Positions 1 to 63,864 of a stretch of DNA of 63,864 nt are shown here, in pieces. The stretch lies in NCBI GenBank assembly GCA_938034615.1, contig CALHLW010000035.1, positions 1 to 63,864 of the forward strand, in the 5' to 3' direction. Position 1 is the stretch's first letter. Every line of letters begins with the position of its first letter. Both the position numbers and the translations under genes were made by a program. This stretch comes from an uncultured Neomegalonema sp. (GTDB lineage Bacteria > Pseudomonadota > Alphaproteobacteria > Rhodobacterales > Rhodobacteraceae). Under the pieces are notes generated by a model, which made no database searches, had not been told where the DNA came from, and saw only the letters and a program-made list of their open reading frames with translations.

Positions 1-129
1 GGTCGGTTTGTGCTTGCCGCGCAGGCGCGCCGCGATCACCGAGGCCAGACGCCCGAGAACGATGCCGGATGCGTCGATGACGATCCATTCCTTCTCGATG
101 TCGGACGGCGTTGCTGTAAAGGTCTTCAT
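1..129 (-). CDS. rplM: 50S ribosomal protein L13, N-terminal part
   Basis: The reverse strand encodes the first 43 residues of L13, beginning [20 protein letters not shown] and continuing through [18 protein letters not shown], the family's N-terminal signature. L13 is an early-assembling large-subunit protein that binds 23S rRNA. The gene runs off the left edge; in proteobacteria rpsI normally follows, but that cannot be seen here. The ATG at 129 is the only plausible start because the family begins exactly there. A promoter-like sequence lies upstream at 166-194. Identity is secure despite the truncation by the window edge. Confidence 0.95.
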
Positions 130-165
130 GTCAGTCCCGTCTGTGGGGTTCGGTTTTATGGCGGG

Positions 166-194
166 CTAATCGCCCTTCCCCCGGTCAGAGTCAA
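166..194 (-). promoter_or_regulatory. Candidate housekeeping promoter of rplM
   Basis: On the reverse strand a TTGACT (-35, at 189-194) is followed after 17 bases by GATTAG (-10, at 166-171), 36 bases upstream of the rplM start. A consensus-like -35 with a weaker -10 is common in alphaproteobacterial housekeeping promoters. Assigned by inspection only. Confidence 0.5.
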
Positions 195-350
195 GCGATT
201 TCGATGCGAAAAAGCGTGACGGAATAGCGTTGTAGGAATGTGGTAAAATGATACCCCAATTTTGCGCGATGTTCTGTCGAGAATTTGCTTGCGGCCATCC
301 GAGGACGCTCGCAGAGTATCGATTCAATATCGTGAGCGGATAATCGGACC

Positions 351-432
351 TGTCATTCCGTGACTTGATCGCGGACTCCATCTCACAGCACTTGCTGAAC
401 CATGGACCCCGCGACCAAGTCGCACGGTGACA
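351..432. repeat. Dispersed long imperfect palindrome, copy 1
   Basis: An imperfect inverted repeat of about 82 bases: the left arm TGTCATTCCGTGACTTGATC is mirrored by a right arm ending AAGTCGCACGGTGACA, with an inner stem of CAGCA against TGCTG. A second copy with the same core (GACTTGATCGCGG, TCCAT, CAGCA...TGCTG, ATGGA) lies at 7530-7606. Such palindromes are typical intergenic repeats of alphaproteobacteria. This copy contains an ATG at 402 that is in frame with the GlxA-type gene but is probably not its start. Confidence 0.7.
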
Positions 433-479
433 ATGCAAGGGGAACGATCCTTCGCTCACGGGTTTCGGGAGACGGACCA

Positions 480-1442
480 GTGCTGGAACAGCTCGGAGAG
501 ATCGAGATCGGATTCCTGTTGGTACAGGGGTTTCCGCTCGTGTGCCTGAGTTCGGCGCTCGATGCCCTGCGCCATGCGAACGGCTATGCGGAAGCCCCGC
601 GCTATCGCTATCGCACCTATGCGCTGGGCGGAGGAGTGGTCGAAGCGTCGAACCGATTGGAAATTCAGGCCGGAGCAGATATCGGCGACGGCGACCCTGC
701 GATGCTGTTCGTTTGCGCTGGCAGCGAGTTTCCGACGGCGGAAGCGCATCATCCGAGGGTGCAGGCATGGCTGCGCAAGATGGCGAGCCGGGGTGTGCCG
801 TTGGGCGGGATTTCCGCCGGGAGCCATATTCTGGCCAAGGCGGGGCTGCTGGACGGGTATCGCTGTGCGCTGCACTGGTACGATGCGGGGGTGTTTCGCG
901 AGACCTTCCCGGATATCGACGTGACGGATCAACTCTTCTGCATCGACCGGGATCGGCTGACCTGTTCGGGGGGCGCAGCGACGATCGATATGATGCTACG
1001 GATCATCGATGACGATCTGGGCGGACGGGTCGCCTCGAAGACCGCCGAAATGATGCAGGTGGAGCGCGTGCGTTCGACCGTGGACCGGCAGGCGAGCGCG
1101 TCGCTGTACAAGGCCAAGGCTCGTTCCGCTCCGCTGGCCAAGGCCATCGAAACGATGGAGGGCAATCTGGACCAGCCCGTCTCGATGATCGACCTGTCGC
1201 AGACTATCGGGCTGACCCGGCGGCAATTGCATCGGTTGTTCCGGCAATATACCGGCGAGACGCCGACGGATTTCTACCGCGACATGCGCCTGCGCCATGC
1301 ACGGGCGCTGCTGCACGGAACGCCGTCGAAGATCATCGATGTGGCGGCGGCGACAGGGTTCGGCTCGCACTCGCATTTCACGAAGGTGTACCGTGAGCGG
1401 TTCGGGATTTCACCGCTGAAGGATCGGCACAGCGATTTGTGA
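480..1442 (+). CDS. GlxA-family AraC-type transcriptional regulator (DJ-1/PfpI + HTH)
   Basis: A 320-residue regulator. The N-terminal two thirds form a DJ-1/PfpI amidotransferase-like sensor domain (IGFLLVQGFPL at the start, GGISAGSHILAKAGLLDG in the nucleophile-elbow region, LTCSGGAATIDMML near its end). The C-terminal ~100 residues are an AraC helix-turn-helix pair (LSQTIGLTRRQLHRLFRQYTG; IIDVAAATGFGSHSHFTKVY). GTG 480 is chosen because GGGAG lies about 8 bases upstream and the protein then begins at the conserved domain. An in-frame ATG at 402 lies inside a dispersed palindrome. Relatives regulate quaternary-amine and amino-acid catabolism, but no target is evident from the neighbours. 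Confidence 0.85.
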   Translation: MLEQLGEIEIGFLLVQGFPLVCLSSALDALRHANGYAEAPRYRYRTYALGGGVVEASNRLEIQAGADIGDGDPAMLFVCAGSEFPTAEAHHPRVQAWLRKMASRGVPLGGISAGSHILAKAGLLDGYRCALHWYDAGVFRETFPDIDVTDQLFCIDRDRLTCSGGAATIDMMLRIIDDDLGGRVASKTAEMMQVERVRSTVDRQASASLYKAKARSAPLAKAIETMEGNLDQPVSMIDLSQTIGLTRRQLHRLFRQYTGETPTDFYRDMRLRHARALLHGTPSKIIDVAAATGFGSHSHFTKVYRERFGISPLKDRHSDL

Positions 1443-1540
1443 AGACCCTCGGATGCCAGTTCGCGATCCCGATGACTATGGAATTTTAGATTTCTCCAGC
1501 CACCTATACCGTGTTCGAGAAATGAATCGGGAGGGAATCG

Positions 1541-2389
1541 ATGCGTAGAATCATCATTGCATCGTTGATGGCGACGATGGTGCTGTCCGGATGCCAGAGT
1601 TCGGGCGGGCGGGCCAGTGTGGCTCCTCCGTCTTCCCCGGCGACGCCGTATCGGATCAGCGACAACGAGGTGCAAAAGGCGCGCTCACTGCATGAGAAGG
1701 CGCTGAAATCTGGCCTCGTCTACAGCGAGACCGAGAACCCCTTCGCAACGCAATATCTCAATCGCGTCGTCGCGAATATTTCAACCCAGCGCCCCCCTGG
1801 TGCCGTACCGTTACAAGGCTTCATCGTAAAGGATGACGATGTGAACGCCTTCACGACGGGTACAGGCTATCTCTATTTCAATCGCGGTCTGCTCGCCGCC
1901 CTCCAGAACGAGGCGCAACTGGCGATGATCGTCGGCCACGAAGCCGCGCATGTCGATGCGGGTCATCTGGCGCAAAGCAATGCCGACGAGACCACCATCG
2001 ACACCCTGACAACGCTCGGGGCAGCCATATTGCAAGGCACCGGGGTCGGCGGTCTGGCAGGCACCATCGGTGAACTGGGTGTCGGTCTGGCGGGTAAACG
2101 AGCCAGCGCGTATTTCAGTCAGGGCCACGAACTCGAAGCGGATGATATCGGCCTCGGCTATGCGATCCGCGCAGGGTATGACGGTCAGCAGGCGGCGACG
2201 ACCTTTCGCGTCCTGACCATGGCAAACGGACAGCGGGGGCGCCTCGCTGAATTCTTCGGCTCTCACCCCAACAGCGAAGGTCGGTTGCGGACAATCGCCG
2301 CCAAAGCGGCGGCCACGGGGCAACGCGGCGGTATCGTCGGTGCAGAGGATTATGCGCGATTGCTCACAGCGCTGCGCGCGCAACAATAG
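1541..2389 (+). CDS. M48-family metalloprotease, lipoprotein
   Basis: A 282-residue protein with a lipoprotein signal peptide (MRRIIIASLMATMVLSGC, lipidated Cys at 18). The HExxH zinc motif is HEAAH at residues 133-137 in VGHEAAHVDAGH, and the downstream GHELEADDIG supplies the third ligand typical of M48 (BepA/YcaL/LoiP-like) proteases. It is expected to be membrane-anchored in the periplasm and to act in envelope protein quality control. A strong GGGAGGGA ribosome site precedes the ATG. It is convergent with the MoeA-like gene, the stops being about 9 bases apart. No TPR segment follows the protease domain. Confidence 0.9.
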   Translation: MRRIIIASLMATMVLSGCQSSGGRASVAPPSSPATPYRISDNEVQKARSLHEKALKSGLVYSETENPFATQYLNRVVANISTQRPPGAVPLQGFIVKDDDVNAFTTGTGYLYFNRGLLAALQNEAQLAMIVGHEAAHVDAGHLAQSNADETTIDTLTTLGAAILQGTGVGGLAGTIGELGVGLAGKRASAYFSQGHELEADDIGLGYAIRAGYDGQQAATTFRVLTMANGQRGRLAEFFGSHPNSEGRLRTIAAKAAATGQRGGIVGAEDYARLLTALRAQQ

Positions 2390-2398
2390 CCTCTTTCC

Positions 2399-3631
2399 TT
2401 ACGCGAAGCGGTCGGTGATCGGTGTCCATGTCACCCGGTCACCGAATCCGACCCCCGCATCCGGCGCGACGAGGGCGATCCCGTCGGCTTGCGATAGCCG
2501 AGAGATAGTGCCAGTCGCCTCCGACTGCATGTCGAGCGTCGGTATCTCTCCGGCCCCAACGACCCGCACGAGAGGATAAGTCGCGACCCCGTCGGTGGGG
2601 GGCAGCGTGAAGGCTGCGATGCCTACTCGTGGAACGGCGCGCGAATGACGGATACCAGCGCGACGGCGCAGCACCGGCCACCCCAGCACGGCCATCGCGG
2701 TCAGGCCAGCCACCGGCTCCTCCGGTAGCAATAGGATCGTCGTCTCGCCGAGGATCGCCAGTGTGACGCCACCTCCCGGTCGCATCGCGATTCCGTCGAG
2801 GATGATCCGCCCGCCCATCCCGAGGACGATATCGGCCATGCCGCCCCGGTCGAAGGCAACGATCACATCGTTTTCCTCCGATGCGGCGCGTAACGTCTTG
2901 GTCATCGCCGTCACCGTTATGGAACCGAGATCCTGTCGCGCGATCCACCGTCGATCAAGCGCGGCCATCAGCGTAGCGCGACCCGGTCCGCCATTGCCTT
3001 CCAGCTTGCCGGTACAGGCCGAAACAACCGCAACCCTCAAGGCGCGCCGCACCTTTACACCGGTACATCCGGCCATCGTCAGCCCTGCAAGATCACGAAC
3101 ATCGAGCGGGCGGTCCGGCTCCGCAATCGTGTTGCCACACCGGGCGCGAGCGCCGCGCACCGCGATGGTGTCATGGCTGTCGGTCAAGCTGTCGAGAATC
3201 ACGTAGTCGCCCTCAATACGCACCGCATCGACGCTGACAACCCTGTCGAGTTGCGGCGGCACGGGTGCTCCGGCGGTGATCCTCACCGCTTCACGCGATG
3301 GCGGAGAATCTTTCACTGCCAGATTGCGCGCCACCGCGATCCGCGCTGTCAGCCGCAACCGCCATGGGCCGTCGCCCCGGCAAGCCCTTTCCGCAAAAGC
3401 GAATCCATCGACTGTGGCGCTGTTCCGCGCAGGGATATCGGCGTCGGCCCGCACACGTTCGCTCAAGACGCGGTCATGGCAGGTGCCAAGCGGGACTGTC
3501 CGCGTGGCCAATGCGGGTAACCGTGCCACGACATCGAGCGCGAGCCGGATCGCACGGTCCGGTCCGGGGCGGCTGTCGGACAATTCCAGCATAGTGGCTT
3601 CGCTCAGAGCGGCAGGGCTGGCAAGGGGCAT
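2399..3631 (-). CDS. MoeA-like molybdopterin molybdotransferase family protein
   Basis: A 410-residue protein with the MoeA layout but divergent motifs. ARNSATVDGFAF corresponds to the SAMDGYA motif, VRITAGAPVPP to RIFTGAPVP, and RPGGGVTLAILGE...LPEEPVAGL to the KPGKP...LPGNP loop. The canonical GGVSVG stretch is replaced by RGGMADIVLG. MoeA inserts molybdate into adenylylated molybdopterin. The substitutions make it uncertain whether this protein is the main MoeA or a paralogue attached to one molybdoenzyme. It lies about 90 bases downstream of the anti-sigma gene on the same strand and may share its transcript. Confidence 0.75.
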   Translation of the reverse strand: MPLASPAALSEATMLELSDSRPGPDRAIRLALDVVARLPALATRTVPLGTCHDRVLSERVRADADIPARNSATVDGFAFAERACRGDGPWRLRLTARIAVARNLAVKDSPPSREAVRITAGAPVPPQLDRVVSVDAVRIEGDYVILDSLTDSHDTIAVRGARARCGNTIAEPDRPLDVRDLAGLTMAGCTGVKVRRALRVAVVSACTGKLEGNGGPGRATLMAALDRRWIARQDLGSITVTAMTKTLRAASEENDVIVAFDRGGMADIVLGMGGRIILDGIAMRPGGGVTLAILGETTILLLPEEPVAGLTAMAVLGWPVLRRRAGIRHSRAVPRVGIAAFTLPPTDGVATYPLVRVVGAGEIPTLDMQSEATGTISRLSQADGIALVAPDAGVGFGDRVTWTPITDRFA

Positions 3632-3718
3632 CGGGGCGTGTCCTTTTCCGAGGGTCTTCGGAAAGAAGACGGGTCACGATGGGGGCAGTTCACGCCCTCA
3701 CGAAACCGTTATCTGAAT

Positions 3719-4453
3719 TCAGCCTTGCAACGTCTTCGCAAGCGCGGAAAGGCGCGATGCCGGGAGTGCCCCGACGATGCCGAGCGCAAGGCCCCGCTCC
3801 CGCCAGAACGCACCCTGCAAACCATCCCGCGCGCCCTGCACCGGAAATACACCCTCCTCCGGTAATCCGGTCAGGCCATCCGCCCCGGCGATATAGAGAC
3901 CGACGGGAGCCTGCTCGACCTCGAAATTGAACGCCGCGAGCCTCCGCCCAACCAACCAGCACAGCCGTCCGCCCAATAGCGTCGCACCATCGGGGGCAAC
4001 GCGCTCGGGCAGGACGAAGGGAACCCGCGCCGCAATCCACGGCACCACCCGCGCTGCCTCGGACGCGGCGATATCGAGCGGTTTGTCGGCGGCGATGTAG
4101 GTCGCGAAATCCCCCAACACGGCATCGCGGAAATTCGCCTTTCCTGCACCGGAAGGCGACCGCATGAAAAATCCGATACCACCCAAGCAGGCCACTGCCC
4201 CCAACCCCGCAAACACCATCCGCCGCGAAGGCTGCACATTACGTTGTGGCCCGAAGAGACGTTGTTCAAGCTCGTCGCCGGGTTCGTTGGCCTCTCCGGC
4301 AAGACGCAGCAAGGCATCGTTGCGGCGAATATCCACCGCATAGGCAAGGCAGGTCTCGCAAGACCGGATATGACGTTCGATATCCGCAGCCTCCTCACCC
4401 GCTTCCCCGTCAATCAGGGCATCGACGTCGATCATGCGCTCGCACTCACTCAT
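3719..4453 (-). CDS. Membrane anti-sigma factor (ZAS-type)
   Basis: A 244-residue protein. The N-terminal cytoplasmic domain carries the zinc anti-sigma motif HxxxCxxC (HIRSCETC, about residues 27-34). One transmembrane helix follows (MVFAGLGAVACLGGIGFFM), then a periplasmic domain of about 140 residues. Its start overlaps the stop of the ECF sigma gene by ATGA, the standard arrangement for translational coupling of the pair. It should sequester that sigma factor at the membrane until an envelope signal releases it. The signal is not evident. Confidence 0.85.
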   Translation of the reverse strand: MSECERMIDVDALIDGEAGEEAADIERHIRSCETCLAYAVDIRRNDALLRLAGEANEPGDELEQRLFGPQRNVQPSRRMVFAGLGAVACLGGIGFFMRSPSGAGKANFRDAVLGDFATYIAADKPLDIAASEAARVVPWIAARVPFVLPERVAPDGATLLGGRLCWLVGRRLAAFNFEVEQAPVGLYIAGADGLTGLPEEGVFPVQGARDGLQGAFWRERGLALGIVGALPASRLSALAKTLQG

Positions 4454-5013
4454 TGCGCGCTCCCCTCCTGAACCGTTCTGGCGTCATCGGTGGCCAGCAT
4501 CTCGCGCAAACATCGCCGTGCGCGATTGAGACGCGAACGGACGGTCCCCACCGGGATTTCCAATACCCCCGCAACTTCGCGATAGCTCATCTCTTCCACC
4601 ACCACGAGCGCGAGGATTTCTGACAGATCGCGCGGCATCCGATCCATCGCCTGCATGGTGCGGGCGAGGGCTTCGGCGGATTCCAGCGCCGTATCCGTCG
4701 TCACCTGACCATCCGCCGCTGCTGGCAGCGAAGCGATATCCGTTTCCGTACTGACAATGCGAAGATGCGTGCGACGGGCGCGCAGCCGGTCGATGCAGAG
4801 GTTCCGCACTATCCGAAACATCCAGCCACGCGGATGACGCACGCCGCCCGGTGGCAGGCCCGCTCCGGCAATGCGCAGCCACGCATCCTGCACCGCATCC
4901 TCGGCTTCCTCGCGCTGACGCAGCAGCGTAAAGGCCAGCCGATAGAGGGCGGTCAGGTTCTCGCGGAACACGCGGTCGAGCGTGTGTTTGTCGTGGTCGG
5001 ATCGCTGCATCGC
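4450..5013 (-). CDS. ECF-type RNA polymerase sigma factor
   Basis: A 187-residue sigma-70 family member with only regions 2 and 4. Region 2 contains FTLLRQREEAEDAVQDAWLRI and GWMFRIVRNLCIDRLRARR. Region 4 contains LALVVVEEMSYREVAGVLEI followed by PVGTVRSRLNRARRCLREML. The chosen start (MQRSDHDKHTLDRVFREN) has GGGAG only 2 bases upstream, which is tight. The same frame stays open to 5097, but that extension (MCCEMPTPG...) looks non-coding. It is co-transcribed with its anti-sigma partner and divergent from the META-domain gene, a possible target. Confidence 0.88.
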   Translation of the reverse strand, partial: AMQRSDHDKHTLDRVFRENLTALYRLAFTLLRQREEAEDAVQDAWLRIAGAGLPPGGVRHPRGWMFRIVRNLCIDRLRARRTHLRIVSTETDIASLPAAADGQVTTDTALESAEALARTMQAMDRMPRDLSEILALVVVEEMSYREVAGVLEIPVGTVRSRLNRARRCLREMLATDDARTVQEGSAQ

Positions 5014-5266
5014 TCCCTGCTTTCTGCTCCGCACCAGAGGGATCGCCGATAACGTTGAGCATCGAATTGCTCCAGGAGTGGGCATTTCGCAGCACACTTT
5101 AAACCAAACTGATCGACGATCACTTTAATGTCGCATGGGGAAGACGGGGGCAGACCTCGCAAGTTCGCGATGTCACGAGACTGTGACGATAACCGCTTTT
5201 CCGAATAATGACTGTCCGGAACAGGATGGAAAAGGCCAAAAGAACCAGACAGTTCGCCCCATGGTT

Positions 5267-5295
5267 GTTGAACCTGCGCCACAGGTTAACTTTTT
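5267..5295 (+). terminator. Terminator-like hairpin upstream of the META gene
   Basis: GTTGAACCTG (5267-5276) pairs with CAGGTTAAC (5282-5290) with one bulge and is followed by TTTTT. No gene precedes it on this strand within the 355-base gap between the divergent sigma and META genes. It may therefore end a short leader or small RNA, or attenuate META transcription. Apart from this hairpin I recognise nothing in 5014-5368. Confidence 0.4.
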
Positions 5296-5368
5296 CGCGT
5301 ATAGACCACTCTTAGAACCGTTCTGCGATGATACAATTATCCTCTGGAATCGTTAACGGAGAACCGAG

Positions 5369-6406
5369 ATGAGATTCGCATGGACTGTTCTGGTGTTGGG
5401 TATGTTTGGTTCGAGTGCCGCCTTGGCGGATGGATTGGAATGTCAGGCAAACATAATCTACGGTGATAACCCCACGGTGCGCGATGTCGCGACGGGCGAG
5501 AGCGTCCTTATCGTGCCAGAACCCTATCTTCAGCGCACGCAGGTCTTCCTCGATTATGGCGTCAACCTCGGCGGCAGCGGCGGATACTCACCGATCCCGG
5601 CGACGGCGACCACCTATGAGCCTGCTCCCTACACGCCGCCGGCTGCTCCCTATATACCCCCGGCTGAGCCTTATGCTCCCGAGAGACCGGAGCCACCGAC
5701 GATGCCCGCAACCCCGTCCAACTTCCTCGACGGCACGAGCTGGCGGCTGCAGACCGTGAACGGCATGACCGTCACGGCTCCTGCAACGCTGAACTTTGAG
5801 GCAGGCGGGCGCTATGGCGGACGCGCGGCCTGTAACGTCTATGGCGGTGACGTGACGCCCTTCACGAACTTTGCGATTAACTTTGCGGGGCCGGTTGCAA
5901 CCCGAGCGACGTGTCCTCAACAAAACGAGGAAAGTGCGCTGTTCAACGCCTATCAGGCCGCAACCGATTTCCGCCCCGGACGTGAGGGCGATACGCTCGC
6001 CCTGCTCGGTGCGGGCGGCGTGACGCTGGCGACCTTCGTGCGGGACGGCGACGTACCGGGCCAGACCGGTGCCTCAATCGTCGGCAGCTATTCCGTTGCG
6101 GGCGTCCTCGTCGGCGGATCGTTCCAGACGGATTCGGGTTTCGGAATGCCAACGATGGACTTCCTCGAAAACGGACAGTTCACGGCTTCGCTGGGATGCA
6201 ACAACGCACGGGGAAGCTATACGCAATCCGGCGACAGTCTGACCTTCGGCCCTGCCGCAGTGACCAGACGGCTTTGCATCGTTCCCGCTCCGTTCGAGGG
6301 GCCGATCCTCGGCCACCTGCCGAATGTCACGATGGTTCAGGCCATCGGTGGCGGCATCAGCCTGCGTGATGCAAGTGGCACCGAGCTGATCCGCCTGACG
6401 CGCTGA
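5369..6406 (+). CDS. Secreted protein with two tandem META/HslJ-like domains
   Basis: A 345-residue exported protein: signal peptide (MRFAWTVLVLGMFGSSAALA), a short N-terminal domain, a Pro/Tyr-rich linker at about 70-115 (EPAPYTPPAAPYIPPAEPYAP), then two META-type domains. The first runs about 125-222 (SWRLQTVNG, LNFEAGGRYGGRAACNVYGG, ALFNAYQAATDF). The second runs about 232-345 (GSYSVAG, FLENGQFTASLGCNNARGSY). HslJ/META proteins are envelope stress or heat-shock associated, without a known enzymatic activity. It is divergent from the ECF sigma factor. An imperfect hairpin with a G-T pair follows at 6431-6458. Confidence 0.8.
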   Translation: MRFAWTVLVLGMFGSSAALADGLECQANIIYGDNPTVRDVATGESVLIVPEPYLQRTQVFLDYGVNLGGSGGYSPIPATATTYEPAPYTPPAAPYIPPAEPYAPERPEPPTMPATPSNFLDGTSWRLQTVNGMTVTAPATLNFEAGGRYGGRAACNVYGGDVTPFTNFAINFAGPVATRATCPQQNEESALFNAYQAATDFRPGREGDTLALLGAGGVTLATFVRDGDVPGQTGASIVGSYSVAGVLVGGSFQTDSGFGMPTMDFLENGQFTASLGCNNARGSYTQSGDSLTFGPAAVTRRLCIVPAPFEGPILGHLPNVTMVQAIGGGISLRDASGTELIRLTR

Positions 6407-6430
6407 CACGCGATCCAATGCAATGAGACG

Positions 6431-6458
6431 ATGCCGCCGCGATCCCTCGTGGCGGCAT
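6431..6458 (+). terminator. Hairpin after the META gene
   Basis: ATGCCGCCGCGA and TCGTGGCGGCAT form a 12-bp stem with one G-T pair and a TCCC loop, 24 bases after the META stop. Only a short TTCTC follows, so it may be a weak intrinsic terminator. Confidence 0.5.
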
Positions 6459-6533
6459 TCTCATGCGCTATCGATTGCCCTGCCCACATAAACCCGCTTA
6501 TTGAGCGTGTCTTTTACGCGCAGGGAGTCAGCC

Positions 6534-7478
6534 GTGACCGATACGAAATCCGAGATCATCCTGCACAATTACCCCCAATCCCCGGTCGCGGAGAAGGCGC
6601 GCGTCGCCATCGGCATCAAGGGGCTGGCATGGCGTTCGGTCGAAATTCCACGCATTCCCCCAAAGCCGATGCTGACGATGCTCACCGGCGGCTATCGCCG
6701 CACGCCCGTCATGCAGATCGGCGCAGATATCTATTGCGACAGCCAGTGCATTATTCGGGAACTGGAGCGTCGCCATCCGTCACCGACTTTCTTCCCGACG
6801 GCAGAGTCCGGTTTGCTCTGGTGCCTCAGCCGCTGGACAGACGGTGCCCTCTTCGATCTGAGCGTCAAGATCGTACTCGGTTCGGCGGGCGAAGCACTGC
6901 CAGCAGACTTTGCGGAAGATCGTGGGCGGCTTTATTTGGGGCCGGACTGGGCGGCGGGTCTCAGGGCGGCGAACAGCGCCCTCCCCCATCTCGCATCCCA
7001 GATGCGAGCACCCTTGCATTGGTTGAACGAGCAACTCTGCGATGGTCGCCGATTCATATCAGGCGACGCCCCTGCGGCAATCGATGCCCAGCTTTTTCAC
7101 GTCATCTGGTTCATCCGAGGCCGATGGGATAAAGGCCCGGCCTTCCTGTCCGAGCTCGCGGAGATCGAGCGATGGGAAACCAATGTCGCGGCAATCGGCC
7201 ATGGCACGATGACCGATATGAGCGCAGAAGACGCCATCGCGAGCGCCAAGGCCAACGATCCGCTGCCTCTGGACGCGACCGATCCGCTCGATCCACAGGG
7301 GCTTGCGCCCGGCATGAACGTGACGATCTCGCCGGATCTCGACGGTGGTGAACAGCCAGTGGATGGCACCCTCGTCGGCGCGACGGTCGACACGATCACC
7401 GTTGAGCGCAGTGAATCCGATGTCGGGACGGTCCACGTCCACTTCCCCCGCGCCGGATATCGGGTGGACGTCGCGTAA
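6534..7478 (+). CDS. Glutathione S-transferase family protein
   Basis: A 314-residue protein beginning with a thioredoxin-like GST N-domain: IILHNYPQSPVAEKARVAIG, then the cis-Pro segment RRTPVMQIGADIYCDSQCII. A helical C-domain follows (FFPTAESGLLWCLSRWTDGALF...), then about 80 further residues with a small beta-rich tail (NVTISPDLDGGEQPVDGTLV). It is longer than a usual GST of 200-230 residues. GTG 6534 is preferred to upstream in-frame starts because CAGGGAG lies 7 bases before it. The substrate is unknown and no operon partner is evident. Confidence 0.8.
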   Translation: MTDTKSEIILHNYPQSPVAEKARVAIGIKGLAWRSVEIPRIPPKPMLTMLTGGYRRTPVMQIGADIYCDSQCIIRELERRHPSPTFFPTAESGLLWCLSRWTDGALFDLSVKIVLGSAGEALPADFAEDRGRLYLGPDWAAGLRAANSALPHLASQMRAPLHWLNEQLCDGRRFISGDAPAAIDAQLFHVIWFIRGRWDKGPAFLSELAEIERWETNVAAIGHGTMTDMSAEDAIASAKANDPLPLDATDPLDPQGLAPGMNVTISPDLDGGEQPVDGTLVGATVDTITVERSESDVGTVHVHFPRAGYRVDVA

Positions 7479-7529
7479 TCCGCTATCGGTGATCTGTGAT
7501 GATCTTTTTGTCCCGAATCTCTGAGATTC

Positions 7530-7606
7530 GTCACCCCGCGACTTGATCGCGGGGTCCATGGTTCAGCATATGCTGCACGATGGATACCGCGGTCAAGCTG
7601 CGGTAT
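7530..7606. repeat. Dispersed long imperfect palindrome, copy 2
   Basis: GTCACCCCGCGACTTGATCG at the left is mirrored by ATGGATACCGCGGTCAAGC and GCGGTAT at the right, with an inner CAGCATATGCTG palindrome. It is the same family as 351-432. It occupies the gap between the GST and tspO genes, whose transcripts converge here, and may act as a bidirectional stop. Confidence 0.7.
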
Positions 7607-7681
7607 AATAAGCGCTTTTTGGACTGCAGACTATCGGAGACTCGCGGACTGACGATCAATTTTCGCTGGATTACCTACCCA

Positions 7682-8155
7682 TCAGTTCAGGGCGATAATC
7701 GCGACGTTCAGGAACGCTGCAAAGCCGATCCAGAGCAGATACGGCACGGTCAGCCAGAAGGCGGGCGCGGAGACCTTGCGGTACTCCTGCGCCATCAGGG
7801 CGACGAGCAGCCAGAAAGGGATGAGGACCAGCAATCCCCCAACCGGCCAGCGCATTCCGAAGAAGACGACCGACCACGCCATGTTCACCAGAAGCTGAAG
7901 GAAATGCAGCTTCAGGGCGCGCTTGACCGTCTCCGGCTCACGCCATCCTTCCCGCCAGACCAGCCATGCGGCAATGCTCATCGTGGTGAACAGGATTGTC
8001 CATGCAATCGGGAAAACGGCGTTCGGCGGGTTGAGAAACGGTTTCTCGAGCGACGGATACCACTCCACCAAGGCACCTTGTGTGGCCTGTCCACCAACGC
8101 CCGCGACAAGGAAAGACAGTACCAGAAAGACGACGAGGGTAATCGCGTTCTTCAC
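7682..8155 (-). CDS. tspO: TspO/MBR-family tryptophan-rich sensory membrane protein
   Basis: A 157-residue protein with five predicted transmembrane segments and the TspO pattern: WYPSLEKPFLNPPNAVFPIAWTILF in the first loop and helix 2, LLVNMAWSVVFFGMRWP, and a final hydrophobic helix (PYLLWIGFAAFLNVAIIALN). Bacterial TspO binds porphyrins and modulates tetrapyrrole and photosynthesis-gene expression in Rhodobacter. The start is GTG, overlapping the plsC stop by 4 bases (GTGA), so it is the last gene of the ftsE-ftsX-plsC-tspO unit. Confidence 0.9.
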   Translation of the reverse strand: MKNAITLVVFLVLSFLVAGVGGQATQGALVEWYPSLEKPFLNPPNAVFPIAWTILFTTMSIAAWLVWREGWREPETVKRALKLHFLQLLVNMAWSVVFFGMRWPVGGLLVLIPFWLLVALMAQEYRKVSAPAFWLTVPYLLWIGFAAFLNVAIIALN

Positions 8156-8928
8156 GCTTTGCGGTCCGCTTCGCTGTTTCCGATGCGGGCACGCCAGTCG
8201 ATCCCCTCGCCCTTTGCATCGGCTTCAAGATAGAGGCCGTCACAGGCCGTCTCGATCCGGGTTTCGACGGCCTCCAGGAACACTTCAGCCGGAAGGCCAT
8301 GGTCGATAGGCTCCAGAAATTCGACCACCATCGTGCCGGAGGGACGCAACAAATCCGTCTTACCCCAGAACAGGCCCGTATTGAGGGAAACAGGTATACA
8401 GGGAAGATGCTCGAAGGTGTTGTAGAGCCGCCATGCACCCACTTTCCACGGCCTTTCCACCCCCGGCGGCACGCGGGTTCCCTGGGCGAAGATAACCATC
8501 TGACCGGGTTTCGCTTCTTGTTCGGCGATGAACTGCCGGTTCATGGAGGCGATAGCCGATGCCCCCTTGCCCCGCTTGACCAAGACGGTGCCAACGCGGG
8601 TCGCGTACCAACCAAGAAACGGCGCCCAGCGCAATTCCTGCTTCATCACGAATTTCGCCTGCGGCAGCGTGATTTGCAAGATCATCATGTCAGCGAAAGA
8701 CTGGTGCTTGCAGATGAGGAGAGCTTCACCCTGCGGCACATTACCGCGAACCTCGACCTTCAGGCCGAGCAAGTTGCGCGCGACCCAGAAGACATGGCGA
8801 GAGTAGGCGCGCATCACCCAGTATGCGCCCTCCCGCGACCACATGCCAATGGGCAACAGACCGATCCCGTAGATCGCCATCGACACGTAGACCCAGATGT
8901 TGAAGATCAGCGACCGGACAAACAGCAT
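8152..8928 (-). CDS. plsC: 1-acyl-sn-glycerol-3-phosphate acyltransferase
   Basis: A 258-residue PlsC-family enzyme that acylates lysophosphatidate at the inner membrane. An N-terminal hydrophobic segment (FIFN...MAIYGIGLLPIGMW region) precedes the HxxxxD catalytic motif HQSFAD at 75-80. The third family motif reads FAQGTR at 147-152, Gln replacing the usual Glu of FPEGTR. The start ATG shares one base with the ftsX stop (TGATG), which fixes it; the frame extends upstream into ftsX but that is not coding. Translational coupling within the ftsEX unit is likely. Confidence 0.88.
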   Translation of the reverse strand: MLFVRSLIFNIWVYVSMAIYGIGLLPIGMWSREGAYWVMRAYSRHVFWVARNLLGLKVEVRGNVPQGEALLICKHQSFADMMILQITLPQAKFVMKQELRWAPFLGWYATRVGTVLVKRGKGASAIASMNRQFIAEQEAKPGQMVIFAQGTRVPPGVERPWKVGAWRLYNTFEHLPCIPVSLNTGLFWGKTDLLRPSGTMVVEFLEPIDHGLPAEVFLEAVETRIETACDGLYLEADAKGEGIDWRARIGNSEADRKA

Positions 8929-9803
8929 CAGCCGCGCCGCCTCAGCGTCGCCAACACGGCCAGCCGCGCGGCCAGCAGAGCCACCAAAGCGCAGGTGAGA
9001 ATGATTCCGAGCCACGCGAACGGCCAGTAATAGGGCGCATCAAGCATTGGCAGGGCCGCGCGTACGCTCGACAACGCGTCGAGGCCAACGAAAGCGGCCA
9101 GTGCAAGACCCGAACCGATCAACCCACCCAGCGCCCCGACCCAGAAAAAGCGTTTCTGATAGAGATTGGCAACGAATCGGTCTTCTGCCCCGGCCAGTCG
9201 CAATGCCTCGATGGTGCCCTTATGCGCCACCATGGCGATGGAGATAACGAGAAACACCGAGGCTGCGATGGCCAGTGCCGTCAGGCCCAGCGCCCACCAT
9301 GACAGGTTGCCGATGGCCCGCGCCGCCTTTGCCGCCTTGCCCCTCCAGCGCCCGTGATCGTCGTAGATTGCGCCTGCCCCCGCCCCGTCAAGGCGGGCCT
9401 GCACGACCGTCGGGTCCGGTTCGTTCTCCGCATCGAGGGTCACAGCGACGATGCCCGGAGCAGGCAGCTCGCCAAGATCGGGAATGCCCCCAAACCACGG
9501 CGTCAGCAGATCGGCCACATCACGCTCGTTCAGCGCGCGGGCGTCGGTGATGCCTTCGGTATCGCGCAGGATATCGAGCACCAGCGAGGTGCGCCGTGCG
9601 CGATCATCCTCGTTCGCGTCAATGCGCACGGTCGCGGCCCCGGCCAACCCTTCGGTCCATGTTGAGGCTATGCGGGTCGTGGCAAGCGCACCCGCAAGGG
9701 CGAAACAGGCGAGAAACGCCATGGCGGCCACGATCAGGAGCATCAGCCCCCCGCTTGCGGCCTGAAACGGGATCAGCGCCCCCTTGCTGCGGATCGCGCT
9801 CAT
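8928..9803 (-). CDS. ftsX: Cell-division ABC permease FtsX
   Basis: A 291-residue membrane protein with the FtsX topology: one N-terminal helix (LMLLIVAAMAFLACFALAGAL), a periplasmic domain of about 110 residues (ATVRIDANEDDRARR...), then three C-terminal helices (WWALGLTALAIAASVFLVIS, FFWVGALGGLIGSGLALAAFV, WPFAWLGIILTCALVALLAA). FtsEX is recruited to the divisome and activates cell-wall hydrolases. It overlaps ftsE by 4 bases. Sequence conservation in this family is low; identification rests on topology and the adjacent ftsE. Confidence 0.9.
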   Translation of the reverse strand: MSAIRSKGALIPFQAASGGLMLLIVAAMAFLACFALAGALATTRIASTWTEGLAGAATVRIDANEDDRARRTSLVLDILRDTEGITDARALNERDVADLLTPWFGGIPDLGELPAPGIVAVTLDAENEPDPTVVQARLDGAGAGAIYDDHGRWRGKAAKAARAIGNLSWWALGLTALAIAASVFLVISIAMVAHKGTIEALRLAGAEDRFVANLYQKRFFWVGALGGLIGSGLALAAFVGLDALSSVRAALPMLDAPYYWPFAWLGIILTCALVALLAARLAVLATLRRRG

Positions 9804-10471
9804 GCTGCGGCTCCCATTCCAGAGGCGACCGTGCCACCGCGCAGCGTCGTGATCGGCAGCTTGTATTGCTCGATCATCGCGAGGTCGTGGCTGGCGAAGA
9901 GGACAGTCTTGCCGAGACGGTTCATTTCCACGAACAACGCCATGATGCGCTCGGCCATGGCCGGATCGACGCTGCCGGTCGGCTCATCGGCGAGGATGAT
10001 ATCGGGTGAGGCAACAACGGCGCGAGCGATGGCGACGCGCTGTTTCTCACCACCCGACAGTTCGGGAGGCCGCACCTCCATCTTGTCGCCGAGACCCACC
10101 CATTGCAGCATCTCGGTCACATTATCGCGGTAGGCCGCTTCCCGTGCCCCCGCGACCGTCAGCGGCAGGGCTACGTTTTCGGCGGCGCTGAGATGATCGA
10201 GCAGGCGGAAATCCTGGAAGACCACCCCGATGCGACGGCGGAACCAGGCGATCTCGTCGCGCGTCAAGGTCGTCACGTCGCGACCGAACAGCGAGATACG
10301 ACCCGAACTCGGCATCGCATCCAGATAGAGCAGGCGCAGGAGCGAACTTTTGCCCGCGCCGGATTCGCCGGTAATGAATTGAAACGACCCGGCGGGGATC
10401 TCCAGATCTACACTCTGGAGGACTTCCGGGCCGCGTTTGTAGCGGAACCCGACATTCTCGAACTGGATCAA
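9800..10471 (-). CDS. ftsE: Cell-division ATP-binding protein FtsE
   Basis: A 223-residue ABC ATPase. Walker A is GESGAGKS (35-42), the signature is LSGGEKQR (138-145) and Walker B is DIILADEP (157-164), followed by TGSVD. The H-loop is FASHD. Its opening MIQFENVGFRYKRGPEVLQ is typical of FtsE. It heads the ftsE-ftsX-plsC-tspO unit and is divergent from the zinc-ribbon membrane protein gene, with a 181-base shared upstream region. It powers FtsX at the division site. Confidence 0.95.
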   Translation of the reverse strand: MIQFENVGFRYKRGPEVLQSVDLEIPAGSFQFITGESGAGKSSLLRLLYLDAMPSSGRISLFGRDVTTLTRDEIAWFRRRIGVVFQDFRLLDHLSAAENVALPLTVAGAREAAYRDNVTEMLQWVGLGDKMEVRPPELSGGEKQRVAIARAVVASPDIILADEPTGSVDPAMAERIMALFVEMNRLGKTVLFASHDLAMIEQYKLPITTLRGGTVASGMGAAA

Positions 10472-10652
10472 GGCGTCACTCCCGACGTGATAGGCATCGT
10501 GGTAGGGCGGTTACGCTGCTCAACTTCGCAGAGCAAGGGGCTTGCGACAAGGTTTCCATGCCCGTTAATGTCCTTTTCGTGTGATCCATAATGAGACAGG
10601 TCATTTCGAGCGGCCTTTTAGCCCCGTCGGATAAGCCCCGGAGACTCCCCCG

Positions 10653-11447
10653 ATGTCGCAGACAATCGTACTGAACTGCCCCAACTGCGCCACGCGGTTC
10701 AGCGCCCCGGCGGATAAATTCCTGCCGAATGGCCGACAGGTTCGCTGCTCGCAATGTCAGCATGTCTGGTTCAATGCGATCTCCAACAGCGAAAATACCA
10801 TCGCGTCGTCCGACATGGCGAGGACCGCTGCCGCAGCGACAGCAGTCGCACCCGCACCGACAGCGGTCTCTTCGACGGCTGCCGCAACGAATACCCCAGA
10901 ATCTGCGGTCTCCACGGAAGCGCAGCCCCAGAGCGCCGAAATCCGCCGTAAACTGGAAAAACGTCCCAAAAAACGTGGCGGAGGATTGCTATCCCTGTTG
11001 CTCTGGTTGATTGCACTGTGCCTGCTGGTTGCGATTCTCACCTATATCTTCCGCGAGCCACTGCGCCGCGCAATACCGCAGGCCGCGCCCGCTATCGACC
11101 GCTACACGGGCACGGTGGACAAGACCGCGCAGGGCCTGATCGGGCAAACGGCGGTTCCGGCGGCCCTCGAATTCCAGAACATCCATTATGACGTCAAGGA
11201 ATACGACGGCGAGAAGACGATTCTCGTGGAAGCCGACCTCATGAACACCAGCGATAAAGAGATGCCCGCCCCCAAGGTGCATGTTCGTATCGTCGATGCT
11301 GACAGCGCCCCCCTGCAGGCGACGATCATCGGGCCGGAGGATGAGTCGGACACCATCGCCCCGAACCAGACCACCCATTACTTCGCACGCATCACCGATC
11401 CCCCTGCCGATTTTGACCGGGTATTGCTGAATATCGAAGGCGAGTGA
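10653..11447 (+). CDS. MJ0042-type zinc-ribbon, single-TM protein with DUF3426-like tail
   Basis: A 264-residue protein. The N-terminal zinc ribbon has Cys 9, 12, 32 and 35 (CPNC...CSQC) and the family ending QHVWF. An Ala/Thr-rich linker, one transmembrane helix (LLSLLLWLIALCLLVAILTYIF) and a beta-rich C-terminal domain follow (EADLMNTSDKEMPAPKVHVR; TTHYFARITDPPADFDRVLL). In Rhodobacterales this protein commonly sits beside ftsEX. The zinc ribbon is predicted to be cytoplasmic and the C-domain periplasmic. The function is not established. Confidence 0.85.
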   Translation: MSQTIVLNCPNCATRFSAPADKFLPNGRQVRCSQCQHVWFNAISNSENTIASSDMARTAAAATAVAPAPTAVSSTAAATNTPESAVSTEAQPQSAEIRRKLEKRPKKRGGGLLSLLLWLIALCLLVAILTYIFREPLRRAIPQAAPAIDRYTGTVDKTAQGLIGQTAVPAALEFQNIHYDVKEYDGEKTILVEADLMNTSDKEMPAPKVHVRIVDADSAPLQATIIGPEDESDTIAPNQTTHYFARITDPPADFDRVLLNIEGE

Positions 11448-11568
11448 TCCCCTGATATTTTACTCAGTGCCAGTGGACGCGGTGCCGCGAATCCTTTAGG
11501 GCTGACCTCCCGTGGGAATCGCTGGTCGAGACCCTTTGCGGCGCGTCATCCACGGGGAAAAATCGATC

Positions 11569-13209
11569 ATGGCACGGTTCGTTTTCATTACCGGCGGGGT
11601 TGTCTCCTCGCTCGGAAAGGGTCTGGCCAGTGCGGCGCTCGGGGCGCTGTTACAGGCACGCGGACATAGCGTTCGGCTGCGAAAACTCGACCCTTATCTC
11701 AATGTCGATCCGGGAACGATGTCGCCCTACGAGCATGGCGAAGTGTTCGTCACCGATGACGGGGCCGAAACCGACCTCGATCTGGGCCATTACGAGCGGT
11801 TCACCGGGGTCGCGGCGCGCAAGACCGATTCGGTGTCATCGGGGCGCATCTACTCGACAGTGCTGGAGCGGGAACGCCGGGGCGACTACCTCGGCAAGAC
11901 GATTCAGGTAATCCCCCACGTCACCAATGAAATCAAAGACTTCATCGCAGTCGGCGAAGACGAGGTCGATTTCATGCTCTGCGAAATCGGCGGCACCATC
12001 GGCGATATCGAAGGGCTGCCGTTTCTGGAGGCCATCCGCCAATTCGCGCAGGACAAGCCTCGTGGCGACTGCATCTTCATGCACCTGACGCTGATCCCTT
12101 ATCTGGCCGCATCCGGGGAACTCAAGACCAAACCGACCCAGCACTCGGTCAAGGAGTTGCGGGCCATCGGCATCGCCCCCGACGTGCTGGTCTGTCGCGC
12201 AGAACAGGTGATCCCCGACGACCAGATCGAGAAGATCGCCCTCTTCTGCAATGTGCGCAAAGACCGGGTGATCCCGGCCTATGACATGGCGTCGATCTAC
12301 AATGCACCGCTGGCCTATCACGATGTCGGGCTGGACCGGGCCGTTCTCGATGCCTTCGGAATGCAGTCGGATCGCCCCGACCTGCGCGTCTGGCGCGAAG
12401 TGGCCGACCGGATCGAAAGCCCCGAAGGCGAGGTCACGGTCGCCGTCGTGGGAAAATATACGCAACTCGAAGACGCCTATAAATCCATCCGCGAGGCCCT
12501 GACCCATGGCGGCATCGCCAATCAGGTGAAGGTGAATGTCGAATGGGTGGATTCGGAAACCTTCGAGGAGGAAGACCCCACCCCGCATCTGGAAAGGTTC
12601 GATGCCATCCTCGTCCCCGGCGGCTTCGGCGAGCGCGGGACTGTCGGAATGATGAAGGCCGCCCGCTTTGCCCGCGAACGCGAGGTACCCTATCTCGGCA
12701 TCTGTCTCGGGATGCAGATGGCCGTCGTCGATGCCGCCCGCAATCTCGCCGGTATAGAGGATGCGGGATCGGAGGAATTCGACCACGAGGCGGGCAAACG
12801 CCGCTTCGAGCCGGTGATCTACCACATGAAAGAATGGTCCGAGGGCAATCGCACCATCCAGCGCAGCGCAGATGACGACAAAGGCGGCACGATGCGCCTC
12901 GGTGCCTATGACGCGACTCTGAAAGCGGGCAGCCGGATCGAGGAAATCTACGGCACCCCCAGCATCAGCGAACGCCACCGCCACCGCTATGAAGTCGATA
13001 TTACCTATCGCGACCAATTGGAGACGGCGGGGCTGGTCTTCTCGGCCATGTCCCCTGATGGCAAGCTCCCCGAAATCGTCGAAATCCCAAGTCATCCTTG
13101 GTTCATTGGGGTGCAATTCCACCCCGAACTGAAATCCAAACCCTTCGATGCCCACCCGTTATTCGAGGGGTTCATCAAAGCGGCGGTAGAGCAGTCGCGG
13201 TTAGTGTAG
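11569..13209 (+). CDS. pyrG: CTP synthase (glutamine-hydrolysing)
   Basis: A 546-residue enzyme converting UTP, ATP and glutamine to CTP. The amidoligase domain opens [20 protein letters not shown] with its P-loop. The class I glutaminase domain has the nucleophile Cys at 379 in [11 protein letters not shown], the same position as in E. coli, and the His/Glu pair in [12 protein letters not shown] 11569 is chosen because the family begins MxRFxFITGG; the frame is open upstream but not conserved. In many alphaproteobacteria secG precedes pyrG; here the preceding gene is the zinc-ribbon protein instead. Confidence 0.97.
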
Positions 13210-13288
13210 CCGCTCAACACACGGCTCCCAGCAAGTTTGCCGATTCAAATCAGCCGCATTTCATAAGATGATCCAGGAGGAGCTTGCT

Positions 13289-13891
13289 GTGATCGAATAT
13301 TTCTACTCGGCTCATTCCGCTTACGCCTATCTCGGGTCGGAAACCTTCATGCGCATCGCCGCAGAGGCAGGCCGCACCATCGCGCACAAACCGATGGACC
13401 TGCGCAAGGTAGTGGCAGCGGCACGCGGGCCGGATTTTCGGGGATATGGTCCAGACCATATGGCCTATTTCTTCGGGCGAGAGATCGATCGCTGGGCAGA
13501 ATACCGAGAGGCTCCGGTACTGGGGCACCGCCCTACCTACCACGATAATGAGATCGAATCCTCGAACTGTCTGCTGATCGCGGCGATGGAGGACGGCAAT
13601 ACTATCGATCGACTCGCCCATGTCATGCTGGAGGCGCATTGGCGGGATGATGCAGACCTCGCAGACGCGGCAACACTTGCCCGCCTGACCCGGAGTGTCG
13701 GGCTTGACCCCGAACCACTGATGACTGCCGCCAAAAGCGCGGCGATCAAAACAATATACGAAGCCAATACGGAAGAGGCCATCACCCGCGCCGTCTTTGG
13801 CGCTCCAACCTATGGCGTCGATGGCGATCTGTTCTACGGACAAGACCACCTGACCCTGGTCGAGCGGGCGCTAAAAAAACCGTTCAGGTAA
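13289..13891 (+). CDS. 2-hydroxychromene-2-carboxylate isomerase-like (DsbA-fold) protein
   Basis: A 200-residue kappa-class GST/DsbA-like protein. It opens IEYFYSAHSAYAYLGSETF, matching the FYFSPHSPYAYL active-site region with Ser in place of a CxxC pair. It ends with FGAPTYGVDGDLFYGQDHL, the FGvPTf...F.GqDRL signature. GTG 13289 is the start because AGGAGG lies 8 bases upstream; an ATG at 13268 precedes the Shine-Dalgarno. Relatives catalyse a glutathione-dependent isomerisation in naphthalene catabolism, but many homologues lack that context, as here, so the substrate is unknown. Confidence 0.82.
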   Translation: MIEYFYSAHSAYAYLGSETFMRIAAEAGRTIAHKPMDLRKVVAAARGPDFRGYGPDHMAYFFGREIDRWAEYREAPVLGHRPTYHDNEIESSNCLLIAAMEDGNTIDRLAHVMLEAHWRDDADLADAATLARLTRSVGLDPEPLMTAAKSAAIKTIYEANTEEAITRAVFGAPTYGVDGDLFYGQDHLTLVERALKKPFR

Positions 13892-13949
13892 GAGATGCGG
13901 ATCTCGCAGAAATGTCCATGCGATCGGAAATTCCTACTTTCGGAGTGCT

Positions 13950-14546
13950 CTAACCAGTCGTTCCAATTTCGGAAAGAAGCCACTCCCCCAGCTCGGATGC
14001 CGTGCGGATCGCTATGGGATGATCGTGTCGAATGACGCTGGATGGCATACTTGGGAAAGCGGCATCCTGTGGATCCTGAACGATCGTGCGTCCTCCCATA
14101 TCGTAGACGACTTGAGCGCCCCTCGTACCGTCGTTCAACAAACCGGACAAAACGACTGCAATCGCTCTGTCTCCGTATTCGGTGGCCAACGTCATGAACA
14201 ATGCGTCTATCGAGGGTCTGAAGCCTGAATCCTCCACGATTTCAGATAGCTGAAGACGACCGTTTCGGAATAGGGCATGTCTTGCGCCCGGCACGACATA
14301 GACTGTCGAATGTTCAAGGACGACTCCGTCCTCCACCTGCCTGATGTTCAAGGAACTGCGAATTTTCAACACCTGCTCCAGCACGGATTCAGGTAAGCTA
14401 TGGCTTGCGATCACGACGGGAGCGTTCAGGTTCAGAGGCAACTCCGCCAAAAGTTCTTCAATCGCGGCAAGCCCACCGGCAGAAGCACCGATTGCCACGA
14501 CAAAATGCTGTCTTTCGATGCCCGGATCGGCTGTCGTGTCATTCAT
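13950..14546 (-). CDS. Stand-alone CheB-type protein-glutamate methylesterase domain
   Basis: A 198-residue protein consisting only of a CheB methylesterase domain. The catalytic triad is visible: Ser22 in GASAGG, His49 in IASHS and Asp139 in LSGLLNDGT. There is no N-terminal receiver domain, so activity cannot be controlled by phosphorylation of this protein, and no chemotaxis receptors, CheR or CheA lie nearby. Similar single-domain CheB proteins often work with CheR/PAS hybrid signalling proteins encoded elsewhere. A weak ribosome site precedes ATG 14546. Confidence 0.82.
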   Translation of the reverse strand: MNDTTADPGIERQHFVVAIGASAGGLAAIEELLAELPLNLNAPVVIASHSLPESVLEQVLKIRSSLNIRQVEDGVVLEHSTVYVVPGARHALFRNGRLQLSEIVEDSGFRPSIDALFMTLATEYGDRAIAVVLSGLLNDGTRGAQVVYDMGGRTIVQDPQDAAFPSMPSSVIRHDHPIAIRTASELGEWLLSEIGTTG

Positions 14547-14710
14547 CTTTCTGCGACAAGCTCCTGTTTTCGATATCTTTCAGGCGAAAGGCTCGGCGTC
14601 CGACATTCATTATTCATGTAAGTGCGCTCGCTCCACTATCATAAGTCCGATTGTTCGGATCGCCAAACGCACCGAAACACTCACTCGCAGCCTTTGAGGT
14701 AATTCGATGC

Positions 14711-15721
14711 TCAGCTTGGTCGGGTTTCATCCCAACGTGCGGAAGCTCCGAAATTCGCATCGAAGAACCGCAGCCAATTCTCACCCATGATACCGGCTAC
14801 TTCCTCCACCGAAAATCCGACCTCAAGCAAGCCGCTCTCGATGGTGCCGAAATCGCAGTTATCGGCGAACCAGTCGGGCATGGGCGGGAAGCCGGGGGCA
14901 TCGGCGCTGCCTTCACCGAAATCGACGCCCTTGGTCCATCGGCCCGTTCGCATCCAGTCGACGATACTGTCGGGCTGATCCTGACACAAATCCGAGCCGA
15001 TACCGAGGTGATCCGCACCGACCATCTCTGCCGTGCGGGCGATGGCCTCGCAGAAATCCGCGAGGGTACAGGCGGTGCCATCCTTTAGGTGATGCGGATA
15101 GAGCGAGAAGCCGAGCATCCCCCCCGCCTCCGCCAGCGCCCGAATCACCGTGTCCGATTTGTTGCGGAGTGCCGGGTGCCATGAATGGGGGTTGGCATGG
15201 GTGATGGCGATGGGGCGGGAACTGATCTCGATGGCCTCCAGCGTCGAGCGTTCGGCGGAATGGCTCATGTCGATGACGAGACCGACGCGGTTCATCTCCT
15301 TGATGACCTCGCGGCCCATGCGGGTGACGCCGGGGTCTTCGGCCTCGTAGCACCCGGTCGCGAGCAGGGACTGGTTGTTGTAGGTAAGCTGCATGAACCG
15401 CGCACCCAAGGTGTGCAGGATTTCAACCAGCCCGATATCGTCTTCGATGGGCGAGGGATTCTGGAACCCGAAGATGATGGCGGTGCGGCCCTCTTCCCGT
15501 GCGCGGCGCACGTCATCACCCGTGCGGCCCTGAACGATCAGGTCAGGGAACCGCTCGAACCAGCGGTTCCATTGCTCCATATTGAGCACAGTTTCGCGAA
15601 ACGTCTCATGGTAGGCGATGGTGACATGGACAGCATCCACCCCTCCCTCGCGCATCTGGCGAAAGATTTTTTCCGACCAATTGGCATATTGCAGGCCGTC
15701 GATGCGATGAGTGCGGGTCAC
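14711..15721 (-). CDS. M19-family (renal dipeptidase-like) zinc peptidase
   Basis: A 336-residue amidohydrolase-fold dipeptidase. It begins TRTHRIDGLQYANWSEKIF. Typical M19 elements are MQLTYNNQSLLATGCY, LVIDMSHSAERSTLEAI, PIAITHANPHS and HLGIGSDLCQD. GTG 15721 is selected because AAGGAGA sits 7 bases upstream; the frame extends to 15820 without support. Close relatives in Pseudomonas lie in the glycine-betaine/dimethylglycine catabolic region, which makes a role with small N-methylated or dipeptide substrates conceivable. No such genes are immediately adjacent here. Confidence 0.85.
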   Translation of the reverse strand: MTRTHRIDGLQYANWSEKIFRQMREGGVDAVHVTIAYHETFRETVLNMEQWNRWFERFPDLIVQGRTGDDVRRAREEGRTAIIFGFQNPSPIEDDIGLVEILHTLGARFMQLTYNNQSLLATGCYEAEDPGVTRMGREVIKEMNRVGLVIDMSHSAERSTLEAIEISSRPIAITHANPHSWHPALRNKSDTVIRALAEAGGMLGFSLYPHHLKDGTACTLADFCEAIARTAEMVGADHLGIGSDLCQDQPDSIVDWMRTGRWTKGVDFGEGSADAPGFPPMPDWFADNCDFGTIESGLLEVGFSVEEVAGIMGENWLRFFDANFGASARWDETRPS

Positions 15722-15926
15722 TAGGCGTCTCCTTGTCCCGAACAGGATTGCCTGTCGGAGAATTGGCGTCAAACCGAAGAGTGTGGCGCCTGTTAAAGAT
15801 TGGCCCCCCAAAGTGCTCATGGAACGAATATGCTTCCGCCGAGTTTCACTATCAGACAGAGGCGGGGCGACCTTGGCTAATTCTATCGGCCCTCACCGCT
15901 TATCAAGTAAACAAAGGATGTAAATC

Positions 15927-16535
15927 ATGCGTACAATTCAGGCAGCGACCGTTGCGATCTCCATGGCCCTTGCCGGCACGGCGGCCCCCGCCTCGGCCCA
16001 GTCCTACGGCGTCAATGAAGTGATCGGCGGCGTCGTCGGCGCTGTTGCCGGAGGCGCAATCGGCAGCCAGATCGGCGATGGCCGTGGGCAGACGGCGGCC
16101 ACGATTGCCGGCGCTCTCATCGGGGGTGTCGCGGGTACGCAGGTCGCCAAGACCTATGCGCCAAGTCAGCCTTCCTACGCCGCGCAGCAGCCGTCATATG
16201 GGCAGCCTACCACAACCACCTATGCGGCCCCGACAACCTATGCTGCGCCCGCACCATCCTCGTATGCGTCGACGACTTACGCTGCGCCTACTACCTACAC
16301 CGCTCCGACTACTTATGCTGCACCTTCCACAACCTATGCTGCTCCAGCACCATCGTACTATGGAACCTCTTCCACGTCGTATGCCGCACCTTCTACGAGC
16401 TATGCAGCACCGTCGCATTACGGAACGTCGTCGACTTCGTATGTCACACCAACGCCGGGCTATGCAGCTCCGGCCACGAATTACGGTTATGCGCAGCCCA
16501 GTCTGCCAAGCCCTTATGGCGTGACGACTTACTGA
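15927..16535 (+). CDS. Glycine-zipper outer-envelope protein with YAAP repeats
   Basis: A 202-residue exported protein. A signal peptide ends ...AAPASAQ. A glycine-zipper 2TM segment follows (VIGGVVGAVAGGAIGSQIGD, AATIAGALIGGVAGTQ), then about 120 residues of low-complexity Tyr/Ala/Pro/Thr/Ser repeats built on TTYAAP and STSYAAP. The zipper resembles SlyB/RcpA-type envelope proteins. The repetitive tail is probably extended and surface-exposed. The DNA in 16200-16450 is correspondingly repetitive. A strong terminator follows at 16583-16613. Confidence 0.8.
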   Translation: MRTIQAATVAISMALAGTAAPASAQSYGVNEVIGGVVGAVAGGAIGSQIGDGRGQTAATIAGALIGGVAGTQVAKTYAPSQPSYAAQQPSYGQPTTTTYAAPTTYAAPAPSSYASTTYAAPTTYTAPTTYAAPSTTYAAPAPSYYGTSSTSYAAPSTSYAAPSHYGTSSTSYVTPTPGYAAPATNYGYAQPSLPSPYGVTTY

Positions 16536-16582
16536 GACTGACGCCGTGTGAGGAGCACTTCCCTTACGCCTTGAGCATGGAG

Positions 16583-16613
16583 TCCGCCGCCCTTCGGGGT
16601 GGCGGATTTTTTT
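16583..16613 (+). terminator. Rho-independent terminator after the glycine-zipper gene
   Basis: TCCGCCGCC (16583-16591) pairs with GGTGGCGGA (16598-16606) around a short loop and is followed at once by TTTTTTT (16607-16613). It is the clearest intrinsic terminator in the window. Confidence 0.9.
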
Positions 16614-16694
16614 GTGAGTGGCGAACATTACCGACCCTGTCCTTGCGCTTTGATCGCAGCGCTGCGATAGCGAAAGATCAATAAGGGAGAGACG

Positions 16695-18494
16695 ATGGTG
16701 CTGGTACCGGAAGCGATGCAACCCGTTGTTGCCCTCGCCATTCTCGGGTTGATGTTCGCCGGTTTCGTCTGGGAGAAGTTTCCACCCGAGACGGTCGCCA
16801 TCGCGGCGGTGGGAATACTGATCGCCCTCGGCCTGCTGCCGACGGACGAATTCGTCGGGGTCTTCGCGAATGGGGCACCCATCGCCATCGGGGCGCTGTT
16901 CGTGCTGTCAGGAGCGCTCGTCAGGACCGGAGCGCTGGAGCAACTGGGCGACATCATTACCGGCTCGGCGGCAACACGGCCCGTGATGACTCTGACGGTG
17001 ACGGCAGTGATGATCGTCTTCGCCTCGGCCTTTCTGAACAATACGCCGGTCGTGATGGTCATGATCCCCGTGGTCATGCAGTTCGCGGTGGCGACCCGCT
17101 GGCCCGCCTCGCGGCTGCTGATCCCGCTCTCCTATGCCTCGATCTTGGGGGGTGGCTGTACGCTGATCGGCACCTCCACGAACCTGTTGGTGGATGGGGT
17201 CGCGCGGGCGAACGGGATGGAGCGATTCTCGATCTTCGAGATCACCCCTATCGGGATTGCAGCGGCAGGGGCCGGGATGATCTTCATGGCGGTTGCCGGG
17301 CGCTTCCTGCTGCCCGACCGCCGCACACTGGCCGAATTCGCCAATGCCGACCGCAAGCAGCCACGTTTCTTCAGCGAAGTCGTGATCCCGCTCGATTCGC
17401 CCCTCATTGGCGAAAACCCCTCGGAGGCGGAAATTTTTCAGGGAAAGGGGACGAAGATCGTCGATGTACTGCGCGGCGACCGGTCTTTGCGGCGCGATTT
17501 CAAAACCATCGAACTTCAGGCAAGCGACCGGGTGGTCGTGCGGATCACGGCACAGGAGGTCGTGGACTTGCGCGAGACGGGCCTTTCGGTTGCGGGCACG
17601 GCGAATGCTCTGTCGGCTACGGATGCGATCACGATGGAGGCGCTGGTCCCCCCCGGTTCGCGCCTCGTCGGGCGAGCCCTCGGGCGGCTTCGGTTGCGGC
17701 GTCGTTACGGCATCTATCCGCTGGCCGTGCACCGGCGGGGGCAGGCGACCGAAGCCAAGCAACTCGATGCGGTGCGCCTGCAAACCGGGGATACGCTGCT
17801 GCTTGAGGGATCGGCGGAGGATATCCACCGCTTCGTGGACGACGCCCAGCTCGTGAATCTGTCGCGAGAAGGCGGGACGCAGCCGATCCGGCGCTCGCAA
17901 GCGCCCATCGCGATCCTCATCATGCTCGGGGTCGTCGTGCTGGCGGGCTTCGGCCTGATGCCAATTGCCGGAGCGGCGACCGTGGGTGTGGCTATCGTTC
18001 TGCTGACCGGCATCCTGACGACGGAGGAAGCATTCGCCTCGGTGGACGCGCAGATTCTCGCGCTCATCGTGGCAATGCTCGCGGTCGGGCGGTCGCTGGA
18101 GTTGACCGGGGGGATTGATCTGGTGGTCAACGCCATGGTGCCTTTGCTGGAGGGAAGCGGGCCGCTCGTCGCGTTGATCGCGATCTTCGTATTGACGACG
18201 GTTCTCACCGAACTGGTCAGCAATAATGCCGTGGCCGTGGTCGTGACACCACTGGCCATCGGGCTGGCCGGATCACTTGGCCTCGATCCGCGCGCGATGG
18301 TGATCGCCGTGATGGCGGCGGCGAATGCGAGCTTTGCCACCCCCATCGGTTATCAGACCAATATGCTGGTCTATGCACCGGGGGGATACAGTTTCGGCGA
18401 TTACCTGCGCCTCGGTATTCCGCTCAAGATCGTGACGGGAACCGTGGCCATCGCGATGATCGCATGGCTCTGGCCGCTGGAAGGGGCCGCATGA
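16695..18494 (+). CDS. SLC13-family permease with central TrkA-C domains
   Basis: A 599-residue divalent-anion:sodium symporter-family protein. Two membrane halves each carry the family's Asn/Thr signature (GGGCTLIGTSTNLLVD, about residues 151-166; and SNNAVAVVVTPLAIG with ATPIGYQTNMLVYAPGGY near the C-terminus). They flank two cytoplasmic RCK/TrkA-C regulatory domains (about 220-400; e.g. GSRLVGRALGRLRLRRRYGI). Relatives carry sulfate, dicarboxylates or other oxyanions. AAGGGAG precedes the ATG. It overlaps the following EamA gene by 4 bases, making a transporter-transporter-methyltransferase operon. Confidence 0.87.
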   Translation: MVLVPEAMQPVVALAILGLMFAGFVWEKFPPETVAIAAVGILIALGLLPTDEFVGVFANGAPIAIGALFVLSGALVRTGALEQLGDIITGSAATRPVMTLTVTAVMIVFASAFLNNTPVVMVMIPVVMQFAVATRWPASRLLIPLSYASILGGGCTLIGTSTNLLVDGVARANGMERFSIFEITPIGIAAAGAGMIFMAVAGRFLLPDRRTLAEFANADRKQPRFFSEVVIPLDSPLIGENPSEAEIFQGKGTKIVDVLRGDRSLRRDFKTIELQASDRVVVRITAQEVVDLRETGLSVAGTANALSATDAITMEALVPPGSRLVGRALGRLRLRRRYGIYPLAVHRRGQATEAKQLDAVRLQTGDTLLLEGSAEDIHRFVDDAQLVNLSREGGTQPIRRSQAPIAILIMLGVVVLAGFGLMPIAGAATVGVAIVLLTGILTTEEAFASVDAQILALIVAMLAVGRSLELTGGIDLVVNAMVPLLEGSGPLVALIAIFVLTTVLTELVSNNAVAVVVTPLAIGLAGSLGLDPRAMVIAVMAAANASFATPIGYQTNMLVYAPGGYSFGDYLRLGIPLKIVTGTVAIAMIAWLWPLEGAA

Positions 18495-19375
18495 CGCCGT
18501 CCGCGGCCTCGAATCCGACGGCGCAGCAACGGCGGTTCGGCTATTTCATCACGACGCTCGGTGTCGTGTGGCTCTCGCCCGATGCCCTGATGCAGCGGCT
18601 GATCGACGGTGATGCGGTGGCCATCGTCGGCTGGCGCGGGGCGCTTTCGATGGTGACGCTGGCGCTCTATCTCTTCTGGCGCGATGGCGCGGGGGCGGTC
18701 GCACGGCTGCAGTCGGGGGGCTGGCGCTTGTTCGTGCTGGCGATGTTCTATGCGATCAACAGCAGTGCCTTCGTGCTGGCCATCGACCTGTCCTCGGTCG
18801 CGGATGTGCTGGTAATCCTCGCCGCGACCCCCCTTTGCGCCGCCGTCCTCGCGTGGTTCGTGCTGCGCGAGGTGCCGGACAAACGCACGTCGCTGGCCAT
18901 CGTCATCGGAGCCGTTGGCGTGTTGATTGCTGCCGTGGGCGGGGTATCGGGCGGCTCACCCATCGGGATGGCGCTCGCGGTACTGACGACGGTGGCTCTG
19001 GCCGCACAGTTCACGATGCTGCGTCGTTGGTCGCAGGTGGACAATGTCGCCGCCGTCTTCGTGGGATCGTTCTTCATGGCCATCATCGGCTTCACCTTTG
19101 CCGATCCACTGGCCATGGAGGGGATGTCGCTGTTCTGGGCCTCTATCTTGGGCTTGTTTCTGACCCCGGTGGCCTTCACGTTGGTGACGATCGGGCCGCG
19201 TTATATCGGGGCGGCGGAGGTGAGCCTACTGATGCTGCTGGAGACGGCGCTTGGCCCCTTGTGGGTCTGGATGGTGATGGGCGAAGTTCCGGCGACGACG
19301 GCGCTGATCGGCGGCGCGATCATCGTGCTGGCCATCCTCGTTTCGGCCAGTTCGGCATTCGGGAGAAAAGCATGA
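18491..19375 (+). CDS. EamA/DMT-superfamily transporter
   Basis: A 294-residue membrane protein with ten predicted helices in two EamA repeats. The first holds FGYFITTLGVVWLSPDALMQRL, and FVLAIDLSSVADVLVILAATPLCAAVLAW marks the end of helix 3 and helix 4. The second repeat ends PRYIGAAEVSLLMLLETALGPLW, a typical late-EamA motif. The start is ATG 18491, overlapping the upstream stop (ATGA); a start further upstream would lie inside the SLC13 gene. It is probably a metabolite exporter, substrate unknown. Its stop overlaps the following methyltransferase start. Confidence 0.87.
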   Translation: MTPSAASNPTAQQRRFGYFITTLGVVWLSPDALMQRLIDGDAVAIVGWRGALSMVTLALYLFWRDGAGAVARLQSGGWRLFVLAMFYAINSSAFVLAIDLSSVADVLVILAATPLCAAVLAWFVLREVPDKRTSLAIVIGAVGVLIAAVGGVSGGSPIGMALAVLTTVALAAQFTMLRRWSQVDNVAAVFVGSFFMAIIGFTFADPLAMEGMSLFWASILGLFLTPVAFTLVTIGPRYIGAAEVSLLMLLETALGPLWVWMVMGEVPATTALIGGAIIVLAILVSASSAFGRKA

Positions 19376-20058
19376 GCTACACCAACAACATGGACGTGAT
19401 CGAAGACGTCTTTGCCCCGCTGGAGGGGCGGCATATTCTCGATATCGGCTGCGGACGCGGGCGGCTTCTGCGCGCTCTGATGCGGCGGGGGGCACAGGCG
19501 ACCGGCGTGGACCCGAGCGCGGAATTGCTGGCGCAGGCAAGGGATATGGCCCCCGATGCCGCACTGGTGAAAAGCGGCGGCGAATCGCTGCCCTTCGAGA
19601 CGAACGGCTTCGGCGGCGCAATTTTTCTCAACAGCCTGCATCATATCCCGCAAGACCTGATCCCTGCGTCGCTGGCCGAGGGGATGCGGGTGATCGAACC
19701 GGGGGCAATTCTGCTGGTGATTGAACCGCTTGCGCGGGGAGGTTATCAGGAAGTCTTCGCCCCGCTGGACGACGAAACGGAAGTGCGGGCCGGGGCGCTC
19801 GCCCATCTCGAAGCGTTCCGCGAGGAACCCGGCGTCGAGACCCTCGTTCACACCGAGTATGACACTGATCTGCATGAGAAAAGTGCCGACGACATGCTCG
19901 GCTACGGGCTTGCCATCGATCCGTCTCGAAAGGAGCGAATCGATGAGGTTCGTGACGAAGTGGTAAGGCTTTTCTCGGATCATGCACGGGAAACAGAAGG
20001 TGGCTTCCTGCTCGATCAACCGATGAAAGCGGTTGCGATGCGCAAGGGAGCGTCCTGA
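19372..20058 (+). CDS. Class I SAM-dependent methyltransferase
   Basis: A 228-residue methyltransferase. Motif I is ILDIGCGRGRLL, motif II GVDPSAELLAQARD, and the post-II region GGAIFLNSLHHIP resembles UbiE/Methyltransf_11 proteins. The start ATGAGC overlaps the EamA stop by 4 bases, so it is translationally coupled as the third gene of the operon. The substrate is unknown. The long opposite-strand frame here is a shadow. Confidence 0.87.
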   Translation: MSYTNNMDVIEDVFAPLEGRHILDIGCGRGRLLRALMRRGAQATGVDPSAELLAQARDMAPDAALVKSGGESLPFETNGFGGAIFLNSLHHIPQDLIPASLAEGMRVIEPGAILLVIEPLARGGYQEVFAPLDDETEVRAGALAHLEAFREEPGVETLVHTEYDTDLHEKSADDMLGYGLAIDPSRKERIDEVRDEVVRLFSDHARETEGGFLLDQPMKAVAMRKGAS

Positions 20059-20075
20059 ACCCGAGGAGGCTATCC

Positions 20076-20387
20076 ATGCGACACATCATTCTCAGCGCCC
20101 CCCTTCTCTGCCTCGCCCTCGCCGGGTGCGGCGGCAAAAGCGGCAGCGGCAGCAGCGGCGCGACCGGAGCATCCGGACCCATGCCCACGACGATGCTGCA
20201 AAGCATCGCACCATCCTTCAGCAGCAACGACCATTCCTGCCCGCAGCCCTCGCCAAGCGGCAGCGCCGCTCAGGTCGCCTGCCACAAGGCGGCCCAGGCG
20301 TCCTGCCCCGAAGGCATGGCCCCGAACCGCGTCGATTTCTCGGAAGAGAACGGCCTCTTCCTCGTGCGCGGCTATTCCTGCGTCTGA
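20076..20387 (+). CDS. Small secreted lipoprotein
   Basis: A 103-residue protein with a lipoprotein signal peptide (RHIILSAPLLCLALAGCGG, lipidated Cys 18), a Gly/Ser linker, and a short domain with four further cysteines (DHSCPQ, QVACHKA, QASCPEG, GYSCV) that could form two disulfides. GAGGAGG 6-7 bases upstream supports the ATG. It follows the methyltransferase by 17 bases and may be read as the last gene of that operon. I do not recognise a family. Confidence 0.7.
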   Translation: MRHIILSAPLLCLALAGCGGKSGSGSSGATGASGPMPTTMLQSIAPSFSSNDHSCPQPSPSGSAAQVACHKAAQASCPEGMAPNRVDFSEENGLFLVRGYSCV

Positions 20388-20420
20388 TATCGGTGAGCTT
20401 TCGAGCTGACACCTCCATCC

Positions 20421-20459
20421 GTCACCCTCGCGGCTGCACCGTGCAACCGCGAGGGTGAC
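20421..20459. repeat. Perfect 13-bp inverted repeat, hairpin
   Basis: GTCACCCTCGCGG and CCGCGAGGGTGAC are perfect inverted arms around CTGCACCGTGCAA, itself partly self-complementary. There is no T-run. It lies between the small lipoprotein gene and the convergent unknown gene, so it may end transcription in both directions, or be one of the genome's dispersed palindromes. Confidence 0.7.
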
Positions 20460-20546
20460 AGCAAATCGCATCACAGGCTCGGCAGTTTCACAAATTCTCT
20501 CTACTTACAGAATTGAACATTGTTCAAATACGAACGGAATCCAGCC

Positions 20547-21230
20547 TTATCCCCGCGCTTCCCTTGAAACCTGGCGTTCCTTCCAAAGATCATCGAGGGC
20601 CATCTGCGCCAACCCGTGACAGTCGCTCAGGATTTCGTGCACCTCATGCCGCCCCCGCTCGCGGTTTCCCGGTGGCAGGCCGGGCCGCATCGGCGGCAGG
20701 CGCTTTGCATCTGGCAGCGCGGATTGGTACGCGACCAGCCGCCGGGCCTGCGCCGGAATATCCTCCAGCGCCGCCCGGATCGCGCGCAGCCTGCGCAGCA
20801 GGCGCGTCGCATCGACCACATCATCATCTAGGCGCAGCGGTTTCTCCGGCGTCGGTTCCCGGTGATCCACGCCGATCTCCGTGATGCGCGGACCCGGCCC
20901 TTTCGGCTTGCGCGAGCGTTCGCCGAAATCCTTGCGCGGGTCGATCAGCGGGAAGCCAGGCTTCCCACGCTCCCTTTTCGGGGCGAGTTTCGCAGCCTCA
21001 GCGTCGAAAGGCGCGATCTCCATGCGCCGCGCCGCAATCACGATCAACCGCCGCGTCGCCGCCTCCGCTGGACGTATCAGAATCCACAGAAACCGGCGGT
21101 TCCGCCGCAGGATCGTCGGTTTCGATGCCATCCCGTCGATGAGCATTCGCAGGCTCGTGAACAGCGCAAGAACCACCCGGAGCAAAACGCCCCGCTGCAA
21201 TTCCGCCGCCTCATCCACGCTCCAACTCAT
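20547..21230 (-). CDS. Conserved-looking hypothetical protein, basic
   Basis: A 227-residue, strongly basic protein I do not recognise. The N-terminal 60 residues contain an amphipathic or hydrophobic stretch (LLRVVLALFTSLRMLIDGMA; FLWILIRPAEAATRRLIVIAARR). The middle is Arg/Lys/Pro rich (KLAPKRERGKPGFPLIDPRK). The C-terminal half looks helical (DDVVDATRLLRRLRAIRAALEDIP; EVHEILSDCHGLAQMALDDL). Codon use resembles its neighbours. It appears monocistronic. Confidence 0.6.
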   Translation of the reverse strand: MSWSVDEAAELQRGVLLRVVLALFTSLRMLIDGMASKPTILRRNRRFLWILIRPAEAATRRLIVIAARRMEIAPFDAEAAKLAPKRERGKPGFPLIDPRKDFGERSRKPKGPGPRITEIGVDHREPTPEKPLRLDDDVVDATRLLRRLRAIRAALEDIPAQARRLVAYQSALPDAKRLPPMRPGLPPGNRERGRHEVHEILSDCHGLAQMALDDLWKERQVSREARG

Positions 21231-21308
21231 CCTTGATCCCTGATTGATTCGATGGCAAGGACCATACAGAACAAATCAAGAATATAAAGACCGCACGGTG
21301 CTCTCATT

Positions 21309-21393
21309 TGTCATTCCCTCGAAAGAGGAAATCTTCCGCCGCTGCGCACATCTCGCGGTGAGCGAAAGATCCCCGCTTTACGCGGGGATGACA
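21309..21393. repeat. Dispersed hairpin repeat of the ATCCCCGCTTTACGCGGGGAT type
   Basis: TGTCATTCCC (21309-21318) and GGGGATGACA (21384-21393) form outer arms with one mismatch. Inside is an 8-bp perfect hairpin, ATCCCCGC / GCGGGGAT (21369-21376 and 21382-21389) with loop TTTAC. This looks like a mobile palindromic intergenic repeat; it follows the DUF1643 stop. Nothing else is seen in the gap. Confidence 0.6.
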
Positions 21394-21423
21394 GGAGTGA
21401 GGGATGGCAAAGAAACCGGCGCC

Positions 21424-21945
21424 CTATCCCTTCGCCTGAGGACAGAACCACTCGATCAAACCCGCATCTCCCCGGATATAGAGGGGATGACGCGGCTGAC
21501 CCGCTTTCGTGACGCCGAGACAGGACAACACCCTGCCCTCTTCCGTTGCGAGGCGAGCGAGAACCACCGCCTGTGGTTCCGCCATCCGATGCGCGCCCCA
21601 ACCGACGATGGCAGGGCCATCGCATTGGCGCAGCGCATCCCGGATCGCCGCCCCGTTTCGCGGCCCGATCACATTCTCCCCGGCGGCTTCCGCCCCCGAG
21701 AGATCGCGCGGAGCCGTCGCCCGCCATGCGAACAGATTGACGGTGCGCGATGCCCCGCATCCCTCCCGTTTGGCAAAACCGATGCAGCGGCGCAGGGTCG
21801 GATCATCCAGTTCCGCATCCGCCGTACTGGGGTTGAGCAGCACGAACAGCGCCTCCGCCCCCTCCCCCCATCGACGCCCGAGCGCATAGCGATAGCGGCC
21901 ACAGCGCGAGAGATCGGCCCAACGGTTCATCGGCGAAGGATGCAT
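21424..21945 (-). CDS. DUF1643-family protein
   Basis: A 173-residue protein with the DUF1643 signature LFVLLNPSTADAELDDPTLRRC, then FAKREGCGASRTVNLFAWRATAP and IVGWGAHRMAE. Biochemical function is unknown; members are widespread single-domain proteins in proteobacteria, some near phage or nucleic-acid genes. The start is uncertain: ATG 21945 and ATG 21930 are both possible, neither with a good Shine-Dalgarno; the frame continues to 22086 without support. It is divergent from gabD. Confidence 0.78.
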   Translation of the reverse strand: MHPSPMNRWADLSRCGRYRYALGRRWGEGAEALFVLLNPSTADAELDDPTLRRCIGFAKREGCGASRTVNLFAWRATAPRDLSGAEAAGENVIGPRNGAAIRDALRQCDGPAIVGWGAHRMAEPQAVVLARLATEEGRVLSCLGVTKAGQPRHPLYIRGDAGLIEWFCPQAKG

Positions 21946-22030
21946 GACAAACCGGCGAAAAGGAATAGATTGTTGCGAAACGCGCGATGCCGAGTCGCGC
22001 ATCCCGGTAGCGGACAGAAAGGCCCTTCCC

Positions 22031-23512
22031 ATGCTCGACAAGACCCCCTCGCTCGACTCCGTGCTCAACGACCCGAGCCTCGTCAAGACTGCCGCCTATA
22101 TCGACGGCGCATGGGTGGGAGCAGATTCCGGCAAATCGGTGCCGGTACTTAACCCCTCCAGCGGCGAACAGATCGCAACAGTGCCCGATATGGGCGCCGA
22201 TGAAACACGCCGCGCCATCGACGCCGCCTATGTCGCGCAGAAAGACTGGGCCGCGAAGACGGCCAAAGATCGCTCGATCATCATGAAGAAGTGGTACGAT
22301 CAGATCATGGCAAACCAGGATGATCTGGGTGCGATCCTGACCGCCGAAATGGGCAAGCCACTGGCCGAAGCCAAAGGCGAGATCGCCTATGGTGCCTCCT
22401 TCATCGAATGGTTCGCCGAGGAAGCCAAGCGCATCAATGGCGACGTCATCCCCGGCCATCAGGAAGACAAGCGCATCGTCGTACTGAAACAGCCTGTGGG
22501 CGTCGTCGGCGCGATTACACCATGGAATTTCCCGAATGCCATGATTACCCGCAAGGCCGGTCCTGCGCTGGCGGTGGGCTGCTCGATGGTCCTGAAACCC
22601 GCGACGATGACGCCGCTCTCGGCGCTGGCCCTCGCCGAACTGGGCGAGCGGGCGGGTCTGCCCAAGGGCATCTTGAACGTGGTGACGGGCAAGTCTTCGT
22701 CGGCCATCGGCGGCGAACTCACGGGCAACGACAAGGTCCGCAAGATCACCTTCACTGGCTCAACCGAAGTGGGCCGCATCCTGATGAAGCAGTCCTCCGA
22801 GACGATCAAGAAGATGAGCCTTGAACTCGGCGGCAACGCGCCGTTCATCGTGTTCGACGACGCCGATATCGATGCGGCGGTCGAGGGCGCGATGGTCTGT
22901 AAATACCGCAATGCGGGGCAGACCTGCGTATGCGCGAACCGGCTCTACGTGCAATCCGGCGTCTATGACGAATTCTCGGAAAAACTGGCCAAGAAGGTCT
23001 CGGAGATGAAAGTCGGCGACGGCTTTGCCGATGGCGTCGTGCTCGGCCCGATGATCGAAATGGCGAGCGTCGAGAAGGTCGAGGAGCATATCGAGGACGC
23101 GACCTCCAAAGGCGCGAAACTTGTGGTCGGCGGATCACGGCATGAGCTGGGCGGCACGTTCTTCCAGCCAACCGTAATGACCGGCGTGACCAAGGACATG
23201 AAGGTCGCACAGGAAGAAACCTTCGGCCCCGTCGCGCCGCTGTTCAAATTCGACGATGTGGATGATGTGGTCGCGCAGGCCAATGACACGATCTTCGGGT
23301 TGGCCGCCTATTTCTACGCAAAGGACATGGCGCGCGTCTGGCGGGTGGCCGAAGAACTCGAATACGGGATCGTCGGCATCAATACCGGCATCATCTCGAC
23401 CGAGGTTGCGCCCTTCGGCGGCGTCAAGCAGTCCGGCCTCGGACGCGAAGGCTCTCAATACGGGGCCGACGACTTCCTGGAGATGAAGTACCTCTGCATC
23501 GCCGGGATCTGA
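22031..23512 (+). CDS. gabD: NAD(P)-dependent succinate-semialdehyde dehydrogenase
   Basis: A 493-residue aldehyde dehydrogenase of the GabD type, oxidising succinate semialdehyde to succinate. Visible are the cofactor region GAITPWNFPNAMITRK, the catalytic Glu in MSLELGGNAPFIVFDDAD, the nucleophile Cys in NAGQTCVCANR (CxC as in GabD) and the C-terminal EVAPFGGVKQSGLGREGSQYG. AAGG lies 8 bases before ATG 22031. The aminotransferase and ureohydrolase genes downstream make a role in GABA breakdown likely. A hairpin (23544-23570) follows. Confidence 0.9.
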   Translation: MLDKTPSLDSVLNDPSLVKTAAYIDGAWVGADSGKSVPVLNPSSGEQIATVPDMGADETRRAIDAAYVAQKDWAAKTAKDRSIIMKKWYDQIMANQDDLGAILTAEMGKPLAEAKGEIAYGASFIEWFAEEAKRINGDVIPGHQEDKRIVVLKQPVGVVGAITPWNFPNAMITRKAGPALAVGCSMVLKPATMTPLSALALAELGERAGLPKGILNVVTGKSSSAIGGELTGNDKVRKITFTGSTEVGRILMKQSSETIKKMSLELGGNAPFIVFDDADIDAAVEGAMVCKYRNAGQTCVCANRLYVQSGVYDEFSEKLAKKVSEMKVGDGFADGVVLGPMIEMASVEKVEEHIEDATSKGAKLVVGGSRHELGGTFFQPTVMTGVTKDMKVAQEETFGPVAPLFKFDDVDDVVAQANDTIFGLAAYFYAKDMARVWRVAEELEYGIVGINTGIISTEVAPFGGVKQSGLGREGSQYGADDFLEMKYLCIAGI

Positions 23513-23543
23513 GTCCGGCAAGCGAAGAAATCAGCTTTTTACG

Positions 23544-23570
23544 CCTGCCCCGCACATGATGCGGGGCAGG
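23544..23570. terminator. Hairpin between convergent gabD and DUF1989 genes
   Basis: CCTGCCCCGCA (23544-23554) and TGCGGGGCAGG (23560-23570) form a perfect 11-bp stem around CATGA. There is no T-run on the exit side of either strand, so termination is inferred from its position between two convergent stops. Confidence 0.5.
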
Positions 23571-23580
23571 AAATACGAGA

Positions 23581-24201
23581 TCATGCCTTCCGACACACCG
23601 TCACCTTGATCGGCGTCGGATTATAGCCGTTACAGGGATTGTGCATTTCGGGGCAATTCGACAGCACGGCAAGAACATCGGTTTCCGCGCGCAGCGAAAC
23701 ATGGCTGTTCGGCTGCAACTCAGCCTGCGCGATACCCGCAGAGCCATCGGCCAGAACCGGGACGCTCATGAACCAGTTCACATTCGAGACGATGGCGTCT
23801 TTGCCAAGGCCATGCTCTGCAAGAGCGCGCTCAAAATTTGCGTAGCACGTCTCCGTCGTCTCGACCCCGTACCGCAAGCGGTTATTGGCCGTGCTGCAAC
23901 AGCCGTAGATCGTGTCATGCCGACCGACCGAGTCTTCGATAACCGTCATCAGAGCCGTACCGCTATCCGAATAGAGCACGGTATTCAGCCCGACATACAC
24001 ATTGCCCTGCACTTTCACCGTGTTCATCGTGGAATAGCGGTCGGTCAGATCATTCGCATCATAGCACAGAAAATCGACCGCCTGTTGCCCTTCCAGGTCG
24101 GTAATCACCAGAACATCATGGGCCGCGATGACACGGGACCAAGGCTCTTTCGCGGGAACAATCTGTTCGTATACAATCTGCATGAGACTAACCAACGACA
24201 T
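23581..24201 (-). CDS. DUF1989 / urea-carboxylase-associated family protein
   Basis: A 206-residue protein of the DUF1989 family. Recognisable segments are VITDLEGQQAVDFLCYDAND, YSDSGTALMTVIEDSVGRHD, IYGCCSTANN and VNWFMSVPVLADGSA, with a Cys/His-rich end (LSNCPEMHNPCNGYNP). Family members accompany urea or guanidine carboxylase systems, where paired DUF1989 proteins can act as carboxyguanidine deiminase. Only one copy and no carboxylase occur here. GGAG 8 bases upstream supports ATG 24201. It is divergent from the aminotransferase gene. Confidence 0.8.
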   Translation of the reverse strand: MSLVSLMQIVYEQIVPAKEPWSRVIAAHDVLVITDLEGQQAVDFLCYDANDLTDRYSTMNTVKVQGNVYVGLNTVLYSDSGTALMTVIEDSVGRHDTIYGCCSTANNRLRYGVETTETCYANFERALAEHGLGKDAIVSNVNWFMSVPVLADGSAGIAQAELQPNSHVSLRAETDVLAVLSNCPEMHNPCNGYNPTPIKVTVCRKA

Positions 24202-24292
24202 TTATCGATCTCCGTCCAATGATCTCTGGCGCGGTCTTCAAGTATCGGAAGGGGCTTCGCATGGGAAAAACACCATCGAGAGCAATTTAGGC

Positions 24293-25669
24293 ATGACTAG
24301 CTCCCCCGGTGCACCGCAGGACGTTTTCTACGCCCGGACGAACATCGTGCCGCTGCCACTGATCGTGAGGGCCGAGGGGGTGCGCATGTGGGATGATGCG
24401 GGCACCGAATACCTTGACGTGTCCTCCGGGCCGGTGGTGAGCAATATTGGCCACGGCAATGCGCGGGTTGCGGATGCGATGGCCGCGCAGGCGAAGACCA
24501 TGGATTTCGCCTATTCCCGCGTGGCCCGGCACCAACCCAATATCGACCTCACAGCCCGGATTTCTGCGATGGCCGGGCCGGGATACGAGCGAGTAGCGCT
24601 GGCCTCCGGCGGGTCGGAGGCAATGGAAATCGCCCTGAAGTTCCTCCGCCAATACGTCGTGGCAACGGGTCAGCCGCAACGACACCGGATAATCACCCTC
24701 TCGCCCTCCTACCATGGCGGCACCATCGCAACGCTGGCGATTACCGGCGACGCATCGCTCGATCCCTTTCTCGAAGGCTTCGCCGTCAAATCGGAACGCA
24801 TCCCGGCCCCCTTCCAATACCGGGTTCCGACGGGCCATACGCCGCAAAGCTACCGCATGGCCTGCGCCGAGGCGTTGGAGGCGAAGATTCTAGAACTCGG
24901 GTCAGAAACCGTACTGGCCTTTGTGGTCGAACCGGTCGGCGGGCTGGCGACGGGCGCCGTGGTGCTGGAGGAAGATTACGCCAATCGCATCCGCGAGATT
25001 TGTACGCAGCATCAGGTGTATCTCGTCTATGATGAGATCTTGTGCGGAACCGGACGCACGGGGTGCTTCCTTGCCAGCCACGCCTGGCCGGACGCGCGGG
25101 CCGATCTGGTCGTTCTCGCCAAAGGTCTCGGCTCAGGCTACACGCCGCTTGGCGCGGTGCTGATGCCCAAAGCAATGGTCGATGACCTGTCGAACCGCAC
25201 CGGGTTCAACTTTTCGCATACCTACAACGCCAACCCGATTACCTGTGCCACAGGGCTGGCCGTGCTGGACGAATACGAGCGCGGCGATCTGGTCAACGCC
25301 GCCGCCATGCGCGGGCGGGCACTGCGCGCGAGGCTGGATGATCTGGCTGAAAAGCACCCCTCGATTGGCGATATCCGGGGAAAGGGCCTCCTGATGGCGG
25401 TCGAGTTGGTCGCGGACCGGGTGAGCAAGACGTCGTTTCCGGCGGAGTTTCCGCCAACCGAACACATCCGCATCTGCGGCCTGAAGCATGGTCTCATCAT
25501 CTACTCGCGGCGCACGGCGAATGGTGCAAACGGCGACTGGTTCATCGTCGCGCCCCCACTGACGATCACGGAAGACGAATGCGACGAGCTTGTCGAGCGC
25601 CTCGACGCCACCCTAACCGGGTTTGAAGCCCTCGCCGCGCCGTATATGACGGTCAGTGACCCGCTCTGA
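24293..25669 (+). CDS. Class III PLP-dependent aminotransferase
   Basis: A 458-residue fold-type I aminotransferase. It contains the substrate and cofactor regions VALASGGSEAMEIALKFLRQ, YHGGTIATLAITG and YLVYDEILCGTGRTG, and the PLP lysine in VVLAKGLGSGYTPLGAVLM. Class III enzymes transfer omega-amino groups (GABA, beta-alanine, taurine). With gabD upstream and a ureohydrolase directly downstream, a GABA- or omega-amino-acid substrate is the simplest reading. The start ATG 24293 is where homology begins; upstream in-frame sequence reads back into the divergent gene. It probably shares a transcript with the ureohydrolase, 18 bases apart. Confidence 0.87.
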   Translation: MTSSPGAPQDVFYARTNIVPLPLIVRAEGVRMWDDAGTEYLDVSSGPVVSNIGHGNARVADAMAAQAKTMDFAYSRVARHQPNIDLTARISAMAGPGYERVALASGGSEAMEIALKFLRQYVVATGQPQRHRIITLSPSYHGGTIATLAITGDASLDPFLEGFAVKSERIPAPFQYRVPTGHTPQSYRMACAEALEAKILELGSETVLAFVVEPVGGLATGAVVLEEDYANRIREICTQHQVYLVYDEILCGTGRTGCFLASHAWPDARADLVVLAKGLGSGYTPLGAVLMPKAMVDDLSNRTGFNFSHTYNANPITCATGLAVLDEYERGDLVNAAAMRGRALRARLDDLAEKHPSIGDIRGKGLLMAVELVADRVSKTSFPAEFPPTEHIRICGLKHGLIIYSRRTANGANGDWFIVAPPLTITEDECDELVERLDATLTGFEALAAPYMTVSDPL

Positions 25670-25687
25670 CGAAATGGGAGACAAACA

Positions 25688-26641
25688 ATGGCCGACCCGA
25701 AATTCGAACCTGTCGACGCAGCGGTCGTGCCGCGTTTTGCCGATGTAGCGACCTTCATGCGGACGATGCGGGTGGACGCGACCGAGGAACTGGATATCGG
25801 CCTTGTCGGCGTGCCGTTCGACATCGGCCTGAATTACCGCTCCGGCCCGCGCGAGGCCCCCGGTGCCGTGCGTCAGGCCAGCCGCCTGATCCGCAATGCC
25901 CATCCCACCACCGGCGTCCAACCCTATAAGCTGTGCAATATCGCGGATATCGGCGATGCTCCCATCAACCCACTGAATTTCGACGCTTCTATTCAGCAGA
26001 TTCAGGACTTCTTCGCCGGACTCAAGGCGATGAATATCCGCCCTGTCACCATTGGCGGCGATCATACGATCCCGACCCCCATCCTGCGCGCACTGGCCAG
26101 CGACGGCCCCGTCGGTATCTTGCAGATAGACAGCCACGCGGACGTGATGGACACGATGTGCGGGACCAAGATCAATCACGCCACCTTCATGCGCCGGGCA
26201 ATCGAGGAGAACCTGATCGACCCCAAGCGCGTCGTGCAGCTCGGACTGCGCGGCTCCCGCTTCGCGCCCGATGATATCCAGTACGGATATGACCAAGGCT
26301 TCACCATGCTGCCCTTCGACGACTACGAGGACATGGGTCGTGCAGCGGCAATCGAGACGATCAAGGCGACCCTCGGAACCGGCCCAACCTATGTCACCAT
26401 CGACATCGACGGCCTTGATCCATCTTACTGCCCCGGCACAGCCGTTCCTGAAATCGGCGGACTGACACCCCGCGATTGTCAGGTCATTATCCGGTCGCTG
26501 ATGGGCGTCGATGTCATCGGTGCCGATATCTGCGAGGTCGCGCCGTGCTATGATCCGACCGGGATCACCTCAATCACCGCAGCGAACCTGATGTTCGAAC
26601 TGACCTGCATCATCGCCGATGCCATCAATAATCGTCGCTGA
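25688..26641 (+). CDS. Ureohydrolase (agmatinase / guanidinobutyrase family)
   Basis: A 317-residue binuclear-manganese ureohydrolase. Metal-binding motifs are VTIGGDHTIPTP, LQIDSHADVMD and TIDIDGLDPSYCPG, followed by GGLTPRDC. The N-terminal PFDIGLNYRSGPREAPGAVR is typical of agmatinase/guanidinobutyrase/guanidinopropionase enzymes, which release urea. Paired with an aminotransferase and gabD, guanidinobutyrate to GABA to succinate is a plausible route, but motifs do not fix the substrate. GGGAG precedes the ATG. Confidence 0.87.
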   Translation: MADPKFEPVDAAVVPRFADVATFMRTMRVDATEELDIGLVGVPFDIGLNYRSGPREAPGAVRQASRLIRNAHPTTGVQPYKLCNIADIGDAPINPLNFDASIQQIQDFFAGLKAMNIRPVTIGGDHTIPTPILRALASDGPVGILQIDSHADVMDTMCGTKINHATFMRRAIEENLIDPKRVVQLGLRGSRFAPDDIQYGYDQGFTMLPFDDYEDMGRAAAIETIKATLGTGPTYVTIDIDGLDPSYCPGTAVPEIGGLTPRDCQVIIRSLMGVDVIGADICEVAPCYDPTGITSITAANLMFELTCIIADAINNRR

Positions 26642-26677
26642 GACGGGCCGGGAGACCATGGGCGTCTTTTTGGTTCT

Positions 26678-27790
26678 CTATTCCAGCGTCTCGAACAAGC
26701 GTTGCAGCAACATCATGCGCGGCACCAATGACGAAATCAGCAGATGCTCGTCGAGGGTATGCGCCCCGGCCCCATCCACGCCCAAACCGTCCAGCGTCGC
26801 GATGCGGGCCGCCGTGAAATTCCCATCACTGCCGCCCCCTGTGAACGTGTCTTCCAGATCAAATCCGATCCCGGCGGCCAACCCGCGCGCGTGTTCGTAA
26901 AGCGACGTGATGGCGTTGGATTTCTGGAAGGGGGGCCGATTCATCCCGCCGGTAATGCTGAGCGTCACGTTGGGATTATAGGGCTTCAGGGCAAGGAATT
27001 TAGCGACCGCCGCGTCGCCATCTTCGGGCCGCGTCATCCGCACATCAATCTGTGCGGAGCAATGCTCGGGCACGACGTTGGCACCCGAACCACCCGAGAT
27101 CAAACCGACATTGAGCGTGAGACCCGCATGGTAATCCGTCATCGCCTCGATATCGACGATCTGGCGAGCCATTTCGAGGATCGCGCTTTCGCCATCCTGA
27201 TGCCGGATGCCGGAATGGGCGGGGCGGCCATGGGTGGTAATGGTCAGGCGAGCCGTGCCCTTTCTTCCCGTGACGATCTTGCCACCATCGCGGGCCGGTT
27301 CAGTGACGAGAACGTATTTCGCCGTTTCCGCCGCCGCCTCGATATGGGTGCGCGAGGTCGGACTGCCGACTTCCTCGTCCGACACCACGAGGAATCGCAG
27401 GGGAAGCGGCGTTTCCTGCCCCGCTTCGATCAATGCACGAGCGGCAGACAGCGCAATGAACACGCCGCCCTTCATGTCGTAGATGCCGGGACCATAGGCC
27501 TTGTCGCTTTCGGTTCGGATCGGGTTCGTCTCCAGCGTGCCGACGGGATGAACCGTGTCGAGATGGCAGAGGACCAACACCCCCGGCCCCTCGCCGCCCC
27601 ATGGCGCGCGGGCATGGAAGTGATCGCCATGACCGTCCCGCCCCGGAATACGCTCGGTGAGCAAACCCGCCGCACGGAAATCGGCTTCGGCAGTATCCAT
27701 CATCACCGCGAGACCGGCGAGGTTGTCGCTCTTGCTCTCGATGGCGACCCAGCGGTTGATCCCGGCGAGCAGGGTTTCGGCGTCAGGCAT
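26678..27790 (-). CDS. M20-family metallopeptidase (glutamate carboxypeptidase-like)
   Basis: A 370-residue M20 peptidase. First metal site is CHLDTVHPVGT; the catalytic Glu pair is in VVSDEEVGSPTS; further ligands lie in LVTEPARDG and, at the C-terminus, DGLGVDGAGAHTLDEHL. The dimerisation domain starts RKGTARLTITTHGRPAHSG. It resembles carboxypeptidase G2 and other N-acyl-amino-acid hydrolases. Its ATG (27790) overlaps the end of the quinone-oxidoreductase-like gene by 8 bases. It is convergent with the ureohydrolase gene. Confidence 0.87.
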   Translation of the reverse strand: MPDAETLLAGINRWVAIESKSDNLAGLAVMMDTAEADFRAAGLLTERIPGRDGHGDHFHARAPWGGEGPGVLVLCHLDTVHPVGTLETNPIRTESDKAYGPGIYDMKGGVFIALSAARALIEAGQETPLPLRFLVVSDEEVGSPTSRTHIEAAAETAKYVLVTEPARDGGKIVTGRKGTARLTITTHGRPAHSGIRHQDGESAILEMARQIVDIEAMTDYHAGLTLNVGLISGGSGANVVPEHCSAQIDVRMTRPEDGDAAVAKFLALKPYNPNVTLSITGGMNRPPFQKSNAITSLYEHARGLAAGIGFDLEDTFTGGGSDGNFTAARIATLDGLGVDGAGAHTLDEHLLISSLVPRMMLLQRLFETLE

Positions 27791-28778
27791 CGGTTTCTCC
27801 CGTAATGTCGATGACGATATTGCCGATGGCCGCCCCGCTCTCCTGATACTCATGCGCCACGATAGTCGCGTCGAGGGGAAAGCGTCGGGCGATCCGGATC
27901 GGCAGGCGTGCCTCGCGAAGCAGCGTATCCAGTCCGGCAATCGCACGGCTCCGTTCGGACCCCGGCAACAGATAGACCTGCACGAAGCGCAGCCGCGCCG
28001 CCTTGGCCGCAAAAGCGTAATACTCCATTTCGAAGACCGGCGCGCTTGGGGCGGAATAGGCGGCGATACTGCCATTGGGATTGAGGATGGCCGAGTTCAC
28101 GCGCCAATTCGCGCCGAAATCGACATCGACGATATGATCGACTCCGCCCGTGAGCGCCAAGACCGCCTCTGCCACATCCGTTTCGGGATAGCGGATCACC
28201 TCCGCCCCTGCGGCTTCTGCGATAGCGGCTTTCTCGTCGGTCGAGACGGTGGCGATGACCCGCGCCCCCGATGCGGCGGCAATGGCAACCGCCATCTCGC
28301 CAACCGATCCCGCTCCGCCATGAATCAGAACCGTCCTGCCAGCGGCAGGCGCTCCATCCATCACGGCGGCCCACGCGGTCTGCGCGGGAATGCCAAGACA
28401 CGCTCCTTCGACAAGGGAAATCGTCTCAGGCAATGGCACAGCCTGCGCGCTCGGCACCGCCACATATTCCGCCGCCGTGCCGGAGGCCCGTTGCCACTGG
28501 GCGTTCCAGAGCCAGACCCGTTCTCCGATGCGGCGCTCCACCCCCGGTCCGACGGCCTCGATAACGCCCGCTCCATCGCTATGCGGCACGATCCGGGGAA
28601 ACGCCGCCGGAGCGGGCATCCTGCCATCCCGTTTCTTCACATCGGAGGGATTGACGCCGGAGGCGTGCACATTGACCAACACCTCTCCGGCCTTCGGAAC
28701 AGGGAGCGGAATCGAGCCGATACGCAGCACATCTTGCGCCGGGCCGGTCTTCTCGTAGAATACTGCCTGCATGGTCAC
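27783..28778 (-). CDS. Zinc-independent MDR oxidoreductase (quinone reductase-like)
   Basis: A 331-residue medium-chain dehydrogenase/reductase with the quinone-oxidoreductase pattern: QAVFYEKTGPAQDVLRIG, NVHASGVNPSDVKKRDG and the NADPH site VLIHGGAGSVGEMAVAIAAA. The catalytic and structural zinc Cys clusters are missing. GTG 28778 is preferred because GAGGGG lies 8 bases upstream; an ATG two codons later is possible. It is translationally coupled to the M20 peptidase. Its start is only 17 bases from the divergent FAD-oxidoreductase start. Confidence 0.85.
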   Translation of the reverse strand: MTMQAVFYEKTGPAQDVLRIGSIPLPVPKAGEVLVNVHASGVNPSDVKKRDGRMPAPAAFPRIVPHSDGAGVIEAVGPGVERRIGERVWLWNAQWQRASGTAAEYVAVPSAQAVPLPETISLVEGACLGIPAQTAWAAVMDGAPAAGRTVLIHGGAGSVGEMAVAIAAASGARVIATVSTDEKAAIAEAAGAEVIRYPETDVAEAVLALTGGVDHIVDVDFGANWRVNSAILNPNGSIAAYSAPSAPVFEMEYYAFAAKAARLRFVQVYLLPGSERSRAIAGLDTLLREARLPIRIARRFPLDATIVAHEYQESGAAIGNIVIDITGETDA

Positions 28779-28795
28779 GCTGCACGCCCCTCACG

Positions 28796-30241
28796 ATGTC
28801 TGACGGTTCCGGTCTCACAGGTCTGGAGCAAGTTCTCGCGCGGGATTTCGAGCGGCTGAACCACCCTCCCAAATCCTGGGTGCCTGAGCGTGTCGGCCCG
28901 GACGGCGCTCCGATGAGCGATATCGTCATCATCGGCGGCGGGATGTGCGGTTTGGCGGCGGCGTTCGCGCTTCGTCGCCTCGGGATCGCCCGCATCCGCC
29001 ATATCGACCGGGGCGAGGCAGGGCAGGAAGGGCCGTGGCTGACCTACGCGAGGATGAACACCCTGCGCTCGCCCAAACATCTGACCGGCCCCGCACAGGG
29101 CGTCGCGCCCCTCACCTTCCGCGCATGGTACGAGGCCCAATACGGCGCAGAGGCATGGGACGGGCTGGGCCGTATTCCACGCCCGATGTGGATGGACTAT
29201 CTGCGCTGGTATCGGCGCGTGACCGGGACGTCGGTGCAGAACGGCATCGCCATCACGTCCCTGCGCCCCGGCGAGGCGAGCGCGGCGCTCGACCTGCGCC
29301 ATACGGACGGCACGACCGAGACGATCCATGCGCGGCAGGTCGTTCTGGCAACCGGGCGCGAAGGCCAGTCCCGCCCGCGCATCCCGGCCCCTCTGATCCC
29401 GTATGTCGGCACCATCGTCCACCACTCCTCGGATGCCATCGACTTCGGTGCGCTGGCGGGGAAAAATGTTGCCGTGATCGGCCTTGCGGCGTCGGCCTTC
29501 GACAATGCCGCGACGGCGCTGGAAGCGGGGGCGGCGGAGGTGACGCTGATCGCGCGGGCCGATGCCCTGCCCCGGCTCAACAAGATGAAGCAGACGGTCT
29601 ATCCGGGGTTCACCCACGGCTTTCCGGCGCTTCCAGATGCCGAGAAACTGCGCTTCCTGCGCCACATCATGGCAAGCCGCATCGCACCCCCGCGCGACTC
29701 GGTCCTGCGCGTCTCCGGCGATCCGCGCCTGCGGCTGATGCTGGGCGCAGAGATCGTCGGGGCCGAGGCTATGGGAGATGGTCTGAGCATTCGGACGACC
29801 GGCGGATCGCTCGACGCCGATGCCGTCATCCTCGGCACCGGCTTCGCAATCGATCTGGACACCCCGCCCGAAATCGCGGGCTTTGCGGGTAATATCCTGC
29901 GCTGGCGCGACCGGCTGCCGGAGGAAGCCGACGACGAATGGCTCGCTGCCCCTTACCTCGGCGACGGATTCGAGTTTCATGCGAAGGGCGCGGATACCGT
30001 GCCCGGCCTCGCGCGCATCCGTTGCTTTACCCATACGGCGCAACTCAGCCTCGGCAATCTGGCCAATGACATTCCCGCCGTCAGCGAAGGCGCGGAGCGA
30101 CTCGCAGCGTCCATTGCCAGCGCGCTGTTCGTCGAGGATCGGGAGGCCCATTGGGACGATCTCGTCGCCTTCGCCGACGCCGAATTGCTCGGCGACGAGT
30201 GGCCGGGTCTGACGCAGTGGTCGCCGCCGCTCGGCGACTGA
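28796..30241 (+). CDS. FAD/NAD(P)-dependent oxidoreductase (flavin monooxygenase-like)
   Basis: A 481-residue flavoprotein. The FAD dinucleotide fold is IVIIGGGMCGLAAAFALRRLG (from about residue 42), ATG motif VVLATGREGQSRPRIPAP, and the NADPH fold NVAVIGLAASAFDNAATALE, in which GxAASA departs from the usual GxGxSG. A conserved-looking N-terminal extension (FERLNHPPKSWVPER) supports the start at 28796, though no good ribosome site is visible; ATG 28913 is the alternative. The substrate is unknown; the divergent MDR gene suggests a shared catabolic role. Confidence 0.8.
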   Translation: MSDGSGLTGLEQVLARDFERLNHPPKSWVPERVGPDGAPMSDIVIIGGGMCGLAAAFALRRLGIARIRHIDRGEAGQEGPWLTYARMNTLRSPKHLTGPAQGVAPLTFRAWYEAQYGAEAWDGLGRIPRPMWMDYLRWYRRVTGTSVQNGIAITSLRPGEASAALDLRHTDGTTETIHARQVVLATGREGQSRPRIPAPLIPYVGTIVHHSSDAIDFGALAGKNVAVIGLAASAFDNAATALEAGAAEVTLIARADALPRLNKMKQTVYPGFTHGFPALPDAEKLRFLRHIMASRIAPPRDSVLRVSGDPRLRLMLGAEIVGAEAMGDGLSIRTTGGSLDADAVILGTGFAIDLDTPPEIAGFAGNILRWRDRLPEEADDEWLAAPYLGDGFEFHAKGADTVPGLARIRCFTHTAQLSLGNLANDIPAVSEGAERLAASIASALFVEDREAHWDDLVAFADAELLGDEWPGLTQWSPPLGD

Positions 30242-30242
30242 G

Positions 30243-32012
30243 TCAGTCATGCCGGTCATCCGCCGCGTGATACGGCGTGTGACGGTGAAACATCTCAGTA
30301 GGTCGCGGAGCAGCGGCCCGCAAAGCCTGCGTGGCAACCTCATTCACGGTTTCACCCTCGATGACCACCCCATAATCCGCACGGGCGCGCTCAATACCGA
30401 CGAAACCATCCAGCACATCGCCGAGCACATCCTCCGCCGGTCGGTCGAAGGGCGACCCCCAGCCGCCCCCGCCGGACGTGACGATGCGGACAAGATCACC
30501 CTTCTTCAAAGCGTTCCCGTCGCTCATCGTCGCCAGTTCCCGCTCCTCTGCCGTGCCGGGATTCAACGTGATCCTTCCCGGCGCTCCGCATAACCCGCCT
30601 TTTACGCCGAAGGCAGGCTGAAGGCAATTATCGAGGCGGATACCCAGCACCGCCTCATCCGACAGCACACGCACGTCGCGCACGATCCCGCACCCGCCAC
30701 GCCAACGTCCGGCTCCACCGGAATCGCGATGGATGCCGAACCGCTCGATCTCGACCCCGAATTCCATCTCCGCAAATTCGATGGGGTAATTCTCCTGCGC
30801 GACGTAATAGACGGCATCGATCCCATCCGCGAAAACCCGCGCGCCAAAGCCCACCGCCAACCCTTCGATGCAAAGCGGCTCGCTGCCATCCGCATTCTTT
30901 CCGCGCAGGTAGTAGAGGACGTAAACACAGGATGCGGCGGACGCATCGCCCCCCATCGCCTGCGCCAGCGCGCCGAACATCGCTGTCGTCACCCGGATCA
31001 TCGTATGGGACCGCAGGCCCAGCGGGGCCGGAAAGCGAGGCGACACGACGCTGCCGGGACGGGTGACGATCCGGTCGATGGCGCGCTCGAAACCACCATT
31101 CATGCCGATTCCCGGTTCATCCATCGTCAAGTAGAGACCGAGCATGAATTTCGGGACGCTGTCATCCATCAGGAAGTTGATCGGTCCGGTCGCCTGCTGG
31201 TCCGAGGCCGAGAAATCGGCTTCGACATTCCCCGCCTGTTTCCGCAGCGTGACATCGACGAAATAGGAGCGGTCAGTCACAGCGTCGGAGTCGATACGGT
31301 CACGGAACGAGTAGTCGCCGTCGGGAATGCGGCGCTCAATCTGCGCGCAGAGCGCCTGCTCGGATTGCGTAATCATCGTCTCGCAAGCCTGCTCGAAGGC
31401 ATCGACCCCATAGCGGGCGACCGCCTCGGTCAAGCGCGTCTCGCCAAGGCGGCAAGCGGCCATAATCGCCTTCAGGTCGCCCTTCTGCATCTCCGGGAAG
31501 CGCGAATTGCGCGTGAAGATACGGACGACCTCCTCGTTCTCCACGCCTTCATGGACGACCCGGACGGGCGGGATCATGATCCCCTCCTGAAACACCGTCG
31601 TCGCATGGGGCGAGATCGAGCCGGGAACGCTGCCCCCAATATCCCACAAATGCCCCCACGCCTCTGCAAAAGCGATCAGACGGCCCTCATGGAAGACCGG
31701 GCTGACGAAAACCATGTCGGGCAAATGGCTGACCGCGCCACCGGTGCCATAGCAGTCATTGTACCAGTAGAGATCGCCATAGCGCATCGTCTCCGCCGGG
31801 TAGGTCTCCAGAATGGCATCGACCAGATTGCCCGCGAGGGTCAGGCTCGTGGAGACGACCAACTCACCTTTCGGATTGAGGAAGGCGGTGAAGAAATCCT
31901 TCTTCTCGCGGATGAAGGGCGACATGGCCGTGCGCGCGATCAGAGCTTCCATCTCGCGGCGCGCAGCGTTCAGCGCGCCCTTGATGAGTTCGAGGGTGAA
32001 GCGGTCCGTCAT
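30243..32012 (-). CDS. Hydantoinase B / oxoprolinase beta-type subunit (HyuB), copy 1
   Basis: A 589-residue HyuB-family subunit: MTDRFTLELIKGALNAARREMEALI at the start, FTAFLNPKGELV, YWYNDCYGTGGAVSHLPDMV in the metal region, RRIPDGDYSFRDRIDSD and the C-terminal TSGGGGWGSPFDRPAEDVL. With HyuA it forms ATP-dependent amidohydrolases opening N-methylhydantoin, 5-oxoproline or caprolactam, or acetone-carboxylase-like enzymes. Its start overlaps the HyuA stop (ATGA). It is the last gene of the leftward iclR operon. Confidence 0.87.
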   Translation of the reverse strand: MTDRFTLELIKGALNAARREMEALIARTAMSPFIREKKDFFTAFLNPKGELVVSTSLTLAGNLVDAILETYPAETMRYGDLYWYNDCYGTGGAVSHLPDMVFVSPVFHEGRLIAFAEAWGHLWDIGGSVPGSISPHATTVFQEGIMIPPVRVVHEGVENEEVVRIFTRNSRFPEMQKGDLKAIMAACRLGETRLTEAVARYGVDAFEQACETMITQSEQALCAQIERRIPDGDYSFRDRIDSDAVTDRSYFVDVTLRKQAGNVEADFSASDQQATGPINFLMDDSVPKFMLGLYLTMDEPGIGMNGGFERAIDRIVTRPGSVVSPRFPAPLGLRSHTMIRVTTAMFGALAQAMGGDASAASCVYVLYYLRGKNADGSEPLCIEGLAVGFGARVFADGIDAVYYVAQENYPIEFAEMEFGVEIERFGIHRDSGGAGRWRGGCGIVRDVRVLSDEAVLGIRLDNCLQPAFGVKGGLCGAPGRITLNPGTAEERELATMSDGNALKKGDLVRIVTSGGGGWGSPFDRPAEDVLGDVLDGFVGIERARADYGVVIEGETVNEVATQALRAAAPRPTEMFHRHTPYHAADDRHD

Positions 32013-34069
32013 GGCGTGCCCTCGCGGATGACGAGATTACCATAGCGATCCGTCAGCGCGGACTGCCCCGCCAGAATGACCGTGGTGGCGTCGAGTTGAT
32101 CGACGATGGCAGGGCCGTGGATGACATGGTCCGCGAGCAAAGAGTTCCGGCGATAGATCGGGGTGGATACCGGCGGACCTGCATCAAGGCTGGCAAGGCG
32201 CTGCGCGTCGGGCGCGGGTTTGCCCGATGCCTTGGCGATTTCAGGAAGCTGGATGCGTTCGGTCAGGCCCGTGGCCTCGACCCGCAGATTGACGATCTCG
32301 ACCGGCGCAGCGGGATCGGCAAAAGTGTAGAGCCGCTCGTGCTCGGCATGGAAATTCTCCACCAGCGCCCCGATTGCCGCCTCCGTCACGGCATCGCCCA
32401 CGAAGGGGATCGTCAACTCGACGCCCTGTTTCTCGTAGCGCAGGTCCACGGCACGGCGGATTCTGCGATCTTCGGGCGCGATGCCATCCGCCGCAAGGCG
32501 CGTATCGGCCTGTGCAGCCAGATCAGCGAAAGCCATTTCCATGCCGCCAAGATCATATCGACCGGCTCGCTGCAATCGCGTGATCGCAAAACCGTAGCGC
32601 AGATCGGTCGCGAGCAGGCCAATAGCACAGAGGATGCCGGGATAGCGCGGCACCAGCAAACGCGGCGCAGTAAGCAGACGCATCAAGCGCGCCCCATGCA
32701 CCGGCCCTGCCCCACCAAAAGCCGACAGGGTGAAATCGCGCGGATCGAGGCCACGCTCTACGGACATCACCTTCAAGGCGGCGACCATCGCATTATCGAC
32801 AAGATCGATAATCCCCCGTGCGGCGGCCAGAGTATCGATGCCAAGCGGATCGGCGACCTGAGTTTTGATCGCGCGCTCCGCCGCCTCCGGGTCCAGCGCT
32901 ATTTCGCCATCGAGCAGGTGCGGCGGGATCTTTCCGAGCAGCAGATTGGCATCCGTCACCGTCGGTTCGGTGCCTCCTTTGCCATATGCCGCCGGGCCGG
33001 GGTCCGCACCTGCGCTTTCGGGGCCGACCCGGATCGCGCCCAGATCAGTCACGATGGCTTTCGAGCCGCCCCCTGCACCGATGGTGTGGATATCGACTAT
33101 GGACAGCGCGAGCGGATGCACACCGATGCTGCCGGTTGTCGTGGTTGCCGGTTCGCCACCCCGGATGAGAGCGACATCGGCGCTAGTGCCGCCCATATCG
33201 ATGGTCAGGATATCCTCGAACCCCGCCAGCCGCCCCAGATGCGCCGCACCCGCCGCGCCCGCTGCCGGTCCCGACAGGGCCAGATGCACACCGCCACGCG
33301 CCGCCTCCTCCGGGGGACAGGTGCCACCGTTGGACTTCATAATGAACAGCGGCGCGGCGAGGCCACGATCCTTCAGCCCTTTTGAAAGCTGTCCGATATA
33401 ACGCCCCACAACCGGTTGGACCGAGGCGTTCAGCGCCGTCGCGGTCGCGCGCTCGTATTCCCGAAACAGCGGTAGCACATCGACCGACAGCGCAATCTCG
33501 ACACCGGCAAGACGGCCCCGCAGAAACGCCCCCGCGCGCCGCTCATGGTCAGGATTGGCGTAGGAATGCAGGAAGACGATGGCGAGCGCATCCAGTCCCC
33601 GCGCTTCTATCTCATCGGCCACGCGCGCCAGCGCAGCCTCGTCCAGTGGTGTCACGACAGACCCGTCGAGCCGCACGCGCTCTGGCACTTCGAAGATATT
33701 GCGTGGCAGGACGGGACGCTTCGGTTTCACCCAACCGAAGAGGTTGGCTTCGCGCGGAATTTCCGCGCGACCGATCTCCAGCACATGCCGAAAGCCATCG
33801 GTGGTCAACAACCCCGTGCGCGCGCCCTTGCCCTCTAGAATCGCGTTCGTGGCGACCGTGGAGCCATGCAGGATGATCGACACATCCTCCGCCGCAATCC
33901 CGGACTCGCGCATGATCTTTTCGACGCCGCCGAAGAACCCGGCGGCAGGATCACTCGGAACGGACGAGGACTTCGTGACCCAGAGATGCCCCCCCGCCCG
34001 CTCGGCGAGAATAACATCGGTAAAGGTGCCGCCCACATCGAGGGCGAGGGCAAAGCGCTGGCTGGACAT
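32009..34069 (-). CDS. Hydantoinase A / oxoprolinase alpha-type subunit (HyuA), copy 1
   Basis: A 686-residue HyuA subunit with ASKHA nucleotide-binding motifs: phosphate 1 ALDVGGTFTDVIL near the N-terminus and phosphate 2 LTIDMGGTSADVALIRGGEP in the middle. LHGSTVATNAILEGKGARTG and FGGAGPVHGARL are further family signatures. It activates the cyclic amide by ATP-dependent phosphorylation together with HyuB. The ATG at 34069 shares one base with the upstream SDR stop (TGATG). Several long opposite-strand frames here are shadows. Confidence 0.88.
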   Translation of the reverse strand: MSSQRFALALDVGGTFTDVILAERAGGHLWVTKSSSVPSDPAAGFFGGVEKIMRESGIAAEDVSIILHGSTVATNAILEGKGARTGLLTTDGFRHVLEIGRAEIPREANLFGWVKPKRPVLPRNIFEVPERVRLDGSVVTPLDEAALARVADEIEARGLDALAIVFLHSYANPDHERRAGAFLRGRLAGVEIALSVDVLPLFREYERATATALNASVQPVVGRYIGQLSKGLKDRGLAAPLFIMKSNGGTCPPEEAARGGVHLALSGPAAGAAGAAHLGRLAGFEDILTIDMGGTSADVALIRGGEPATTTTGSIGVHPLALSIVDIHTIGAGGGSKAIVTDLGAIRVGPESAGADPGPAAYGKGGTEPTVTDANLLLGKIPPHLLDGEIALDPEAAERAIKTQVADPLGIDTLAAARGIIDLVDNAMVAALKVMSVERGLDPRDFTLSAFGGAGPVHGARLMRLLTAPRLLVPRYPGILCAIGLLATDLRYGFAITRLQRAGRYDLGGMEMAFADLAAQADTRLAADGIAPEDRRIRRAVDLRYEKQGVELTIPFVGDAVTEAAIGALVENFHAEHERLYTFADPAAPVEIVNLRVEATGLTERIQLPEIAKASGKPAPDAQRLASLDAGPPVSTPIYRRNSLLADHVIHGPAIVDQLDATTVILAGQSALTDRYGNLVIREGTP

Positions 34070-34827
34070 CACGGTCCTCCACTGACGGGGAGCGTCTGCC
34101 CGCTGATCCATCCCGCATGATCCGAGGCGAGGAACAGGACCGCCTTGGCGATATCCTCCGGCGTTCCGAGCCTCCGCATCGCAATGCTGTCGATCAGGGC
34201 TTGCTGGCCTTCAGGACCGTAAGAGTCCCATTGCCGCACGTAATCCGGCGAGGTCGGCATAAACCCCGGCGCGACCGAATTGACGGTGATCCCGAACGGG
34301 CCGAGTTCGGCGGCAAGCTGGCGCACCAACCCGATCTGGGCGGCCTTCGCGGTTCCATAGCTCTGTATGCCGGTGCGGGAAACCCCCAATCCGGCTTTGC
34401 TGGAGATGACGATGATCCGCCCTTTACCCGCGCGTTTCATGGCGGGGGTCACGGCGCGGGCGACGTTAAAGGCCCCATCGACATTCACTTGCTGAATCAT
34501 GCGCCAGTCTTCGTCGGTTACGTCCTCGATGGCGGTTTTCGGACGGCTCCGCACCCCACCGGCAGAGTGGATCGCGATATCGACTGGCCCGACTTTATCG
34601 ACCAGTGCCGTGACGGCGCCGGAATCCGTCACATCGAGCCGATGCGGCGTCACCGACCCCCCCCGCGCCGGTGAGGCGCTGTAGACGACGGCGTCGAGTT
34701 CGCCCGCTTCGATATCTGCCGCGTGTACCGTTCCTCCGAGGGCCGCGAAGGCATGGACGATCCCACGCCCGATCCCGCGCACGGCTCCCGTGACAAGCAC
34801 AGTGCGCCTCCCGAAGGCGATCTCCAT
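34069..34827 (-). CDS. Short-chain dehydrogenase/reductase (SDR), first of three
   Basis: A 252-residue classical SDR: TGAVRGIGRGIV nucleotide motif, the NNAG position reads HSAGG, active-site Ser in IVISSKAGLGVS and Tyr/Lys in YGTAKAAQIG; it ends GWISGQTLPVSGGP. It lies between the two HyuAB pairs in the leftward operon, 2 bases after hyuB copy 2 and overlapping hyuA copy 1, so it is an integral part of the pathway. It probably oxidises an alcohol formed in the pathway. Confidence 0.88.
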   Translation of the reverse strand: MEIAFGRRTVLVTGAVRGIGRGIVHAFAALGGTVHAADIEAGELDAVVYSASPARGGSVTPHRLDVTDSGAVTALVDKVGPVDIAIHSAGGVRSRPKTAIEDVTDEDWRMIQQVNVDGAFNVARAVTPAMKRAGKGRIIVISSKAGLGVSRTGIQSYGTAKAAQIGLVRQLAAELGPFGITVNSVAPGFMPTSPDYVRQWDSYGPEGQQALIDSIAMRRLGTPEDIAKAVLFLASDHAGWISGQTLPVSGGP

Positions 34828-34829
34828 GA

Positions 34830-36824
34830 CTATTCCGCCGCCGTCGGGAGGAGTTGCGGAAACTCGATCAGCAACGCCTCGAAGAGCGCCCGCACGTCGT
34901 CGCCATTCGTCGCCGGAGCCTCCTTAGCGGCGATGGCGGCGAAGATGCGGTGCTTGGCGTAGAAGCGCCAATGCACCGGCAGGCTGGCGAGGCACTCGGT
35001 CAGCGCATCGTAATTGGCATCGGTCCATACCGCTTCGAACGCCTCACGTCGGGAGCCGAGATCGTAGAAGCCGTCATCCTTCCCCGGCGCGGCCCTTTCG
35101 GCTCGCAAAGCGTCGGTTGCCGGAATGTCGATGCCACCCTCACCAATCACAACACTATAGGCATCCCGCGCATGATCGGCGGTCACCCAGCCGCGCCTGT
35201 AATCCAGCAGCACGGCCTGCGGGTCGCGTGTCAGCGGATCGCCCCAACCGCCCGCCCCGCCGCAAGTGACATGAATGATGTCGCCCGGCCCCATACTCAG
35301 GATATCGGTGTTCCGAAGATTCACTTCATGGTCAGTGTCGGGGTTCTTGATGAATTTCGACGCTCCGCCCGCCTTGCCGCCTGCGATGCCCCAGCCAGTG
35401 AAGGTGGTGCGGTCGCGGTTGCGGGCGGTTACTTTGGTATTCGGTGAGAACGCCTGAAACACCATGTCGGTGCCAAGGCCCCCCCGGTGTTTGCCGGGTC
35501 CGGCGGAATCCTGCGCCAACCCGTAGCGCAGCACCTTGATCCCGGCCTCGACCTCGTTAATCTCGACCGGGGTGTTCTTGAGGAAGCCCTGATTGGCACC
35601 AGAGCCATCTGTCCCGTCTCCCGCCGCGCGTCCGCCCGAACCGCCGGTCATCGGATTGATCGCCGCCATGATGCGCCGTCCCGTGCGGTTGTCGATAGTG
35701 TTGACGTTCATGATCGGGCCGCCCGATGCAGGTGCCCCCATCAGGCGATCCGGTGCGGCCTGCGCAAAGGCCCCGAAGGTCAGACCATGCAATCGGTTGC
35801 AACTCAACGTCCGCATCCCCACCGCCGCCGGAAAGACCGGATTGATCATGGTACCGGAGGGCAGGATACAGCGGCAAACCCGCGTGATCCCCGAGTTCAG
35901 AAAGAGCGACGGATCGAGGGAATAGAGGACATAGACCATCCCAACGAGCAGCAGTACATGCCGCTCGTCGCCCCCTGTCGGCATGTTCATCGAGGATTCG
36001 AGCTGCGGGTCGGAACCGGTAAAATCGAAGACCAGTTCATCGCCCTTGATGATCAAGGTCAGCTTCATACGGCAGGGCCAACCGTCGACCGCATCCTCAT
36101 CGATGTAATCCGCGAAGGGGTATGTCCCATCGGGCAGGTCACGCACGATGGCACGGGCCTGCGCCTCCGCATAGTCGAGCAGATCGCCGACGCCTTCCTT
36201 GAAGGTCTCGATCCCGAAGCGCTCGATCATCTCCTTCACCTTGCGCTCACCGGTGTTGCAGGCCGCAATCTGGGCCTTGAGGTCGCCCCAGTTCTGGTCC
36301 GGTGCGCGGACATTGGCGAGGAAGATGTCGAGAACCTGCTGGTTCAACTCGCCTTTCTTGAGGATTTTCGCGGGCGGAATACGGACCCCTTCCTGATGCA
36401 CTTCGGTCAGGGTGCGCGACAGCGAAGCGGGGACCGCGCCGCCCACATCGGTATTGTGGATATGGCCGACCGAGAACGCGACGATCTCGCCCTCGTGGAA
36501 GATCGGCTTCCAGATATGCATGTCGGGTGGATGCGTGCAGACGTAGCCCGAATACGGGTCGTTCGTCATGCAGATATCGCCCTCTTCATACTCATCGATC
36601 ATGCGGATCGCACGACCGTAATTGAGGCCCACGAACCACGTCGCGCCCAGCTCAGTCGGCGTCGCGAAAGTCTCGCCTTCAGGGGTGGTCAGACCAGTGG
36701 TAAAATCCTCGGTTTCCTTCACGAAAGTCGAATGGGCCGTGCGATAGAGCGTAAACGCCATGCTCTCTGCGGCGGCGCGGGTATGGTTCTTCAGGATTTC
36801 CAGTGTGACCTTGTCGATAGCCAT
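34830..36824 (-). CDS. Hydantoinase B / oxoprolinase beta-type subunit (HyuB), copy 2
   Basis: A 664-residue HyuB subunit, about 75 residues longer than copy 1 at the C-terminus. Visible are VTLEILKNHTRAAAESMAFT, FTTGLTTPEGETF, DICMTNDPYSGYVCTHPPDM, VGHIHNTDVGGAVPASLSRT and CGGAGGWGDPLTRDPQAVL. The NDPYxGGxHxPD-type metal segment is better preserved than in copy 1. It follows hyuA copy 2 by 3 bases. Its divergence from copy 1 suggests a second substrate rather than a recent duplication. Confidence 0.88.
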   Translation of the reverse strand: MAIDKVTLEILKNHTRAAAESMAFTLYRTAHSTFVKETEDFTTGLTTPEGETFATPTELGATWFVGLNYGRAIRMIDEYEEGDICMTNDPYSGYVCTHPPDMHIWKPIFHEGEIVAFSVGHIHNTDVGGAVPASLSRTLTEVHQEGVRIPPAKILKKGELNQQVLDIFLANVRAPDQNWGDLKAQIAACNTGERKVKEMIERFGIETFKEGVGDLLDYAEAQARAIVRDLPDGTYPFADYIDEDAVDGWPCRMKLTLIIKGDELVFDFTGSDPQLESSMNMPTGGDERHVLLLVGMVYVLYSLDPSLFLNSGITRVCRCILPSGTMINPVFPAAVGMRTLSCNRLHGLTFGAFAQAAPDRLMGAPASGGPIMNVNTIDNRTGRRIMAAINPMTGGSGGRAAGDGTDGSGANQGFLKNTPVEINEVEAGIKVLRYGLAQDSAGPGKHRGGLGTDMVFQAFSPNTKVTARNRDRTTFTGWGIAGGKAGGASKFIKNPDTDHEVNLRNTDILSMGPGDIIHVTCGGAGGWGDPLTRDPQAVLLDYRRGWVTADHARDAYSVVIGEGGIDIPATDALRAERAAPGKDDGFYDLGSRREAFEAVWTDANYDALTECLASLPVHWRFYAKHRIFAAIAAKEAPATNGDDVRALFEALLIEFPQLLPTAAE

Positions 36825-36827
36825 GCT

Positions 36828-38870
36828 TCAGGCCTCCTGCTCTATGACGAGATTGCCCCAGACGTCGATATGAGCATCGAAGCCGGGGGGAATGATCGTC
36901 GTGCAATCGTCCTGACTGACGACCGCAGGGCCGGTCAGGGTGTTGCCACAGTCGAGTTCTGACCGGGCATAGAGGTTTGCGGTGCGCGCCGCTCCGTCGA
37001 GAAAGATGTCGATATTGCCGACAGGTTTGGCGACGGCATCGGTCATCGTCCCCGGCTGGAAATCCGGTTTCGCGACGCTGCCACTGACGACAAGGCGCAG
37101 GTTGACGATCTGCACCGGCGCTTCGGGGTCGGAATGGTCGTAGACCGCCGCGTGTTCGGCGTGGAAGGCTTCCGCAATCGGCAAAATACGTCCAGCGGAA
37201 ATATCGGCACGCTTCACTTGCGTTTCTATCTCGTAGGATTGGCCCTGATAGCGCATGTCGGCGGTAAAGATCAGGCGGGCCTCGCCCTCGAACCCCTGCT
37301 CGTCGCGCAACCATGCGAGGGCCTGCCGCTCCAGATCGACGGCGTGGCCTTCCAGCACCGCCAGACCGCCCTCATCCAGATCGACGAAGGCAGTGCGGAT
37401 GAAATCATTGCGGATATCGGCGATCAGACCACCATAGGCGGAGAGGACGCCGGGGGTCGGTGGCACGATCACCCGACCTATCCCCAATTCGCGGGCCAGC
37501 AGGCAGGCGGTCATCGGCCCCGCCCCGCCAAACGCCAGCAGCGCGAAGCTTCGCGGATCGGCTCCGTGGCGGGACATCAGTTTGGAAATCTCCAGATACA
37601 TGCCGGAGATCGAGACACGGATGATGCTCTCGGCGGTCTCCTGCAATCCGAGGCCGAGGCGCGTGGCCAGCCCGCCGACCGCACGATCCGCCGCTGCGCG
37701 GTCGAGCGTGACAGCCCCGTAGCCGAGTTCCGCGCCGCCCAGCAGACCGAGCGTGGCGAAGGCATCGGTGATTGCGGGGCGCTCCCCACCTTGGCCATAG
37801 CATGCCGGACCGGGCGTAGAGCCTGCGCTTTCGGGACCGACTTTCAGCATCCCGAAATCATCGATCCAAGCAATCGACCCGCCCCCCTCACCGATGGAGG
37901 TGACGGATACGGTCGGAACGTAGATCGGGAAGTCTCCGACCATCTCCCCCGTTCCGAAGGCGGGCTTGCCATCGCGGATCACTGCGACATCCGCGCTGGT
38001 GCCGCCGACATCGAAACTGAGGACGTCGCTGGCACCAATACGCGCGGCCACGTCCGCCGCCCCGATAACGCCCGATGCCGTGCCGGACAGTAGGGTCTGG
38101 ATCGGATTGGTTTTGCCGAGTTCGGCGGCCATGATTCCACCGTTCGACTTGGTGATGAGCAGTTCCGCCGACACCCCGCTCTTGGCGAGGGCGGCTTGCA
38201 GCGAGCCGATATAATCGGCCACCCGCCGCTGTACGTATCCGGCTACCGTGGAGGTAACGGTGCGCTCGTATTCACGGATGACAGGCCAGACATCGGACGA
38301 AAGCGTGACGGTCATCTCCGGCGCAGCCTCGGCGATGATTCCGCGGACCTCCCGCTCATTATCGGGATTGGAATAAGCGTGAAGCAAGGCGACGACGATG
38401 GTGTCGGCGCCGTCCGCTGTCGCGGCGGCAACGGCGGCGCGCACATCGGCGGCATCCACTGCCGTCTCGACGCTGCCATCCTTGAGCATCCGCTCGGTGA
38501 TGCCATACACGCGCTCACGCGGGGCCAGCGGTGCCGGACGCCGCGAGAAGATGTTGTAGGGATCGGGCACCTTGAGCCGCGCGACTTCGAGAACATCCTC
38601 GAAACCCTGCGTCGTGAAGAGCGCCAGTTCCGCACCACGCCGCTGAATGACGGTGTTCACACCGACCGTCGTGCCGTGGCTGAAATAGCCGATGGAAGAC
38701 GGCTTCAACCCGTAACGCTGGTCGATCTCGGCGATCCCGTTCATCACCTCGGCCCCCGGCGTGGTGGGCGTCGACAGCGTCTTCAGAGTCCTGAGTTCAC
38801 CCGTCTCCTCATCGAGCACACAAAAATCGGTAAAGGTTCCGCCGATATCGACGGCAACGCGGCACTTCAT
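36828..38870 (-). CDS. Hydantoinase A / oxoprolinase alpha-type subunit (HyuA), copy 2
   Basis: A 680-residue HyuA subunit. ASKHA motifs are RVAVDIGGTFTDFCVLDEET at the N-terminus and LSFDVGGTSADVAVIRDGKP in the middle, with FSHGTTVGVNTVIQRRGAEL and FGGAGPMTACLLARELGIGR. Its start overlaps the iclR stop (ATGA), so regulator and enzyme are co-translated. It pairs with hyuB copy 2. Confidence 0.88.
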   Translation of the reverse strand: MKCRVAVDIGGTFTDFCVLDEETGELRTLKTLSTPTTPGAEVMNGIAEIDQRYGLKPSSIGYFSHGTTVGVNTVIQRRGAELALFTTQGFEDVLEVARLKVPDPYNIFSRRPAPLAPRERVYGITERMLKDGSVETAVDAADVRAAVAAATADGADTIVVALLHAYSNPDNEREVRGIIAEAAPEMTVTLSSDVWPVIREYERTVTSTVAGYVQRRVADYIGSLQAALAKSGVSAELLITKSNGGIMAAELGKTNPIQTLLSGTASGVIGAADVAARIGASDVLSFDVGGTSADVAVIRDGKPAFGTGEMVGDFPIYVPTVSVTSIGEGGGSIAWIDDFGMLKVGPESAGSTPGPACYGQGGERPAITDAFATLGLLGGAELGYGAVTLDRAAADRAVGGLATRLGLGLQETAESIIRVSISGMYLEISKLMSRHGADPRSFALLAFGGAGPMTACLLARELGIGRVIVPPTPGVLSAYGGLIADIRNDFIRTAFVDLDEGGLAVLEGHAVDLERQALAWLRDEQGFEGEARLIFTADMRYQGQSYEIETQVKRADISAGRILPIAEAFHAEHAAVYDHSDPEAPVQIVNLRLVVSGSVAKPDFQPGTMTDAVAKPVGNIDIFLDGAARTANLYARSELDCGNTLTGPAVVSQDDCTTIIPPGFDAHIDVWGNLVIEQEA

Positions 38871-39649
38871 GCACTGATCTCCTCGGATCGGGGCTTGTCT
38901 TCGAATACTTCGGCTTCGATCCCCCGCACCGCCTCGATCAAAGCGGCGACGATGATCTGTTGCTTGCGACGGAAACGGGGAGTGACAGTGACGATGTTCA
39001 GGGCCGCATGGGGGCGACCCTCTGCATCGCGGATTGCCACAGCGACTCCGGCGGCCCCCTCGAAACGCTCGTCGATATTGAGGGCGAATCCCTGCGTCCT
39101 GCCCTGCGCGATACGGGCGAGAATGTCGTCCACATCGATCAGGGTCTTGTCCGTCAGGGCAACGCGGTCGGTTTCTTCCAAATACCGCCGCACCCGTTCT
39201 TCCGGCAGGTATGCCATGACCGCATACCCCATGGCGGTGCAGTACCCCGGCAAGATGGGCGTTTGCGACACGTCATAGCGGATCGCAAGCGGGCTGACCC
39301 GGTGCGCGAGAATACGGATATCGAGTCCCGGCGTCGGGGCCGCGAGGACGACGCTTTCCTCATGCGTTTCCAGCAATCGGTCGAGCCATGGCTGGGCCGC
39401 GCGGTAGATGCGCCCCGCGGCACCGCCGATCCACCCCCCTTCGCGAAGGGCCGGTGTCAGGCGGAATCGCTCGTCTTCGTCGCGCTGGATATAACCACGC
39501 TGCTCCAGTGTACTCATCAGCATATGCGTCGAACTCTTGGGCAGGCTGAGGATTTTCACAACATCGCGCAAGGCAAGCGCCCGGTCGCTCGACGCGAATA
39601 ATTCGACGATGTCCAGAACACGGCGCGCAGATTTAACCTGATTGTCCAT
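38867..39649 (-). CDS. IclR-family transcriptional regulator
   Basis: A 260-residue IclR regulator: winged helix at about 8-70 (VLDIVELFASSDRALALRDV; LSLPKSSTHMLMSTLEQRGY) and an IclR effector domain (SVVLAAPTPGLDIRILAHRV; YCTAMGYAVMAYLPEERVRR; GAAGVAVAIRDAEGRPHAAL). It is the first gene of the leftward hyu operon and is divergent from the rightward SDR/ABC/Rieske operon, so it probably controls both and its own synthesis through the 39650-39745 intergenic region. Confidence 0.9.
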   Translation of the reverse strand: MDNQVKSARRVLDIVELFASSDRALALRDVVKILSLPKSSTHMLMSTLEQRGYIQRDEDERFRLTPALREGGWIGGAAGRIYRAAQPWLDRLLETHEESVVLAAPTPGLDIRILAHRVSPLAIRYDVSQTPILPGYCTAMGYAVMAYLPEERVRRYLEETDRVALTDKTLIDVDDILARIAQGRTQGFALNIDERFEGAAGVAVAIRDAEGRPHAALNIVTVTPRFRRKQQIIVAALIEAVRGIEAEVFEDKPRSEEISA

Positions 39650-39684
39650 ATATGTGACCGTATGTCCCGATGTGCGGATAAAGA

Positions 39685-39710
39685 TTGACGCTTGGTTAAC
39701 GCTACGTCAA
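39685..39710. promoter_or_regulatory. Candidate IclR operator between divergent operons
   Basis: TTGACG (39685-39690) and CGTCAA (39705-39710) form an inverted repeat with 14 bases between, and the centre GGTTAAC adds a GTT/AAC inner match. It lies in the 96-base gap between the iclR start and the divergent SDR gene. The left arm could also serve as a -35 element of the rightward promoter, which would fit repression. Confidence 0.45.
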
Positions 39711-39745
39711 TGTTTGAGTCGGTTTCACAGTTCAGACGGGGTCCG

Positions 39746-40504
39746 ATGGCGGAACTGGATCAGAAAGTGGCAATCGTTACAGGGGGCGCGCGTGGCATCG
39801 GTCGCGGATGTGCCCTCGCTCTGGCCGAACACGGCCATGCGGTTGCTCTGGTCGATGTTCTGGTGCCGGAAATGGCGAAGACGAAGCTAGAGATCGAAGG
39901 TCTGGGAGTACCCTGCCTGACCTTCGAAGCCGACGTGTCCGACCATGCACGGGCAAAGACCGTCGTGGCCGAGTTACTCGCGGCATGGGGCCGCATCGAC
40001 GTCCTGATCAACAATGCGGGCCGCTCCATGCCGATCGGGATCGACGAGATTACCGAGGACCAGTGGGACTCCGCCATCGACGTGAACCTGAAGAGTTGCT
40101 TCAACTACATTCAGGCGGTGGTGCCGACGATGCGCGCGCGGGGATTTGGGCGGATCGTCTCCATGTCGTCGCTCAACGCCCATTCGGGCGGCGTGACTGC
40201 AGCGGTCAGCCGCTTTGCCTATGCGGCGGCCAAAGCCGGGATCGTCGGGATGACACGTGCGCTGGCCAAGGAACTCGGGCCGGATATCGCGGTGAACTGC
40301 GTCTGTCCGGGCCTCATCAAGACCGAGATCACCAAGAATGCGGTCATTCGCGAGCGTGAACCGCAACTGATCGAGGGGATCGCGCTCAAACGCTGTGGTA
40401 CGCCGCAGGATGTGGCGGGGCTGGTCGCTTATCTCGCCACGACGGAGCCGAATTTCATCACGGGGCAAGACATCACCATCGACGGATTCCAGTGGAACAG
40501 ATGA
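39746..40504 (+). CDS. Short-chain dehydrogenase/reductase (SDR), second
   Basis: A 252-residue classical SDR: VAIVTGGARGIGRGCALALA, LINNAGRSMPIG (NNAG), the Ser in IVSMSSLNAHSG and the catalytic FAYAAAKAGIVGMTRALAKE; it ends NFITGQDITIDGFQWNR. It heads the rightward operon under probable IclR control, followed by the importer. ATG 39746 is chosen from homology; in-frame starts at 39692 and 39710 fall within or at the edge of the putative operator. Confidence 0.87.
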   Translation: MAELDQKVAIVTGGARGIGRGCALALAEHGHAVALVDVLVPEMAKTKLEIEGLGVPCLTFEADVSDHARAKTVVAELLAAWGRIDVLINNAGRSMPIGIDEITEDQWDSAIDVNLKSCFNYIQAVVPTMRARGFGRIVSMSSLNAHSGGVTAAVSRFAYAAAKAGIVGMTRALAKELGPDIAVNCVCPGLIKTEITKNAVIREREPQLIEGIALKRCGTPQDVAGLVAYLATTEPNFITGQDITIDGFQWNR

Positions 40505-40559
40505 ACCATTGAAATCCTGGCGAGAGCAGGCACGGAGACACATTCAGAAAGGAACGGCG

Positions 40560-42137
40560 ATGACACTCTTATCTCTGAAGCACGGCTTGGCCCGGTTCGG
40601 TGCGGCAGCGTTTCTGGCGCTCGGTGCACTGACCGCCCAGCCGATGACAGCAATAGCGGGCGGCAAGTTCGTGTTCGCCAACTCATCGGCCTATGACACG
40701 CTCGACCCCCATGCGGTGTTCGACGTGGGCCGCGTCGCCTCGCGCATCAACATGTATGACGGCCTGATGCGCTGGCAGGACAATCCTCCGGTCCTGAAGC
40801 CATGGCTCGCCGAGAAGGTGGATGTCTCCGATGACGGCCTGACCTACACGTTCACGCTGCGCGATGCGAAATTCCACGATGGCTCGCCGGTCGAAGCCTC
40901 CGACGTGGTCTATTCCATCGACCGCATTCTGGAGATGAAGAAGGGGGCCTATTCGCTCTTCGAAGGCACCATCGCGATAGGATCGACCAAGGCCCCTGAC
41001 GCGAAGACGGTCGTGTTCACCCTCTCGAAGCCCTCGGCGGTCTTCCTCGCCACCGTGCCGGAAATTTACGTCGTGAATGAGGAAGTCGTGACGGCAAATT
41101 ACGACGGCGACGATCTGGGAACCACATGGCTGTCGAAGAATGGCGCGGGGTCCGGTTCGTTCAAGCTCAAACGCTACGATCCCGCAATCGGCTGGCAGGC
41201 CGAGCGTTTCGACGATCACTTCTTCGGCTGGGACATGGTCGATGACCCGCTCGATTCCATCGAGTTCCGCACCGTGGTGGAGATCAACAGCCGCGTGCTG
41301 GGCCTGATGAACGGCGATTTCCACGGCACTGACGGCTATCTGCCGCAGGATCAGGTGAAACGCCTGCGCGACAGCGACGACGTCTATGTGGATGAGCAGG
41401 AATCCATGCGGATTTTCTACTCGATCATCCATAATGGGCGCGAGCCGATGAGCGACCAGAACTTCCGCAAAGCGCTCAGCTATTCGTTCGATTACGATGG
41501 GTTCATCAATGATATCCTTTCCGGGTCGGTGGCTCGCGATCCAGTTCCGCTGCCCAACAATATGTGGGGTGCGCCAGCGGATGTGGAGGGCTACACTTAC
41601 GATCTAGAGAAGGCGAAGGAATATCTCGACAAGGTCGAGGGCGATATCCCGGAGATCACCATCGGCGCGCTTGCAGGCTATGGCCAGACCGAACAGGCCG
41701 CCGCCCTGCTCCAGAACGGTCTCAACAAGATCGGCATCAAGACGAAGATCGTGGCCGAGCCATGGCCCGTCGCCTCGGGCAAAATGCGCGACGAGGAGCA
41801 GATGTACGACCTGCTGTTCCTCTGGAAATCGACCTATTACGCCGATCCAAACAACTGGTTGGGCGAGATGTATGCCTGCGAACAGATCGGGGCGCGCAAC
41901 AACTCGTGGTACTGCAACGAGGAGGTGGACAAGCTGCTCTCGGAAGCGCGGACCAGCACCGATCAGGAACTGCGCAAGGCCAATTACGAAAAGGCCAACA
42001 TGATGCTGATGGAGGATGCCGCCGGTATCTACATCTACAACACCAAGTGGTTCGGCCCCTTCAACAAGAAGGTCAAGGGCGTGCGTTTCTCTCCCATCGG
42101 CAACGGTCAGGAGATGCGCTGGGTCTCGATGGAGTAA
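40560..42137 (+). CDS. Peptide/opine-type ABC transporter substrate-binding protein
   Basis: A 525-residue family-5 solute-binding protein. The signal peptide is MTLLSLKHGLARFGAAAFLA to about TAIAG. The mature part has the DppA/OppA landmarks FVFANSSAYDTLDPHAVFDV, LAEKVDVSDDGLTYTFTLRD and FHDGSPVEASDVVYSIDRIL. It captures a periplasmic di- or oligopeptide-like or other amine solute for the adjacent permeases. AAAGGAACG precedes the ATG. A hairpin with a T-rich tail at 42153-42180 separates it from the permease genes, consistent with over-production of the binding protein. Confidence 0.9.
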   Translation: MTLLSLKHGLARFGAAAFLALGALTAQPMTAIAGGKFVFANSSAYDTLDPHAVFDVGRVASRINMYDGLMRWQDNPPVLKPWLAEKVDVSDDGLTYTFTLRDAKFHDGSPVEASDVVYSIDRILEMKKGAYSLFEGTIAIGSTKAPDAKTVVFTLSKPSAVFLATVPEIYVVNEEVVTANYDGDDLGTTWLSKNGAGSGSFKLKRYDPAIGWQAERFDDHFFGWDMVDDPLDSIEFRTVVEINSRVLGLMNGDFHGTDGYLPQDQVKRLRDSDDVYVDEQESMRIFYSIIHNGREPMSDQNFRKALSYSFDYDGFINDILSGSVARDPVPLPNNMWGAPADVEGYTYDLEKAKEYLDKVEGDIPEITIGALAGYGQTEQAAALLQNGLNKIGIKTKIVAEPWPVASGKMRDEEQMYDLLFLWKSTYYADPNNWLGEMYACEQIGARNNSWYCNEEVDKLLSEARTSTDQELRKANYEKANMMLMEDAAGIYIYNTKWFGPFNKKVKGVRFSPIGNGQEMRWVSME

Positions 42138-42152
42138 CCCTCTGACGGTTTC

Positions 42153-42180
42153 GTGCGGCCTGTCGCGGGCCGCACGTTTT
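42153..42180 (+). terminator. Attenuating terminator after the binding-protein gene
   Basis: GTGCGGCC (42153-42160) pairs with GGCCGCAC (42168-42175) around TGTCGCG and is followed by GTTTT. Placed between the binding-protein and permease genes, it probably lets only part of the transcripts continue. Confidence 0.65.
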
Positions 42181-42227
42181 CTACGACTGGAGTATCCTGT
42201 GACCCACCTTGATCGCCTCTCACGCTG

Positions 42228-43232
42228 ATGCGCGTACTGGTCCTCATCGTCAACCGGTTGCTCTGGTTCGTGCCCACGTTGCTGGGCCTGCTAATCATCA
42301 CCTTCACGATCACGCACATTATCCCCTCTGATCCGATTGCCTTCATTGCAGGTGACAATGCGAGCGCCGAACAGATCGCGCAGTTGAAGGAAAAATTCGG
42401 CATCGACAAGCCGATCCCCGTCCAGCTCTGGAACTACATTGTCGGCGTTGCGCAGGGCGATTTCGGGAAAAGCCTCTACACCCAGCGCCCCATCGCCGAC
42501 GATCTCGTCTCCCGCTTGCCCGCGACGCTGGAACTGACCCTTGTAGCGGTGCTGCTTGCCGCGATCATCGGTATTCCGCTCGGTGTCCTTGCAGCGGTGA
42601 ACCGCAATTCATGGATCGACCACATCCTGCGGATTTTCACCGTCTCCGGCCTCGCGATTGCCGCGTTCTGGCTTGCGATCCTGTTCCAGCTTCTCTTCGC
42701 GATGGAATGGGGGCTGACGCCGTTGCAGGGCCGGGTCGATGGATGGGGACCGGATGTCGTGACCGGGTTCTTCCTGATCGATTCTCTCATCATGGGCGAC
42801 TGGGCGGTGTTCTGGGATGTCGTTCATCACATGATCCTGCCTGCCATCACCCTGGCCTTTCCGGCAATGGCAACCGTAATGCGATTCACACGTGCGGGCG
42901 TTCTCGATGCGATCAACTCCAATTACGTTGATTACCAGCAGGCCATGGGCGTACCGCGCCGCGTGGTGATCTGGCGTTACGTTCTGCGCAATGCGCTGAT
43001 CGGGACGGTCACGCAGCTTGGCCTGATCTTCGGCTCACTGATCGCAAACGGCGTGGTGGTGGAGGCGGTGTTCGACTGGCCGGGGCTGGGCCTCTATGCG
43101 GTGCAGTCGATCCTGCAATCGGATTACAATGCGATCATGGGCTTTACGCTCGTCATGGGCACGATCTTCATCATCGCGAACCTGCTGGTCGATATCACCC
43201 ATGGCCTGATCGACCCCCGCGAGGCACGCTGA
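42228..43232 (+). CDS. ABC transporter permease, DppB type
   Basis: A 334-residue inner-membrane permease. It starts VLVLIVNRLLWFVPTLLGLL with the family LxxFxxxHxxPSDP element, contains the periplasmic FGIDKPIPVQLWNYI and GDFGKSLYTQRPI segments, and the EAA loop YQQAMGVPRRVVIWRYVLRN. It forms the heterodimeric channel with the following DppC-type gene; stop and start share one base (TGATG). Confidence 0.9.
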   Translation: MRVLVLIVNRLLWFVPTLLGLLIITFTITHIIPSDPIAFIAGDNASAEQIAQLKEKFGIDKPIPVQLWNYIVGVAQGDFGKSLYTQRPIADDLVSRLPATLELTLVAVLLAAIIGIPLGVLAAVNRNSWIDHILRIFTVSGLAIAAFWLAILFQLLFAMEWGLTPLQGRVDGWGPDVVTGFFLIDSLIMGDWAVFWDVVHHMILPAITLAFPAMATVMRFTRAGVLDAINSNYVDYQQAMGVPRRVVIWRYVLRNALIGTVTQLGLIFGSLIANGVVVEAVFDWPGLGLYAVQSILQSDYNAIMGFTLVMGTIFIIANLLVDITHGLIDPREAR

Positions 43233-44089
43233 TGAAGACAGCCCTGTTCCTGCTCCGCAAGCTCGCCTCGGATCGCACGGCAGCCTTGGGCGCGTTGCTG
43301 ATCCTGATGCTCGTCGTCGCCGCCATCGCAGCGCCCGTGCTGTCCACCCATCCCGGCGACGTATCGGAGTTCCATCCGCCCGAACGCCTGCAAGGCCCCT
43401 CGCTGGAGCATTTCTTCGGTACGGATCGAATGGGGTCCGATATCTATTCGCGCATCCTGTTCGGGGCGCGCATCACGATCTCGATTGCCGTGATCGCTAT
43501 CGGAGTCTCGGTGCTGATCGGCGTGCCGATAGGCTTGATCGCAGGGTACTATCGCAACTGGGTGTCCGATGCGCTGATGCGGGTATCCGACGTCTTTCTC
43601 GCCGTGCCGCAGATCGTGCTGGCCATTGCTATCGCGCAGACACTCGGGCCGAGCATCGAAAATGTCATCCTCGCGCTCTCGGTAACGTATTGGCCCTTCT
43701 GGGCGCGGCTGGTCTATTCGGAAACGCGCTCGGCGCTGAACGAAACCTATGTGGAGGCGTCCATCGCGCTGGGGGCCTCGCCGTGGCGGGTGATGCTGCT
43801 GCATGTGCTGCCCAACATCTCCTCCTCGGTCATCGTCCGCACGACCATCGGCATGGGCGGGACGATCCTGACGGCGGCGACCTTGGGCTTCCTCGGCCTT
43901 GGCCCCCCTGCCCCGACCCCCGAATGGGGACGGATGATCGCGGAGAGCCGCGAGTTCCTGCCCGAAGCGTGGTGGTACGCTACCGCGCCGGGGCTGGCGA
44001 TCTTTCTGGTGGTGATGGGGTTCAACCTGCTTGGCGACGGGCTGCGCGACATCCTCGACCCCCGCACGCGGCGGTCTGTCGATGGGTGA
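43232..44089 (+). CDS. ABC transporter permease, DppC type
   Basis: A 285-residue permease with the DppC pattern: FFGTDRMGSDIYSRILFGAR, LIAGYYRNWVSDALMRVSDV and the EAA loop TYVEASIALGASPWRVMLLH, ending NLLGDGLRDILDPRTRRSVD. Its ATG overlaps the DppB-type stop, and its 3' end overlaps the next ATPase gene by 8 bases. Confidence 0.9.
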   Translation: MKTALFLLRKLASDRTAALGALLILMLVVAAIAAPVLSTHPGDVSEFHPPERLQGPSLEHFFGTDRMGSDIYSRILFGARITISIAVIAIGVSVLIGVPIGLIAGYYRNWVSDALMRVSDVFLAVPQIVLAIAIAQTLGPSIENVILALSVTYWPFWARLVYSETRSALNETYVEASIALGASPWRVMLLHVLPNISSSVIVRTTIGMGGTILTAATLGFLGLGPPAPTPEWGRMIAESREFLPEAWWYATAPGLAIFLVVMGFNLLGDGLRDILDPRTRRSVDG

Positions 44090-45104
44090 TGAGTTGCTGA
44101 AAGTCACCGATCTACAGGTCGGCTTTTCTACCGAAGGCGGGCTGGCGCGCGTTCTCGACCATGTGAATTTCAGCATCGATACCGGAGAGATCGTCGGCCT
44201 CGTCGGTGAATCCGGCTGCGGCAAGACCACCCTCGCCCGGTCGATCCTCGGCGTCCTGCCGAAGAATTCCGCGCGCATCGGATCGGGCGAAATTCGCTTT
44301 CAGGGCCGCAACCTGCTTGCAGAAGATGAGGCCACACTGGCGACGGAGGTGCGAGGACGACAGATTACCTTCGTCCCGCAAGACCCGTTCTCCTCGTTCA
44401 ACCCTGTCTTCACCATCGGCGCGCAGATCGAGGAGCTGATGAAATGGAAATCCCCCGCCATCGAGGCCGGAGCGCGCGTCGGTCGCTACAGCCGAACCCG
44501 GCGCAAGGAAGACCGCGAGCGGGTGATGGAACTGCTCCGTACCGTTCAGCTTCCCGATCCGGCGGCGATCCTCGCGAAGTATCCCCATGAGGTTTCGGGC
44601 GGACAGCGCCAGCGCCTCATGATCGCCATGGCACTGCTGCCAGAACCCCGCCTCATCATAGCGGACGAACCGACCACGGCCCTCGACGTCACCATTCAGG
44701 CGCAGATCCTCAAGCTGTTGCGGCGTTTGGCGACAGACTTGGGCGTCTCCGTCTTGTTCACCACCCATGATCTCGGCACGGCCTATGAAATCTGCGACCG
44801 GATCACGGTGATGTATGCGGGGCAGGAGGTCGAGAGCGCCCCGTCGGACGAGTTCTTCGCCGCCCCCGCCCATCCCTATACCGTGCGCCTTCTGCAATCG
44901 CTGCCAAGCCGGGACCGGGGGATCACCGGGATTCCGGGATCGATCCCCGGCCTGATCGCCCCGCCACCCGGATGCCGGTTCCATCCACGCTGCGACCTCG
45001 CAACCGCGGAGTGTTCGGCCACCCGACCCGGTATCACAGAGGTCGGCGCGAACCATCTCGTGCGCTGCTATCACCCCGAAACGACGACGGAGGCGGCACC
45101 ATGA
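44082..45104 (+). CDS. ABC transporter ATP-binding protein, DppD type
   Basis: A 340-residue oligopeptide-type ATPase. Walker A is GESGCGKTT, the signature VSGGQRQRL and Walker B LIIADEPTTALD; the C-terminal OppD/DppD domain carries CRFHPRCDLATAECSA, a Cys motif typical of the family and often an iron-sulfur site. It energises the two permeases jointly with the following DppF-type protein. The start ATG 44082 overlaps the permease end. Confidence 0.9.
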   Translation: MGDELLKVTDLQVGFSTEGGLARVLDHVNFSIDTGEIVGLVGESGCGKTTLARSILGVLPKNSARIGSGEIRFQGRNLLAEDEATLATEVRGRQITFVPQDPFSSFNPVFTIGAQIEELMKWKSPAIEAGARVGRYSRTRRKEDRERVMELLRTVQLPDPAAILAKYPHEVSGGQRQRLMIAMALLPEPRLIIADEPTTALDVTIQAQILKLLRRLATDLGVSVLFTTHDLGTAYEICDRITVMYAGQEVESAPSDEFFAAPAHPYTVRLLQSLPSRDRGITGIPGSIPGLIAPPPGCRFHPRCDLATAECSATRPGITEVGANHLVRCYHPETTTEAAP

Positions 45105-46072
45105 CCGATCTCCTGCGGCTCGAAGGGCTGAAGAAATACTTCCCGATCCTCAACGCCTGGAAACGGCGAACCGGATGGCTGCGCGCGCTCGATGACGTCA
45201 GCCTGACGGTCGAACGCGGCGAAATCCTCGGCGTCGTCGGCGAGTCGGGCTGCGGGAAATCCACCCTCGGCAAGACGGTCATGGGCATCCACCCCCCCAC
45301 GGGGGGCCGGATCATCTTCGAGGGCAACGACATCACCGACCTGAAACCGCACGAGTCGCGGGAATTGCGGCGTGATCTGCAATATACCTATCAGGATCCC
45401 GGTGCCTCGCTCGATCCGCGCTGGAAGATCGGGCGGTCGCTGGACGAACCGCTGGTCATCCATACCGACCTGAACCGCGCCGCCCGCAAGGAGCGGGTGC
45501 GCGAAATCCTCGCCGCCGTGGGCCTGCCGGAGGGGCATCTCGATCTCTATCCGCACGAGATTTCCGGCGGACAACAGCGCCGTGTCGGGCTGGCGCGTAT
45601 CCTGACCCTGCAACCGTCTCTTGTGGTGCTGGACGAGCCGACATCGGGGCTGGATGTTTCGGTTCAGGCGACGATCCTGAACCTGTTTCTCGATCTACAG
45701 AAACAGTTCGACCTGACCTATGTGTTCATCAGCCATGATCTTTCCGTGGTTCGCATGATCTGCGACCGCGTGGCGGTAATGTATCTGGGCAAGGTTGTCG
45801 AACTGGGCGAGACCGAAGCGGTATTCTCATCGCCGCGCCACCCCTATACCCGCTCGCTTCTGTCGGCGATTCCGATGATCGGCGAGCGGCGGATCACCGA
45901 GGATTTCTGGCTGGAGGGCGAGCCGCCCGACCCCGGCAACTTGCCCTCCGGATGCCGCTTCCGCACCCGCTGTCCGCTGGCAGAGGCCCAATGCGCCGAG
46001 GTGTCGCCGCCGTTGGTCGATCATGGCTCCGGCCACGCGGATGCGTGCCTGTTATCCGAGCGAGCGGGTTGA
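45101..46072 (+). CDS. ABC transporter ATP-binding protein, DppF type
   Basis: A 323-residue partner ATPase: Walker A GESGCGKST, Walker B SLVVLDEPTSGLD, Cys motif CRFRTRCPLAEAQCAE. The signature is altered to ISGGQQRRVGLA, a common DppF variant. The start overlaps the DppD-type stop by ATGA, completing a five-gene importer. Confidence 0.9.
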   Translation: MTDLLRLEGLKKYFPILNAWKRRTGWLRALDDVSLTVERGEILGVVGESGCGKSTLGKTVMGIHPPTGGRIIFEGNDITDLKPHESRELRRDLQYTYQDPGASLDPRWKIGRSLDEPLVIHTDLNRAARKERVREILAAVGLPEGHLDLYPHEISGGQQRRVGLARILTLQPSLVVLDEPTSGLDVSVQATILNLFLDLQKQFDLTYVFISHDLSVVRMICDRVAVMYLGKVVELGETEAVFSSPRHPYTRSLLSAIPMIGERRITEDFWLEGEPPDPGNLPSGCRFRTRCPLAEAQCAEVSPPLVDHGSGHADACLLSERAG

Positions 46073-46073
46073 G

Positions 46074-46799
46074 ATGGCCGTCCTCGTCACCGGCGCGGCC
46101 TCCGGTATCGGGCACTGTCTGGTGCAATCGTTCCTGGGCGACGGACGGGCGGTGGTCGGCATCGACCGGGATGCGATGGAGGCAGCGCCGGGGTTCCATC
46201 CGATCCGGGCCGATCTGACGGACCCCGATGATCTCGCGCAGGCCGTCGAGCGGGCCGTCGCCGCCCTGCCCTCCCTCGATGCGCTGGTGAATTGTGCGGG
46301 CATCTATCCCGTCACGCCGATGCTCGACCTTGCCGCCAACGAATGGGATGCCGTCCTCGACCTCAACCTGCGCGCCCCGTTCCTGCTGACACAAGCACTC
46401 GCGCGACACTGGATTGCGGCGAAGACGGAAGGCGCGGTCGTCAACGTCGCCTCGACCGCCGCCACCCTCGCGCGGCCCGGTACGGCCCATTATGCCGCCT
46501 CGAAAGCCGGATTGCTCCAGATGACGAAGGTCATGGCCCTCGAACTCGCGCCGCATGGTATCCGCGTCAATGCCATTGCCCCCGGACTGATCGCGACCGA
46601 ACGAGTGATGGCCCACGCAAAGGGAGACGGCGCGGCGGAACATCACGCCAAGCTCTCCCGCATTCCCGCGAGCCGAGAGGGATCGTCCGAAGAAGTCTGC
46701 GATGCAATACGGTGGCTGCTCTCGCCAGCCGCCGCCTATTGCGTCGGTTCCGTCCTCACTCTCGACGGCGGCTATACCTTGGGTATCCCGAGTTATTGA
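46074..46799 (+). CDS. Short-chain dehydrogenase/reductase (SDR), third
   Basis: A 241-residue SDR: AVLVTGAASGIGHCLVQSFL, VNCAGIYPV (NCAG variant of NNAG), active Ser in VVNVASTAATLAR and YAASKAGLLQMTKVMA, ending YCVGSVLTLDGGY. It starts one base after the ATPase gene stop and lies directly before the Rieske oxygenase, so it belongs to the same transcript. It may oxidise the oxygenase product. Confidence 0.88.
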   Translation: MAVLVTGAASGIGHCLVQSFLGDGRAVVGIDRDAMEAAPGFHPIRADLTDPDDLAQAVERAVAALPSLDALVNCAGIYPVTPMLDLAANEWDAVLDLNLRAPFLLTQALARHWIAAKTEGAVVNVASTAATLARPGTAHYAASKAGLLQMTKVMALELAPHGIRVNAIAPGLIATERVMAHAKGDGAAEHHAKLSRIPASREGSSEEVCDAIRWLLSPAAAYCVGSVLTLDGGYTLGIPSY

Positions 46800-46828
46800 C
46801 CGACCAACGCTCAGGAGAAGTCCGCATC

Positions 46829-47857
46829 ATGGAGCAGTTCTTCAATCTCGACCCGTCCCTTTACGTGCACCCGGATGTCCTTGATGCGGAGCGGCGCAGA
46901 ATTTTCTGGCGAAGTTGGCAGCTTCTCGGGCCAGCTTCTGACGTAACCGAACCGGGCCGTTACGTCGCGGCGGATGTTGCCGGTCTCGGCGTCATCGCCA
47001 TACGCGGGCGGGACGGGGCCTTGCGCGGGTTCAGGAACGTCTGCCGCCATCGCGGCGCGCGGCTGCTGCCGCAGGGCAAGGGACAATGCGGGCTGATCGT
47101 CTGCCCCTATCACAAATGGTCCTACAGCGACACGGGCGCGCTGGTGCAGGCCCCGTGGTTCGGCAAGGATCCCGCCATCATCCCGGAAGACTGGCCGTTG
47201 GAGGAAATTCATCTCGATACGTGGCGCGGCCTGCTCTTCGCGGCGGTCGATCCGGTGGAATCGCTGCTCGACCAGCTCGGCGATACGGTGGCGGAACTGG
47301 CGGGCGAACCGCTGGAGAGCTACACGGCGGCGGGCACGGCGAAAGTCGAGTTCGACGCCAACTGGAAAATCTACACGGACAATTTCGTCGAAGGATACCA
47401 CATCCCCGGTACGCACCCCTCCTTCTACGCCGCCATCGATTTCGAGGCTTTCTCAACCACGGCGCATGACGGACTGGTGCGGATGACCGCGCCGCCGAAG
47501 GACGACCTGTTCTATCGCGGCAAGTGGCTGTGGATGTGGCCGAACTGGACGCTCTCGCTGTTCGACGGCGGCATGAACACCTCACGCATCAATCCGCTCG
47601 GCGTGGACCGCACGGAACAACGCTATGATTTCTACTTCGCAGACACGTCACCGGAAACCGAAGCAGCACGCAAGAAGACCATCGAGAGCAATCTCGCCGT
47701 CGTGCGTGAAGATATCGACATCTGCGCCGATACCCACCGGAACTACGCCGCCGGTTCCTACACCCCCGGCCCCCTCTCCGCCCGCCACGAACTCGGTGTG
47801 CATTACTTTCAGGAACGGGTGCGGGTGGCGCTCGATGACGGCAGCGCGCCGGTTTGA
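46829..47857 (+). CDS. Rieske non-heme iron oxygenase, alpha subunit
   Basis: A 342-residue oxygenase. The Rieske [2Fe-2S] ligands are Cys72, His74, Cys92 and His95 (CRHRGARLL...CPYHKWSY). The mononuclear iron site is NFVEGYHIPGTH with His191 and His196; the third ligand is presumably an Asp near 290 (REDIDICAD). The alpha-only architecture resembles quaternary-amine demethylases (GbcA, stachydrine demethylase, carnitine oxygenase). No reductase or ferredoxin gene is beside it, so electrons must come from elsewhere. AGGAG precedes ATG 46829. It is the last gene of the rightward operon. Confidence 0.88.
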   Translation: MEQFFNLDPSLYVHPDVLDAERRRIFWRSWQLLGPASDVTEPGRYVAADVAGLGVIAIRGRDGALRGFRNVCRHRGARLLPQGKGQCGLIVCPYHKWSYSDTGALVQAPWFGKDPAIIPEDWPLEEIHLDTWRGLLFAAVDPVESLLDQLGDTVAELAGEPLESYTAAGTAKVEFDANWKIYTDNFVEGYHIPGTHPSFYAAIDFEAFSTTAHDGLVRMTAPPKDDLFYRGKWLWMWPNWTLSLFDGGMNTSRINPLGVDRTEQRYDFYFADTSPETEAARKKTIESNLAVVREDIDICADTHRNYAAGSYTPGPLSARHELGVHYFQERVRVALDDGSAPV

Positions 47858-48000
47858 TCCGGATTTGCAGTTTCGTTGTGCATTGTACACGTCCGCTATG
47901 AGCGTAGTGTTGCTACTGGCTGGGAAGAGAAAACCTGTCGAAACTCAAGCGGTTTTGTTGGGGGTTTTTGGCGCGCTGGAAAGCGACCTCGGAGAGAACC

Positions 48001-48165
48001 ATGACCCCGGACGGATACATCGCTCACCCGCTTGACAAAGCCGCAATCAGAGAACCGTTTATGATAGCTCTTAACGACAAGCTGACGTCGCTCCTAGCAC
48101 ATGCGAAAGGTCTGCTGACCCTTCGGGAGTGGAAATTCAGACCGGGATACCATCCCGAAACCTGA
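48001..48165 (+). CDS. Possible small protein
   Basis: A 54-codon frame starting MTPDGYIAHPLDKAAIREPF with GGAGAGAACC just upstream of the ATG. It is the only coding candidate in the 326-base gap between the Rieske gene and the convergent deacetylase gene. I do not recognise it; it could be a remnant of a longer gene. The rest of the gap shows nothing I can name. Confidence 0.3.
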   Translation: MTPDGYIAHPLDKAAIREPFMIALNDKLTSLLAHAKGLLTLREWKFRPGYHPET

Positions 48166-48183
48166 ACCACCGACCCGCCCCCT

Positions 48184-49104
48184 TCACATCCCTGCCTGCT
48201 CCCGGCAATGGCGCGCGACATCGGCATGGGTGCCGAACCAGACGCCCGCATGGCCCTGCATGTACTGGATCAGTTCCTCCAGCACCTGAAGGCGGGAGCG
48301 GTGGCCGATGAAATGCGGGTGCATGGTCAGCAGGAAGAGGCCCCCATCCTCATAGGCCCCGTCGAATTCGCGCATGAAGATTTCCAGCACCCCGGAGGGT
48401 GGCGTATAGGGCCGCGCGCCGCCGAACCGGTCCATCGCCCAATAGGGCGCGTCGTCGCGTATCCACTCGACGGGCAGTTCGACCACCCCGGTCGGTTCGC
48501 CGTTTTCGAGGATTTCGTAGGGGTCATCATCCGCCATCAGCGAGCTGTCATAGATCAGGCCCATCTCGCGGGTGATCGAGAGCGTGTGCTGACTGAAATC
48601 CCAGCTTGGCGTGCGGATGCCGACCGGGCGCTGGCCGCTGATCTCTTCCAGCTTGTCGGCAGCACGCATCTGTAGGTCGCGCTCGTCGTCGGGCGGCAGG
48701 GTGCTGTTGAGTTCGTGTATCCAGCTATGGATGCCGATTTCATGGCCCTCTGCCACGACGCGGCGTTGTTCGTCCGGGTGAAGCATGGCGACGACGGCGG
48801 GGACGAAGAACGTGGCCTTCGCATCGTATTTACCGAGCAGGGCGAGGATGCGCGGAACACCGACACGCGAGCCGAATTCGCCCTGACTGAGCTTGCCGGG
48901 GGAGGATTGGCCCCAGCGCAGGGTCTGGGTCTCATGGTCGGAATCGAAGGAAAGCGCCACAGCGCAACGCGCGCCGCCCGGCCACGCATCGGGCTTGAGC
49001 GACCGCCCTGCTCGAACCCTTTCGACGATGGGTCGCCATTTCTCCTCAGGCCACTTCCAGCTATCGGCCTGTTCCGGCATTCCGCCGTCCCCCGGTTTCG
49101 CCAT
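48184..49104 (-). CDS. Polysaccharide-deacetylase-family amidohydrolase (PuuE / cyclic-imidase-like)
   Basis: A 306-residue NodB-fold enzyme. The first metal motif is ALSFDSDHET; the zinc His pair is GIHSWIHE; later motifs are VGIRTPSWDFSQ and LTMHPHFIGHRSRL. This pattern matches the PuuE allantoinase / cyclic-imide hydrolase / HpPgdA branch rather than chitin deacetylases. The start is ATG 49104, preceded by GGAGG with a 5-base spacer; in-frame codons upstream are unlikely. Beside HyuAB and Rieske genes, hydrolysis of a cyclic imide or ureide is plausible. Divergent from the MFS gene. Confidence 0.8.
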   Translation of the reverse strand: MAKPGDGGMPEQADSWKWPEEKWRPIVERVRAGRSLKPDAWPGGARCAVALSFDSDHETQTLRWGQSSPGKLSQGEFGSRVGVPRILALLGKYDAKATFFVPAVVAMLHPDEQRRVVAEGHEIGIHSWIHELNSTLPPDDERDLQMRAADKLEEISGQRPVGIRTPSWDFSQHTLSITREMGLIYDSSLMADDDPYEILENGEPTGVVELPVEWIRDDAPYWAMDRFGGARPYTPPSGVLEIFMREFDGAYEDGGLFLLTMHPHFIGHRSRLQVLEELIQYMQGHAGVWFGTHADVARHCREQAGM

Positions 49105-49200
49105 GTCGTCCTCCATCGAAATGCAGATGGGCAAGGGTATCATCGACTGCGAACGCGGGAAAGTATCGCCGGATGCAAGGTTTCACTCTAGCATTGCGCC

Positions 49201-50409
49201 ATGCGTTCGGCTCTCCTTCCCTTGGGCATCGCCATGGCCCCGCAGACGGCCCTGTCTGTCGTGCAGACCGGTATTCCCGTCCTTGCCCCTGCCATCGTCC
49301 TCTCGATGGGGATGCAACCGGAGGCGGTCGGCTTGATCGGCGGATTGATGGGTTTCGGAGCCGTCTGGTTCTTTGCCGCGAACCGGGTCATTACCCCGGT
49401 ATTGGGGCCTTTACGGGCGCTGTGGATTGCCTGCGCACTCGCAGGAGTCGGCGTGGCGATGATCCTGACGGGTCTGATGGCCTTCGTGTTTATCGGCGTG
49501 ATCGCCGTGGGATTCGCCTATGCGATCAGTGCCCCGGCGGGCAGCCAGATTCTCTCACAGCATACGCCAAAGGCCTTGTGGGGAACGATCTTCTCGATCC
49601 GGCAATCCGGCGTCCCCATCGGCGGGGCCTTCGCGGGGCTGGTAGGGGCCGGATTGGCCGAAGCCCATGGCTGGCGCGTCGGCATGGTCGCGCTGGTGGT
49701 CGTCCCTGTGATCTGCGGTGTGCTGCTGCTCCTCGCCCCCGAACGATTCAGAGGCGGCACGAACGGCGAGGCGTTCCGCGCGAAACCGATCTTCGATCCC
49801 CGCAATGCCCGCCGCCCCTTCCGGACATTGCGGGAGTTCCCGGCGCTGCGCCCGGTCACGATTGCCAGCCTGGGCTTTGCCATCGGGCAGGGCACGTTCT
49901 TCTCGTTCCTGACCACCTTTCTGACCGATTCAATCGGGTTAAGTCTGGCACTGGCCGGATTGCTCTACTCCATCGCTCAGGTCGCCAGCTTCGCCGGACG
50001 GATCGCAGCAGGGGTCGTCGCGGATGCCATCGGATCGACGCGCCTCATGCTGATGGCCATGGCCGTGGCGTCATCGCTCGCCCTCGTTATGATCGCATGG
50101 ATCGACCCCGGCTGGCCGAAAGGATGGCTCTATCTCTGCGCCGTCATCGCGGGCATCTCGACGGCGACCTGGAACGGGCTTTTCCTTGCGGAGATCGCGA
50201 AACTCGTCCCGGCAGAGCGCGTCTCGGAAGCGACCGCGAGTTCGACCTTCTTCACCTTCGTCGCCTATATGCTCGCTCCGCCCCTGTTCGGAGCACTCGT
50301 CTGGGTCGGAGGATACGGCCTCGCGTATCACATCATGGCCGGTCTGGTTCTCACCGCCGGGCTCGCCTTGTTCACGGTCCCCACAGATCGCAAGCAAATC
50401 AAACGCTAA
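49201..50409 (+). CDS. MFS transporter
   Basis: A 402-residue major-facilitator protein with 12 predicted helices. Landmarks are the loop after helix 2 (LIGGLMGFGAVWFFAANRVI), helix 4-5 region SAPAGSQILSQHTPKALWGT with GVPIGGAFAGLVGAG, and the second-half equivalents SFAGRIAAGVVADAIGSTRL and WNGLFLAEIAKLVPAERVSE. It is divergent from the PuuE-like gene by about 96 bases and may import or export a related compound. The substrate is unknown. Confidence 0.87.
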   Translation: MRSALLPLGIAMAPQTALSVVQTGIPVLAPAIVLSMGMQPEAVGLIGGLMGFGAVWFFAANRVITPVLGPLRALWIACALAGVGVAMILTGLMAFVFIGVIAVGFAYAISAPAGSQILSQHTPKALWGTIFSIRQSGVPIGGAFAGLVGAGLAEAHGWRVGMVALVVVPVICGVLLLLAPERFRGGTNGEAFRAKPIFDPRNARRPFRTLREFPALRPVTIASLGFAIGQGTFFSFLTTFLTDSIGLSLALAGLLYSIAQVASFAGRIAAGVVADAIGSTRLMLMAMAVASSLALVMIAWIDPGWPKGWLYLCAVIAGISTATWNGLFLAEIAKLVPAERVSEATASSTFFTFVAYMLAPPLFGALVWVGGYGLAYHIMAGLVLTAGLALFTVPTDRKQIKR

Positions 50410-50420
50410 GGTTAGCCGCC

Positions 50421-53400
50421 CTATTCCTTCTCTGATGCATCGGCATCGCGAATGTGGGATGTGGCATCAATGAGATAGCCGGAAACAGTGCGGAGCAAGC
50501 TGACAGCAATCTGGGGGTCGTTCTCGATCACTTCCATCAGTTCCCGCGCCCCGATCCGCAGGCCGGTGACATCCTCGCGCACCACCAGGTTGAGCGGGCG
50601 GCGGTCGCCCCGGATAACCGACAGATCGCCGATCAGGCGCCCCGCCCGCACGAACCGCTGTTCGAATCCAAAGTTTTCGGCCTCCTCCCATGCCAATTCG
50701 GCCACGCCGCCGGTGATGAGATAGGCCGCATCCGCCTCCTCTCCCGTGCGAAAGATATATTCCCCTTCGCCCGTCTCGAACCATTGCGAGGCAAAGGCGA
50801 GCAGGCGCAGCTGCGACCGTGACAGCCCGTCGAACAGCGATACCGCTCCAAAGGCCCGGATCTTGCGGGCCAGATCGGACTGACCGGGCATGGAGCTGTC
50901 CTGTTCGGTGGGGTCTGCACCGCTGTCGATCAGCTTGCCGTCGGCGATCTCCATGACGATGTCGAAATCCTCGGGCCGCTCGACCCTCGGTTCAAGATAG
51001 ATGATGGTGCTATCCGGCAGCAGGCGGCGCACATTACCCCGGATCGCAAGCCGTTGCTTCGGTTCGAAATTGGCAAGGGCGTTTTCGAGGATCAGCACAT
51101 CGGGCCGCCGCATCGCCGCGCGGACGAAGGAAATACGTTCATGCACCCCCGGCCCAAGATTGCTGCCCCCCGCCGGGAGCATCATGTCGCCTATGAGTGC
51201 GGCCACATCGCCCCGCAGCCCCGCCTCTTCCAGAACCATGGCCATCAAATCACGCAGGCGCTCGGCATCGGTTCCGGCATTGAGCGCGATCTTACCGAAG
51301 ACGAGGTTTTCCAACACCGTCAAGCCTTCGATGAAGGTATCGGGATGGATGGGCGTAAAGACGCGCGTGCCCCATACACCCCATCCATCGGCGTGATCGC
51401 GCCGTATCTCAAGAATTGCCTCTTTCAGGTCATCCGAGAAGGCCTCCCCGATCTGCTCGGCGGAAAAGCAGAACGGCAGCGCCGCCAGCAGGCGGCTGTC
51501 GAAATCGCACAGGCCCTCGATCCCACCTGCGGCCCGGCGCTCGTCGATCCGGGCTAACCACTCGAAGACCTCGGTCTCAATGCCCAGACGGCGCAGCAAC
51601 GGATGCTCGCCCCCGACATGCTCGAACGTCACCGCGATTACGGCCAGCAGGTCGGCCCCCAGCTGCAGCGCGTCTTTCCGCAGGCCTGCATCGTCGAGGA
51701 AGGTCTCGAATCCGGGGTCGTTCGCCAGCACATCGGGTTTGAGTTTCTGCTTGGCAACGGCGTAGAGAATGTTGCCGCCGATGGCCTGACCGGGGTTGAA
51801 GCGGTCGACATCGAAAACATGGACGATCCGGTCGAGGCCCGCTGCCTTCATCAGCCTTCGCGCTTCGGGGCGCAGGGCGACGAGTTCCTCGGCCAACCGC
51901 ATGTGGCGGGTGGGATCGAAGGTGGTGGTGATGCATCGTTCGAACAGCGCCCTGTCTGTACCCAGTGTTTCGGCGATCTGCTGCCACCAAGCGATGATGT
52001 CGTCTTCGGTCTCAAACCCGCCCTGCCGCATGTTCAACCATGGCACCCCGACCGGATCAGGGCTGTTGCCGGTGCGTTTGGCTTCCACCAGCGCCGCGCG
52101 AATGGCGGGGTCGGCGGCAGCGCTGTGCGGGCAAGGGGCGGTTCGCAGCGCAAGACGGATGTTATCATCGATCCGGCCCTTGAAGAGGTAAGGCTTGTCT
52201 CCCGCGATGCCGATACGGGCGGCGATAACCCCCTGATGCAGCGTATTGAGATCGTGCTCGCCGATCATCACCCGTCCGCTTGTCGGCAGGATCGAACGGG
52301 ACAGCAATTGGACAATCGCGCGGCGCTCATAGGTATCCGGCGCATGGATCGCGAGCAGCTTCCCCTTCGGGATCGTGAAGGACAGGTCATCGAGGATCGT
52401 CCCGCCATCCGGCTCGCGCACCGTGATGTTCTCGAAAGTGATATCTCCGTCAAGACGAGGGATCGTTTCAGGTCGCCCCTCGACCAGCGCGGCATCGATC
52501 ATCCCGCGAGGAGCAAATTGTTCGATGATCGTGGTGTAGCGCAGGCTCATGTCCTGCGACTGATTGTAATAAGCGAGCAGTTCGCGCCACGGCGCAGAAA
52601 GATCCTTGTAGGCCGACAGCGCCGCGACCAGCGCCCCGATCGTCAGCTCACCATTGATGACGAGCGTGCCGCCGATCAGAAAGAAGAAGAAGGGCGTCAA
52701 CTGGGTTATCAGGTTGTTGACGAACTTCATGAAGTATTTTTTCTGGTATATCCGGTAGCGGATATCGAACAGACGGCCCAATCCTTCGGTAAACTGCGCC
52801 AGAGTATAGGGGCCTGCCCCGTTGACGCGGATATCCTCGACCCCCGCCACCGTCTCGCCGATCCGTTCCGAGAACCGCCGCACCTCCTTGACCCGCTCCT
52901 TGTTGAGCAGGTTGACCTGACGCTGAAGTTTCGGGATCAGCCATCCCTGCAACGGGATCAGCGAGATCGCCGCCAGCCCGAGCCAGAAGCTCTGGACGAA
53001 CAGGAACGCGAGGATCGTGAGCATCTGCCCGCCCTGGAACACCGGCTGGGCAATCGCGTCACCCATGATCCCGCCCAGGGGTTCGGCCTCCGACGTGACG
53101 ATGGAGACCATCTCCCCCTGCGACGTGCGCCGGAAATGCGGCAGCGGAAACCGCAGCACGCGCGAGATAAGCTGATAGCGGAACCGGCGCAGCAACCGTT
53201 CGGCCATGATGCCCTTCATCGTGTTGAGGCGCATCTTGATCAGGCCCCACACGATCACCGTCATCAGGAATGCCCCGCAGAGCACCAACAGATATTCCGT
53301 GCGCGCCAGCTGATAGCCCCATACGGCCACCGTTTCCGTCGTCGCGCTGATCGCATCGTTGATGATGATCTTGGGTAGTTCCAGCGTTGCATAGAGCACC

Positions 53401-53486
53401 GGAAACGTCAGTACCGTCAGCGCCAGCACCAGAAACTGCTGTGTGCGACTGTACCTCCAGACAAACGAGAAGAGCGTCGGTTCCAT
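50421..53486 (-). CDS. Degenerate ABC-exporter-like protein with C-terminal cyclic-nucleotide-binding-type domain
   Basis: A 1021-residue protein. Residues about 15-320 form an ABC type I exporter membrane domain. The nucleotide-binding domain starts near 345 (GDITFENITVREPDG) but Walker A reads HAPDTYERRA (381-390) with no GxGKS, the Q-loop reads AGDKPYLF, the signature is LGPGVHERIS (about 777), Walker B reads DVLILENA with Asn for the catalytic Glu (796-803), and the H-loop lacks His (YLEPRVE). About 250 extra residues (450-700) are inserted before the signature. Residues 885-1005 are a CRP-type cyclic-nucleotide-binding fold (FETGEGEYIFRTGEEADAAY; LIGDLSVIRGDRRPLNLVVR). Unlikely to hydrolyse ATP; may be a regulated pseudo-transporter. 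Confidence 0.8.
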   Translation of the reverse strand: MEPTLFSFVWRYSRTQQFLVLALTVLTFPVLYATLELPKIIINDAISATTETVAVWGYQLARTEYLLVLCGAFLMTVIVWGLIKMRLNTMKGIMAERLLRRFRYQLISRVLRFPLPHFRRTSQGEMVSIVTSEAEPLGGIMGDAIAQPVFQGGQMLTILAFLFVQSFWLGLAAISLIPLQGWLIPKLQRQVNLLNKERVKEVRRFSERIGETVAGVEDIRVNGAGPYTLAQFTEGLGRLFDIRYRIYQKKYFMKFVNNLITQLTPFFFFLIGGTLVINGELTIGALVAALSAYKDLSAPWRELLAYYNQSQDMSLRYTTIIEQFAPRGMIDAALVEGRPETIPRLDGDITFENITVREPDGGTILDDLSFTIPKGKLLAIHAPDTYERRAIVQLLSRSILPTSGRVMIGEHDLNTLHQGVIAARIGIAGDKPYLFKGRIDDNIRLALRTAPCPHSAAADPAIRAALVEAKRTGNSPDPVGVPWLNMRQGGFETEDDIIAWWQQIAETLGTDRALFERCITTTFDPTRHMRLAEELVALRPEARRLMKAAGLDRIVHVFDVDRFNPGQAIGGNILYAVAKQKLKPDVLANDPGFETFLDDAGLRKDALQLGADLLAVIAVTFEHVGGEHPLLRRLGIETEVFEWLARIDERRAAGGIEGLCDFDSRLLAALPFCFSAEQIGEAFSDDLKEAILEIRRDHADGWGVWGTRVFTPIHPDTFIEGLTVLENLVFGKIALNAGTDAERLRDLMAMVLEEAGLRGDVAALIGDMMLPAGGSNLGPGVHERISFVRAAMRRPDVLILENALANFEPKQRLAIRGNVRRLLPDSTIIYLEPRVERPEDFDIVMEIADGKLIDSGADPTEQDSSMPGQSDLARKIRAFGAVSLFDGLSRSQLRLLAFASQWFETGEGEYIFRTGEEADAAYLITGGVAELAWEEAENFGFEQRFVRAGRLIGDLSVIRGDRRPLNLVVREDVTGLRIGARELMEVIENDPQIAVSLLRTVSGYLIDATSHIRDADASEKE

Positions 53487-53977
53487 GTCGGCGGGCGATC
53501 TGCAAGAGCGATAGCAACGGGGCCGGTTTCCCGACCAAAGCGTGTACTACGGGGAGGTATCTTCCATGACAGGCCACAACCGCCATCGTCAAGCCGTACA
53601 GCGGTTTTGTCCGACGAATGACGTGATGCGGAGGTCTAAGCGAGATAGCCGATCATGACCCCAAAAGGCTCGGCAAGACGCGCTCGTCGATCGCATCGAT
53701 GCGCCCTCCAGTCGATCTTTGAAAACACCTCGTCCAGATGCCTCGCAGCGAGAACGGGAAGCGCACGGACATCCTCACCGCCAACGGACGATCTCGGGAG
53801 AAGTTTTTCTTGCCCTGATCATGGCTATACAGCCTCAAGTTGTTGTCACCCGCTCGGGGCAGCGGCGTAGTCGATCCTGAAATTTTTCCGAAGTGCCAAA
53901 ATTGGGAGATGCATTGACGTGAATTGAACTATTCTGATACATCGTTAAGTGGAAAATCTTAATGGGGAAGAATCGTC
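53487..53977. other. 491-base intergenic region
   Basis: This gap separates the divergent ABC-like and repeat-protein genes. Short frames on both strands (e.g. 53655-53870) have Arg/Ser-rich composition typical of chance reading and no ribosome sites. Apart from the promoter-like sequence at 53914-53942 I recognise nothing; it is more AT-rich near 53880-53960. Confidence 0.5.
53914..53942 (+). promoter_or_regulatory. Candidate sigma-70 promoter of the PFIADGNP/AMMECR1/MEMO locus
   Basis: TTGACG (53914-53919) and ATACAT (53937-53942) are separated by 17 bases, about 35 bases before the repeat-protein start. It is the only good promoter-like sequence seen ahead of the four-gene locus. Confidence 0.5.
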
Positions 53978-54841
53978 ATGTCCGGATTTGATGGCATCAA
54001 GGGCCATAGAGGCTTCGCCAAAAACCCTTCTAGTACCGCGGATCGTTTCGAGGCCCTCGTTAAGAAAGAACGACCTTCATCAATGCGGCTAGCCGGACAT
54101 TTCGCTGCAGGTGGAATGCTTGCGTTTGGAGCAGCATCCTGCGCTTCAGCCGACGCTCCCTTCATCGCCGATGGCAATCCGGCCCAAGGCGGAGGCAGTA
54201 TTTCCACGCCCACCACTCCGACCACGCCCGTAGAAAACCCCTTCATTGCCGATGGCAATCCACTCCAGGGCGGCGGGACTATCTACGAACCAGTTACGCC
54301 GGTAGAACCGCCCTTCATCGCAGATGGGAACCCGCTCCAAGGTGGCGGCGTAGACCCCGGACCGATCATTCAGGACGGAACGCCGATGCCGTTACCGCCG
54401 GAGCCACCCTTCATTGCGGATGGCAATCCGATGCAAGGCGGCGGGACTATCTACGAGCCAGTCGCACCGGTCGAACCGCCCTTCATCGCAGACGGCAACC
54501 CGATGCAAGGTGGCGGCGTAGACCCCGGACCGATTGTTCAGGACGGGACGCCTATGCCGCCGGAGCCACCCTTCATTGCGGATGGCAATCCGATGCAAGG
54601 CGGCGGGACTATCTACGAGCCAGTCGCACCGGTTGACCCACCTTTCATCGCCGACGGAAATCCGATCCGGGGCGGAGGGACTATCTACGAGCCAGTCGCA
54701 CCGGTTGACCCGCCCTTTATCGCGGACGGCAATCCGATCCGGGGCAACGGATCGAGCATGGGGCCGGCCACTCGGGATGACTCGCCTAAAACGGCTGAAA
54801 ACGGGCGCGCAGACTTCTGGAAACAGTTCAGGCGCTCCTGA
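53978..54841 (+). CDS. Repeat protein with eight PFIADGNPxQGGG units
   Basis: A 287-residue protein I cannot assign to a family. A basic N-terminus of about 37 residues precedes a hydrophobic signal-like stretch (RLAGHFAAGGMLAFGAASCA), perhaps a signal peptide with an atypical lipobox at AASC or cleavage after ASADA. From residue 61 there are eight PFIADGNP units, each followed by a QGGG- or RGxG-type ending. The spacers are mainly TIYEPVxPVx or VDPGPIxQDGTPMPxE, in roughly alternating order. The tail is charged (DSPKTAENGRADFWKQFRRS). GGGGAAG precedes ATG 53978. It lies 58 bases before the phosphoribosyltransferase/AMMECR1 gene, same strand. It could be an envelope protein or a multi-unit substrate of the neighbouring enzymes. 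Confidence 0.75.
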   Translation: MSGFDGIKGHRGFAKNPSSTADRFEALVKKERPSSMRLAGHFAAGGMLAFGAASCASADAPFIADGNPAQGGGSISTPTTPTTPVENPFIADGNPLQGGGTIYEPVTPVEPPFIADGNPLQGGGVDPGPIIQDGTPMPLPPEPPFIADGNPMQGGGTIYEPVAPVEPPFIADGNPMQGGGVDPGPIVQDGTPMPPEPPFIADGNPMQGGGTIYEPVAPVDPPFIADGNPIRGGGTIYEPVAPVDPPFIADGNPIRGNGSSMGPATRDDSPKTAENGRADFWKQFRRS

Positions 54842-54899
54842 TGGGGATGCCGCTGTGTTTGCTATACGGTGTTAAGGGTGTTTGCTTACTCTGGCTTCC

Positions 54900-57512
54900 A
54901 TGAGTGAAGCCCGTCCCACGATCCGTCGGTCGCCCGAGGAAGGCGATCGACGTAAAGCATTGCTCCGCGAGATCACCCGGCATGGCGTGACCCATGGCAC
55001 CGAAGACAAGCCGATTATCTCCCGAGACGGACGGCTTGGTACGAGTTGGGTGATGAGCTTTCTGGGCGTCGGCCTGCGCGACCCGTGGCTTTCCGATGCC
55101 TGCGACCTGTTGCTGGAACGCCTGAAGGGCTTCGAGGGCAAACAGCTTGCGACCATGGGATTGGGCGCGTCTTCGCTGCTGACGGGCTGCGTGCTGCGCT
55201 CAGAGGGTCTCTATAACGGCCTGATCGTCCGCGAGGCCGCCAAGTCGCATGGCTCCGGCAAACAGATCGAAGGGCTGCCCGACCCGAGCGAACCGGTCGT
55301 CATCATCGACGATGCCATCGGCACCGGACATTCCGCCCTGACATGCGCGAAAATACTCGAAGAGAACGGCTTCGAGGTCGAGGGCGTCCTCTGCGTAGTG
55401 CGGTTCACCTATGACAGCGGGTTCGGGCTGCTGGAGGAAAACGGATATCGGGTTTCCGCCCTCTACGACGTCTATGACGATCTCGTCCCGATGCTGGAGC
55501 CGGAGAACCGGCCCGACCCCGACCCGCTGCGGGCGAAGGATATCGTCTGGCGCGACGACGCGGCAGCAGACGGGTTGAGCCCGTTCGCACTGGCGCGGCT
55601 TTATCTGCGGGGGGCCCTTGCTGAAGGGGCGATGCCCCGACCACCCCGGTCCCTCGTCATGTCCTTGCCCTGCGAGGGTGGCCTGTGGGTCAGCATGCGC
55701 CGGATCGACACGGGCGCATCGGTGGCCCGCATGGGGTTCTGGGTGTTTCCCGGCGAAACACCGCCCTTCGCACCAGAGGCCCTCGCTGAAGCCTGCTGGA
55801 TGCTGGCAAAACGGGTGCCGAAAGGAGAAAACGGGCTTGCATGGCTGGATTCCTGCGGGCTGGCCCTGTCGGTGTTCGGCCCGCTGGAAACCTGTGCCGA
55901 AGGCGATGTCGACAATGCCCGCTTCGGCCTCGTCGCCCGCAGCCGGGAGCGCCCCTGGGCCATCGGTTCGGCCTTGCCCGATATGCCCGGCATTCAAGGG
56001 GATGGTCATCAACTGCGCCATGCCTTCCACGTCAACGGAAAGATCAGAGCACTGGAGCCTTTCGCGCTCTATCGCCACAGCGTCGAGAAGCTGATCGAGC
56101 CGGGCGCCCCATGGCCCCCGCGTGGCGTGTCCAAGCCCGCGCCGGTGTTGCCCGAAGACCGCGATGCGACAGCGGGCATCCTGATCGAGCGGGCGCGCGG
56201 GATACTGGAGGGCGCGCGATCCGAAAGCGATGACGTGTTCCTGCCGGGCGCGGAATACCTGTTCCTGTCGCTCTATACTACATCAGGTCAGGCCGCCTGC
56301 GTCGGACGCTCCTGCCGCACTGTCGCCGAGTTCGATGCGTTGGTGCGGGCTGCGGCAAGCGACCCGCGCGTAACGGGGCATGAGCGACGCGATCTGACCC
56401 TGCGCCTGAGCGTTCTGGAGGATGGTTGGAGCCAACACGGCACGCCCCCGGCTTTCTGCGCCGGTGTCGATGCCTTGAGCCTGACGGATCAAGGGCGCGA
56501 GTCCATCCTGTTGCCTGAAGTCGCGATAGACGAAAATCTCGATGAAGAGGGGTTTCAGGCCCTGTTGCTGGCCAAGGCAGGCGTGGCACAGAATGACCGG
56601 CAAATCTGGCGGTCCCTGCGTGTGACATGCTGGGATGAGGGGCGCGTATCGCCGTCGACTCCCAGTTTCCGGGTCGCGCAGAACACCCTGCCCCCCGACC
56701 GGCGTGAAGCCGCCGCAGGGTGGGCGCGCTGGCTCGGGGCCAATATCCTGCAAGACACCCTGCCCGAGAGCCTGCTGCCTCTCAGCGGCGAGCGGTTGTG
56801 CGTCGCGCAGACGGGACTGCGCGATGCGGCGATCTGGCGTGTGGCGCAAGTGGAGGCAGAGTTCGACCTCGACCCCCATGCCGTGCCGCAAACGCCGGTC
56901 TACGGATTACTCCACCGTGAAGCGCGGCGGGCGGCACCGTCTTCGGGAATTAATACATTGGCGACCGCGATCCTGACCGCGCGGCCCTTCCCGGATGCCC
57001 GCACGGAACCGGAGGCGTTCTGGCTCGCCCTGCGCGCCCTCGCCAGCGCGTCGGAAATCACCGCTCCCGATACATTCGCCGCAATCCTGAAACGCGCACA
57101 GCGCCGTCTCGACGCCCCCACCTTGCCGGGCGAGCGCCTGCTGCGCCTCACCACGCTCTGCGCGCTGATGAAAAAGGGGCATCTGGATAGGCGCGATATC
57201 ATCGAGTGCGATTCGCGCTGGGCGCAAGCCTCGATCTCGGCGGCGGGCCTGTTCATCACGGCGCAGAAGGATATCGAGGAAACCCTGATGACGGCTCAGG
57301 CGGCGGAGGCGATGGCGCTCGCCGCCCCCCTGCTCGATCGGGCAGATCTGTCGGGTACCGCCGCGCGCTGTCTGGACGCACTCACCGCCCTGAGCATCAC
57401 CACGCCGGAGGGCGGCGCGGTCGTGCGTTCATCCGAAGTACAGAGCGGCGCGCATACCGGCCACACGGTCGCGGCACTGGGGGCCTATGGGGCATGGATG
57501 GGCACCTCATGA
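54900..57512 (+). CDS. Phosphoribosyltransferase-like / AMMECR1-domain fusion protein
   Basis: An 870-residue multidomain protein. Residues 1-200 look like an orotate-phosphoribosyltransferase-type domain with the PRPP loop VVIIDDAIGTGHSA (133-146). Residues about 245-400 resemble a diverged AMMECR1 domain (GLWVSMRR, GLALSVFGPLE, FGLVARS, ALPDMPG, ALYRHSVEKLIEPG). Residues about 420-580 are a clearer AMMECR1 domain (AEYLFLSLYTTSGQAACVGR, AASDPRVTGHERRDLTLRLS, ILLPEVAIDENLDEEGFQAL, AKAGVAQNDRQIW). The last 290 residues are helical and unassigned. The stop overlaps the MEMO gene start (ATGA). ATG 54900 is the assumed start; TTG 54882 with a near AAGGG is possible. AMMECR1 function is unknown; the PRTase fusion is unusual. 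Confidence 0.8.
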   Translation: MSEARPTIRRSPEEGDRRKALLREITRHGVTHGTEDKPIISRDGRLGTSWVMSFLGVGLRDPWLSDACDLLLERLKGFEGKQLATMGLGASSLLTGCVLRSEGLYNGLIVREAAKSHGSGKQIEGLPDPSEPVVIIDDAIGTGHSALTCAKILEENGFEVEGVLCVVRFTYDSGFGLLEENGYRVSALYDVYDDLVPMLEPENRPDPDPLRAKDIVWRDDAAADGLSPFALARLYLRGALAEGAMPRPPRSLVMSLPCEGGLWVSMRRIDTGASVARMGFWVFPGETPPFAPEALAEACWMLAKRVPKGENGLAWLDSCGLALSVFGPLETCAEGDVDNARFGLVARSRERPWAIGSALPDMPGIQGDGHQLRHAFHVNGKIRALEPFALYRHSVEKLIEPGAPWPPRGVSKPAPVLPEDRDATAGILIERARGILEGARSESDDVFLPGAEYLFLSLYTTSGQAACVGRSCRTVAEFDALVRAAASDPRVTGHERRDLTLRLSVLEDGWSQHGTPPAFCAGVDALSLTDQGRESILLPEVAIDENLDEEGFQALLLAKAGVAQNDRQIWRSLRVTCWDEGRVSPSTPSFRVAQNTLPPDRREAAAGWARWLGANILQDTLPESLLPLSGERLCVAQTGLRDAAIWRVAQVEAEFDLDPHAVPQTPVYGLLHREARRAAPSSGINTLATAILTARPFPDARTEPEAFWLALRALASASEITAPDTFAAILKRAQRRLDAPTLPGERLLRLTTLCALMKKGHLDRRDIIECDSRWAQASISAAGLFITAQKDIEETLMTAQAAEAMALAAPLLDRADLSGTAARCLDALTALSITTPEGGAVVRSSEVQSGAHTGHTVAALGAYGAWMGTS

Positions 57513-58303
57513 GTGGGATGCGCCCGATGGCCCATGCAGGGGTCTTCTATCCGCAGGCCCCGGAGATTCTGCGGGCCATGGTCGCGCAGCATCTCAACCG
57601 CGCCCGACCCAGCTTTGGCCACCCCCGTGCCATCGTCGCCCCCCATGCGGGCTGGGCGTATTGCGCGCCGGTGATGGCAACCGCGTTTCGGGCAGTCGCG
57701 GGGCTGGAGCGCGTGGACCGTCTGTTGCTCGTCGGACCATCGCATTACGATCCGGTCGCGGGCGTCGTGACCACAGAGGCGGAAGCATTCGAGACGCCCT
57801 TCGGGTCAGCCCCGGTCGATCAGGCTGCGCTTACAGGCATTCCGGTCGATGCCGATGCCCACGCAAAGGAACATGCGCTGGAGGTGCATCTGCCGTTTCT
57901 GCGCGTGTTGTTCCCCGACAGCCCCATTGTGCCGTTGCTTGTCGGCGAGGCTGCGCCAGAGGGGGTCGCCGATCATCTGATGGCTCTGGGATGTGGCGAT
58001 AATGGCGTGCTGACGGTCATCAGTTCCGACCTCGCCCATTATCTGCCGGTGGATCGCTTGCGAGTGACAGACCGCGAGACCCTGCGCCAGATCGAGGCAG
58101 GCGATTACGGCACGTTGGGCGTCGAGCGGGCCTGCGCTGCCCCCGCCCTGAAAGGTCTCGGCGTGGTTGCACAGCGCCTCGGCCTCAGGGCAGCGGCGCT
58201 CGATCTCAGCGACAGCACGGCGACCGCGGGTGCAAACCCGCAAAGCGCGGTCGGCTACGCCGCCATCGCCTATTACGGAGCCGATGGAGGGAGCGTCCCA
58301 TGA
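57509..58303 (+). CDS. MEMO1-family protein (AmmeMemoRadiSam system protein B)
   Basis: A 264-residue protein with the MEMO landmarks: AHAGVFYPQAPEILRAMV, AIVAPHAGWAYCAPVMATAF, LLLVGPSHYDPVAGVVTTEA, HAKEHALEVHLPFLRVLFPD, TVISSDLAHYLPVDR and SAVGYAAIAYYG. The conserved histidines in PHAGW, GPSHY and SDLAHY match the metal-site histidines of the MEMO/LigB fold. The family is usually encoded beside AMMECR1 and a radical-SAM enzyme; here AMMECR1 is the overlapping upstream gene and no radical-SAM gene is present. Start and stop both overlap neighbours by 4 bases. Confidence 0.92.
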   Translation: MSGMRPMAHAGVFYPQAPEILRAMVAQHLNRARPSFGHPRAIVAPHAGWAYCAPVMATAFRAVAGLERVDRLLLVGPSHYDPVAGVVTTEAEAFETPFGSAPVDQAALTGIPVDADAHAKEHALEVHLPFLRVLFPDSPIVPLLVGEAAPEGVADHLMALGCGDNGVLTVISSDLAHYLPVDRLRVTDRETLRQIEAGDYGTLGVERACAAPALKGLGVVAQRLGLRAAALDLSDSTATAGANPQSAVGYAAIAYYGADGGSVP

Positions 58304-59016
58304 GCACAGCCTTGACCCCGAATGGACATCGCGATCTTTTCCATGCCCATGACCTCTACGGCATATTCGCCACCCTGTTTCGCGATGGGTATTTCCTGAC
58401 CAATATCGGCGAAACGTCAGACGAATCCCTTCAGCAGATCGCGCGGTTCTTCGGCACCGCATGGCACGAAGACGCAGCAGTCATGACTATCGAGAAGAAA
58501 GAAGACCCCCGCTTCGTCGGCCATTCGGACGGCTTGATCGAGGCCCATAACGAATGCGCCTACGCTCCCCATCCGCCGCGCCTGCTCGCGCTCTATTGCG
58601 TGGAAAACGAGGCAGAGAACGGCGCGTTCTTCGTCGTCGATCCCGTTGCGTTGATGCCCGCCATCGGCCAGCACTACCTGCCCTCCCTGCGCGGGGCGCG
58701 CTATGCCTGTCAGGTCACGCAGGATGTGGCCCCGGTCGAGACAACGCTGATGCGGAAAACGGCACTGGGGGAGCGCATCGTGTTCTCGTCGATCGGTGGG
58801 GCGGCGGGGGCGTCGATCTACAGCCTGACATCCCCGACCGACGCCCATTCGGCGTCCCTCGTGCCGCATCTCAACGCGGTGCTGAACGATCCGGCAAACC
58901 GCAGGACGCATCGTTGGCAACGGGGAGACTTTCTGGTGATCGACAATCTGCGGCTGATGCATGGCCGCGAAGCGTTCAGCGGTCATCGGGTCTTGCGGCA
59001 CCTGCGCTTGCGCTGA
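58300..59016 (+). CDS. Fe(II)/2-oxoglutarate oxygenase, TauD/clavaminate-synthase-like
   Basis: A 238-residue oxygenase. The facial triad is His83-x-Glu85 (IEAHNECAYAPHPPRLLALY) and His221 (LVIDNLRLMHGREAFSGHR), and Arg230 would bind 2-oxoglutarate. HxE in place of HxD is typical of the clavaminate synthase / AsnO / VioC branch, which hydroxylates amino-acid side chains such as Asn and Arg. It overlaps the MEMO gene by ATGA and is the last gene of the locus. No partner for free-amino-acid metabolism is adjacent, so a protein or peptide substrate is possible. Confidence 0.85.
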   Translation: MSTALTPNGHRDLFHAHDLYGIFATLFRDGYFLTNIGETSDESLQQIARFFGTAWHEDAAVMTIEKKEDPRFVGHSDGLIEAHNECAYAPHPPRLLALYCVENEAENGAFFVVDPVALMPAIGQHYLPSLRGARYACQVTQDVAPVETTLMRKTALGERIVFSSIGGAAGASIYSLTSPTDAHSASLVPHLNAVLNDPANRRTHRWQRGDFLVIDNLRLMHGREAFSGHRVLRHLRLR

Positions 59017-59189
59017 AACCGGCATTGCCAGAAAGGTTGGCAATTGCCGCCGTCGCCATTAGTGGGAAATAGAGCAGCGGGCGGCTTGCCTCTCGGCCTG
59101 CGAGCGCCGTACCCTATGGTACAACGGTGAACCGTTGACCGAACAAAAGCAGCGTAACCCGCAAACCGATATTTGAGTTGGAGACACGA

Positions 59190-60068
59190 ATGACCGCAAT
59201 AGGATTTATCGGCTTGGGCCTTATGGGAAACGCCATGGTTTCCCGGTTGCTCGACAAGGGCTACGATCTGACGGTACTGGCAAACCGCAGCCGCACCAAT
59301 GTCGAGGCCGCCATGGCTCGTGGTGCGAAAGAAGCCGCGTCCCCTAAAGCGCTTGCGGAGGCGAGCGACGTCGTCATGCTGTGCGTCGACACGTCCGAAA
59401 GTGTCGAAGCACGGATGCGCGGTGCCGATGGTATCATCGCAGGGCTGAAGCCCGGTGCGGTCGTCATCGACTTCGGAACGTCACTGCCCGCATCCACCCG
59501 CACACTGGCGCAGGAAGTCGCACAGGCCGGAGGAACGTATCTGGATGCCCCGCTTGGCCGGACCCCGCAACATGCGTTCGACGGGTTGCTCAATATCATG
59601 TGCGCAGGCGACAAAGCCGCATTTGACCGCGTCGAGCCGGTACTCAAGGATTTGGGCGAAAACGTCTTCCACCTCGGGGCATCCGGATCGGGACACACGA
59701 TCAAGCTGTTGAACAACTTCTTCGGCATGACCGTGGCGAATGCGATGGCAGAGGTCATGGCAATCGCGGATCGCGCGGGCATCGAACGAAAACAGGCTTA
59801 CGATGTCATCGCCGCCGGTCCACTGCATTCCATGATGATGGATTTCGTCGCCGCTTATGGCATCGACGGCGACTCATCCAAACTGGCGTTTTCCATCCAG
59901 AATGCGGCCAAAGACCTTGGGTATTATCGTCAGATGACGAGAGATGCGGGAGTTGAAAGCATCATGGCCGTCCCCGCCGCAGAAGCGATGGCCGATGCGT
60001 CCGACACCATGGGCGACCGCATGGTCTCGGAGATGATCGACTACTACACGAAACGGTTCGAGGGTTAG
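59190..60068 (+). CDS. 3-hydroxyisobutyrate-dehydrogenase-family NAD(P) oxidoreductase
   Basis: A 292-residue beta-hydroxyacid dehydrogenase: IGFIGLGLMGNAMVSRLLDK nucleotide fold, substrate motif YLDAPLGRTPQHAFDG (usual DAPVSGG altered to DAPLGR), and the catalytic lysine region GSGHTIKLLNNFFGMTVANA. Relatives reduce tartronate semialdehyde, glyoxylate, succinate semialdehyde or 3-hydroxyisobutyrate; the substrate cannot be fixed. TTGGAG precedes ATG 59190. Its TAG stop lies within the end of the inverted-repeat element at 60065-60170, so the native C-terminus may have been altered. It is separated from the oxygenase by 173 bases in which I see no other feature. Confidence 0.85.
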   Translation: MTAIGFIGLGLMGNAMVSRLLDKGYDLTVLANRSRTNVEAAMARGAKEAASPKALAEASDVVMLCVDTSESVEARMRGADGIIAGLKPGAVVIDFGTSLPASTRTLAQEVAQAGGTYLDAPLGRTPQHAFDGLLNIMCAGDKAAFDRVEPVLKDLGENVFHLGASGSGHTIKLLNNFFGMTVANAMAEVMAIADRAGIERKQAYDVIAAGPLHSMMMDFVAAYGIDGDSSKLAFSIQNAAKDLGYYRQMTRDAGVESIMAVPAAEAMADASDTMGDRMVSEMIDYYTKRFEG

Positions 60069-60170
60069 AGCAAATTGCATTCAAGTTGAATCGGCTTTCG
60101 CTGCCTCTCGCCTGACAGGCTCGAACGCGAAACCCAATACTCTGTTCAACCTAAATGCAAATTGCTCTAA
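60065..60170. mobile_element. MITE-like element with 26-bp imperfect terminal inverted repeats
   Basis: The left arm (60065-60090, TTAGAGCAAATTGCATTCAA then GTTGAA) and right arm (60145-60170, complement reading TTAGAGCAATTTGCATTTAG then GTTGAA) match at 23 of 26 positions. The core is 54 bases with no coding capacity. The outer TA on each side could be a target duplication as in Tc1/IS630-type insertions. The element's ends supply TAG stops to the flanking frames on both sides. Confidence 0.7.
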
Positions 60171-60250
60171 TCAAGGGGCGTGATCCACTCCTCACGCAGG
60201 ACGTCATGGAGCGGCGTCACATCGTGATAGGTGCAAATCGGTTTTGACAT
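60167..60250 (-). pseudogene. Truncated higA-like antitoxin remnant
   Basis: A 27-codon frame on the reverse strand starting MSKPICTYHDVTPLHDVLRE and ending EWITPLD then TAG. It resembles the start of HigA-family antitoxins (xHPGEVLREEFLxPLG) with two residues missing. The stop codon is provided by the end of the inverted-repeat element, and the rest of the antitoxin and any HigB toxin are absent. It is best read as a toxin-antitoxin fossil cut by the element. The remaining sequence to 60402 shows nothing recognisable. Confidence 0.5.
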
Positions 60251-60401
60251 GGTTGGACCTGATCGACGCGGCGCTCTTTATCCGAATAACGCACAAATGG
60301 TTGATCGTCTTCTCGAGCGGCGATCAGCACAGCAGGTGATCTCGATTCACACCAAAATGGCGGCGGGTTAATGGGCTCCTGCAATCGGCAGTGAAACGGT
60401 G

Positions 60402-61418
60402 CTATTTCACCTTGCGCGTTGACTTGCCATGCACGATCTCGACCGGCAGCGCGACAGTCCGAGCCTTTCGGATGCCGCTCATCGCCGCGATAAGCATCCT
60501 CGCCGACGTTTCCCCGATCTGCGCCCTAGGGGTCCGCGATGTGGTCAATTTCTGGGGCAGGACATCGTTGATGCCCAGATCGTTGAACCCAACGATCCCG
60601 ATAGCCTCTGGCACTTCGAGTCCCCGCGCGGCGCATTCCATCAGCCCGCCAAAAGCGAGGTGATCTGTGAGAAAGCAGAGCACGTCGGGCCATTCCGTTA
60701 GATCATTCAGAACGCGCGCGCAGCCTTGCCGCCCGGCATCGAAGGAAGACGGTCCGTCGATCCGCATGTCCGCAACGAGACCCGATCCCGCGCCTTCAAA
60801 AGCCCGCGCCAGACCCTGCACACGCTTTTCCGCCCTTGGGTCGCGCCCCTTGGTGGTGCCGATGTAGGCGGGCCTGCAATAGCCCAGTGAGACGAGATGC
60901 CTGCCCATGGCATACCCGGCAGCGTCGTGGTCAATGCCAACGCTCAGATCGATGGGATCGTCGGTCGTGTCCCAGATTTCCAGCGTCGGAATACCGGAAG
61001 CCGCGAGGCGCTCGCGGGACTTACGGCTGTGGTCGGTGCCGCAGACGACGAGAGCCGCCGGGGACCATTTTATGATCCGTTCGATCCATGCTTCCTCGCG
61101 CTGGCGCGAATAGTCGGAGGTTTCGATCATCAACTCGTAGCCTGAACGCAGCAACGGCCCGCGCATCTCGTCGAGGATTTCGGCGAAGACGCTATCGAAC
61201 AAGGTGGGCACAGAGATGCCGATCAGGTTCGAGGCCGCCGTCGCCAGCGATCCGGCGGCCCGGTTCGGCACGTAGTCGAGTTTGTCGGCGGTCCTGAGAA
61301 TGCGGCTCCGGGTCTCTGGCGAGAGGCCTTCCACGCCACGCATTGCCCGCGAGACCGACATGATCGATACGCCCGCCGCTCTGGCGACATCCTCGATCTT
61401 CGCGCCCCGTCCACCCAT
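60402..61418 (-). CDS. LacI-family transcriptional regulator
   Basis: A 338-residue repressor: N-terminal HTH and hinge (KIEDVARAAGVSIMSVSRAM; RILRTADKLDYVPNRAAGSL) and a periplasmic-binding-fold effector domain (LIGISVPTLFDSVFAEILDE; AIGIVGFNDLGINDVLPQKL). ATG 61418 has AGGAG 8-9 bases upstream; the longer frame to 61529 runs over the operator and is not used. It is divergent from the sugar-type ABC transporter and probably represses it and itself through the palindrome at 61457-61472. Confidence 0.9.
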   Translation of the reverse strand: MGGRGAKIEDVARAAGVSIMSVSRAMRGVEGLSPETRSRILRTADKLDYVPNRAAGSLATAASNLIGISVPTLFDSVFAEILDEMRGPLLRSGYELMIETSDYSRQREEAWIERIIKWSPAALVVCGTDHSRKSRERLAASGIPTLEIWDTTDDPIDLSVGIDHDAAGYAMGRHLVSLGYCRPAYIGTTKGRDPRAEKRVQGLARAFEGAGSGLVADMRIDGPSSFDAGRQGCARVLNDLTEWPDVLCFLTDHLAFGGLMECAARGLEVPEAIGIVGFNDLGINDVLPQKLTTSRTPRAQIGETSARMLIAAMSGIRKARTVALPVEIVHGKSTRKVK

Positions 61419-61456
61419 CGCCTGTCTCCTGCTGTCATCGGGATACCCCTGGGAGA

Positions 61457-61472
61457 ACGTTAGCGCTAACGT
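61457..61472. promoter_or_regulatory. Perfect LacI-type operator palindrome
   Basis: ACGTTAGCGCTAACGT is a perfect 16-bp palindrome with the central GC step typical of LacI-family operators. It lies 39 bases upstream of the lacI-type start and about 78 bases upstream of the divergent ATPase gene, a position suited to control both. Confidence 0.8.
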
Positions 61473-61549
61473 CGATTTCCTGTCGATCCTATTGCACGTC
61501 GCGGCGAAGGGTCGAAAGATACCGCACAAATTGTGGACGGGAGTGCCCC

Positions 61550-62632
<1,083 letters not shown>

Positions 62633-62667
62633 CAACAACAATGACAATCACCGGGAGGACTCTGCTG

Positions 62668-63864
62668 ATGAAACGACTTCTCACAACCGCGATGGCGGCG
62701 CTATTCGCGACCGCTGCGACGGCGAACCCCTACGAACCCTATGAGGGTACCACCCTCGTCGTGAACTTCCCCGCGCACCCACATTACAATGCCGTGATGA
62801 AGGTGTTGCCCGAATTTACCAAGGAAACCGGCATCGAGGTGGAAGTCGATCAGCTTCAGTATCTCAAGATGCGCGAGCGGCAGACGCTGGAGTTGACCAA
62901 GTCGGAGGGCGATTACGATCTGATCGCCTATGTCGTCTTCTCGAAGGCCGATTACGTCTTCGCCGACCAGCTCGAAAACCTAGCGCGGTTCTTCATGAAC
63001 CCCAAGCTGGCCGACCCGGATTACGATGCGGATGACCTGATCGACGGCTACGTCCAGAATATCGGCGTCGCGGGCGGGCAAAAGGGCTATCTGCCCGGAC
63101 CGACCGGCTCGCTGTTCGGCATCCCATTCGGATCGGAAACCTCCGTCCTCGCCTATCGGAAAGACATCTTCGAAAAGCACGGCATCGACGTGCCGGAAAC
63201 CTATGACGACCTGCTCGCAGCGACCTGCAAGATTCCCGAAGTTGAAGAGGGGATGGGCGGCATGGCATCCCGCGCCGCTTCCGGCCATCAGGCGAGCCAT
63301 GCTTTCCTCCTACATCTAGCGCCGCTCGGCGGCCGGGTCTTCGACGACAAGTGGAACCCGATCATCAATAATGAGGCCGGGCTCGCGGCAGCAAACGCAC
63401 TGAAGACGATCATCGATTGCGGCGTGGAAGGTTCCGAAACTTTTGGCCCCGCAGAGGCGGCAGCGTCCTTCAAGCAGGGCCGTTCGGCCATGTTCATGGA
63501 CTCCATTGCCTTCGCGGCGGGCTTCGAAGACCCCTCCCAGAGCAAGGTCGCGGGCAAGGTGGGCTATGCGCTCCATCCCGAAGGCGTGCGACGCGGTTCG
63601 CAGACGGGCGGTTTCGGCATCGCCATTCCGCGTAACGCCCAGAACAAGGAAGCGGCGTTCCTGCTGATGCAGTGGCTCACCTCGAAGAAAGGTGATCTCA
63701 TGGTCGCGATGCAGGGCGGCAACCCGTCGCGCTTCTCGACCTATGAGGATGCGGGCCTGAACGAGAAATATCCGTATTCCGCCACCTTCGGGGAGGCGCT
63801 GAAATACGCCGATCCCGACTGGCGTCCGATCATCCCCACCTGGGGCAAGATCAACGCCGATATC
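62668..63864 (+). CDS. Extracellular solute-binding protein family 1, partial
   Basis: The first 399 codons of a binding protein that runs off the right edge. The signal peptide is MKRLLTTAMAALFATAATA; the mature part has TTLVVNFPAHPHYNAVMKVL, PEFTKETGIEVEVDQLQYLK, LFGIPFGSETSVLAYRKDIF and KQGRSAMFMDSIAFAAGF, typical of CUT1 sugar or glycerol-phosphate binding proteins. GGGAGGA precedes the ATG. It lies 35 bases after the ATPase gene and under the same LacI-type control. The sugar is unknown. Confidence 0.9.
   Translation, partial: MKRLLTTAMAALFATAATANPYEPYEGTTLVVNFPAHPHYNAVMKVLPEFTKETGIEVEVDQLQYLKMRERQTLELTKSEGDYDLIAYVVFSKADYVFADQLENLARFFMNPKLADPDYDADDLIDGYVQNIGVAGGQKGYLPGPTGSLFGIPFGSETSVLAYRKDIFEKHGIDVPETYDDLLAATCKIPEVEEGMGGMASRAASGHQASHAFLLHLAPLGGRVFDDKWNPIINNEAGLAAANALKTIIDCGVEGSETFGPAEAAASFKQGRSAMFMDSIAFAAGFEDPSQSKVAGKVGYALHPEGVRRGSQTGGFGIAIPRNAQNKEAAFLLMQWLTSKKGDLMVAMQGGNPSRFSTYEDAGLNEKYPYSATFGEALKYADPDWRPIIPTWGKINADI

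Follow-up and report, generated by a model that had tools for sequence, protein, structure and literature searches.

The window analyzed here, a 63,864-nucleotide contig stretch from an uncultured Neomegalonema sp., contains four genes that, as the original prediction stated, all lie on one strand (53978-59016, plus strand). They encode, in order, a 287-aa repeat protein, termed REP, which is a candidate precursor or substrate (53978..54841, plus strand), an 870-aa PRTase/AMMECR1 protein (54900..57512, plus strand), a 264-aa MEMO protein (57509..58303, plus strand) and a 238-aa TauD-family Fe(II)/2-oxoglutarate oxygenase (58300..59016, plus strand). The last three genes overlap by ATGA, as had been noted, with the PRTase/AMMECR1 stop meeting the MEMO start at 57509..57512 and the MEMO stop meeting the oxygenase start at 58300..58303 (both plus strand). 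The promoter-like site proposed for the unit was not recovered among sigma-70 sites: a consensus scan for this promoter type over 53487-59300 found none (shuffles average 1.2). Another genome of the genus, a metagenome-assembled genome (MAG) labelled Neomegalonema (L066), and a Bugula neritina symbiont belonging to the Gammaproteobacteria (L067) have homologous loci.

Enzymes encoded at the locus

The 870-residue protein begins with an orotate-PRTase-like domain (residues 1-215; 54900..55544, plus strand) with the PRPP loop VVIIDDAIGTGHSA. The orotate-PRTase model TIGR00336 matches at E = 3.3e-13 and 49.8 bits, under its 106.8-bit cut-off, and orotate PRTases in the PDB match down to E = 7e-15. 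The domain retains the HG-x(4)-IEG loop and the PRPP loop of orotate PRTases, the latter being a type I phosphoribosyltransferase loop with its two acidic residues (VVIIDDAIGTG aligns to orotate PRTases); in L067, the first loop has Tyr in place of His and Asp in place of Glu. Residues 421-580 (56160..56639, plus strand) form an AMMECR1 domain that matches Pfam PF01871 at E = 1.5e-5 and 25.0 bits, exactly the gathering score; this family matches all three homologues (best 9.4e-7). The domain aligns to canonical AMMECR1 by hhalign (probability 96.2, E = 2.7e-9) and retains the Cys-x-Gly of the AMMECR1 signature, while TIGR04335 (AMMECR1 protein A) was not reached (23.3 bits, cut-off 99).

Both parts of the predicted PRTase/AMMECR1 fusion are present, but a simple two-domain make-up is unlikely: the protein probably consists of the PRTase, two AMMECR1-like modules and a helical C-terminal region. 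For residues 216-420 (55545..56159, plus strand), the probable first module, no sequence similarity to AMMECR1 was found, and the assignment comes from a low-pLDDT model aligned to 1vaj, 1zq7 and 1wsc (VIA-align Z 9.7, 9.7 and 7.9; next entry 4.5 among the matches listed). We take 1vaj and 1wsc to be AMMECR1 proteins, and 1zq7 is matched by the window AMMECR1 region at E = 0.0013. The same model, which spans 375 residues (pLDDT 50.0), also gave Foldseek matches to 1zq7 and 1vaj (E 6.3e-5 to 7.9e-4, rmsd 3.8-10); the full 870-residue model was poor (mean pLDDT 43.6). Because VIA-align gives one alignment per entry, and the second module, AMMECR1 by sequence, drew common folds with Z no higher than 4.5 among the matches listed, the tandem arrangement, with its low-confidence model of the first module, is tentative. 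The C-terminal 290 residues (581-870; 56640..57509, plus strand) are helical, and no family was found for them.

The predicted MEMO1 homologue was confirmed by TIGR04336 (182.7 bits, cut-off 26) and also matches PF01875 (128.3 bits). H46, H79 and C209, iron ligands by comparison, are present together with D174 and H177, and these three ligand positions are invariant in all three variants and in 31/31 canonical MEMOs. The human MEMO1 ligands are given as H49, H81 and C244 in PMC11081632; because the human MEMO1 alignment ends short of the last of these, C209 is equated with C244 on the basis of the motif. The same source describes MEMO1 as binding iron much as an extradiol dioxygenase does, with dioxygenase activity not found.

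The fourth gene product was correctly predicted to be an HxE-type 2-oxoglutarate oxygenase (PF02668, E = 2.9e-23, 83.6 bits), with the metal triad H83-N-E85 and H221 intact and invariant in 3/3 homologues. Its solved TauD-family relatives PvcB, TmpA and carbapenem synthase act on small molecules, and a published superfamily analysis reportedly tied MEMO to nucleotide-base and isoprenoid modification. Together with a PRTase that best matches orotate PRTases and retains both loops, these points favor a small-molecule pathway, in which the PRTase would convert a pyrimidine-like base into a nucleotide for oxidation by MEMO and the oxygenase, the AMMECR1 modules would bind this nucleotide and REP would serve as an exported partner or carrier. 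We regard such a pathway as unlikely, since it leaves unexplained why the PFIADGNP peptide of REP is unchanged between Alpha- and Gammaproteobacteria and lies ahead of the enzymes each time.

The repeat protein

REP comprises a leader-like region (residues 1-60; 53978..54157, plus strand), delimited by hydropathy and by alignment with the homologue in L143, and a repeat region (54158..54736, plus strand) with eight PFIADGNP units and two QDGTP motifs (pattern matches at 54161-54735). The eight PFIADGNP copies are exact, in agreement with the original prediction. Asp-Gly dipeptides number 11 in each of three REPs, the window's included, against 3.1 (window), 3.3 and 1.3 expected from composition. 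At the DNA level, the eight window copies show a mean of 3.46 differences over 24 bases, and all these changes are synonymous, which argues that selection holds the peptide. The motif is letter-identical across Alpha- and Gammaproteobacteria, while the accompanying enzymes are 44-59% identical. Low-complexity repeat proteins may also be conserved for structural reasons, a point against reading REP as a RiPP-like precursor.

All eight matches to the FIADGNP pattern in the window genome fall inside REP, and within the genus the pattern occurs in 3/14 genomes, always inside a REP gene. Elsewhere in the phylum, it was found once each in two of 397 other genomes, in each case antisense to a long frame belonging to the same kind of gene. 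Single matches in each of 25 viral contigs were put down to chance, and one weak REP match on a plasmid beside cas1/cas2 was tentatively attributed to a repeat array or to composition.

The N-terminal region is less uniform. Residues 1-60 of the window REP have a polar N-terminus, a moderately hydrophobic stretch at 42-58 and an AxA ahead of the first repeat, and they align with L143; the L066 homologue (4440-5618) shares only MS-F...G-RGF...T...F..L. It also has just two PFIADGNP units, other Asp-Gly forms and no stretch of hydrophobic residues; neither leader nor core is therefore uniform among REPs. Judged from hydropathy and alignment, the earlier description of REP as secreted-looking applies to the window and L143 at most and fails for L066, and a signal peptide was dropped as a defining feature. 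The L143 homologue (8400-8666), from a third congener (G776), has the REP start on a contig that ends inside the repeats, and no MEMO was found in that genome. The L067 homologue (3-341) has lost its start at the contig start.

Distribution and relation to AmmeMemo loci

Three loci carry the enzymes: two come from the genus, in drafts of which one is a MAG, and the third from the symbiont assembly. The four-gene order is the same in the window, L066 and L067, with REP first in each (its start missing in L067). As in a RiPP biosynthetic locus, a putative precursor with leader and core regions, REP, is encoded next to putative modifying enzymes in conserved order, the L067 leader being lost at the contig start. 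The three operon MEMOs form one clade with support of 100/100, and this grouping of alpha- and gammaproteobacterial sequences suggests horizontal passage of the operon between the two classes. Their stem to the canonical MEMOs spans 1.2 changes per column, a distance that suggests a changed substrate.

Co-inheritance was limited to the unit itself. No gene beside it is common to the window, L066 and L067, on the basis of 13 chosen window genes and then all frames of at least 100 aa; other frame pairs were distant common-family matches away from the window operon (34% to L066, 26-31% to an L067 SDR), and tblastx of the loci gave long runs from the operon only, with short scattered pieces with linked E-values elsewhere. 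Neither a cognate protease nor an exporter belongs to the conserved unit. The ABC transporter adjoining the window operon has close orthologues (64-73%) in 4/13 congeners, but nothing else of the window matched in the stretches fetched around them, so no empty insertion site could be defined.

Broader searches indicate that the four-gene combination is rare within what was searched. A first contig profile search with the window protein alone gave no relatives; a second, with a two-sequence alignment and looking for two short peptides only, gave two loci, one of which (L068) is the L066 contig. More distant relatives may therefore have escaped these searches. Matches occurred in 87/390 genomes of the window's order, the best besides the window's own at 25.4 bits and nearly all over the PRTase stretch. 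In the Bugula symbiont's order, only the symbiont itself matched (1/48), and in its class, 95/369 genomes matched, full-length only in the symbiont and over the PRTase stretch alone in the others. Plasmid records matched the PRTase/AMMECR1 protein (eight, over 7-13% of its length), MEMO (three) or the oxygenase (one, 24.6% identity), a plasmid DNA search gave no match, and viral contigs gave none with two queries, one being the two-sequence alignment. Among the literature matches listed, several of the lists being partial, the combination was not described.

Patchy distribution and likely horizontal transfer would also suit a conflict or defence cassette with a PRTase effector and sensor proteins. 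The three PRTase proteins weakly match PADLOC PRTase_III-A (19.4-21.4 bits), and on a Rhizobium plasmid, a MEMO-PGA_cap protein is encoded amid TIR-STAND and CHAT genes. However, the PADLOC match spans the PRPP-binding stretch only, none of the PADLOC models matches MEMO, the oxygenase or REP at E <= 0.01, and Pfam detected neither a nuclease nor an NTPase nor any further defence domain in the four window proteins. These proteins also gave no model match to a reverse transcriptase, a trait of type III-A retrons. We consider this explanation highly improbable and dropped it, given the 19-21 bits confined to the PRPP-binding stretch.

AMMECR1 and MEMO are poorly understood proteins that range from archaea to humans, and archaeal controls gave matches in the searches. 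A search for their radical-SAM partner found no TIGR04337 in the window genome (0/1) or in those of L066 and L067 (0/2), an absence that is not final as all are drafts. The model scored above cut-off in 50/60 other alphaproteobacterial MEMO genomes and did not reach it in the remaining 10/60, so the absence here is no special proof. Order conservation and the lack of TIGR04337 in the three drafts support the proposed distinct AmmeMemo subtype; a functional replacement of the radical SAM enzyme by the oxygenase, and its action on REP, are hypothetical. Alternatively, the oxygenase could have replaced the radical SAM step of an ordinary AmmeMemo pathway whose product is not known, with REP as a co-inherited structural or surface protein. 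MEMO and AMMECR1 occur together with no radical SAM found, and the 10/60 genomes suggest that the system may manage without its third partner or exchange it. This reading appears improbable to us, as REP belongs to the conserved unit in all three loci and the long MEMO stem suggests a changed substrate.

A candidate protein-maturation operon

We favor a horizontally mobile, RiPP-like protein-maturation operon, a reading of the gene content and sequences to which we give about even odds. REP would be the precursor, with a leader followed by many short Asp-Gly cores (PFIADGNP, with QDG and LDGN forms too). The HxE Fe(II)/2-oxoglutarate oxygenase would hydroxylate these cores, most likely at the Asp before Gly, and the PRPP-binding AMMECR1 protein and iron-binding MEMO would act on REP or build a group put on it. 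The O2-dependent oxygenase would take the slot of the radical SAM enzyme in ordinary AmmeMemo loci. Within this scheme, REP is probably the substrate of the operon enzymes, the Asp is a doubtful candidate for the modification site, the roles of PRTase, AMMECR1 and MEMO in maturation are assigned with low confidence and the chemistry is a guess. A new class of multi-core RiPP-like modification run by the AMMECR1/MEMO pair on REP, with a PRPP-dependent step and Fe/2OG hydroxylation instead of radical SAM chemistry, is plausible, if somewhat short of an even chance. It is not apparent what the PRTase would contribute to peptide hydroxylation, and its orotate-PRTase-like domain fits a nucleotide pathway equally, which speaks against a RiPP-like reading, as do the small number of loci, the non-uniform REP leader and core, the lack of a protease or exporter in the conserved unit and the G776 genome with a REP start but no MEMO found. 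The four window proteins gave no significant Pfam or NCBIfam match to a known RiPP-class enzyme or peptide-recognition domain.

The operon ties AMMECR1 and MEMO, present in humans too, to a genetically encoded, testable candidate substrate with a strictly conserved motif. If correct, this reading would make REP the first assigned substrate of a pair with a very wide distribution, and would suggest that a protein or peptide is modified by canonical AmmeMemo systems too. The locus would further offer a natural case of an O2-dependent oxygenase standing in the usual place of a radical SAM enzyme.

Several known systems share parts of this arrangement. AmmeMemoRadiSam loci (AmrA AMMECR1, AmrB MEMO and AmrS radical SAM; TIGR04335, TIGR04336 and TIGR04337) likewise encode MEMO and AMMECR1 together, with the same MEMO metal-site residues. 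In canonical alphaproteobacterial loci, AMMECR1 is fused to or adjoins MEMO (30/30 loci fetched), whereas the operon AMMECR1 sits within a PRTase protein and the operon adds an Fe/2OG oxygenase and a repeat protein. The orotate phosphoribosyltransferase PyrE shares the PRPP and HG-x(4)-IEG loops but lacks the fusion to AMMECR1 and a helical region seen in the 840-870-aa operon proteins. With PvcB, TmpA and clavaminate-synthase-like TauD/TfdA members, the oxygenase shares the family profile and distal His region; it differs from PvcB in having HxE rather than HxD, and from TauD/TfdA relatives in its short length (238 aa) and linkage to a repeat protein.

CinX is an Fe/2OG hydroxylase. It provides a precedent, as it hydroxylates Asp15 of the cinnamycins, in which the conserved stretch ends in CDGxTK (PMC12837462). 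Cinnamycin-type lanthipeptides (CinA/CinX) resemble the operon in an Asp in Asp-Gly context beside an Fe/2OG hydroxylase gene and in a leader ending in an AxA site, as in the window and L143; the likeness to CinX considered here is one of substrate context only. Unlike these systems, the operon has no lanthionine synthetase match (Pfam/NCBIfam), no Cys in REP cores and many cores rather than one. Graspetides differ in core chemistry and in their ATP-grasp ligase, for which the operon has no match (Pfam/NCBIfam), but the multi-core microviridin precursor AMdnA, as described in PMC5934393, carries several cores in one polypeptide, like REP, and provides precedent for one enzyme handling a multi-core precursor.

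A conserved four-gene unit

The window carries four same-strand genes as a unit at 53978-59016, in agreement with the original prediction: a repeat protein gene, REP (53978-54841, +), a PRTase/AMMECR1 gene (54900-57512, +; AMMECR1 PF01871 and an orotate-PRTase-like region, TIGR00336), MEMO (57509-58303, +; TIGR04336 profile match, 182.7 bits) and a TauD-type oxygenase gene (58300-59016, +; TauD profile match, 83.6 bits), the last three joined by ATGA overlaps. This MEMO occurs in two of 14 genus genomes, the window's own counted, and the second, G774, carries the four genes in the same order on its contig L066. Two peptides from the two-sequence alignment, scanned against the GTDB species-genome collection, recovered the L066 contig again (an uncultured Neomegalonema sp. 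MAG with the same sequence) and one further locus, L067, from Chromatiales bacterium (ex Bugula neritina AB1). Here, REP is cut by the contig start and the order is again that of the window, so both loci bear out the predicted conservation of gene order in related genomes. Identities to the window for L066 and L067, respectively, were 49% and 45% for the PRTase/AMMECR1 protein, 48% and 44% for MEMO and 54% and 50% for the oxygenase.

Comparison of all frames of at least 100 aa revealed nothing common to the three loci beside the unit. Between L066 and L067, the three enzymes were the sole common frames (at least 100 aa, low-complexity filter on, REP unmatched); the REP of other loci does match the window in separate window-gene comparisons. 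Far from the operon, at 21896-23509, the window has one additional frame distantly related to a frame of L066 (34%), and three distant places in the window hold relatives (26-31%) of an SDR-like frame from L067. A REP start in a third congener, G776 (contig L143, 8400-8666), runs off the contig inside the repeats; MEMO was not found in this draft genome, and the enzymes may sit on a missing contig.

Elsewhere, the window encodes a 1,021-aa ABC exporter (50421-53486, -) whose C-terminus carries a cyclic-nucleotide-binding domain; its ATPase domain falls under the Pfam cut-off and seems interrupted by a long insert. The exporter is conserved in 4/13 congeners (64-73% identity). Two hydantoinase/oxoprolinase A-B gene pairs (30243-38870, -) are followed by a peptide-type ABC transporter set (40395-46072).

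Domains and active sites of the enzymes

In the 870-aa PRTase/AMMECR1 protein, the stretch that aligns to orotate PRTases is residues 1-215, and it takes in both the HG-x(4)-IEG and the PRPP loop (TIGR00336, E=3.3e-13, under cut-off). The PF01871 match scores 25.0 bits, equal to the gathering score, and is made independently by each homologue (3/3). It is residues 421-580 that represent AMMECR1 (hhalign to canonical AMMECR1, probability 96.2, E=2.7e-9; PDB 1zq7, E=0.0013). Residues 216-420 have no sequence similarity to AMMECR1; because their low-confidence model aligns with 1vaj, 1zq7 and 1wsc (Z 9.7, 9.7 and 7.9; next entry 4.5), the protein likely, though not securely, has AMMECR1-like modules in tandem. 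The predicted fusion stands in that both domains are matched, while its simple two-part layout gives way to a likely second module. Residues 581-870 look helical and gave no family match. The PRTase part is conserved at 59-64%, a level that drops to 32-44% by the C-terminus. In a rival reading, REP is a partner in a small-molecule pathway of a nucleotide-like kind.

The variant MEMO keeps H46, H79, C209, D174 and H177, positions invariant in 31/31 canonical MEMOs; human MEMO1 is reported to bind iron via H49, H81 and C244 (PMC11081632). S52C and Y60F are among the changes specific to the variants, both falling where canonical MEMOs are invariant. All three oxygenases contain H83-N-E85 and H221, and PvcB and TmpA are among the nearest solved relatives by sequence.

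Inheritance and radical SAM partners

In a tree of 34 MEMOs (3 variant, 30 canonical alphaproteobacterial and 1 from an Ideonella plasmid), the variants formed one group (100/100 support, stem 1.2), within which L066 paired with gammaproteobacterial L067 (97/91) and not with the congeneric window. Enzyme identities gave the same ordering by small margins (L066-L067, 49.8, 50.2 and 58.8%; L066-window, 48.7, 48.2 and 54.4%). Because both place L066 with L067, they suggest that the unit moved horizontally, the alternatives being a misbinned MAG contig and an old duplication.

The original prediction had an oxygenase in place of radical SAM, and a search with TIGR04337 found no such partner elsewhere in the window genome or the other two locus genomes (0/3, all drafts). 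MEMO was present in 61/385 sampled class genomes, the window's own counted; among the other 60, TIGR04337 was above cut-off in 50 and at E<=0.001 in 53. Lack of radical SAM is unusual, not unique, since 10/60 did not exceed the cut-off. AMMECR1 was fused to or adjoined MEMO in all 30 canonical loci drawn from those 60 genomes. A further rival is an otherwise ordinary AmmeMemo pathway in which one enzyme has been swapped and REP is incidental.

Six small-genome alphaproteobacteria of the class sample (G435, G559, G654, G461, G577 and G748; families f47 and f73) have MEMO and no radical SAM above the TIGR04337 cut-off, and are maybe a further radical-SAM-free AmmeMemo type. A Rhizobium leguminosarum plasmid (L032, CP050083.1, 11779-13530) encodes MEMO fused to PGA_cap (PF09587) among TIR-nSTAND-WD40, CHAT and AAA genes, another unusual MEMO context that may lie in a conflict island.

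The repeat protein and known systems

Window REP contains eight PFIADGNP units of one peptide sequence, written with 2-3 codons per residue and differing at 3.46/24 bases on average. In L066 REP, PFIADGNP occurs twice, alongside several LDGN forms; the units of L067 REP read PFIADGNPQQVIQDGPAQPTS. The count of DG dipeptides is 11 in each of window, L066 and L067 (3.1, 3.3 and 1.3 expected, respectively), an equality that is chance because L067 REP is incomplete. All eight occurrences of the FIADGNP coding pattern in the window genome lie in REP; elsewhere, single copies appeared in 2/397 other phylum genomes. Both stray matches (L144 and L145, near 4550) lie opposite a long frame of one gene kind, which we take to be SWIM-like from its CxC...CxH pattern. 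The window and L143 leaders are closely alike (MSxFDGIKGHxGFAKN..., a hydrophobic stretch and AxA); that of L066 resembles them loosely.

A defence cassette would be a third rival, with a weak PADLOC match in its favor. The preferred reading is that REP is probably a leader-guided precursor with many cores, whose Asp-Gly cores the oxygenase would oxidize, the PRPP-binding AMMECR1 protein and MEMO carrying out further steps. Multi-core precursors are described as known but rare (PMC5934393).

We found no description of the four-gene combination in the open-licence literature among the matches listed; PMC7159879 mentions Memo-AMMECR1 systems of the canonical kind. Two features that define the three-part AmmeMemoRadiSam system, the TIGR04335 score and radical SAM, are lacking in the unit, which is therefore classed as a variant rather than a member. 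With RiPP loci it shares genomic layout, REP being a putative precursor and candidate for modification. In cinnamycins, CinX is reported to hydroxylate Asp15, which lies in a conserved stretch with CDGxTK at its end (PMC12837462); the parallel between cinnamycins and the REP unit would be one of functional analogy only.
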